Assembly: GCA_029962745.1 (NCBI GenBank)
Contig: CM057153.1
Span: forward strand, 5,947,855-6,011,854
Source: Echinometra lucunter
Lineage: Eukaryota; Echinodermata; Echinoidea; Camarodonta; Echinometridae
Length of the DNA: 64,000 nt
Reading direction: 5' to 3'
Positions 1-64,000 of the stretch are shown here, piece after piece. Under the pieces are notes generated by a model. That model was not told the DNA's origin, did no database searches, and saw only the letters and a list, made by a program, of their open reading frames with translations. A program made the position numbers and the translations under genes. Each line of letters begins with the position of its first letter. Position 1 is the first letter of the stretch.

Positions 1-78
1 TCATCCCTGACGTAACTGTACTTATGAGCGAAGGAGCTCACTCACGTAATCATGAAAGAAAAATGAACGAAAGATTTA

Positions 79-487
79 CGAAAGTATGACAAGTCTTGAC
101 AAGATATTTTTGAAGAAATAAATGAATGAATGAATTTTTAAAGAAATAAATGAATGAAAAATGAACAGACATTTAAAAAAAAAACAACAATCAATCAAAC
201 AAAACATTCATTCTTGCAAGCAAGAGCTTGTTTGTTAGTGCCCTTCTTACTAAATTTTGTGGTGGGAATGAAATCATTCAGGCCAAGTTCAATTTCTAAT
301 CATGAAACGAAAGTATGACACAATATTTTTGAAGAAATAAATGAATAAAAAACAAACATACATTATTTTAAAAAATAACAAAAAAACATTCCTTCTTGCA
401 AGCAAGAGCTTGTTCGTTAGTGCCCTTCTAACTAAATTTTGAGGTGGGAATGAAATCATTCAGGCCAAGTTCGATTTCGAATCATGA
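79..487. repeat. two-copy direct repeat, unit about 180-230 bp
   Basis: Two tandem copies (about 79-307 and 308-487) share several blocks: a start CGAAAGTATGAC, an A-rich stretch with AAATGAATGA, the phrase TTCTTGCAAGCAAGAGCTTG, and an end ATTCAGGCCAAGTTC. The copies differ mainly in the length of the A-rich part. No coding potential is visible. The rest of 1-1740 shows no gene that I can support; it holds a GGCGCCC-rich inverted motif near 1199-1290 and short ATC runs. Confidence 0.75.
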
Positions 488-1740
488 CTGTATGCTTTAC
501 GCCACGCTTGCATACGGTAATCGTAATGTTAACGTTGTGAACGTAGATTGAATGAATAGAATTTGCGTAGTATGTCGGTACACTTCCGAGTTTTAGTGCT
601 TCAGGGTTTAGCGCCATCTTTTCGCAACTGATTTATTTCTGAATTAACGAATTTGTGACAATAAATGATGTGAAAATTTAATGGAGAATAGCAAGCAAAT
701 TTGGATTACTTTCACTTTATTTGCCCTGGATTTTGTTCTGTCCTCACAGAAAGAGGTAGGAGGGAATGATTTGGAATTATATCAACTAAAAGTGTTACTG
801 TTCTTTTAACCTGCTTTATCGTCGATCTTAATGAAATATTTTGTTGGTTGGGGGTTATTCCACAGGCTGCTAACCATCGATTAACTGTCAAATATAAATT
901 TCTGAATACCAAATATGGGTGTTTGAAAGGTCTATGTCTCATTTTCAATACGCTCATGATCATGATTAACGACAAAGTCACTACACCACTCATGCATCCA
1001 CATTATGTATGACCATGGGCATTGTCTAGGCAAGCTACTGTCCCCGTCAAACATGCCATTTCACACACACGTACACACACAACTTGTTCATCTACACACA
1101 AGAGCTAATGCTACACATCAGCGGATAAAATGGAAAACGGTGCGTCCTCATTTCCTTACCGCTGAGCATTTTAATCTTTTGGGGAAATAAAATTTTAGGC
1201 GCCCGGCTGGGCGCCCATATTTCTTCCATTTTCATTTTTAAGCACCCGGCGGTCATATCTAGGCGCCCAAGTGTCCCGGGCGCCCGCTAATGTCGAGGCC
1301 TGCTTATGATGATAATAGTTATCATCATCATCATCATCATTGTTAATGTGACTGAAATGACGATTACTATCAGAACTATATCGATCATTATTCTGATTTA
1401 TTTAGTTATTTATTACTTTTGGGTAATTTCAGCGCTGTCACAGTTTTTCTGAAGTGGTTTAACAACAAAATTTAAAAAAAAAGATAAATAGCGTGATGCA
1501 AATATGCAATAATGTGTGTCAGTCCATATTCTGTATTTGTTTGTCACGGTGCGTATATCTTCTATTGTGCATTCCGGTGTATGTGTGTGTGATTGTGTGT
1601 ATCTGTATACAAAATTTATCCTCGATTTCTCGTGAACAGTAAATCATCCCCCCCTGATTCGCAAGTACACAAAGTTGCATGATTGCTCTTCTTGAAGTGA
1701 CTAGGAATTACAGGCTAATGCCTTTAATATATCTGTACCA

Positions 1741-1803
<63 letters not shown>
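1741..1803. repeat. (GAT)n microsatellite
   Basis: About 20 uninterrupted GAT/ATG units. Read as protein they give only a run of Met, so the open frame across them is an artefact of the repeat. Confidence 0.9.
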
Positions 1804-1806
<3 letters not shown>

Positions 1807-1889
1807 GAAGATGATGATGATTTTGGTGCTAATCATGTGCTCAAGAAAGTTTCCTTGGTTTCAGTTTGATGACACAGGGGAACATTGGT

Positions 1890-2240
1890 ATGGTATATTT
1901 GATCAGCTTTTCTTCTTCAAATTAGCAACACCGATATTTTGTCTTATAATGCTACATTTTTCTTGTATAAGGACCTGTGTATCTGGAATGACTAGAAATT
2001 CACAGAAAATTTGGGGAAGTTACAAAGTTGTCAATTTGCATGGAAGGCAGGGATTTTGAACTCTAATAAGGACATGCTACTATGCTATTATTGTTATTAT
2101 TATCATCATTTGAAATATTTTCAGCATTAAACGTCAAATAATAATACAACCAAAAATGGGCACAGTATGTGTAGAAGCTATTGCTCTTTCTGCTGTATTT
2201 GTTATTTTTCTTTAAGGACTCTGCATCAGACTGAGCGTCT
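1890..2240 (+). mobile_element. decayed copy of TTAA-type MITE family 1
   Basis: This stretch aligns by eye with the intact MITE at 40162-40570. Shared blocks include GATCAGCTTTTNTTCTTCAA, a block with TGCTACATTTTTCTT, GTTGTCAATTTGCA versus GTTGCCAATTTGCA, TTTTCAGCAT.AAAC, and AACCAAAATGGGCACAGT. The termini are not clear. It lies just upstream of the first visible palmitoyltransferase exon. The contig 2 start (13571-13815) carries the same copy. Confidence 0.6.
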
Positions 2241-2415
2241 TTAAGGTTCAAGTTTTTGCTCAGCAAAATAAACCTTAAACTCAAATTTTTTCTTCTCCAT
2301 TGTGCCTTGAGCACATTAGTCATGTGGAATGGGCACATTTAAATACCCTATATTATTATAATTGTTATTATTATCATTATTATTATAATATATATATTTG
2401 ATTTGTTTCATACAG

Positions 2416-11561
<9,146 letters not shown>

Positions 11562-12829
11562 TTCCTGCTTATGAAATGACACGGGCCAGTATTCATAAAG
11601 CCATACTTTTGTTCAATTTAAACCTGAAAGTGGGTAGTTGGTCCTCTAATTCAACCCACAGCAGTACAGTGTCTCCGTAGATAGACACTTTGCAGTATCT
11701 CTCGATCCAAAATTCTATGAATACATGTTATCAGAGCTGCCTACCTTTAGGACAAATATAGGTACTCTGAACTTCAAAATATTTGTATTTTTTGCCAAAA
11801 ATATAATATTTTCTTCAGAATCATGTGGAGGGTAATTTTAAAGCACTGCTGCAGTGCAATGCTTCATTTGAGAGCAAGTTATATACAAGGACATTCATTT
11901 TGAATAGCTTTGTGTTTAAGGCTGTATGCTTCGATGCAGGTACAGTGTACTTACTTGAACCGAACTCCGCATCTATCCTCTCCCTGGGATCTGCTACTCT
12001 TGCATTTTGGAGAATGCTTTCACTCCAGACTTGTCCCCCATTATGACAGTAGCATTGTCTGCTGCAAGACCCCATCAGAGCCATATTGATGCTTCCCTTC
12101 ATTCAATTTGATTCATATTTACAGAATTTGACACATGTTCAGGAATATTTTAGTGGAAATCGGTCAAACCAAACTTTGAAATTATCGCCTTGGATACCAC
12201 ACAAATAGTTTGTAGTTTGGCAAGCTGGAAATCAATGTAAATTAAATAGTCTGACTAGTAATGTGCGAGTTAGGTAACAGAACACATTTTTTTTTTTCTA
12301 AATTGTGGCTGCGCAACACGATAAGGAACTCTTTCCAAATCATGAATGTTAATGCCAATAATATGATGATTTGATTTAATCTACCTGTTGTTTCTTCACT
12401 GAGGGTCTGTGCAATTGATGTAGTTTTTGTTCTACAGCAAGAAAGTTTCTCTGCTATCTGGCTATCTGGGAACTTTTTTTCACTAAGCTTGTCAGATGAT
12501 ATGCTATTGCAGTGGGCAGATTGTGTTCAGTCAAGAACCTCAGCTCGTATGCTTGTATTATCCTTGGGCACAAGAAAATGTGAAGTGTTGCTGCTGCTTT
12601 CTGAAGCAGCCACAGCTGAATGGTGAACTGACTGCATGAGCAAATGAATGTCACTCGAACTCCTGTGTCCAATGGGTAAATCACATGTACAATGTACATC
12701 TACCTAGGTCCGACCTTTTCTGGATGCATTTACCCAAGTCCATTTCTTGACTAATTGTCCTTGAAAATTTGTTTCTGATATGCTGATGAAGAGTTTACCT
12801 TTGAGGCCATTTTGAGTAAAATTGGCAAT

Positions 12830-13040
12830 GCAGTGTAAAATATATGATCACTATTTTTATGTGCAAATTGGCAATTTTTCTGTTAAAATTTTGCAATTTT
12901 CATTCACAGCGGTTCATGGTGAATGCATTCTTATATTTTCAAATCTTTTAGGAGTGGAAAACAAAAATAATTTGTTGCCAATTTGAGGAAGGAAAGCTGA
13001 TTAATTTAGCTCTTAAGAAAAATTATGTACTGCTATGGGG
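12830..13040 (-). mobile_element. MITE family 1 remnant downstream of the gene (copy A)
   Basis: In reverse orientation this matches the MITE at 43422-43831: ATTGGCAATGCAGTG, TTTTGCAATTTTCATT, GCGGTTCATG, GAGTGGAAAACAAAA, TTTGTTGCCAATTTGAGGA, and the terminal GTACTGCTATGGG. The right end is followed by GTAA instead of TTAA, so it is decayed. The same remnant is at 24385-24613 and 35030-35250. Confidence 0.55.
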
Positions 13041-13070
13041 TAAAGACTGTCAAGTGTCAATCTTCTTTTT

Positions 13071-13570
13071 NNNNNNNNNNNNNNNNNNNNNNNNNNNNNN
13101 NNNNNNNNNNNNNNNNNNNNNNNNNNNNNNNNNNNNNNNNNNNNNNNNNNNNNNNNNNNNNNNNNNNNNNNNNNNNNNNNNNNNNNNNNNNNNNNNNNNN
13201 NNNNNNNNNNNNNNNNNNNNNNNNNNNNNNNNNNNNNNNNNNNNNNNNNNNNNNNNNNNNNNNNNNNNNNNNNNNNNNNNNNNNNNNNNNNNNNNNNNNN
13301 NNNNNNNNNNNNNNNNNNNNNNNNNNNNNNNNNNNNNNNNNNNNNNNNNNNNNNNNNNNNNNNNNNNNNNNNNNNNNNNNNNNNNNNNNNNNNNNNNNNN
13401 NNNNNNNNNNNNNNNNNNNNNNNNNNNNNNNNNNNNNNNNNNNNNNNNNNNNNNNNNNNNNNNNNNNNNNNNNNNNNNNNNNNNNNNNNNNNNNNNNNNN
13501 NNNNNNNNNNNNNNNNNNNNNNNNNNNNNNNNNNNNNNNNNNNNNNNNNNNNNNNNNNNNNNNNNNNNNN
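13071..13570. other. 500-N assembly gap 1
   Basis: Exactly 500 N. The sequence left of the gap (ending TCAATCTTCTTTTT) continues at 24644. The sequence right of it (starting AATTCACAGAAAAT) repeats what is at about 1997. The gap therefore joins two overlapping contigs and spans no missing sequence. Confidence 0.95.
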
Positions 13571-13815
13571 AATTCACAGAAAATTTGGGGAAGTTACAAA
13601 GTTGTCAATTTGCATGGAAGCAGGGATTTTGAACTCTAATAAGGACATGCTACTATGCTTATTGTTATTATTATCATCATTTGAAATATTTTCAGCATTA
13701 AACGTCAAATAATAATACAACCAAAATGGGCACAGTATGTGTAGAAGCTATTGCTCTTTCTGCTGTATTTGTTATTTTTCTTTAAGGACTCTGCATCAGA
13801 CTGAGCGTCTTAAGG
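13571..13815 (+). mobile_element. MITE family 1 remnant, contig 2 copy
   Basis: Duplicate of the remnant at 1890-2240, truncated by the contig start. It contains TTTTCAGCATTAAACG and AACCAAAATGGGCACAGT, which are diagnostic of the family. Confidence 0.55.
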
Positions 13816-13977
13816 TTCAGGTTTTTGCTCAGCAAAATAAACCTTAAACTCAAATTTTTTCTTCTCCATGTGCCTTGAGCACATTAGTCATGTGGAATGG
13901 GCACATTTAAATACCCTATATTATTAAATTGTTTATTATCATTATTATTATATAATATATTTGATTTTTTCATACAG

Positions 13978-23126
<9,149 letters not shown>

Positions 23127-24384
23127 TTCCTGCTTATGAAATGACACGGGCCAGTATTCATAAAGCCATACTTTTGTTCAATTTAAACCTGAAAGTGGGT
23201 AGTTAATCCTCTAATTCAACCCACAGCAGTACAGTGTCTCCGTAGATAGACACTTTGCAGTATCTCTCGATCCAAAATTCTATGAATGACATGTTATCAG
23301 AGCTGCCTACCTTTAGGAACAAATATAGGTACTCTGAACTTCAAAAATATTTGTATTTTTTGCCAAAAATATAATATTTTCTTCAGAATCATGTGGAGGG
23401 TAATTTTAAAGCACTGCTGCAGTGCAGTGCTTCATTTGAGAGCAAGTTAATATACAAGGACATTCATTTTGAATAGCTTTGTGTTTAAGGCTGTATGCTT
23501 CGATGCAGGTACAGTGTACTTACTTGAACCGAACTCCGCATCTATCCTCTCCCTGGGATCTGCTACTCTTGCATTTTGGAGAATGCTTTCACTCCAGACT
23601 TGTCCCCCATTATGACAGTAGCATTGTCTGCTGCAAGACCCCATCAGAGCCAATATTGATGCTTCCCTTCATTCAATTTGATTCAAATTTACAGAATTTG
23701 ACACATGTTCAGGAATATTTTAGTGGAAATCGGTCAAACCAAACTTTGAAATTATCGCCTTGGATACCACACAAATAGTTTGTAGTTTGGCAAGCTGGAA
23801 ATCAATGTAAATTAAATAGTCTGACTAGTAATGTGCGAGTTAGGTAACAGAACACATTTTTTTTTTTTCTAAATTGTGGCTGCGCAACACGATAAGGAAC
23901 TCTTTCCAAATCATGAATGTTAATGCCAATAATATGATGATTTGATTTAATCTACCTGTTGTTTCTTCACTGAGGGTCTGTGCAATTGATGTAGTTTTTG
24001 TTCTACAGCAAGAAAGTTTCTCTGCTATCTGGCTATCTGGGAACTTTTTTTTCACTAAGCTTGTCAGATGATATGCTATTGCAGTGGGCAGATTGTGTTC
24101 AGTCAAGAACCTCAGCTCGTATGCTTGTATTATCCTTGGGCACAAGAAAATGTGAAGTGTTGCTGCTGCTTTCTGAAGCAGCCACAGCTGAATGGTGAAC
24201 TGACTGCATGAGCAAATGAATGTCACTCGAACTCCTGTGTCCAATGGGTAAATCACATGTACAATGTACATCTAGCCTAGGTCCGACCTTTTCTGGATGC
24301 ATTTACCCAAGTCCATTTCTTGACATAATTGTCCTTGAAAATTTGTTTCTGATATGCTGATGAAGAGTTTACCTTTGAGGCCAT

Positions 24385-24613
24385 TTTGAGTAAAATTGGC
24401 AATGCAGTGTAAAATATATGATCACTATTTTTATGTGCAAATTGGCAATTTTTCTGTTAAAATTTTGCAATTTTCATTCACAGCGGTTCATGGTGAATGC
24501 ATTCTTATATTTTCAAACCTTTTAGGAGTGGAAAACAAAAATAATTTGTTGCCAATTTGAGGAAGGAAAGCTGATTAATTTAGCTCTTAAGAAAAATTAT
24601 GTACTGCTATGGG
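24385..24613 (-). mobile_element. MITE family 1 remnant downstream of the gene (copy B)
   Basis: Contig 2 duplicate of 12830-13040, ending GTACTGCTATGGGG. Confidence 0.55.
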
Positions 24614-25193
24614 GTAAAGACTGTCAAGTGTCAATCTTCTTTTTCCTATGAAAGTTACCTATAGGATTTCTTGTCCTTTTTTGCACCTTTTTTCATTCAG
24701 TTTCAAACTTTTGCATTCAGTTTCATCCAGGAAGTTTACAATTTTGCAAATCTCGAGGCCAGCCTTTGGTCATTCATTTTCGAACTTTGTTGGAACAGTT
24801 TTATCAGTTTGTATCCCATCTCATCAAATCATTCAATGGATCGTCAGGTGAGATGAATTTGAATGAAATCTGACAAGAAGGAACTGGTTTGAAACTTACT
24901 ATTGACCAATTTGAATGACAACTCATGAAATTGACATGGGACATTTGCACATTCCATGATTCGTATTAAAGCCAAAATGAAAGTGAACTTCGATGAAATC
25001 GAATGCACAAGGAGGATGGACGGAAATCCTTTATAATTCTAAATGCACCAACAAAAATCATGCTTTTGTGAAATTGATATATTATTTGCATTTTATGACT
25101 ATATGGGTTGCATTTAATATATTTTTAGAATTATGCTAATTTGTAGAGCATGAAGAGCTGTACACTTGTTGCTCCAGAAATGGGTGGATTACT

Positions 25194-25199
25194 AATAAA
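25194..25199 (+). terminator. candidate polyadenylation signal of the palmitoyltransferase gene
   Basis: First AATAAA that I see after the stop codon at 23124-23126, about 2.07 kb downstream. It is kept at 35814-35819 in contig 3. There is no transcript evidence, so the true 3' end is uncertain. Between the stop and this point I see only non-coding sequence and the MITE remnant. Confidence 0.3.
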
Positions 25200-27342
25200 C
25201 CAGCTGGTTTAACAGTCCACCATGATGAATACACCCTTTTAATTAAATGATGGTACCTTTTTTTTATCCTAGAACCATTTTTTCCAAGATAGTATGTTTT
25301 TTATGCAAAATTGACATCAGCATAGCAGAAATTATGAGTGAGGTATGTTTATTGTTTTTCATACTAGTGTTAAAACAAGAATATTTTCTTGGATTGGATC
25401 CACAGTGACTCTGAATTGAATCAGTAAAAAATGGTCATATGAACAGCAAAATTCTAAAGACCTGGTTCTGTCTTTCTTGTGTGGAGCCACATACAATTGT
25501 CACAACAAATTGAATGTTGTTATTTCACACTAATTTAGTGACTAGTTGATTTCAGTTGTATATCACTGAATACATAAATAATTTTAATGAAAATGAAAGA
25601 GTAATCCTTGCCAGTTTTTAATTTTCTTCATTTTATGTTAATTTAACTCCCAGTTATATACATTTTTATTCATTTATGACTTATATTATATATGCACCAG
25701 GAGCTTGTGCAATTATTTAGAAAGATTGATATAATCTTGACAAATGTGAAGTGATCAGATTATTAACATAAAGTATGTACTGCATCAGGTATTACTGTGC
25801 AAAATTAGTATTTGTTATTTTAATGTCATGCAAATGTTCAAAAATTCTTAGTATTTATTTTAGATCATTATCGACACTTTAATACTTTTTTCCCCTCCCC
25901 AAATAATAGTAAAATTTGTATGTTGGCACCATCAAGTGCTTTGTGGATCATGTAAAATGCATGCTCTTTATTGAAGAATGTCTATATTCTTTCATTTGAA
26001 AAAAAAAAAAATATTATGGTGCCTTCAAAAAACTAACCTGCAGCACTAGTCTATTTTCTTAGGATTGTACTGCTAAGGGTGAAAGAAATTTCCTACAACC
26101 TTCATAATCAAGCTTCATCATGAACTGGTCATATATATGATTGCCAAAAAAATTCTATGGAATGATTTATCGAAAATTGTACTGATATTCTCTGTACATA
26201 ATTTGATGAAATGATTTCTGTACAACTGTACATACATTGAAATGCCTGCAATATTTATTCTTCTGTAAATAGACTTGTCTCTGTAGGTTTGGCCGTATGT
26301 ACATGTATGTGGGAGAATGTAGAGTTTATCATTTTACTGTTATCTTCAGTGTATATTTACATGGTGCAGAATAACGATTTGTATACGGTAGGTTTTTCAG
26401 CTGTGGTATTTAAAGAGAAGGCAACCATATGTAAAATCCATCAGAATTCAGAAATTTATGTGTTGTCAAGCATGATATTTCAAAAAACAGTCATTGATTC
26501 CCTTGTGCAGTTTCATATAACACCAAAATGCTTCAATTTTTATGACTTATACAAGGGATACAGAAAGAAATATGGTATACTTTTTGGATGGGTTAGGTAT
26601 TTAATTTCTTGCCGAACCAGAGAACGCCGTTTTCAATCCCAGCGGAATCACCTGTTTCTATTTCCTTACGGAATAAAGGGGAAGTCTATCATGATCAATT
26701 TCATGGGAAGAAATGGAGAAAAATTAGCTGAAAGCCTAAAATAAAAAGCATGTTAAACGAAATACTTTTAAGTTCATGTGCATGAAAAATAAAAGTTGCC
26801 TGTAACCTGTTTGACATGATTTGATTTGGTATATCACACATTTTGCATAGACTCCGGCCCAAGTTATATTCTATTGGATCTCTTGATTTATTTATCGTAA
26901 TGATCTTTCCTAATCTAAAGAACCATTTCATTCAAGTCTTTCTGATTGGTTCCTTTTTATTTTTCAAATAAATGTGATTATGATGGACTTCCCCTTTATA
27001 ATATTGTTTGTTCCTTCCCATTTGGTAGCATAGTTCCATTTGCAAAATGGGCCATAATAGAAAGCTTTTAGAATGGAAGTGACCACTCTTTTCTGTTATT
27101 TGCTTTGTGTAATGTGATCAGTAAGTACATAGCTTCCAATAATATGTTATTTAGAAATAATAGAATACAGATTACTTTTTTTTTATTATTTTGTAAATTG
27201 ATATTTAATGTCTCATCCATTGTAAAAATAAAAGAAATGAAATACGGACATTTCAAGTGTGAACATTATTCCAATTTGTTCTGATCTTGCGTCTCTCTCT
27301 GTATCATAGCTACATGTACATAGTAGCACAAAGACGCAACCA

Positions 27343-27495
27343 GGGCCCAGTTGCATAAAACTTACCACTGATGGTAGCTTTGCCATCAGTGGTAACTTCC
27401 ATGGAAACCTTGAATTTGATTGGCTGCTGAGCAATGTTAGTTACCACTGGTGGCAGAGTTCGCAGAGTTAATTGTAAGTTTTATGCAACGGGCCC
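27343..27495. mobile_element. 153-bp palindromic MITE (GGGCCC ends), contig 2
   Basis: Begins GGGCCCAGTTGCATAAAACT and ends with the near-perfect reverse complement AGTTTTATGCAACGGGCCC. The interior also folds back (ACCACTGATGGTAGC / GCCATCAGTGGTAAC). No coding capacity. The contig 3 copy is at 37966-38122. Confidence 0.75.
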
Positions 27496-27922
27496 AGAAT
27501 GCAAAATTTACATTTTCTTTTTTAAATTTTGCTTTCCCGAAGCGTCTTTTCATGCTTCTGTGTTTTCCTGAGCTAACTTATTAAGACTCGTTCATAGATG
27601 TATATATGAGGAGGGAACCGCAGGGTTTTTGAAGCACTTTTTTTGTGAACAAAATGAAAGGTAATGATGCAACAAAGGACAGCATGAAAAATATTGTGCA
27701 CTCATTTGCTTGCGTGTCACAAAATGCGCTTAAAAAACCCGCGGTTTCCCTCTTCATAACCAAGTTATAAATCAAAACCCAAATTACTTATAACTTTAAT
27801 AGTCATTACTGAACTTTATCAGACTGAATGAATAATAACTTTCATGATTTTTTCCTTTCGTTTTTTCCTGTAAACAATGTCATAAGTCCCTACTGAATGG
27901 GAATATTTGAATGGGCCTTTAA

Positions 27923-28481
27923 TGCCTGGTTTACATTTGGCTTACGATCAGTATACGGAGCCTGTATCCTGCCCGTAAGCCCCTATCCGTGCGGCCTCCA
28001 TGCGGCCTCCATGCAGAGGCAGGCGACAACCGTAAGATTTCAGTACGTATTCACGAGCTCCACAGCCTCTACGATTTTGTATCACGAGGAGTTATACAAA
28101 TCTGAAAAATCGTAAGCCTGTAGCCCGTATACAGCATAGGCAGCATTGCACAATTCCTGCACAGGCAACGCACGGAACACGCGACGCAGCTATACAGACA
28201 CTGCGCAAACTCTGCACGGGCTCCTTACGATTTCCGTGGGGAGGCTGCGGAGATTGCACGATAACCATACAATCTCTGGGCAGCCTCTGTACGGGCAGCC
28301 TCTGTACGGGCATCCTACAGCCTGCCCCCAATGGTCAATACAGGAAATATGGCACCATGACCGTAAATAATGTAAACACAGAAACGCCGTAGTCTGTAGC
28401 CACTAACGATGCCCGAAAAATCGCACGGAAAATCGTAAATCCATTTATCGCGCGGCGCCCATTGGAAATGCAAACTAGGCA
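27923..28481. mobile_element. TTAA-flanked MITE family 3, contig 2
   Basis: Flanked by TTAA on both sides, with ends TGCCTGGTTTACATTT / AAATGCAAACTAGGCA (14 of 16 matching as inverted repeats). The interior is GC-richer than its surroundings and has internal direct repeats: GCGGCCTCCAT twice and CAGCCTCTGTACGGG twice. The contig 3 copy is at 38548-39078. Confidence 0.75.
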
Positions 28482-29170
28482 TTAAGTGTGCATGACCCAT
28501 ATGTACAAAGGTATTTGTAATTTCAAAAACGAATTCTTTGACATTTACATTTGAATAACCTGCAGGCATCAAATGAATCAAAACAATGTGAAATAATTTT
28601 CTACCCCTTCCCCCTAAATTAACCCCCAAACCATAACAAAATGTTGACTAAATCCATGAATAATAAACAAAAAAAGAAGCTTTGCTTATAATCATCATTC
28701 AATGATCAAATCCCCACTCCCACTTCGGACCTATCACAATCTTGGACCATTTTTAATAAAATCTAAACCTCTCCAAAGTGTATTTGGTAAAGCACATCTT
28801 CCTTAAAGTTACAAAGCACTTCACAATTCCCTCTGTTTTGGTAGGTTATCTCTAGCTGTCTAGGTTACACGTATCTCCAATGAAAAGCCCATATAATAGT
28901 GGCATCTTCTACACTCCTTAGAAATGATCCCATTTTGGCACTGTGTAAAGATTTAGTCTTCATGGAGTACAAGTGCATATCGGTAAGTTCTTGTTCCGCA
29001 GTTCTCTCTTCAGCAAATCTGCAATACAAAGTTACTTTACCGCAGATGAGCAACACATGGCTGCATGAGAATGCATTCAGAGGTGATCAGAGATCCACTT
29101 TAGAACATCAGGTGTAAGTATTTTCCAATTTAAGTTCACTGTTTGTCATATGCTCTCCTTGAATTCTGGG

Positions 29171-29215
29171 TCATTGTGTGTCCATGCCCTCATCTTTGAA
29201 CTTTTGTATTCTGTC
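29171..29215 (-). CDS. POLR1D: POLR1D last coding exon, contig 2 allele
   Basis: Identical in coding sense to the last exon at 39720-39764: acceptor TTTATTTCTTTCAG, then [14 protein letters not shown] and stop. The remaining exons are absent because contig 2 ends at 30993, which shows that this is the overlapping end of the same locus and no second gene. Confidence 0.8.
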   Translation of the reverse strand, partial: DRIQKFKDEGMDTQ

Positions 29216-30239
29216 CTGAAAGAAATAAACAAAATCAAAACAACAGAATTATCAGAACTCATTTGATGGGATATGATAACCCTCACATGAAGTTGGTTGT
29301 TTGCATTTAAGAAGATATATAAGCTTGGTAAAAACAAAGTCCAAGGTGTTTTTTTTTTTTTGTTTAAATTCTGAAGGTTGTTATTTCTTTCATTCACAAC
29401 AATCAAACATAAACTGGCAACTTGACTATTTTGTGTAGTCACATATATCACCCTGAATCTTCAAAAATTTGTGATCGAACTTTGATTGCTAAAGAAATCT
29501 AGTGAGAAACATTTCGAGCAACATATCTCTAGGTATTGGGAAACATCTTTGAAGACGGCCTGATTTTATGAAATTTTGATACTGATTTATTGACTTATTT
29601 CTTAATGGTACTGCAGGTTTTTTTTTAATTTATTTTACAAACTGTAACATAATCAATGCATTGTTGAAATAAAGTAGTTACAATGTTAAGACTGAAAATA
29701 AATAAAATCATAAAGAATGTTTGTCACATAAGCAATGGCTTGGAAGTGAGACATTATCATTTGCTTAACATGGGTAATAATGCATAAATTTACAAAAGGG
29801 ATATACAAGGAAACTTGCATAAAAATCCAAATGAGAGTAGCTCATAAAAATTATTGGTGGGCCAAGTGTGCATTTGATCTTCACAACTTATGAAATCAAA
29901 ACCCCTCTGTCACTAGGCATATTTCTATGAACTTTCAGTCTATGCTTTGTGCTATACTCCTTTCCAAAGTAATTCAGGTTAATAAAAAGTGCACTTTATC
30001 TTTATATAAACCAGAGAGTAGATATTACAGGTAAATAACATAAACAGCTTTCAAAACCAATCCATACAGAACAACTAAGGACATGCTTAAATCTTGCAGT
30101 TCAGTTTGGTTTAATTTTTTTTTAAAGAAAAGAGCTCTAAGATTGTGCTGTATTAATGCAAGTTTTTATGCTTCATCTAAACCAATATTTTATCACTTTA
30201 ATATAGTAACTGTTCATGATATAAAGACATTTTAAATTG

Positions 30240-30830
30240 CAACTTTTTTGCATCGCTGTTTTACAGAAAGCCTTCCTCTGTATTGCATGGCCATATTCTC
30301 TTTAAACCACCAACTTCATAATCATAACACTTGCAATAAAGTGAATTTCCATGAATGGAAAGTTACTTCTACTCATCTACAGAAATCAGTTCGCCACCTT
30401 GGAAGCACTGCGTGGAACTCTATACCATCCTCCTTAAGACAAACTCAATTTCTAAATTTGTTTGAGAGAAAATTAAATTATACTTCTTATCATTCTATCA
30501 GTAGCTTATTATCATTTAGACATTAGTACCTTCTTATTGTTTTACCAGAAGCTTGTTATCATTTTACATTACTACCTTGTAAAGATTCATTCCATGTCAA
30601 ACAACCCTGATTTTCCTTCCTTTTCATCATATGTTTTATTTCATAATTGTCAGTCCTGGGAGCATTCAACTTGTCAAGCCTAAGAGGCTATTAATGATGC
30701 TCCCTTTTATTCTTCTTATTTTGTTTTGACTCGTGTACTTTGTATTTTTTTTACTCCTAAAATTCTTTGTACATATCATAATGTTGTATGTTTTTTAACT
30801 GAGGAGTAAATAAAGATTGAAAGTTTGAAA
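30240..30830 (+). mobile_element. LINE 3' end fragment, contig 2
   Basis: A short frame (30248-30526) has the signature of the extreme C-terminus of non-LTR retrotransposon ORF2: [19 protein letters not shown] followed by LFERKLN. The 3' UTR ends with AATAAAGATTGAAAG, typical of LINE tails. It is 5'-truncated. Contig 3 carries the same fragment, interrupted by a DNA transposon at 41385-42097. Confidence 0.7.
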
Positions 30831-30993
30831 CTGACTTTATAGATTTCACTTTTACAATATATAGAAGAAAAGAAGATGGTATGGGGGGGGGACTACTTAT
30901 ATTGCTCTAATCACACATTCTCCACCAGTATTCCACTGAACACTAAATTCCCTCATCCATTTAGGCTTAATACAGCAAACATTCCGTTTTCAT

Positions 30994-31493
30994 NNNNNNN
31001 NNNNNNNNNNNNNNNNNNNNNNNNNNNNNNNNNNNNNNNNNNNNNNNNNNNNNNNNNNNNNNNNNNNNNNNNNNNNNNNNNNNNNNNNNNNNNNNNNNNN
31101 NNNNNNNNNNNNNNNNNNNNNNNNNNNNNNNNNNNNNNNNNNNNNNNNNNNNNNNNNNNNNNNNNNNNNNNNNNNNNNNNNNNNNNNNNNNNNNNNNNNN
31201 NNNNNNNNNNNNNNNNNNNNNNNNNNNNNNNNNNNNNNNNNNNNNNNNNNNNNNNNNNNNNNNNNNNNNNNNNNNNNNNNNNNNNNNNNNNNNNNNNNNN
31301 NNNNNNNNNNNNNNNNNNNNNNNNNNNNNNNNNNNNNNNNNNNNNNNNNNNNNNNNNNNNNNNNNNNNNNNNNNNNNNNNNNNNNNNNNNNNNNNNNNNN
31401 NNNNNNNNNNNNNNNNNNNNNNNNNNNNNNNNNNNNNNNNNNNNNNNNNNNNNNNNNNNNNNNNNNNNNNNNNNNNNNNNNNNNNNNNNNNNN
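30994..31493. other. 500-N assembly gap 2
   Basis: Exactly 500 N. The left flank (ending TTCCGTTTTCAT) continues at about 42683. The right flank (starting TTTTCCTGTAGTGTTTTCCA) repeats 20874 onward. The gap marks a join of overlapping contigs. Confidence 0.95.
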
Positions 31494-31504
31494 TTTTCCT
31501 GTAG

Positions 31505-33770
31505 TGTTTTCCAGCAACGTTTGCAACCATCCTGGTCTGCACATGGTCTTCTTAGCAAACAACGTCTTCATGTGGTTCACGTTTACAGAGCATACGCAAG
31601 AGATCCGGGCTTCTTACCCAGAAATTCGCCAGAATATGACCAAGCTATCAGACAGGTATACACATTAATGAAGGGAAATATGCTTCGTTGTAGGGACATC
31701 CCAATGCTCAAGGGGAATTTCTGTAGGCTTTTTTATTTCATCCACTTTGTAGGGTTTGGGTTTCAATTGGGTTTTCAGTTAAGGTTTAGGGTTAGGTTAG
31801 AGTCAGTTGAAGTGTTCAGTCTATTGTTGATGTTATGGATTCATTTATGTAAGAAATTGATATCAAACCATTTAGTACACTCTTTTTGAGTGTGCAGGAG
31901 CTAAATCGCTTGCCTTTCCTGTTTATTTTTCTCCGCTGCCCATATTGTTTCACAGTTTCATAAATGCAAACAATTTCTTCTGCCTAGGTTTGCACAACCT
32001 GACAAGTGAAAGCAGGGCTACAATTCCTAAATGTATTATTGTATTATTCTCACATGCAGGTTGCACAGTTTGATGAATGGAAGCAAGGTCGTAACCTCTA
32101 AGCAGACTGTGTCATACATGTAGACTTGTGAAGCCATACCGCACCAAACACTGCAGAACGTGTAACAGATGTGTGCTTCATTTTGATCATCATTGTCCAT
32201 ACATATATAACTGTGTTGGTTTAAGGAACAGGTAAGACCTGAACCTCATAGGAAATAGTTGAATTTAGGCCATTAGAATCATGTGAGACTATAGGACGTT
32301 TCTATCCTACTTACTATGCACATATGACTTGAGAAAAATAGCTGTATTGTGATCAAACGGTGATACCATAAAGCAACATTTAGTCAGTTGCTATGTATAA
32401 TTTCTTTTTTTTTCAGTTCCTTTTTGATATGATATTGAATAGAATACCGTGTGGAGATACATTTACTTAATCACCCGGTAGAGATACATTTACTGAATCA
32501 CTCATTTAGAGAACGAATTTTCAGTTCACGAACATGCCATTGAAATAGTGAAGAATTTCATCTCTGTGATAATACCTATTTCCCACTAGAATTCCCTTGA
32601 TACATTTTCAACTGCTTTCTACTTTCTAAACCTTCATTTACTCTGTTCAAACTTTTAACTGTCTGTCCCTCTGATTTTCTTTCTGCTTTTATTCAAAACC
32701 AACGTGAATATCAATGTTGGATGCTATAAACTAGACCCAACTTTGTACTGTAAGATATATATGAAAAGTCAAAGCTTTGAAACTTTATGCAAATCTGGAT
32801 GGTTGGGTAATTTTTTGTATGTGTATTTATTATTTTTTTATTATGCATACTTATTCCTTACATTTCCTTATGTCTGTCATGACAGAACATACTTCATGGC
32901 TTCACAACGTCAGTATCAACAATGATGATGATGGTGATATACTTTGCTGTTATTTTGATGTCGAAGGAGGGATGGAACTGGCTCTATGTCTTTGGCATCA
33001 TAGAGGCCATCTTCTTTGGGATCATTGCAACTGGTCTCTGCTCAATAGGGGTGAGTTAAGATCGTTTTTTAAAAGATTAGCTCAAATTGTAGCATGGATT
33101 GAAAGGTTTACATGTATGTTATTAGAACATGAATTCACAAAAGTGATGGAAAAATTTAATTGTTGTACATGTATACCATGTTTGGTAATGTTAACACAAG
33201 TTAATTTTTCCATGATCGTCATGAAATGCCTTGTCATGATTTTGAGTACTTGGTATAAGTAAGTTCTGTGATTCTTAATATGGCATAATCCAGTCTGGTA
33301 TAAAGATTATAAAGATTATCATCTTGCTGGATAATTCTGTCCTTTTGGCCTGTTCTGTCTGTTTTTCACTCTCTCTCTCTCCCTCTTCTCTATATCTCTT
33401 TTCTCTCTACCCTTGGTGCCACCCGCCTCGTTACTACCCCATCTGTCCCTAATTCACTGCTCTATTTTGTCTCTTCTCTGTCTCTGTCTTTGTCTCTATT
33501 CTCTGTCCTCTCTGTCTCTCGTCTCTCTCACTTGCCCCTGCTCACTCCTTTGTCCTCTCTACCTGCAGTGGTAAATGGGCTTGCCGTGTAACATTAACCA
33601 CCAATGAACGGATCAACTGCATAGCGATACGATTACCTCAAAGACGCCAGCCGGTAACTTTCACAATCCTTACCGATAAGGGTCTCCTTCATAACCTTGA
33701 CGAGTTCTTCAGACAAAGAACCATATGACAGACGGAGGAGGTAGATCAGTCAAGGATCTATGTTGTATGA
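31505..33770 (+). CDS. ankyrin-repeat DHHC palmitoyltransferase, contig 3 copy (C), 3' part only
   Basis: Exons 7-10 only: 31505-31655, 32060-32231, 32886-33050, 33569-33770. Exons 1-6 are absent because the contig begins two bases before CTGTAG of intron 6. The DHHC exon keeps the full motif, with two synonymous changes against copy B (a Cys codon TGT for TGC and an Arg codon AGG for AGA). Exons 7-9 each have one or two single-base deletions, and exon 10 has many indels, including a TAA near its start. Errors cluster near the contig start and in the CT-rich tract, so poor sequence is likelier than a true pseudogene, but I cannot exclude a damaged allele. Confidence 0.75.
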
Positions 33771-35029
33771 TTCCTGCTTATGAAATGACACGGGCCAGTA
33801 TTCATAAAGCCATACTTTTGTTCAGTTTAAACTTGAAAGTGGGTTGTTGGTCCTCTAATTCAACCCACAGCAGTACAGTGTCTCCCCAGATAGACCTTTG
33901 CAGTATCTCTCGATCCAAAATTCTAGGAATAACATGTTATCAGAGGCTTGCCACCTTTAGGAACAAAAATAGGTACTCTGAACTTCAAAAAGGTTTTGTA
34001 TTTTTTTGCCAAAAATATAATATTTTCTTCAGAATCATGTGGAGGATAATTTTAAAGCACTGCTGCAGTGCAATGCTTCATTTGAGAGCAAGTTAACATA
34101 CAAGGACATTCATTTTGAATAGCTTTGTGTTTAAGGCTGTATGCTCGATGTAGGTACAGTGTACTTACTTGAACTGAACTCCGCATCTATCCTCTCTCTG
34201 GGATCTGCTACTCTTGCATTTTGGAGATTGCTTTCACTCAGACTTGTCCTCCATTATGACAGTAGCATTATCTGCTGCAAGACCCCATCAGAGCCAATTT
34301 GATGCTTCCCCTTCATTCAATTTGATTCATATTTACAGATTTGACACAAGTTCAGGAATATTTTAGTGGAAATCGGTCAAACCAAACTTTGAGATGATCG
34401 CCTTGGATACCACACAAATAGTTGTAGTTTGGCAAGCTGGAAACCAATGTAAATTAAATAGTCTGACTAGTAATGTGCGAGTTAGGTAACAGAACACATT
34501 TTTTTTTTTTTAAATAGTGGCTGCGCAACACAATAAGGAACTCTTTCCAAATCATGAATGTTAATGCCAATAATATGATTTGATTGAAATCTACCTGTTG
34601 TTTCTTCACTGAGGGTCTGTGCAATTGATGTAGTTTTTGTTCTACAGCAAGAAAGTTTCTCTGCTATCTGGCTACCTGGGAACTTTTTTTTCACTAAGCT
34701 TGTCAGATGATATGCTATTGCAGTGGGCGGATTGTGTTCAGTCAAGAACCTCGGCTCGTATGCTTGTATATCCTGGGCACAAGAAATGTGAAGTGTTTCT
34801 GCTTCTTTCTGAAGCAGCCACAGCTGAATGGTGGACTGACTGCATGAGCAAATGAATGTCACTCGAACTCCTGTGTCCAATGGGTACGTTACATGTACAC
34901 AATGTACAATGTACATCTAGCTTAGGTCTGACCTTTTCTGGATGCATTTACCCAAGTCCATTTCTTGATATAATTGTCCTTGAAAATTGTTTCGGATATG
35001 CTGATGAGAGTTTACCTTTGAGGCCATTT

Positions 35030-35250
35030 TTGAGTAAAATTGGCAATGCAGTGTAAAATATATTTCTATGTGCATATTGGCAATTTTTCTGTTAAAATTT
35101 TGCAATTTTCATTCACAGCGGTTCATGGTAAATGCATTCTTATATTTTCAAATCTTTTAGGAGTGGAAAACAAAAATAATTTGTTGCCAATTTGAGGAAG
35201 GAAAGCTGATTAATTTAGCTCTTAAGAAAAATTATGTACTGCTATGGGGT
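35030..35250 (-). mobile_element. MITE family 1 remnant downstream of the gene (copy C)
   Basis: Contig 3 duplicate of the remnants at 12830 and 24385, ending TGTACTGCTATGGGG. Confidence 0.55.
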
Positions 35251-37965
35251 AAAGACTGTCAAGTGTCAATCTTCTTTTTCCTATGAAAGTTACCTATAGG
35301 ATTTTCTTGTCCTTTTTTTGCACCTTTTTTTCATTCAGTTCAAACTTTTGCATTCAGTTTCATCCAGGAAGTTTACAATTTTGCAAATCTCAAGGTCAGC
35401 CTTTGGTCATTCAGTTTGTATCCCATCTCATCAAATCATTCAATGGATCGTCGAGTGAGATGAATTTGAATGAAATCTGACAAGAAGGAACTGGTTTGAA
35501 ACTTACTATTGACCAATTTGAATGACAACTCATGAAATTGACATGGGACATTTGCACATTCCATGATTCGTATTAAAGCCAAAATGAAAGTGAACTTAAA
35601 TGAAATCGCAATACACAAGGAGGGAAAATGGACGGAAATCCTTCATAATTCTAAATGCACCAACAAAAATCATGCTTTTGTGAAATTGATATATCATTTG
35701 CATTTTTATGACTATATGGGTTGCATTTAATATATTTTTATTACAGAATTATGCTAATTTGTTAGAGCATGTAGAGCTGTACACTTGTTGCTCCAGAAAT
35801 TGGGTGGATTACTAATAAACCAGCTGGTTTTAACAGTCACCATGATGAATACACCCCTTTTAATTAAATGATGGTACCTTTTTTTTGTATCCTAGAACCA
35901 TTTTTTCCAAGATAGCATGTTTTTTATGCAAATTGATATCAGCCATAGCAGAAATTATGAGTGAGGTATGTTTATTGTTTTTTCATACTAGTGTTAAAAC
36001 AAGAATATTTTCTTGGATTGGATCCACAGTGACTCTGAATTGAATCAGTAAAAATGGTCATATGAACAGCAAAATTCTAAAGACCTGGTTCTGTCTTTCT
36101 TGTGTAGAGCCACATACAATTGTCACAACAATTGAACATTGTTATTTTACAGTAATTTAGTAACTAGTTGATTTCACAGTTGTAAATCACTGTATACATA
36201 TATAATTGAATGAAAAATGAAAGAGTAATCTTGCCAGTTTTTAATTTTCTTCATTTTATGTTAATTTAACTCCCAGTTATATACAATTTTTATTCATTTA
36301 TGACTTATATTATATATGCACCAGGAGCTTGTGCAATTATTTAGAAAGATTGATATAATCTTGACAAATGTGAAGTGATCAGATTATTAACATAAAGTAT
36401 GTACTGCATCAGGTATTACTGTGCAAAATTGGTATATGTTATTTTAATGTCTTGCAAATGTTCAAAAATTCTTAGTATTTATTTTAGATCATTATCGACA
36501 CTTTAATACTTTTTTCCCCACCCCAAATAATAGTAAAATTTGTATGTTGGCACCATCAAGTGCTTTGTGGATCATGTAAAATGCATGCTCTTTGTTGAAG
36601 AATGTCTATATTCTTTCATTTGAAAAAAAAAATATTATGGTGCCTTCAAAAAACTAACCTGCAGCACTTGTCTATTTTCTTAGGATTGTACTGCTAAGGG
36701 TGAAAGAAATTTCCTATAACCTTCATAATCAAGCTTCATCATGAACTGGTCATATATATGATTGCCAAAAAAATTCTATGGAATGATTTATCGAAAATTG
36801 TACTGATATTCTCTGTACATAATTTGATGAATGATTTCTGTACAACTGTACATACATTGAAATGCCTGCAATATTTATTCTTCTGTAAATAGACTTGTCT
36901 CTGTAGGTTTGGCCGTATGTACATGTATGTGGGAGAATGTAGAGTTTATCATTTTACTGTTATCTTCAATGTATGTTTACATGCAGAATAATGATTTGTA
37001 TACGGTAGGTTTTTCAGCTGTGGTATTTAAAGAGAAGGCAACAATATGTAAAATCCATCAGAATTCAGAAATTTATGTGTTGCCAAGCATGATATTTCAA
37101 AAAACAGTCATTGATTCCCTTGTGCAGTTTCATATGTTAACACCAAAATGCTTCAGTTTTTATTACTTATACAAGAGATACAGAAAGAAATATGGTATAC
37201 TTTTTGGATGGGTTAGGTATTTAATTTCTTCTTGCCGAACCAGAGAACGCCGTTTTCAATCCCAGCGGAATCACCTGTTCCCATTTCCTAAGGAATAAAG
37301 GGGCAGTCCATCATGATCAATTTCATGGGAAGAAATGGAGAAAAATTAGCAGAAAGCCTAATATAAAAAGCATGTTAAAAACAATGCTTTTAAGTTCAAG
37401 TGCATGAAAAATAAAAGTTGCCTGTAACCTGTTGGACATGATTTGATTTGGTATATCACACATTTTGCATAGACTCCGGCCCAAGTTATCTTCTATTGGA
37501 TCTCTTGATTTATTTATCGTAATGTTCTTTTCTAATCTAAAGAACAATTTCATTAAAGTCTTTCTGATTGGTTCCTTTTTATTTTTCAAATAAATGTGAT
37601 TATGATGGACTTCCCCTTTATAATGTTGTTTGTTCCTTCCTATTTGGTAGCATAGTCCCATTTGCAAAATGGGCCATTATAGAAAGCTTTTAGAAAGGAA
37701 GTGACCACTCTTTTCTGTTATTTGCTTTGTGTAATGTGATCAGTAAGTACATAGCTTCCAATAATACGTTATTTAGAAATAATAGAATACAGATTACTTT
37801 CTTTTTTATTATTTTGTAAATTGAGATTTAATGTCTCATCCATTGTAAAAATAAAAGAAATGAAATACGTACATTTGAAGTGTGAACATTATTCCAGTTT
37901 GTTCTGATCTTGCGTTTCTCTCTGTACCATAGCTACATGTACTTAGTAGCACAAAGAAGCAACCA

Positions 37966-38122
37966 GGGCCCAGTTGCATAAAACTTACCACTGATGGTAC
38001 CTGGTAGCTTTGCCATCAGTGGTAACTTCCATGGAAACCTTGAATTTGACTGGCTGCTGAGCAATGTTAGTTACCATTGGTGGCAGAGTTGGCATTAATG
38101 GTAAGTTTTATGCAACGGGCCC
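37966..38122. mobile_element. palindromic MITE (GGGCCC ends), contig 3
   Basis: Allelic copy of 27343-27495, with a small internal insertion (GGTACCTGGTAGC) relative to contig 2. Confidence 0.75.
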
Positions 38123-38547
38123 AGCATGCAAAATTTACATTTTCTTTTTTAAATTTTGCTTTCCCGAAGCGTCTTTTCATGCTTCTGTGTTTTCCTGAGC
38201 TAACTTATTAAGACTCGTTCATAGATGTATATATGAGGGAAACCGCAGGGTTTTTGAAGCACTTTTTTTGTAAACAAAATGAAAGGTAACAATGCAACAA
38301 AGGACAGCATGAAAAATATTGTGCACTCGTTTGCTTGCGTGTCACAAAATGCGCTTAAAAAACCCCTGGTTTCCCTCTTCATAACTAAGTTATAAATCAA
38401 AACCCAAACTTACTTATAACTTTAATAGTCATTACTGAACTTTATCAGACTGAATGAATAATAACTTTCATGATTTTTTCCTTTCTTTTTTCCCTGTAAA
38501 CAATGTCATAGTCCCTACTGAATGGGAATATTTGAATGGGCCTTTAA

Positions 38548-39078
38548 TGCCTGGTTTACATTTGGCTTACGATCAGCATATGGAGCCCGTATCCTGCCCG
38601 TAAGCCCCTATCCGTGCGGCCTCCATGCAGAGGCAGGTGACAACCGTAAGATTTCAGTACGGATTCACGAGCTCCACAGCCTCTACGATTTTGTATCGCG
38701 AGGAGTTATACAAATCTGAAAAATCGTAAGCCTGTAGCCCGTATACAGCATAGGCAGCATTGCACAATTCCTGCACAGGCATCGCACGGAACACGCGACG
38801 CAGCTATACAGACACCGCGCAAACTCTGCAAGGGCTCCTTACGATTTCCGTGGGGAGGCTGCAGAGATTGCACGATTACCATACAATCTCTGGGCAGCCT
38901 CTGTACAGGCATCCTACAGCCTGCCCCCGATGGCCAATACAGGAAATATGGCAACATGACCGTAAATAATGTAAACACAAACGCCATAGTCTATAGCCAC
39001 CAACGATGCCCGAAAAATCGCACGGAAAATCGTAAACCGATTTATCCTGCGGCGCCTGTTGGAAATGTAAACTAGGCA
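38548..39078. mobile_element. TTAA-flanked MITE family 3, contig 3
   Basis: Allelic copy of 27923-28481. The right TTAA has become TTAG, and one of the internal direct-repeat units is lost. Confidence 0.75.
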
Positions 39079-39719
39079 TTAGGTGTGCATGACCCATATG
39101 TACAAACCTGCAGGCATCAAATGAATCAAAACAATGTGAAATAATTTTCTACCCCTTCCCCCTGAATTAACCCCCCAAACCATAACAAAATGTTGACTAA
39201 ATCCATGAATAATAAACAAAAAAAGAAGCTTTGCTTATAATCATCATTCAATGATCAAATCCCCACTCCCACTTCAGACCTATCACAATCTTGGACCATT
39301 TTTAATAAAATCTAAACCTCTCCAAAGTGTATTTGGTAAAGCACATCTTCCTTAAAGTTACAAAGCACTTCACAATTCGCTCTGTTTTGGTAGGTTATCT
39401 CTAGCTGTCTAGGTTACACGTATCTCCAATGAAAAGCCCATATAATAGTGGCATCTTCTACACTCCTTAGAAATGATCCCATTTTGGCACTGTGTAAAGA
39501 TTTAGTCTTCATGGAGTACAAGTACAAATTGGTAAGTTCTTGTTCCGCAGTTCTCTCTTCAGCAAATCTGCAATAAAAAGTTATTTTACCGCAGATGAGC
39601 AACACATGGCTGCATGAGAATGCATTCAGAGGTGATCAGAGATCCACTTTAGAACATCAGGTGTAAGTATTTTCCAATTTAAGTTCAATGTTTGTCATAT
39701 GCTCTCCTTGAATTCTGGG

Positions 39720-42700
39720 TCATTGTGTGTCCATGCCCTCATCTTTGAACTTTTGTATTCTGTCCTGAAAGAAATAAACAAAATCAAAACAAAACAGAAT
39801 TATTAGAACTCATTTAATGGGATATGTTAACCCTCACATGAAGTTGGTTGTTTGCATTTAAGAAGATATATAAACTTGGTAAAAACAAAGTCCAAGGTGG
39901 TTTTTTTTTTTTTTTGGTTTAAATTCTGAAGGTTGTTATTTCTTTCATTCACAACAATCAAACATAAACTGGCAACTTAAATATTTTGTGTAGGTCACAT
40001 ATATCACCCTGAATCTTCAAAAATGAGTGATCGAACTTTGATTGCTAAAGAAATCTAGAGAGAAACGTTTCGAGCAACATATCTCTAGGTATTGGGAAAT
40101 ATCTTTGAAGACGGCCTGATTTTATGAAATTTTGATACTGATTTATTGACTTATTTCTTAACCCATTCGTGACAGGAATTATTTAAAGCCTAATTAGATC
40201 AGCTTTTATTCTTCAAATTAGCAACACCAACATTTTTATTTTATTGCTACATTTTTCTTATAAAATGTCATGTATCTGAAATGAATATAAATTGACAGAA
40301 ATTATGATGAGAAGTCAAAAAGTTGCCAATTTGCAGGGGAAAATGGTGATTTTAAACTTTCTATCACATTGCCAATTTAAGGATTTTAATGCTTATTTTC
40401 CTTTAAAAAATTTTCAGCATCAAACAACGGATACTGACGCAACCAAAATGGGCACAGTTTGTGTAGAATTTTTTGCTCTTTCTATTCATGTATTTGGAAT
40501 GATTTCTAGTGCTCTGCATCAAAAGTTATAAGGCAAAACCACATAATGTGGACCCTCTGTCACGAATGGGTTAATGGTACTGTAGGTTTTTTAAAAATTT
40601 ATTTTACAAACTGTAACATAATGCATTGTTGTAATAAAGTAGTTACAATGTCAAGACTGAACATAAATAAAATCATAAAGAATGTTTGTCACATAAGCAA
40701 TGGGTTGGAAGTGAGACATTATCATTTGCTTAACATGGGTAATAATGCATAAATTTACGAAAGGGATATACAAGGAAACTTGCATAAAAATCCAAATGAG
40801 AGTATAGCTCATAAAAATTATTGATGGGCCAAGTGTGCATTTGATCTTCACAACTTATGAAATCAAAACCTCTCTGTCACTAGGCATATTTCTATGAACT
40901 TTCAGTCTATGCTTTGTGCTATACTCCTTTCCAAAGTAATTCAGGTTAATAAAAGTCCACTTTATCTTTATATAAACCAGAGAGTAGATATTACAGGTAA
41001 ATAACAGCTTTCAAAACCAATCCATACAGAACAACTAAGGACATGATTAAATCTTGCAGTTCAGTTTGGTTTAATTTTTTTTTAAAGAAAAGAGCTCTAA
41101 GATTGTGCTGTATTAATGCAAGTTTTTATGCTTCATCTAAACCAATATTTCATCACTTTAATACAGTAACTGTTCATGATATAAAGACATTTCAAATTGC
41201 CACTTTTTTGCATTGCTGTATTACAGAAAGCCTTCCTCTGTATTGCATGGCCATGTTCTCTTTAAACCACCAACTTCATAATCACAACACATGCAATAAA
41301 GTGAATTTCCATGAATGGAAAGTTACTTCTACTCATCTACAGAAATCAGTTCGCCACCTTGGAAGCACTGCATGGAACTCTATACACTGGCGTAAATCCA
41401 CTTTGAGGAGGGGGGGGGGATGATTGACTTTTTTGGCGATTTTTTCTTTCTGTACAAATCACACTTAAGTATAAACACACACCCTAACCCACCCGCATAA
41501 ACCCCCTTACAAACATTCTAATTTTTATTTTGCGAGTGAGCAAAGCAAGCGAGCCAAAATAACGACTTTTCTGGTTTTTAATTGCATTTTCAAATAGAAA
41601 TTCTAAAATATGATGAGCGAGCCAAGTGAGCAAGCCCAAATATAATGACTTTTCTGGTTTTTAATCTCATTTTCAAATAGAAATTCTAAAATATGAGTGA
41701 GCCAAGCGAGCGAGCCAAAAAATATCCACTTTTCTGGTTTTTAATTGCATTTTCAAATAGAAATTCTAAAATATGAGCGAGCGAAGCGAGCGAGCCAAAA
41801 AATAACCACTTTTCTGGTTTTTAATCGCATTTTCAAATAGATATTCTATAATATGATGAGTGAGCGAGCCAAAAAATAACCACTTTTCTGGTTTTCAATT
41901 GCATTTTCAAATAGAAATTTTAAAATAAGATGGTTATTTATGACAGATTATTAAAAGTATTACTAACTGATTAATTCGAATATCATTTCTGCCTCAAAAA
42001 GTGGGGGGGATGTTTGTACACACCATCCCTCCCCCTCTCGAAAAAGTGGGGGGGATATATCCCCATCCCCCCCCCCCCCCTCAATTTTACGCTAATGGCT
42101 CTATACCATCCTCCTTAAGACAAACTCAATTTCCAAATTTGTTTGAGAGAAAATTAAATTATACTTCTTATCATTCTATGAGTAGCTTATTATCATTTAG
42201 ACATTAGTACCTTCTTATTGTTTTACCAGAAGCTTGTTATCATTTTACATTACTACCTTGTAAAGATTCATTCTATGTCAAACAACCCTGATTTTCCTTC
42301 CTTTTCATCATATGTTTTATTTCATAATTGTCAGTCCTGGGAACATTCAACTTGTCAAGCCTAAGAGGCTTTTAATGATGCTCCCTTTTATTCTTCTTAT
42401 TTTGTTTTGACTCGTGTACTTTGTATTTTTTTACTCCTAAAATGCTTTGTAAATATCATAATGCTGTATGTTTTTTAACTGAGGAGTAAATAAAGATTGA
42501 ATGTTTGAAACTGACCTTATAAATTTCACTTTTACAATATATAGAAGAAAAGAAGATGGTATGGGGGGGGGACTACTTATATTGCTCTAATCACACATTC
42601 TCCACCAGTATTCCACTGAACACTAAATTCCCTCATCCATTTAGGCTTGATCAATTTAGGCTTAATACACATTCAGTTTTCATACATGTAGGTAGTGGAT

Positions 42701-45700
42701 TGAAAGACCGTATGCTCAGTAGCAAAGACAGTTTTAGGACTTTGTTTCACTAAATAATGGATTAAAAGACCATATGCTCAGTAGCAAAGACAGTTTTAGG
42801 ACTTTGTTTCACTAAATAATGACAGGCTATACTAAAGCTAATAAAAATTCTTTCCAGGTTAAACAGGGTGGTATAATTATGTAAAAATTCAAACAGAGAG
42901 ATTAAGCGTGACTGTGCTAATGAGTCCAATTACTAGCTGTAAGGGAGTAAAACTTTAAAAGGCAATACAGAAGCATGCTGTCATGTCTGATGAGGGTTTT
43001 TATGGACTGATGGAAATTATTAGCAGCATGTGGCACTTGGCTGTTAAAAGCATAACCAAAGCAGTGCAACAGTTATAATTTGACTAATGTTTGGAAATCA
43101 GATAATTTGCTTGTGTAAGATACAATGTACTTAACCCATTGGGTAGTATGCCCGAGAGAACTCTGGCTTGAGTCTGTGAAGAATTGCTTTTATGCCCAAA
43201 TCAAATGGCATTCAACTGGTTAATGGAAGATTTCATACAGAGTGCTTGTTCGGCAGGGGTTTCATTAATAATGAACACAGAGTAACAGATATAATCATAA
43301 TCAAATAGGTTTATTACAGTGTGTCTGGTCCAATATAAGTCATTTACGAGTCAGGTAATTTGGACATTAGGGAAATTTGTACATAAATGAATTACGATAG
43401 AGGTAATTAAAAACTTTTTAACCCATAGAAGTACAGAGCTTTGTAGAAGTCTAAATAAACCATCTTCAATCCTCAAATTGGCAACAAATATTATTTTTTT
43501 TCCACTCTTACATAATTTGAAAAAAATAAATATAGATATAACATGAACCAAAATGAATTATGACTGCAAAATTTAAGCTGAAACTGCCAATTTGAACATG
43601 AAAATGGTGATTATATTATATTCACTGCATTGCCAATTTAAAGAGTTTAATGATTAGCTACATTTCAACTCCTCTAATTTGAAAATGCAACATCATTCTG
43701 CACTGGGAATGGACTAAAAACTTTCAGTGAATTTTTCTCTTTCTGCTCATGTATAGTGTGTAATGCCCAGTATTCTGGATCAGCAGATACTGCCAAAGCA
43801 TCTCCTAAAGGAGAAACTGTACCTCTATGGGTTAAAACCAACTGACTAATGTAACTGAAGTTCAGATAAATAAAATACATACTATATTTACAAATATATT
43901 ACAATATACTCTTTCCACAAGTTAGGTACAAATGATTTCTTACATTTGTTCAAGAATGGAGGTCTTATGCAGAAAATCTGTTCTAAAATAATATAAGATA
44001 TTATTCCCCGAACCCCCCCCCCCCCCCCTCCACAAAAAGAAATTTACCTGCATTTATAGTGATATATCATAAATGATGCAAACATTCTTGGATGGAGCAA
44101 CTAACACTGTGTGCTACGTCTCTGCACAAGAACGATACTGGTAGTGCCTAGTGCCCCCCCCCCATGCTCCCTCTTTACTCACTTTGAAGGTTTGCTGAAT
44201 GTGATCACAAACTTCTGAAAGATTTGCTAACCCCTTTCCAAAAACATCTGCAGCAGAAGGACCTATAAAAAAAAATCAAAGAAGAAACATAAGGAAAGCA
44301 AAGGAAAAATAATTAAAACACGAGAAACATTTCAGTTTCCTTTGAAATTGAATTCAGTTTAAAAAAAAACCAACAAAAACGTTGATAGTGCCATCTATAT
44401 TTAAATTTTTTTTTAAAAAGTATCCTTTCACATCTGCCTTGAATCATTAAGTGAGAATAGGAATGTTGTTAACTAACATGTACACCTAAAATTTCATTAT
44501 AATCCAATATTTAATATGAAACAATAAAGAATTCCATAATCTTAGTCTGTTTTGGTATAATGCATGTTTGATTTTAAAAGGCATGTTTGAAGTTTAAAAT
44601 TGGCGCTTTTTTTCTGGTAATTCTGTTACCGAGGTGTTTTACCACAATACCATGAGTGTAAGAATAAAATTGCTGGAATGAAAGAGCTCACATGAAAGAA
44701 TGAACATATTTATAGAGTATTAGATGGTTAGAAGGGAGGCAGAGTACAAAAGAGGCACAGAAAGTCTAAAAATGTTGGTAACGGAATTACAAACTTCCTG
44801 CAGAAATGCCCTTATGCCAACTTTCACTTGTAACAAATTAAAGTTCAAACAATAAAAAACGTGACTGTGGACGGAACCTTTAGTCTGTATCCTGAGGTTT
44901 ATCCTGTGCTCTGTAGGATGAGGGACACTGTAGCCGCAGAACTCCACATCAGGGCTGATGAAAAGACAAAGGAACAATCAACGTTTCAGGGTAGTCATTA
45001 TTTATCCATTTATCAAAGATGGTCCACAGTGGGTGGATGGGATGATAACTTTTGATGTAACATACAAATTACATGAGCAGAAAGACCAAAAAATTCTTCA
45101 AATATTGTGCCCATTTTGGTTGTTTCAGTATTTTTTGCTTGATGCTGAAATTTCTTAAAGGAAAATAAGCACTAAAATTCCTGAAATTGGCAATGTCATG
45201 GAATTATATTGTGAAAGAAACTCTTCCAAAGCAATTAGGAAAGTCATATAAATTGTAAATAAAAACAGGTGTCTAGTGTGAGATCTGGGGATTATCATAT
45301 TGCTAAGAATTCCCTGAATTTGATAACCAGATAGATTAATGAAATAATAACAGTGGCAGATTTGTATCCTCCCCCTCATTTACAAAGTCAAATGGCACAT
45401 AGTTAAGTATATAATTCAAAGTTGGTGCCCTTCCCCCTTTTGCTTTTGAGGTGAGCTTTTTCTTTTGATAGTCAGATTTTTTTTTTTTTGTGAAGAGATG
45501 TCCAATATTTACAAACATACATGTAATGACCATTTTTCTCTTTAAAACTTAAAAAAAAAATCCCCTTAAATATATCTGTAAAGCTTTAATAGACATCACA
45601 GATGTATTATATGATATATAAATCTAGAATTTTATTATCATTTCATTATTATACTTACTCCTTCATGATCATGTATCTCAGAGCATTGCCAAGTGTATGA

Positions 45701-48700
45701 TCCTCATTGTGCATTACAAACGTTACACAATCGCTCTTGTCCCAGTTATCTGTAGTCTGAGCAGTTTGGACCTAACAAACACATAGAATTTGATTGGATT
45801 TGATTTGATTTGATTTATTTTTCTGTTTCACAATATATACAAACAAAATTAAGAATACAATCTCATTGAGACAAAAGTAATGGAAATGACATAAAATAAA
45901 GAATAGAACTATACTGAGATACTTATAAATAATACTGACCAGACTGAGAAAAGGATATAGCAAAACGGAGGGGCAAGCTAAAAAAGCAATGCTTGTGAGG
46001 TCCAAGCCCCTGAAACTTAGTTATATAGTACATAAGGTCATAAGCGAATACTAAAGCAATACAAAGTAGAAGATACAAATTAATAGCATAATCAAAACAA
46101 TTGAGGTCACACAAATCTAAAATAGATTAAAAAAAGACAACAAAGAGAGGAAAAGGGTGGGAGGTGGATAAAGAAAGAGTGTGATATAAGAGAGGGGGGC
46201 AGGAGTGTTTAGGCATGGGTTGTTCACAAGTAATGACTTGAGAAGATACTTCTTAAGTTTACGCTTAAATGTGTAGAGGCTAAGGGAGTCTTTAATTTCG
46301 TTGGGTAAAGAATTCCAATAAATTGCTCCTGTGAAAACAAACGTGTTTTGGGCAAAGACTGTTCTTGTGAGTGGTATATGAAAGGAGTTATGTTGTCTAG
46401 TAGGATAGGTATGCATAGAAACATTTTTGCGGAACATATCAGTAAAAATATTGGGTACATCACATTTTTCTAGTTTATACATAAAATAAAAGGTAGGTCA
46501 AAGAAAAATTTTCTGAAATAGTTGCCACATCAAGCCGAGCCAATCTCCTCCTTCTAAAAAATCATTCCACCATTAGCCAGCTTCTTTAATATCTTGTAAC
46601 ATTTTTACAGAAGAATATTACAACATCATCTAATACCCTCAAATTAAAGAATTATGACAAAGAAAATGCAACAGTTGGCAAGAGAGACAAATATAATGGG
46701 AACTCCATGAAAAAGCTTTGGAACTTGCCCCATAGACATCTTCACTGTGACCATAGGCCCAAAAGTGACCCCAAATAAATGGGCTATGGTAATGTCATCA
46801 AATCAAGCAATTTTCAGATCCACCACAATTTGGTCTCCAGACAAGACCATGATACAAGCAGGGTTCTCACTAGAAAAAAATCCACACATGGTTCCCCCTC
46901 TGTGCAAAGCGTGGAAGTTTCGGAAGTTTTACGGAATAACGTGTAAAGTTAGGTGTGGCGGCAGTATATGCTATAGCAAAAGGATGGAAAAATACTTCTT
47001 GGTAAACAGGAGTTGTTTACTAATGGCATTATAGTAAAAGTACACTGCCAAATAGCAAAACAATCTGTGGCATTTATCATTATTGTTAGGAATATATACT
47101 CCAATATTTTTTACCCTTGTTGCCACGCATGGTGCAGCAATTTCACACATGGTTCTTCCTTGTCTGAAACCCTCTACACATGGTATTGGAACCATGGGTG
47201 TTATGTACTGGTGAGAACCATGGATACAAGTGGGCCATAAGTGAAGAAAATGCTCAGCTGCAGCTGAGCAGTCGAGCCAGACTCGGCAGAGAGTAATGTT
47301 ATGTTGGCATTCTATGGCCTCACACTAACTGCAACAGAAATATTCAACCAGTTTTAGATATCCACATAATAACATACACATGTATAAAAAGTCCTAAAAA
47401 ATCTTAGTGATGGAAAGCATAAAAAAAAATAGTGAGATACAATATTCAAAAAAAATATATTACTCCTAACATGCCTAAGCCTTTTAAATGTTGATCAAAC
47501 CATATTTTTCACAGTGCAATTTTCACATTTTCATATTTTACTTAAAATTCTCATAAATACTGCCATTCATTTCATTCTTCTTGCATTTTTAACTTTAAAG
47601 TCCAAGGACTTAAAATTTTTCATGTTCAACTTACGGTATTAAATCCCATCAGTCAGCACTTCTTAAAATTTTGTAAAATGCAAGTATTTGTGTCTTTATT
47701 GCATCATTTAGGAATATACTGTCATTATCTTTACCATCATTCAACCACGGCAATGTAGCTTGTTATTTTGAATACCAATCTCAACAAAACCAATCACGCC
47801 ATAACAACTGGAAGAAATATTGTGTTTACCAGTGCCAACAGTAGAATAAAGTGGCATCAAGATGCTGTAATTTGTGTTTCAGAAACAGGGAACTATCTAT
47901 ATATCATTGGTATGAGATCTCGTCTGTTTATGTTTATGTATCCATGATTATATTTTGATTAGGATTCTATTCTTTATAGATCAATATAAATATGTTTAAA
48001 CAGTTGATGGACCTTATCTACAAAAAAAAAAGTGTTAAAAGACTGACAGTATGAATATACTGTTAAAATGTAATTATCCAAAAATATCCTATTGCAGACC
48101 CTGGGCTCATGTTTCCTCTCATCACATGGTCCATCAAGAGACTATTATAGAAAATCCTTATCAGTACAAAACAAGTTAGAGGGGGCCCAAGAGAAGAAAA
48201 GGGAAAGTAAAAAGAGGATTTCATGAATGCTCCCCCCCCACTTGCCTAGTCTTGTTGCTTCTTGGCGAACACTCCCCCTCCCTCCCCCCCCCCCCCACCC
48301 CCATTACTGGACCTACACTGCTCTGTCACGTGGAAGTGGGACACAGAGATATACAATAATAACTCAAGCAGGAGTACACACGCTGTAAAAATCACCACTC
48401 ACACCAGTGCTCGGTTATACTGACCTCGCACAACAGACATGCTGTAACATGCAAATTGTTGACAATAGGAAAGTAGTGTTCTCTGTCCAATTCATTGGAC
48501 AGAGGAGCAAGAGCTGTGTCACCAGTGATCAGAAAAATATTTTTCAAAATTCACTTGATCAAGATTATAATTTACATCCAGTTGGAGGAATGGAATGGAA
48601 ATACATGTAGGCTATTTCATTATCCTAGGCTAGCCTAGAGTAAAAAGCAAATATTTCATATGAATTTGTTATTTTGGTGATTTCTATCTTTGACTATAGA

Positions 48701-51700
48701 GGGCAGTATTCCACATTTTATTTGCACAGCTCAGCATGCCAATGTAGCCCTGTGTGAGAAATCACATGTACGCTTTGCTTTGTTTGGATATACATTTCAG
48801 TCTTGACGACTGAGGAAGAATACATAGCAAACATAGATCTACAGTAGCAGCTGCGTTACTTAGTATAGGAAAGCCGCTATAAGTGTTTCTCCCTAGTCAA
48901 TTTTTTTTCTTTTTCTTTCACCCTTTATAGGTGCATTTATTTTCCAACAAAAATCTCACATTGGGTTACAAAGCCATATAACATTCTACAAATACAGTTT
49001 CAATGTTTCAGGCAAATTGTACATTTTTCGTTTTCCCTTTTTCACAAGAGCATTATTGTTATCGATTCGTATTTTAAGTTCCTTCAAAAAAGTAAACCAC
49101 AGTCTTTTCTTCCTTTCATCTGTTCCCTTTTCGTTCCTCAGAATCAATATTTTGCATATGCTCCAGAAAGCAATGGACATGATATCATCAATACTGTTTT
49201 CTTGATAATTTTTCAACAAAGTATTAATGTCAAAGCAAAGTTCTATGTTATAAACATTCTTAACCATCATGAATAGATTATCAAAAAAAGGAATGTTCAT
49301 TTTGCATTTCAACAAAACATGAAGTAGGTCTTCTGTGCAATTACAAGCTTCACACTTATCAGACTTGCTAAGTTGCCATAAAAACAACATCCTTCTAGTA
49401 GGAATCAAGTTATACAGCATTTTGAAATTAAACTGTTTCAAATTGTTTTCTTTTGTATTTTCCAGATTTCTTTGAATGATATTTTTCCAATTTATGTAAT
49501 CATCAGTTAAGTTTGTCCAGTATGATCGACCATCACTACTTCTTTCATATGTTAATAAGCGTATCAGGACAACTCCCCCGGGGACGACTCCCACCTGACA
49601 ACTCCCCCGGAGGACAACTCCCCCACAGAACGGGTCCCCCGGAGGACATCTCCCCTGGAGGACAACTCCCCCGCAGGACAACTCCCCCACAGGACGGGTC
49701 CCCCGGAGGACATCTCCCCTGGAGGACATCTCCCCTGGAGGACAACTCCCCCGCGGGACAACTCCCCTGGAGGACAACTCCCCCAATAAAACTTCCCCGG
49801 AGGACAACTCCCCCGGAGGACAACTCCCCCGAGGACAACTCCCCCGGAGCACAACTCCCCGGGGGAGTAAGGACAAAATTACGCATGAATTTTTGTTTTT
49901 ATGACAACGCCTTGCTCGTGAGGAACTGTAAAATAAATCTTTCCTTTTTATAAATCAAACTTAAGTAATTAATCCAGTATTTTTTGTTTTTATTACAACT
50001 CTTCCGGAGGAGAACAGCTCCTCGGGGATGACAAACGGGGATGGGCGAGGGTAGAGGGTTGTTATTCGTTTAATAAAGTATTAGGTAATTTGTCGCTCTA
50101 ACTGCTAACTTTTTTGAAAAATACCCACCCTTTTGCTCCCATTTTTACGCCAAAGTACACGTTCAAGAAAATAAAACTCTAGTAATGGGTACGCTTTTCC
50201 GCCCAAGGGTGTTGGGTTTGACAGCTTCAGCGGCACACTCCAATCGGAACCAAATCTGATCATGAGAAGAGAGAAAAGAAAGGAATAAAATGAAGAAAGG
50301 AAACCACATTGCTAGATTCTTATGATTTGACATATTTGGACACATATTGAGCTTTGATATCTAAATTCGCTGATGAAATTAATCATTTTTCTTACTTAGA
50401 ATATCTACATTCAGCTGACCTGAAACCTAGAGTTTTTATGTATTTGTTCTTCGTATTTTTTCTTTGTTATATAGAGCCTAACAGTGCCTAAAGAAATCTT
50501 TCAGTCATAAAGCTTGGAGAAAACTTTAGTTTACTCATTAAAAATTACACTAATCCAGTCCTTGTTTGTCAGAAAACATTTGATTCCATAATGTTTGCGT
50601 ACAAAAATAAACAAACATCAAACATGATATGACCATTGCAACTATGTTTCAATTGGTGAAACTTTGGCTTACTAATAAAACTTATTAACAAATGTGTTTT
50701 ATACAATATCAGTTGTATTAGTTGGAGAATGGAAAACAACAATCACACAAAACAAACATACATTAACAAAACAAACATACATTAGAGTGGGTGCAAAAGT
50801 TTGAAGAAAAAAAATCCCTAAGAGACACAATTTCGTTTTTAAGTATTTATTTTCTTGAAAAAAACCGTTAACAAAACAAATGAAATCATTTCAAACATTA
50901 TGTCAGAGATACAAGTATTTATGTAACGCTATCATCATCATTGAATGTAACATCATATAGAAGAACTGTTTTATATTTATCAAAAAACAAATAGACATTC
51001 TACACCTGGACGATATTTTGTGTGTGTGTGGGGGGGGGGGGGGATAGGTGATGACCCGCCACATTTCGAAGTTTGGAAGTTGGTGTAGTACATCTATGGG
51101 GCAATCCCCCCCCCCCCCCCAAATGAGAACCTTTAAGATTATGGCATAATGTTCGGAGGGTTGGGCCTGGATGATTACATTAGAAGACGAAGTGATGGAT
51201 CAAAACGACTATATATAAAGAAATAAGAAGAAGAACAAATACATAAAACCTCTAGGTTTCAGGTCAGCTGAATGTAGATATTCTAAGTAAGAAAAAATGA
51301 TTAATTTCATCAGCGAATTTAGATATCAAAGCTCAATATGTGTCCAAATTTGTCAAATCATAAGGATCTAACGATGACTTTTCCTTTTTGTTTATCTTTT
51401 ACTCTTGAATGAGGTACTTTATAATTAATGTTTTCATGTGGTTTCAGCGCAAAGAATGATAGTCGCACATGCTTGCTGGACGCTAAATACGTAGAAGCAC
51501 AAGTCCTTTAACAAAAATGAAATTAAGAATACATGCATTCAGTATAAAATTCCGTTAAGGTTTTATTTTCATTTATAGTCAGTGAGTTTAACAAGGGGGC
51601 GGGATACCGGATCTCGGGGGGGGGGTGTTGTTGACCCCTCCCCTAAAAAGTAAGATTTTTAATCTGATATCTTGCCTAAAATTGTGCATTTAGGAAAAAA

Positions 51701-54700
51701 AAAAAAAAGAACGGGACCCAATCACAGCTGCTGATCGAGCGAAATGACTTCTGTTCTTAAGCTCGATTGTGGCCCATATCCCCCTTTTCCTGAAGACTAC
51801 GACTAGATACACCATTCTCTACTTTTGTAGCTTCCTACTTAGGTTCCTCACTTTCCTTTCTTCATTTTATTCCTTTCTTTTCTGTCTTCTGATGATCAAA
51901 TTTGGTTCCGATGGGAGTGTGCCGCTGAAGCTGCCAAACCCAACACCCTTGGGTGGAAAAGCGTGGCCAATACTAGAGTTTTTATTTTCTTTTGCTCCTC
52001 AATAAAATGGGAGCAAAAGGTTGGAAATTTTCAAAAAAGTCAGCAATTAGAGCGACAAATTACTGTATAGCTTATTAAACTAGTAAAAACCTTCTACCCC
52101 TCCCCAATCCCTGTTTGTCATCCTCGAGGAGCTGCTCTCCTCCGGGAAAGTTGTAATAAAAATACTTGATCAATTACTTAAGTTTGATTTAAATTTTAAA
52201 AAAAAAGAAAAAGAAAATTTTTTACCGCTCCTCATGTGCCAGGCGTGGTCATAAAATCAATTTTCCTCCGGTCATTAATCTTGTCCTCAAAGTGGGGGGG
52301 GGGGGGGGGATGTCCTCTGGGGGAGTTGTCAGATGGGAGTCGTTCCCGGGGAAGTTGACCTCCTGGGGATTTGTCTTCCGGGGGAGTTGTCCTCGGGGGA
52401 GTTGTCCTCCGGGGGAGCTGTCCTCGGGGGAGTTGTCCTCCGGGGGAGTTGTCCACCGGGGGAGTTGTCCTCGGGGGAGTTGTCCTCCGGGGGAGTTATC
52501 CTCCGGGGGAGATGTCCTCCGGGGGACTCGTCCTCCGAGGGAGTTGTCCTCCGGGGGAGCTGTCCTCCGGGTAGTTGTCAGGTGGGAGTTGTCCCCAGGG
52601 GAGTTGTCCGCCGGGGGAGTGGTCCTAGAACCGTTAATAAGATATGATAAAACACTTTACTGGAACAACACTTCCATTCTTTTTCTTTTTGACGCACTGG
52701 TATTTTTGGAATTTCTAACAAACTGGTTTCCTTTATATTATTCATCCAAACTTTCGGTACTGCCTTTTGTAATTTGGAATAATCAAATAGGACTCTCGCC
52801 TTTGTTTTTTCAGCTTGAAAGTTTTCTTCCAATTTTGAAAGAGATATAAATTTACCTTCAATACAAATATCTTTCAAAAAAATTATATTACTTGAGTACC
52901 AATCTTTGTAGAAAAGTGGTTGATTATCATGAACGATATATTTGTTATACCATAAAATCTGATTATTTGAATGAATATCGTCCTTTTTGATATTTCCTTT
53001 TAAATATGACGCTTTTATCAGTTCTACATAAAACCTTGGCAGTTTGTTAACAAGACATTTTTCTACCATGTATTGATCAATAGTACAATTTAGAAGGAGT
53101 TAGAGACCTCCAAGTGTTTGAAAGTATATTAATGCAAAATCCTTCCAGTATCCATGTGTGTCATCAACTATTCTAGCCAACCACTTCAATCTAAAACTCT
53201 GTATCAGTTTCTGAATATCAATCATTCGTATGCCACCATCCTCGTAATCTCTGACAATCATTGTTCTTTTCAATTTGTCAACTTTTGAATTCCCTCCCTA
53301 GCCAATTAATCAGGATTTTATAGCCCCAAATGAGCCAGATGAGATGTCATCTGAAAGTGTACCCTTCAGAGCTCAGTCAGTGAAAGTTGTATCAATCATT
53401 TTGCGTGAGGGAATAGGAACCCATTTGAGTGGAACCCACTTGTGTGGAGAGTTTCGCATCAGGAACAAAGCATTTGGCATTAAATCTTTCGTAAATTGTT
53501 GAAGCGAAGAGTTCTTCTTGACTTTAGTCTAGAAATTGAGGGGGGAAAGAACCTGAAGAATAACCGAGTTCAAATAAGTGTCCATTTTTAGCTTAAGAAA
53601 GCTATTCGTGTTTTTATTCTGATATTTCACGAATAGCTTAAGAGCTCTGTCATTTGCCCCTGTGGAGACCCATGTCAACAAAGAAATATTATACCTCCAA
53701 ATCACACTTTCTCACGCCTGGTTAGCGCTGCAAACTACCTTCAAAGTTTGCCAGTGGACCAGTAGATCTAACTGTGATATTAGAACCTAAAATTTATTTT
53801 TCAAACTCAAAATATTGACTCTGATTGATACAAGAAAAAACTTTCTTGGCAATTTTGCTGCGTGATTAATTTCCATTTCAATAACACGACCTCCAACAGT
53901 CATAGTGAGTTCACCTACACCTGCTGGTCTCGGCCACAGGTGAAGAGCGGTACAGCGTTGCACTCTCGCACGTACTCTGCGTTCGCCGATACGTGCGAGA
54001 GTGCAACAATTTAAAACAGCTCAAGTAGACCCAAGTTACAATATGTGTAACTTTAGACTACATTTCTTCTTCTTCTTCTTCTTCTTCTTCCTCCATTATA
54101 GTTAGCCTACAGGCTCCTGGAGAGTAAAAAAAAAAAAAAAAACACTAATGCTACTACTCTTCACGGAGCCTAGTGTTTTTACCTATCTCGCTAACGTAGT
54201 AGCCATTTCGCCACTTTAAAACAACCCCTGGAAAATGACTTTCCCATGGGCCAATGACACTACCAGCCTTGTATCGGCTGTGGGCATAATGAACCCGACT
54301 GACACCTGGGACTAAAATATTAATAACAGAGAAATGAAATTTGAACAAAAAATTTATCGTACGGAAACTGGTAAAACTCAGCGATGTTTATGATTCCCTG
54401 CCGTCCATTGTAATGCAGATTGAAAATGGCGACTATCTTGTGCATGCCCATCGATGCGCAACTAGATGCGAGCGATCTTGCAGATTTCACGAAATTTACA
54501 GTGAGATTTGTCACAAATTTTGTGACAAATTTTGTGGAATCATAAACATTGGTGAGTTTTACCAGCTTCTGTACAATAAATTTTTTGTTCAAATTTCATT
54601 TCTCTGTTATAAATATTTTATTCCCAGGTGTCAGTCGGGTTCATTATGCCCACCCATAGACTCTAGGTCAAAACAGCTTTTTGAATAGCGAAACAAATTG

Positions 54701-55430
54701 CCAACGCGAACGGGAAATACATTGACTTAGATCTTCTATAAAAGAGAAGAAAAGTTTTGATTTTACTTACAAGCAATGTTCCTGAGGCTCTCAATTTTCC
54801 CCTTTCTGCTTCATATCTGATGAATGAACTGAAAATGGTGAATTTTAAGAAAAAAACCGACGCTTATCAGACTCGTAGGTCGACAGCATGTCGTCGAGTA
54901 ACCAATAGAAAAGCATGCTATGTTGTTTCAGTACAGACTTGTCACATTTTCGGGACGAGGTCAATTGACCGAGTACACAGGATGAGTGCATTATGCCCAC
55001 AGCCGATAGTTACAAGGCTGGTAACATTAAGTGTCAATTGGCCCATGCCAGGGAAAGTCATTTTCCAGGCACATGCCAGGGGGTTGTTTTGAAATGGCGA
55101 AATGGCTAATATGTTAGCGAGATAGGTAAAAACACTAGGCTCCGTGGAGAGTAGTACTAGAAGCGTTAGCGTTTTTTTGTTTTTGTTTTTTTACTCTCCA
55201 GGAGAGTTATAGTCGGAGATCATCGGCACTCGGGCTTTTGCTGCAGATGGTAACAGTTACATCATGTTTCTCGACGTGTGGGACTGAACAAAATCACACG
55301 GCATTTCTGTGGGCTAATATACTACCAGAATATCATGCACTGAACGATTTTTCAAACATGCAAGAAACAACATGGTAATTTCACTTACAACCCCCAGTCT
55401 ACCGCTTGATTTGTTGTCTGAATCTGTCAT
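39720..55430 (-). CDS. POLR1D: RNA polymerases I and III subunit RPAC2 (complete, five exons)
   Basis: Small RPB11/alpha-like subunit that pairs with RPAC1 to nucleate Pol I and Pol III in the nucleus. Coding exons in transcript order: 55389-55430, 45659-45771, 44878-44954, 44183-44262, 39720-39764. They sum to 357 nt (118 residues plus stop), against 133 in human. Family signatures: [42 protein letters not shown], and the C-terminal helix [10 protein letters not shown] joined to [10 protein letters not shown]. Phases agree at all junctions. Donors are GTAAGT or GTGAGT except after exon 3 (GTTCCG, weak). The ATG has A at -3 and an in-frame upstream stop at 55482-55484. Intron 1 (about 9.6 kb) is full of mobile elements. 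The gene is convergent with the palmitoyltransferase. The 14-codon first exon and the exon 3 donor are the least certain parts. Confidence 0.9.
40162..40570. mobile_element. intact piggyBac-type MITE, family 1, present only in contig 3
   Basis: 409 bp with perfect 14-bp inverted ends CCCATTCGTGACAG / CTGTCACGAATGGG, flanked by TTAA at 40158-40161 and 40571-40574. The matching site in contig 2 (29602-29605) has a single TTAA and no insert. CCC-starting ends and a TTAA duplication are hallmarks of the piggyBac superfamily. No transposase is encoded. It lies inside the block that flanks the last POLR1D intron. Confidence 0.9.
41200..42515 (+). mobile_element. LINE 3' end fragment, contig 3, split by a DNA transposon
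   Basis: Same LINE tail as 30240-30830. The ORF2-like frame is interrupted after GSTAWNSI by the 713-bp insert at 41385-42097 and resumes with PSSLRQTQF at about 42107. The 3' end carries AATAAAGATTGAATG. Confidence 0.7.
41385..42097. mobile_element. hAT-type non-autonomous element with internal minisatellite
   Basis: Ends CACTGGCGTAAA / TTTACGCTAATG (10 of 12 as inverted repeats) are flanked by 8-bp near-identical target copies ACTCTATA / GCTCTATA. Contig 2 has the uninterrupted site at about 30420. Inside are G-runs and C-runs near the ends and five tandem units of about 74-83 bp (41530-41930), each with ACTTTTCTGGTTTTTAAT and CAAATAGAAATTCTAAAATA followed by GCGAGCGAAGCGAGCGAGCC-like purine motifs. 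There is no transposase. An 8-bp duplication fits the hAT superfamily. Confidence 0.85.
42697..42820. repeat. 62-bp tandem duplication
   Basis: Two adjacent units, GGATTGAAAGACCGTATGCT... and GGATTAAAAGACCATATGCT..., both ending TTTCACTAAATAAT. Only a few substitutions separate them. Confidence 0.85.
43132..43223. mobile_element. possible very short TTAA-flanked insertion
   Basis: TTAA, then CCCATTGGGTAG at the left; CAACTGG then TTAA at the right, about 90 bp apart. The inverted match of the ends is weak. It may be a deleted family 1 MITE. Confidence 0.3.
43422..43831. mobile_element. intact piggyBac-type MITE, family 1 subtype
   Basis: 410 bp with ends CCCATAGAAGTACAG / CTGTACCTCTATGGG (14 of 15), flanked by TTAA on both sides. 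Interior blocks such as CTCAAATTGGCAACAAATAT and GCCAATTTAAAGAGTTTAAT relate it to 40162-40570. It sits inside POLR1D intron 4. Confidence 0.85.
45040..45235 (-). mobile_element. MITE family 1 remnant in POLR1D intron 2
   Basis: In reverse orientation it matches 40162-40570: GTGCCCATTTTGGTTG, TTGATGCTGAAATTTCTTAA, AGGAAAATAAGCACTAAAAT and GAAATTGGCAATG. Both ends are lost. Confidence 0.55.
45785..46482 (-). mobile_element. LINE 3' end (CR1/L2-like tail) in POLR1D intron 1
   Basis: The minus-strand frame 46117-46482 has the classic ORF2 C-terminus: [18 protein letters not shown], then [14 protein letters not shown] and [11 protein letters not shown]. After the stop, the 3' UTR ends in a short tandem repeat of AAATC units (plus strand GATTTGATTTGATTT at about 45793), the kind of tail used by CR1/L2-type elements instead of poly(A). 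It is 5'-truncated. Confidence 0.75.
46500..48890. other. intron sequence with nothing recognised
   Basis: AT-rich POLR1D intron 1 sequence with a C-run near 48280. I see no exon-like segment, RNA gene or clear mobile element in it. Confidence 0.5.
48900..53300 (-). mobile_element. 5'-truncated LINE ORF2 fragment, split by the foldback element
   Basis: The two minus-strand halves, 52642-53300 and 48986-49550, are continuous once 49560-52632 and one 9-bp repeat are removed. The upstream half has [18 protein letters not shown] (post-RT region) and [19 protein letters not shown]. The downstream half has the Cys/His cluster [17 protein letters not shown], and its frame ends at 48986. A T-rich stretch at about 48900 on the plus strand would be the poly(A) tail. 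A few stops show that it is dead. Confidence 0.75.
49560..52632. mobile_element. 3.07-kb foldback transposon, TU-like, with 9-bp target duplication
   Basis: Flanked by exact GTTAATAAG at 49551-49559 and 52633-52641, inside the LINE frame. Each arm has an outer array of 15-16-bp units of the type CCCCCGGAGGACAACT (left 49565-49866; right 52310-52625 as GGGGGAGTTGTCCTCC) and an inner domain (left about 49870-50470; right about 51205-52290) that are reverse complements of each other, about 85-90% alike by eye. The right inner arm carries an extra segment of about 450 bp (51375-51840). The centre (about 50475-51200) is single-copy and has no transposase frame. The architecture matches what is described for sea-urchin TU elements and Drosophila FB elements. 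Confidence 0.85.
53957..54007. other. perfect 18-bp stem hairpin
   Basis: GTTGCACTCTCGCACGTA at 53957-53974 and its exact reverse complement at 53990-54007 are separated by 15 bases. It is CpG-rich compared with its surroundings. It may be a transposon end or a structured RNA. Confidence 0.7.
54061..54091. repeat. (TTC)n microsatellite
   Basis: About nine TTC units adjoining the left side of the foldback structure at 54114. Confidence 0.85.
54114..55204. mobile_element. nested foldback element just downstream of POLR1D exon 1
   Basis: Outer inverted ends CTCCTGGAGAGTAAAA (54114) / TTTTACTCTCCAGGAG (ends 55204) are followed inward by matching arms: AAACACTA.GCTCCG, CTATCTCGCTAACGTA, CCATTTCGCC and GTGGGCATAATG on one side, and the complements at about 54985-55140 on the other. 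Inside the left half is a second palindrome (about 54283-54655) with arms such as AACAGAGAAATGAAATTTG and CAAATTTCATTTCTCTGTT. Overall it forms two stacked inverted repeats with no transposase frame. A target duplication is not clear. Confidence 0.65.
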
Positions 55431-55481
55431 CTTTTGAGGTCCTAGACTCCCAAGTCGTGTCCCAAGTTGACTCCACTCCGC

Positions 55482-55500
55482 TCACACGTACACGTGTTGA
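55482..55500 (-). promoter_or_regulatory. E-box CACGTG upstream of the POLR1D start
   Basis: A canonical palindromic CACGTG at 55491-55496, 61 bp 5' of the POLR1D ATG, in a short region richer in CG than its surroundings. Myc/USF-type factors bind this core and often regulate polymerase I/III subunits (established knowledge). Its use here is inference. No TATA box is evident. Confidence 0.3.
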
Positions 55501-55610
55501 CTGTTGTTGTTGTTGTTGTTTTGGTTTAACGACTGTTGTTATTTATATTTAGTCTTAGCTTCAGACGGCGCTCAGTATTTTTGCACGTTGAACGTTCATT
55601 TGGCCAGGAC

Positions 55611-55614
<4 letters not shown>

Positions 55615-55644
<30 letters not shown>

Positions 55645-55820
55645 CACTTCCATTGAAGAGTGGACAGCATCCGCGAGAATCGTCCTTAAAAAAAAAGCAC
55701 CCTAAACGAGGATTCAAGGGCAGGTCGCTAGGACACCCTAAACACGGATTTTGTGCAGATGTCCCAGATATGCACACCTGGGATAATTCATACCCTAAAC
55801 CAGGATATTCCCATTTTTAT
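55615..55820. repeat. long G-run and imperfect CCCTAAAC-type repeats
   Basis: An uninterrupted G-run of about 30 bases (55612-55643) is followed by three spaced copies of an ACCCTAAACNNGGAT motif (about 55698, 55736 and 55792). The arrangement suggests a decayed mobile element. No gene is seen. Confidence 0.45.
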
Positions 55821-56488
55821 ACCTTGAGAGTGATAGTGGGATCCACTGAAAGTTTTGGAGCCGTTTTTATCTCGAGATAATTCACTGTCTCATTATGTTT
55901 TACACAGGCGTTGCACAAAGTGTTATAGGAATAGATCTGTCCCCTGTTGATAAAGAACGCCTACTTACCAAAGTTCAGACATTTTATTTTTATGTCATTG
56001 TAAAATTTTATTTTGTGAAATTTGTATATATCGGGCTCGATGCATTCAGAACCTAACTTACCTAGACGTCTTTAATAGAAGTCCTACAAAATGGCAGGTT
56101 TTATTCCGAAATCAAATTACATCTGGTTGGCTATGTTATTTAGAGACAAAATAGCCCCTACCCTATTTATGTTTCATTTTAAGATGAGTGTAGACGCAAA
56201 ATCCGCGCATTTGTCTTTAACTGTATGGGTACGCTCGTTGGAGATGAGAGACTAAATTATAAAATCTGAGTCAAAAAGTGGTCTTAGAATACCGGTTTTA
56301 TTTGAAAGATCAAATTTGAAGCAAAAAAAAAAAGAGATAAAATGACGCACAAAGTACAACCCCAAATTTTGGGATGCATGGCTCTCTTTGGGACATTTAA
56401 GTTATGACAGATGCGGGGCATTACGGTATCCTCCTCCCTTGTCAACATTAATTGTGAGGGACAGATCCCCCCCCCCTCCCCCTCCCCC

Positions 56489-56578
56489 TCCCCGGTACGT
56501 AAAAAGACGTAACATGTAGGGTATATAGAAGCCTCCCCGGTACGTAAAAAGACGTAACATGTAGGGTATATAAAAGCC
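56489..56578. repeat. 45-bp tandem duplication
   Basis: Two perfect-length units (56489-56533 and 56534-56578), starting TCCCCGGTACGTAAAAAGAC and ending GTATATAGAAGCC or GTATATAAAAGCC, with one mismatch. A C/CT-rich tract precedes them. Confidence 0.85.
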
Positions 56579-57119
56579 AGACGGCAGGGGTATAGCAACA
56601 AGGATAATGCCTAATGACACGGTGCTGCAATGATGCACTTGAACGCATTGCAATCAGCGGGATAAAAAGGCGACACCATTGCCAGTTTATTGAATTATTC
56701 AGCTCCAAAGCAATTAACCTTGTCCATCATGACAAGCCATAAAAAACATGAATGACTGGATATACATGTACCTGCAGCTGCAGGATTCCAATGAAGTTAC
56801 AAGGATTCTGTTTATTTTAAAGATAATAATCAAACGTCTGTCTGTCAAGTGGTTTTGAATGCACAGAAATGATAAAAGTCCAAGCCCCTGGGAACGATTT
56901 TTTTCACAGGGGGTGCTGAGCCCCTGAGAAAAAAAAGTCATTATTGGGGGAACATGAAGGGGGATGTTAAGACATAAATTTGCCGACAGTTATGCTGCAT
57001 TCGAAGAGTCAAATCTAAGTTACCCCCTCCCTCTCACACAAAACACAAGACCTTATTTTCAAACAATATCGCATTTTTACAGATTTTTATTATCTTGATG
57101 AAACATTTAGGGGTTGCGA

Positions 57120-57475
57120 AGCGTTTTTATTTTTTTATTTTTTATTATTTTTTTTTTGGGGGGGGGGGTAGGAGAATGATGCTTTTTTTTTAATTTTGCG
57201 AGCCGGCGAAGCGAGCGAACCGAAAATATGGACTTCTTGAAACCTCTTGTAGGCACCTTATCAAAAGTCAGAACCAATTTGGAACGCAGCTTTTAGCGTC
57301 TTTCCCGCTCAGCGTCTGTTTTCCTCTCCGATCCCCCCGTTCCTCTGTACAGGGGACCGGGTAAGCCGATGTGAAAACCGGGCACAGCGAAGACGATAAA
57401 AAATAAAATAAAATTAAAAAAAAAAAAAAAAAAAAAACGATGGACGCAACTTTTGATAAGCTACCTATGAAAGAT
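57120..57475. repeat. low-complexity T/G/A tracts with GCGAGCGAAGCGAGCG-like motif
   Basis: T-rich and G-run sequence, then TTTTGCGAGCCGGCGAAGCG, and finally a long A tract at about 57415. The motif resembles the purine-rich motifs in the hAT-type element at 41385-42097. Probably a decayed relative. Confidence 0.4.
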
Positions 57476-58056
57476 CGATGTGTTATTTTGTGGGTGGGCC
57501 TATATGTAGTGGAGTGAGTGAGCCATAATAGCCATGCTTGTTATTAAAAAAAAGTGTTATTTGGTCATAAAACAGGGCAACTGTAGGCCTATTAGATATC
57601 TGAATGACATGATCACCTTGTTGCCAAAAATGACTATATTTTGGCACCTCACTGGTGCATTTTGCTGTCTCGCAAAACAACTCTATATATAAATGTAGGT
57701 TTTCCCGTCCATCTTCGTAAACTTATCATCGATATCAACGATATTTTCGTTCAATTTCACGCGAAATTGATTGACAATTTGGATCAACATTTAAAAAGCA
57801 AATATTATCGTTCAATTTTTTTAGCATGCAATTTACTACTGTTAGAATACAGAAGTGCAGAAAGAAAATTCCATTTAATTATTTGTGTAAACAAAAATCA
57901 AATTCGTGTAAACAGCATTCCAATTAGCGCAGGACATGACGTGGGAAGATTCTTGGCATTTCCATGAATAGGCAAACAGTTTTGACATTTGTGCAATGTT
58001 TTTCATCTTACGGTGATGAGTCAGTGTGTGTTTCTGCTTATATGAAAACTATGAAT

Positions 58057-58406
58057 CATTGGCGTAGCCATGAATTTTCAACGGGGGGGGGGGGGCAAGG
58101 CGAAGGAGCGAAACGACCAAGCGGGGGAAGGGTGTGGGGGTATCCCCTTCCCACGGTAGGGAGATTTTTGAAAATTCGTGCATGAAAATGGCATTTTCTG
58201 CACACTAAAATTCAGTTTTGGGTAACTTACATGAGAAGTGGCATATTTATTTTTAACTTTCATTTCGCAGGGTAAGGGTAGGGTAAGTTATGTGAAGTGG
58301 ACTCGATGAAAGTTTTTTTTTTTCTTCTTTTTTTTTTTTTTGCTCGCCGATCAACAGGGGGCCAAGGCCCCCCTTGTGTCCCCCCCCCCCCTTAGCTATG
58401 CCAGTG
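58057..58406. mobile_element. 350-bp hAT-type MITE with perfect 8-bp target duplication
   Basis: Ends CATTGGCGTAGCCA and TAGCTATGCCAGTG are inverted (11 of 14) and flanked by exact CTATGAAT at 58049-58056 and 58407-58414. A G-run follows the left end and a C-run precedes the right end, the same plan as 41385-42097. No coding frame. Confidence 0.85.
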
Positions 58407-59049
58407 CTATGAATGTAGAAAGAACAAGATTGTGATTCATTAGCATTTAGCTGATGGAAAAAAAATATATTAAAAGAAACCCCCTCACAATTAATATGCA
58501 AATAAAGATCACAAAAAATAATACATGACCATATATGACAGGCATTTTATACTGAATTGTATACAAAGATAAAGAATAAGACCACAGAAGAATAAAAGAA
58601 TAATGACATACAATATAAACTGAAAAAAAAGAAATATGAATGTCAAATATATAAGAGAAAAGAAATGAAGAATTAAAGAGAATAAAAATGAAAATGAAAA
58701 AGAGAGAGAGAGACTTACCATAGAGTTAGTGTGTATGTAACTCATGCAACTCTATGTTCTAATTGAATGGCGTAAGTGCGAAAGTGATTGCCTAAAGATG
58801 AAAATGAAACAGCAATTCAGCAAGGAATTTCTTCTTCCTATCAAACTTGGCGAAATTGAATGACGATAATTCATTACAAAATTGAATCAAAATGCATTCA
58901 ATTTGAATGATAATTGTACTAATTTCAATGTTTAAAAAAAAAAGAATTGAAAGCCAAAACTGTTAAATTGAAACACTGGAAAACCGATGGACTATATATA
59001 AATTGCTTGAATTTGAATGCTTGATCATGAAATTGAAAGCTGTTTTGAC

Positions 59050-59810
59050 GAATTCGGCCGGGAAAACCTATATTACAAGCGAGCGAGGAAACACACATTC
59101 TTTTGATGATAGAGTATTATTTCGTCATCGAAATACACTAAACATGTTTAGAAAATGTACATTCCGTCACCTCACTTGCCGGATAATTTATTTATTTATT
59201 TTTTCTTTTTTGCTTTCCGAAATCATCCTGAATCTAAATATCATATACGAGCCAGAGCAGCGAGCGAGGAAAAATATACACTGTTTTTAGGTAGAAGTGA
59301 TAATTCGTCATTAAAATGCACCATCGACCTGTAAAATTATCAAATTTGGTCACCTTGCTTGCAGAATTTGTTTGCTTTCCCAACTATCCTGTATGCTATC
59401 ATACGAGCGAGCGCAGCAAGCGAGAAAACATATACTCTTTCGTAGGTAGAGGTGATTATTCGTCATCAAAATACACAGTTGGGCCTATAAGATATCTAAA
59501 TTTGGTGATTTGGTTTGCTTTCCTAGCCATCTTGTATCTAAATATCATACGAGCGAGTGAAGCGATTGAGCGAGAATAAATATACACCTTTTGTACGTAG
59601 AAGGGATCATTCGTCATCAAAATACACTATGGGCCCATAAGATATCTAAAATCGGTCACCTCGCTTGCCGAATTCGTTTACTTTCCCAACCATCAGTATC
59701 TAAATATCATACGATCAAGCGCAGCGAGCAGGACCCCCCCCCCCCCCCTCTTTTTCATGGTCGTCATCAAAATACGATATAATCCTCTCTAAGATAAATA
59801 CATATTGTAG
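59050..59810. repeat. degenerate tandem repeat, five units of about 150-185 bp
   Basis: Anchor CGTCATCAAAATACAC recurs at about 59123, 59306, 59461, 59612 and 59762. Each unit also has a GGTCACCTCGCTTGCCGAATT-like block (shortened here), TATCTAAATATCATACGA, and AGCGAGCGCAGCGAGCGAG. The last unit is interrupted by a C-run near 59734. Confidence 0.75.
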
Positions 59811-60408
59811 CACCTGTCTGCCAAATATGAAGCTATTTGGGCACCTAGCTTGCATGCAGTCCTAAACCATTTTGTTTCTACCAGTCAGCAAAGCTCTGTT
59901 TTCTTTAAAAAGTAGATTTGTCACTGAAAACAAATGACTTTTGTAGTGTACATCTTCCTGCAAAATTCGGTGATATTCGGGCATCTCGCTGCTGGTAATT
60001 CAATACAACCCTCTAAAACCTTCCTATCTGCTATGTAGAATCATCTATGATTCGTTGCTTGTTTAATCTAATGGTTACTGTATTTGCTTAAGAATGTTTT
60101 ACCTTGTCAACTGATTTGTAAATTTGTTACCAGTGAAAAACAGATTTTGGTATGGACAATTAATACTTAATTTCAATTTCAAGAGTGCTTGCTGCGAAAA
60201 CATGTTATTTCCAAATTGATGAGCGAGACAAAGATTTATTGTACAGCTAAGAGCACAAAGCCCCGCAAAATGGGTGTGGAGTATAATCATAAATGTTTCA
60301 TATTTTAATCTACTGCTGCATAAAGAAAATTATAATATGAATAACATGGAGAAGGGATGGGAATATAACTTATTGTGATGGGTGCTGTGTTACCCCTCAT
60401 AAAAATCA

Positions 60409-60428
60409 GGGGGTGCTGCAGCACCCCC
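60409..60428. repeat. perfect 20-bp palindrome GGGGGTGCTGCAGCACCCCC
   Basis: A self-complementary 20-mer. Variants of its half-sites recur at about 60448-60500 (GCTGCAGCACCCCC, CCCCCAGCATCCCC) and at 56911-56925 (GGGGGTGCTGAGCCCC), so it belongs to a dispersed repeat. Confidence 0.7.
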
Positions 60429-60509
60429 ATCCAAATTAAGCCCTCTGGAGGGTGCTCACCCCCTCAAAAATTCCCGGGGTTGCTGCAGCACCCCCAGCAT
60501 CCCCGGCTC

Positions 60510-62880
60510 CCAGGGACCTGTAAAAGTCTGTTTCGAAATTCACTGACAAGAAACAAGGGGGAATCGTCTTCACATTTTGAGAATGCCAAATTATGCCAAG
60601 AAGCGGGATTAAGTATTGTATCCCTATAAAAGATACAACCCTTCCTTCACCCCAACCCCCTGATTTCCACTCATCGTAACTGATGATTGTTGAGCGAAAC
60701 AAGAAAAACGTGGTTCCATCGTCTCGCGTAGTCTGAATGCTTTCCTTCATCATATTGAGCAAATATGGATACGTGCTTTAGACCGTGTAGACGGTGTTTC
60801 AAAATGGAGAAAAGGAACATGAAACTTATCCTGGGATTTTGATCATAGTATGAAACACAATGGAAGCTGTCACGATGGATTTTATATTCTTATATCTTCG
60901 TATTTGCAATGTAAGTCATGACTTGATCCACCGCTTTCCATTACAGGCTTCTCTGCATTCGACCTATCTTATAAAAGCCTTTTCGGAAAAACATGACCAT
61001 TTTTTTTTTATTCGAAAGCAAACGTTCAGTACCGTGCTTGTAAGAATTACGAGAGAAAAAAAACCCCAAGGGAGTAGCTAGGGTTTTCATATCGATTCGC
61101 TCATTATGAGCGCTTCAATTCCTCAGTGGAAAATACAGTTGCAAACGTTTATATTGGAAATAGTTTAACTCCAAACTCAATGCAACACATTTTCACAGAG
61201 GGTGGATGGAACTGCTAATAATGTGACAGGAAAACGTATCGCAATAATTGTGAGGAAACGAGAACATTTTCGTTTTTTTAAAGAAATTACTTGTAAACAA
61301 ATCTCATATTTATTGTCCATGCCTCTAGCAATAAACTTTCAAAATATATTTACGACGTATGGGTTTCACAAACTTTACACTTATACAAAATAATTACTTT
61401 GAGTCACTCATAAAATATGAAATATGAAACTCATGAAATAGACATGGCATGCATCGGAAAGTTTTTTGCAAATGAAGGGGCTCTGTAGTGTCCAAAAACT
61501 ACAGTCTCTCGACAACTGATTTTAATATTTTATTTGGGTTATGGGGTCGCCGATATGCAACAATCAATCATGGCTGGCGGATACCGAGGGAATATTAGAA
61601 TATCATAAGTCGCTGTTCTTAAGGCAGTGTGCAATTAATTCACTTATACAGTATAATCGGACCTTGTATTGGATGCTACATATTATGGTCTGCATTTTTT
61701 CATAATTGCTTGCCCTTTGGAATTTAAAATGGGTTCATGAATTTAAAGATAGAAATGATGGAATAAGTTTGTAACCTTATAAGAGGATGATTAAGGGCAG
61801 ATAGGAATACAGGGATGTATCAGGGATGTATATAGAACCGTGGCCTTCTTCGTCACACAATCAATCAACTCATAGATCGTGTTATACCTGGAAAGCATGG
61901 CGTAAATTCAAGGGGATGGTGGTATAATATATCCCCACTTCTATTGATAGGCTAGTAGAGAACAATTTAATATCTGGCTTTTGACTGAAACATAATATCA
62001 TGTGTGCCCGCAATCAGATTGCTTCTCTCACGTTGGCGCCAGGAATGTCATTTCTGACAGACATGGCGGTACAAATGTTCACTATAATTATCATTATTAA
62101 ACATCTATAGTAATAAAATTTCTGCCTGAAATGCTATCAAAAACAAGACCTGGGAAATCTCGGCTAATCATGATACAAGATTCCCATTATAAAGTTCAGT
62201 TGTTGCGTGACCCCTTCTACTCACTTAGTGTTAAATCCTACGTGAAATATCATACTCTTCATCTGATCAAGGGTGTACATGTACCTCCTTGATCTCATCA
62301 GTCACTGCTTTTGTGTGAAATAAAGAATAAGAGTATAGTCCATTCAAAGTACACGTTAACCCGACACTAATTGCAAATTCCACTGCAATGCACTTCAGTC
62401 AAATTCCTCAAAACTTTCTCTCCCCCATCATCCGGCATTATGTATCATTATGATCTAAAGCAATATGCATAATCTCATTCGATGTAATTTTTTTTATGCT
62501 GTGAACTTTTTTTAATTTCTATATCGATCCCTTCTCTTTTTAAGAAAATACCGTTGCACATCCCACAACAAATGACGTAAGGTTCTGAATAGCAAATATT
62601 CCACACACGTTTACCTAAATCGTATCAGTCTACTTTCACATTTCTGAATTGCTTCAACAACCTGCAATTATCAATTGTGTTGATTTCAGTATTTATTTGT
62701 CTTTTATATCCATATGTTTGACGGTTTTAAAAACAATTATTAAAAAAAAATACATGATGTATTTATGTACGATGGGAGAGTATTGTGTGCGTGTGTGTGA
62801 GTTTGTGCTAGACATATTGGCTAAAGATTTCGATCATCCCCTACTTCTCGAAACGGATTTACGCCGGTTATGAAAGTACG
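60510..62880. other. region with nothing recognised
   Basis: AT-rich sequence with short open frames lacking splice context or family motifs. I see no gene, RNA or clear repeat. Confidence 0.5.
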
Positions 62881-62889
62881 AAGTCTTTA

Positions 62890-63402
62890 ACATGATTGAT
62901 CTTCAGTGATGTCCTTGACCTAAGTACTCTGAAATCTAATCAGATAGTCTTCATATGGTGATGTATACTAACACCAATTTTTAAAGTTCATGCATCATAA
63001 TTCTAAATGGCATCATCGTGTTAACAAGACTATCACCTGAAATTTCAGAATTGACATCTGTGACATATGACCTTTGACCTACATTCCCCAAAATTTAATC
63101 AGATCGTCTTCCTATGGTGATACATACTATCACCTAGTCTGAATATTATACTGCAAGGCTCTTGAGATATCTTGGTATAACGAGGCTAACACCCAAAATT
63201 TCCTAAATTGACCGCAGTAACCTTCGACCTTTGGCAAACTCTAACATTTAATCAGATCGTCTTCCTACGGTGACACCGAGACCAAGCTTGAAGTTCATAC
63301 CTCAAACAGGTCCTGAGAAATCACTTTTTAAAAAAAGACGGACGGACGGACAACGTGATAATATAATGCCTCCAGCACCACCTTCTGTGGGCGGAGGCAT
63401 AT
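62890..63402. repeat. three-unit repeat (about 155 bp) with (GACG)n and terminal hairpin
   Basis: The phrase ATCAGATCGTCTTCCTATGG recurs at about 62939, 63098 and 63251. Each is preceded by a TGACCTTTGACCT-like block; the middle copy, at 63068-63080, is exact. The unit array ends in a short GACG run (63338-63350) and a hairpin ATGCCTCC (63366) / GGAGGCAT (63393). It is a dispersed, non-coding mobile-type repeat of a kind that I recall from other marine invertebrate genomes (unverified). Confidence 0.65.
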
Positions 63403-64000
63403 GAAAATAAATAAATATGTTGTGTATTTACGGTTTACACCTAATTAAGTTGTAACTTACGACACACATAAATCTGAACTTTGCGCAACATACATGCAGT
63501 TTAAGGGGAACAAAATCACAGCTCGGAACACTTCCGACCTTGACCTAAACCTTGACCTTATTGAAATGTGTGAGATGTGTAATAACTCAGTCAGAGTGAA
63601 ACAGTACAAGTACACCTATAATCAAGCATCATACCTGCTATTATTTTACGATTCTTTATTCTTCTCTCTTACAACACCAGCAGAATTTTGACACTTGCTA
63701 ACAAATGTTCAACTGTACCAGCTGCAAACTCTATGCGTAATGGAAAGTATTGATTTTTTTTTAGTTTTCATTTTTTTTTCCATCTAAGAGTTGGCCTCAA
63801 ACGTTTTCGTAAACCTGGTTAGAACACAATTTTCCTCACGATTTCACAACTTTTATGAGTCATGAAATGTGATGTATCAGAATGATAAACATCTTGTTGT
63901 GATTTACCGATTTTATTTAATGCATTTAAAAACCAACAAATGCCGATAGAAATTAGTGCAGTTTGTGAAAGCATGAGGAAGACTGTTTTGTTGTTGTTGT

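Follow-up and report, generated by a model that had tools for sequence, protein, structure and literature searches.

What kind of transposable element lies at positions 49560–52632 of the window, and what enzyme moves it? The window is a 64,000-nucleotide stretch of the genome of the sea urchin Echinometra lucunter, where the first-pass annotation had placed a TU-like foldback transposon nested in a LINE inside intron 1 of POLR1D. The reading that we consider probable is a non-autonomous, high-copy sea-urchin foldback DNA transposon that is cut and pasted in trans, most likely by a MULE-type transposase (FLYWCH-MULE, Phantom-like).

The element in the window and its insertion site

The segment is 3073 bp long and consists of long inverted arms with outer tandem arrays, a middle and two tips (Table 1), in agreement with the original description. 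The array period is 16 (TRF), with some 15-bp steps among the units. Foldback (FB-type) elements are marked by tandem repeats inside long inverted arms, and the window element has both. Arm complementarity is 92–95% for the longest inner pairs and 71–93% for the outer pairs. The arms are also unequal; the right one is full (~1.6 kb) and the left one is 744 bp, and comparison with long copies shows that the ~0.46 kb missing from the left arm is the counterpart of 51388–51851. Comparison with the long copies also shows the innermost inverted pair (50296–50465 and 51217–51387) to be where the arms of the family end on the inside, and a separate nested MITE or domain at this place was rejected.

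Exact 9-bp copies of GTTAATAAG bracket the element, as had been noted. On the plus strand this 9-mer occurs just twice in the whole window, both times bracketing the element, and its complement occurs once, at 50681, within the element. When the element is left out and the flanks are joined with one 9-mer, an open minus-strand frame spans the site, which bears out the claim that removal restores a reading frame. The distal piece of this frame matches zf-RVT (PF13966) with 23.7 bits, under the Pfam cut-off of 27.5, and the proximal piece has no Pfam match; the interrupted frame is therefore only probably a LINE, judged by this weak match to zf-RVT and by its appearance. Placement in POLR1D holds to a similar degree. 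The exon at the downstream end of the host intron matches RNA_pol_L_2, as expected of POLR1D, and exon 1 was read by eye on the minus strand at ~55390–55430, so the assignment to intron 1 is partly by eye. Two N gaps are present in the window.

Table 1. Features of the foldback element and its surroundings in the window
Feature	Position	Strand	Basis or remark
Exon of POLR1D-like gene, downstream end of host intron	45661..45771	-	RNA_pol_L_2 (PF13656), 32.5 bits, cut-off 27
LINE-like frame (probable), distal piece	48986..49550	-	weak zf-RVT match
ATAT, left flank of target palindrome	49547..49550		window sequence; family preference
Left target duplication GTTAATAAG	49551..49559	+	identical to right copy
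Left tip CGTATCA, then GGA	49560..49566	+	tip recurs at other copies
Left outer array, 16-bp units	49566..49860	+	TRF, 18.8 copies
Left arm, inner domain	49861..50303	+	inverted counterpart 51852–52302
Inner end of left arm, abutting 50303 over the ~0.46 kb missing stretch	50296..50465	+	inverted counterpart 51217–51387; comparison with L062–L064
Middle, orientation opposite to L062, L063 and L064	50466..51216		comparison with those copies
Right arm, inner domains; 51388–51851 absent from left arm	51217..52302	-	inverted pairs and long-copy comparison
Right outer array, 16-bp units	52303..52626	-	TRF, 20.9 copies
Right tip GGTTCTA (inward reading)	52626..52632	-	tip recurs at other copies
Right target duplication GTTAATAAG	52633..52641	+	identical to left copy
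ATAT, right flank of target palindrome	52642..52645		window sequence; family preference
LINE-like frame (probable), proximal piece	52642..53099	-	frame only

Copies, tips and target sites across the genome

The genome (743 Mb, 2266 contigs) was searched with the left inner domain as query. Every one of the 40 scored places matches, and apart from the window's own the remaining 39 do so at 96–97% identity, a value that leans high because the scored places are the best 40 of 575 candidates. Genome-wide counts of exact tip words are 459 (left 20-mer), 161 (right 20-mer) and 577 (right 17-mer), and the same words read backward as controls do not occur at all. Other copies with the same arms, on which the first-pass annotation had let its reading depend, number in the hundreds. 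The same counts bear on the idea that the segment is no transposon at all and that tandem repeats gave rise to it through misassembly or recombination. Such arrays do tend to be misassembled, and two gaps are present in the window, but this pair of tips recurs in hundreds of copies, with duplications at unrelated places, which already contradicts the idea; its probability is negligible.

At nearly all loci that extend to the outer end, this end is CGTATCA or, reading inward from the opposite side, GGTTCTA, and in both cases GGA and then the array come next; in a few rows the tip is one base off or incomplete. The tips of the family are thus asymmetric. Pairing within 20 kb was examined for 74 left tips (among 100 listed of the 459) on the stretch also covered by the right tips listed (100 of the 577). 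A right tip was found for 50 of them and 24 are unpaired. Miniatures of 141–220 bp, clustered at ~16-bp steps, make up 31 pairs, and large foldbacks of 1494–5733 bp make up the other 19, two of which use one common right tip. There is no pair longer than 5733 bp among these 50, most of the genome lying outside the pairing. Several copies of ~2.7 kb are almost wholly palindromic (7–2677 of 2683 bp in L003, 7–2759 of 2765 bp in L029). In three long copies (L062–L064; 4565, 5350 and 5733 bp), arms of ~1.45 kb enclose a middle of 1.6–2.8 kb.

The middle lies in both orientations relative to the tips. By hand count, after removal of the tipless rows (L019, L022 and L040) and merging of rows that belong to the same element, 10 copies are oriented as in the window and 21 are opposite. 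Many of these rows show one tip only, and L032 and L035, both among the 10, have common flanks and may be a single copy. Inversion through pairing of the arms could produce both forms, and the asymmetric tips allow sequence to reveal where the middle has flipped between the arms.

For the target-site duplications, large copies were gathered through similarity to the arm of the window element, which gave 19 rows in which both tips are present, each tip with at most two substitutions. From these we dropped L037, which is the same element as L014, and L065 and L066, which are 204-bp miniatures with common flanks and no duplication. An exact 9-bp duplication is found in 15 of the 16 large complete copies, including that in the window, and an exact 8-bp one in the remaining copy, L007, located in an AAT repeat. 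Among 20 miniatures fetched, 12 have exactly 9 bp, two have 9 bp with one mismatch and one has exactly 8 bp; the other five (L089, L092, L099, L100 and L107) show no duplication in register. The earlier reading also depended on duplications at other copies, and these are seen at all 16 large copies and at 15/20 miniatures, with the five exceptions just named. The flanks of L107 are the same as those of L065 and L066.

The palindromic target preference is the most distinctive trait of the family. Around 23 exact 9-bp sites the consensus is ATAT-RTTNNNAAY-ATAT, and the site in the window, ATAT-GTTAATAAG-ATAT, fits it at 13 of 14 defined positions. Preferences are mirrored between 62 left and 46 right flanks, some of which come from the same elements, and mirror complementarity is 75/184 at the center, compared with at most 65/184 at 28 other centers. 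Because these 23 sites had also supplied the motif in the first place, it was checked again across size classes, each class in turn providing the training set for a test on the other. With a matrix from the 12 miniature sites, the mean score of the 11 large-copy sites peaks at the true offset among 53, and with a matrix from the large-copy sites the same is seen for the miniature sites. No draw of random offsets out of 20000 reached the observed sum in either direction. Individual sites that rank 24th or worse (3/11 and 1/12) indicate that the target motif is a preference and not a rule. The Mutator-type foldbacks Tm1 (PMC3169594) and Muta1 (PMC5225508) are described without clear target preference.

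The moving enzyme

No recognized transposase was found between the arms in the copies read, including the long copies L062, L063 and L064 and two ORFs of L062 compared with Pfam. Five FLYWCH-MULE proteins compared by tblastn with the 19 both-tip rows gave nothing significant (best E 2.4). A MULE-domain search of the genome gave 18 matches, with all 41 candidates scored. Neither arms nor arrays of the family lie within 1.5 kb of these 18 matches, which is a weak negative, as the arms may be farther off. Near-matches to the 10-base tips occur around MULE matches at chance level. A second FLYWCH-MULE gene (L068, contig C15) was rejected as a partner; its adjoining repeats are irregular and are not family arrays.

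One of the 18 matches is carried by a 7528-bp element on contig C1810 that is itself built as a foldback. Its gene lies in two ORFs or exons, the first of which encodes both the FLYWCH and the MULE domain, and both ORFs are colinear with a Lytechinus variegatus protein, 81% and 83% identical in the two exons. The arms are ~680 bp with 15-bp arrays, the tips are GGTTTGG and GGTGCCA, and an exact 8-bp duplication, GGCAACCT, flanks the element; relatives on contigs C7 and C16 have the same array. This element resembles the family in having long arms that carry arrays, a short tandem unit, an 8-bp duplication and one tip starting with GGTT, but differs in its two-exon transposase, 15-bp units, unrelated arm sequence and lack of ATAT flanks. 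The arms and arrays of the 19 both-tip rows have no blastn match at E 1e-3 with L085–L088 (the C1810 element being L085–L086), and ATAT flanks, judged by eye, are absent at the C1810 site and at the left flanks of the C7 and C16 relatives. The genome nevertheless holds the right kind of enzyme (FLYWCH-MULE, Phantom-type) in the same architecture.

The 9-bp duplication, the Tm1-like layout of the ends (seven asymmetric bases, GGA, short tandem units) and this resident FLYWCH-MULE foldback are the reasons that we consider the MULE class likely, although no autonomous copy was found among those read. The target preference common to miniatures and large copies also speaks for the favored reading as a whole, and the duplications fall within the 8–10 bp given for Phantom-group MULEs in PMC6446971. 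Against it stand the long copies without transposase, the 18 MULE matches without family arms nearby (the weak negative above), the unrelated C1810 arms without ATAT, the five of 20 miniatures without duplication and the descriptions of Tm1 and Muta1, which mention no target preference. The first-pass suggestion of something closer to an FB/MULE-type insertion agrees with these data, as the 9-bp duplication recurs and the build is nearest to Mutator-type foldbacks. A non-MULE transposase (P/Galileo-like, Merlin or another 8–9-bp type) acting on a foldback form that arose independently is unlikely. Foldback arms do arise in several superfamilies, Galileo being an example (PMC3688188), and no partner with the tips of the family was found, but 9-bp duplications and the Tm1 tip layout suit a MULE better.

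With a MULE-type enzyme, the DNA-binding domain of the transposase would read the 16-bp units beside the tips and draw both arms together. Such a role has a parallel in the P-type foldback Galileo, where a transposase domain is reported to bind the arm tandem repeats (PMC3688188). The enzyme would then cut at the asymmetric 7-nt tips and ligate these to a target opened with a 9-bp stagger, ATAT-RTTNNNAAY-ATAT being preferred, and gap filling would make the 9-bp duplication. The near-palindromic arms may afterwards lose, gain or exchange pieces, which would account for unequal arms, both orientations of the middle and array-only miniatures.

Relation to TU and other foldback elements

TU elements have 15-bp outer units and 8-bp duplications. 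Like them, the family lives in a sea urchin and has long arms with short tandem units on the outside and unique domains within, and the comparison of units and duplications is by description only. The two TU marks are not those found here: the TRF period is 16, and the duplication is 9 bp in 15 of the 16 large copies. By these marks the family is set apart from TU, so that of the "TU-like foldback" label the foldback with long arms stands and a strict TU identity is not established. The family could still be the classical TU family in another species, moved by the same mechanism, with the 15-bp and 8-bp figures reflecting differences between species or copies. The shared host and build, the 15-bp units among the 16s and the occurrence of an 8-bp duplication are in line with this; the dominant unit and duplication are not, and in this genome the combination of 15-bp units with an 8-bp duplication belongs to another element, the C1810 foldback. 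We regard identity with TU as possible but the less likely case. It overlaps with the MULE reading, as TU may itself be MULE-type.

The general kind is already known, as Mutator foldbacks with asymmetric tips (Tm1) or with arm tandem repeats (Muta1) are described in PMC3169594 and PMC5225508. Tm1, a Phantom-type Mutator/foldback of root-knot nematodes, resembles the family in its asymmetric 7-bp tips followed by GGA, its inverted arms with short tandem units, its duplications, which are mostly of 9 bp, and its miniature forms. It differs in its A1 (CGGTTAA) and A2 (CCTACCC) tips, a unit of ~14 bp and a transposase in some copies, and no target consensus is reported for it (PMC3169594). Muta1, an active MULE of Aedes aegypti, has foldback-type arms, subterminal tandem repeats, 8–9-bp duplications and many non-autonomous derivatives, array-bearing ones included; it differs in 145-bp arms, a palindromic 10-bp terminal motif, its own transposase and a reported target preference that is slight or absent (PMC5225508). 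Tetris of Drosophila virilis, as described in PMC4079207, is a non-autonomous foldback with arm tandem repeats and 8–10-bp duplications that was put in Mutator without a transposase, but its repeat units are 220 bp and it has three structurally complete copies. The same text cites sea-urchin foldback elements as reported since 1983. The literature searched, which leaves out most subscription papers and Repbase, contained no paper on the present family and named no transposase for sea-urchin foldbacks.

A further, tentative proposal, which we think may well be wrong, is that sea urchins hold a distinct MULE foldback group in which arrays of 15–16-bp transposase-binding units, asymmetric 7-nt tips and the palindromic ATAT-9-ATAT target form one recognition system. 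TU elements would then be non-autonomous members, and the missing transposase would be a FLYWCH-MULE protein, by now either lost or restricted to action in trans. With marked ends in the hundreds, a target signature that held up in cross-validation and a candidate transposase class within one genome, the family makes the question of which enzyme moves these foldbacks testable.

The FLYWCH-MULE foldback and other MULE loci

The FLYWCH-MULE foldback on contig C1810 may represent an autonomous sea-urchin element of the Phantom type. It has 680-bp arms, 15-bp arrays and an 8-bp duplication, and its relatives are carried by contigs C7 and C16. The second, divergent FLYWCH-MULE gene (L068) shows ~25% identity to relatives of the C1810 type, and irregular GGCACTTATCAGAA repeats lie upstream of it. 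On contig C3, a 15-bp array remnant (TGACATTTTTACCTC; locus L083, 1984-2056) adjoins a damaged MULE match.

Features located in the window and in the same genome
Feature	Position	Remarks
FLYWCH-MULE foldback	C1810:3372-10899	loci L085 (from 873) and L086; also L087, L088
Second FLYWCH-MULE gene, divergent	C15:10292350-10295643	L068
Arm pair, 54114-55204 structure	window 54126-54228 / 55080-55182	85%
Arm pair, 54114-55204 structure	window 54280-54397 / 54536-54653	94%
500-N gap	window 13071-13570	
500-N gap	window 30994-31493	

A miniature at three places

A 204-bp miniature of the main element's family was probably copied within a larger repeat, because it occurs at three places (L065, L066 and L107) with shared flanks and without duplication. 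By eye, the flanks of this larger repeat appear mutually inverted.

Other repeated structures in the window

A second nested inverted-repeat structure (54114-55204) lies in the same intron of the POLR1D-like gene as the main foldback element. Judged by eye, ORF translations are alike between 5168-6617 and 16718-18302 (spacing ~11.5 kb) and between 22128-28392 and 32765-39075 (~10.6 kb), a recurrence that looks as if it came from large tandem duplications.
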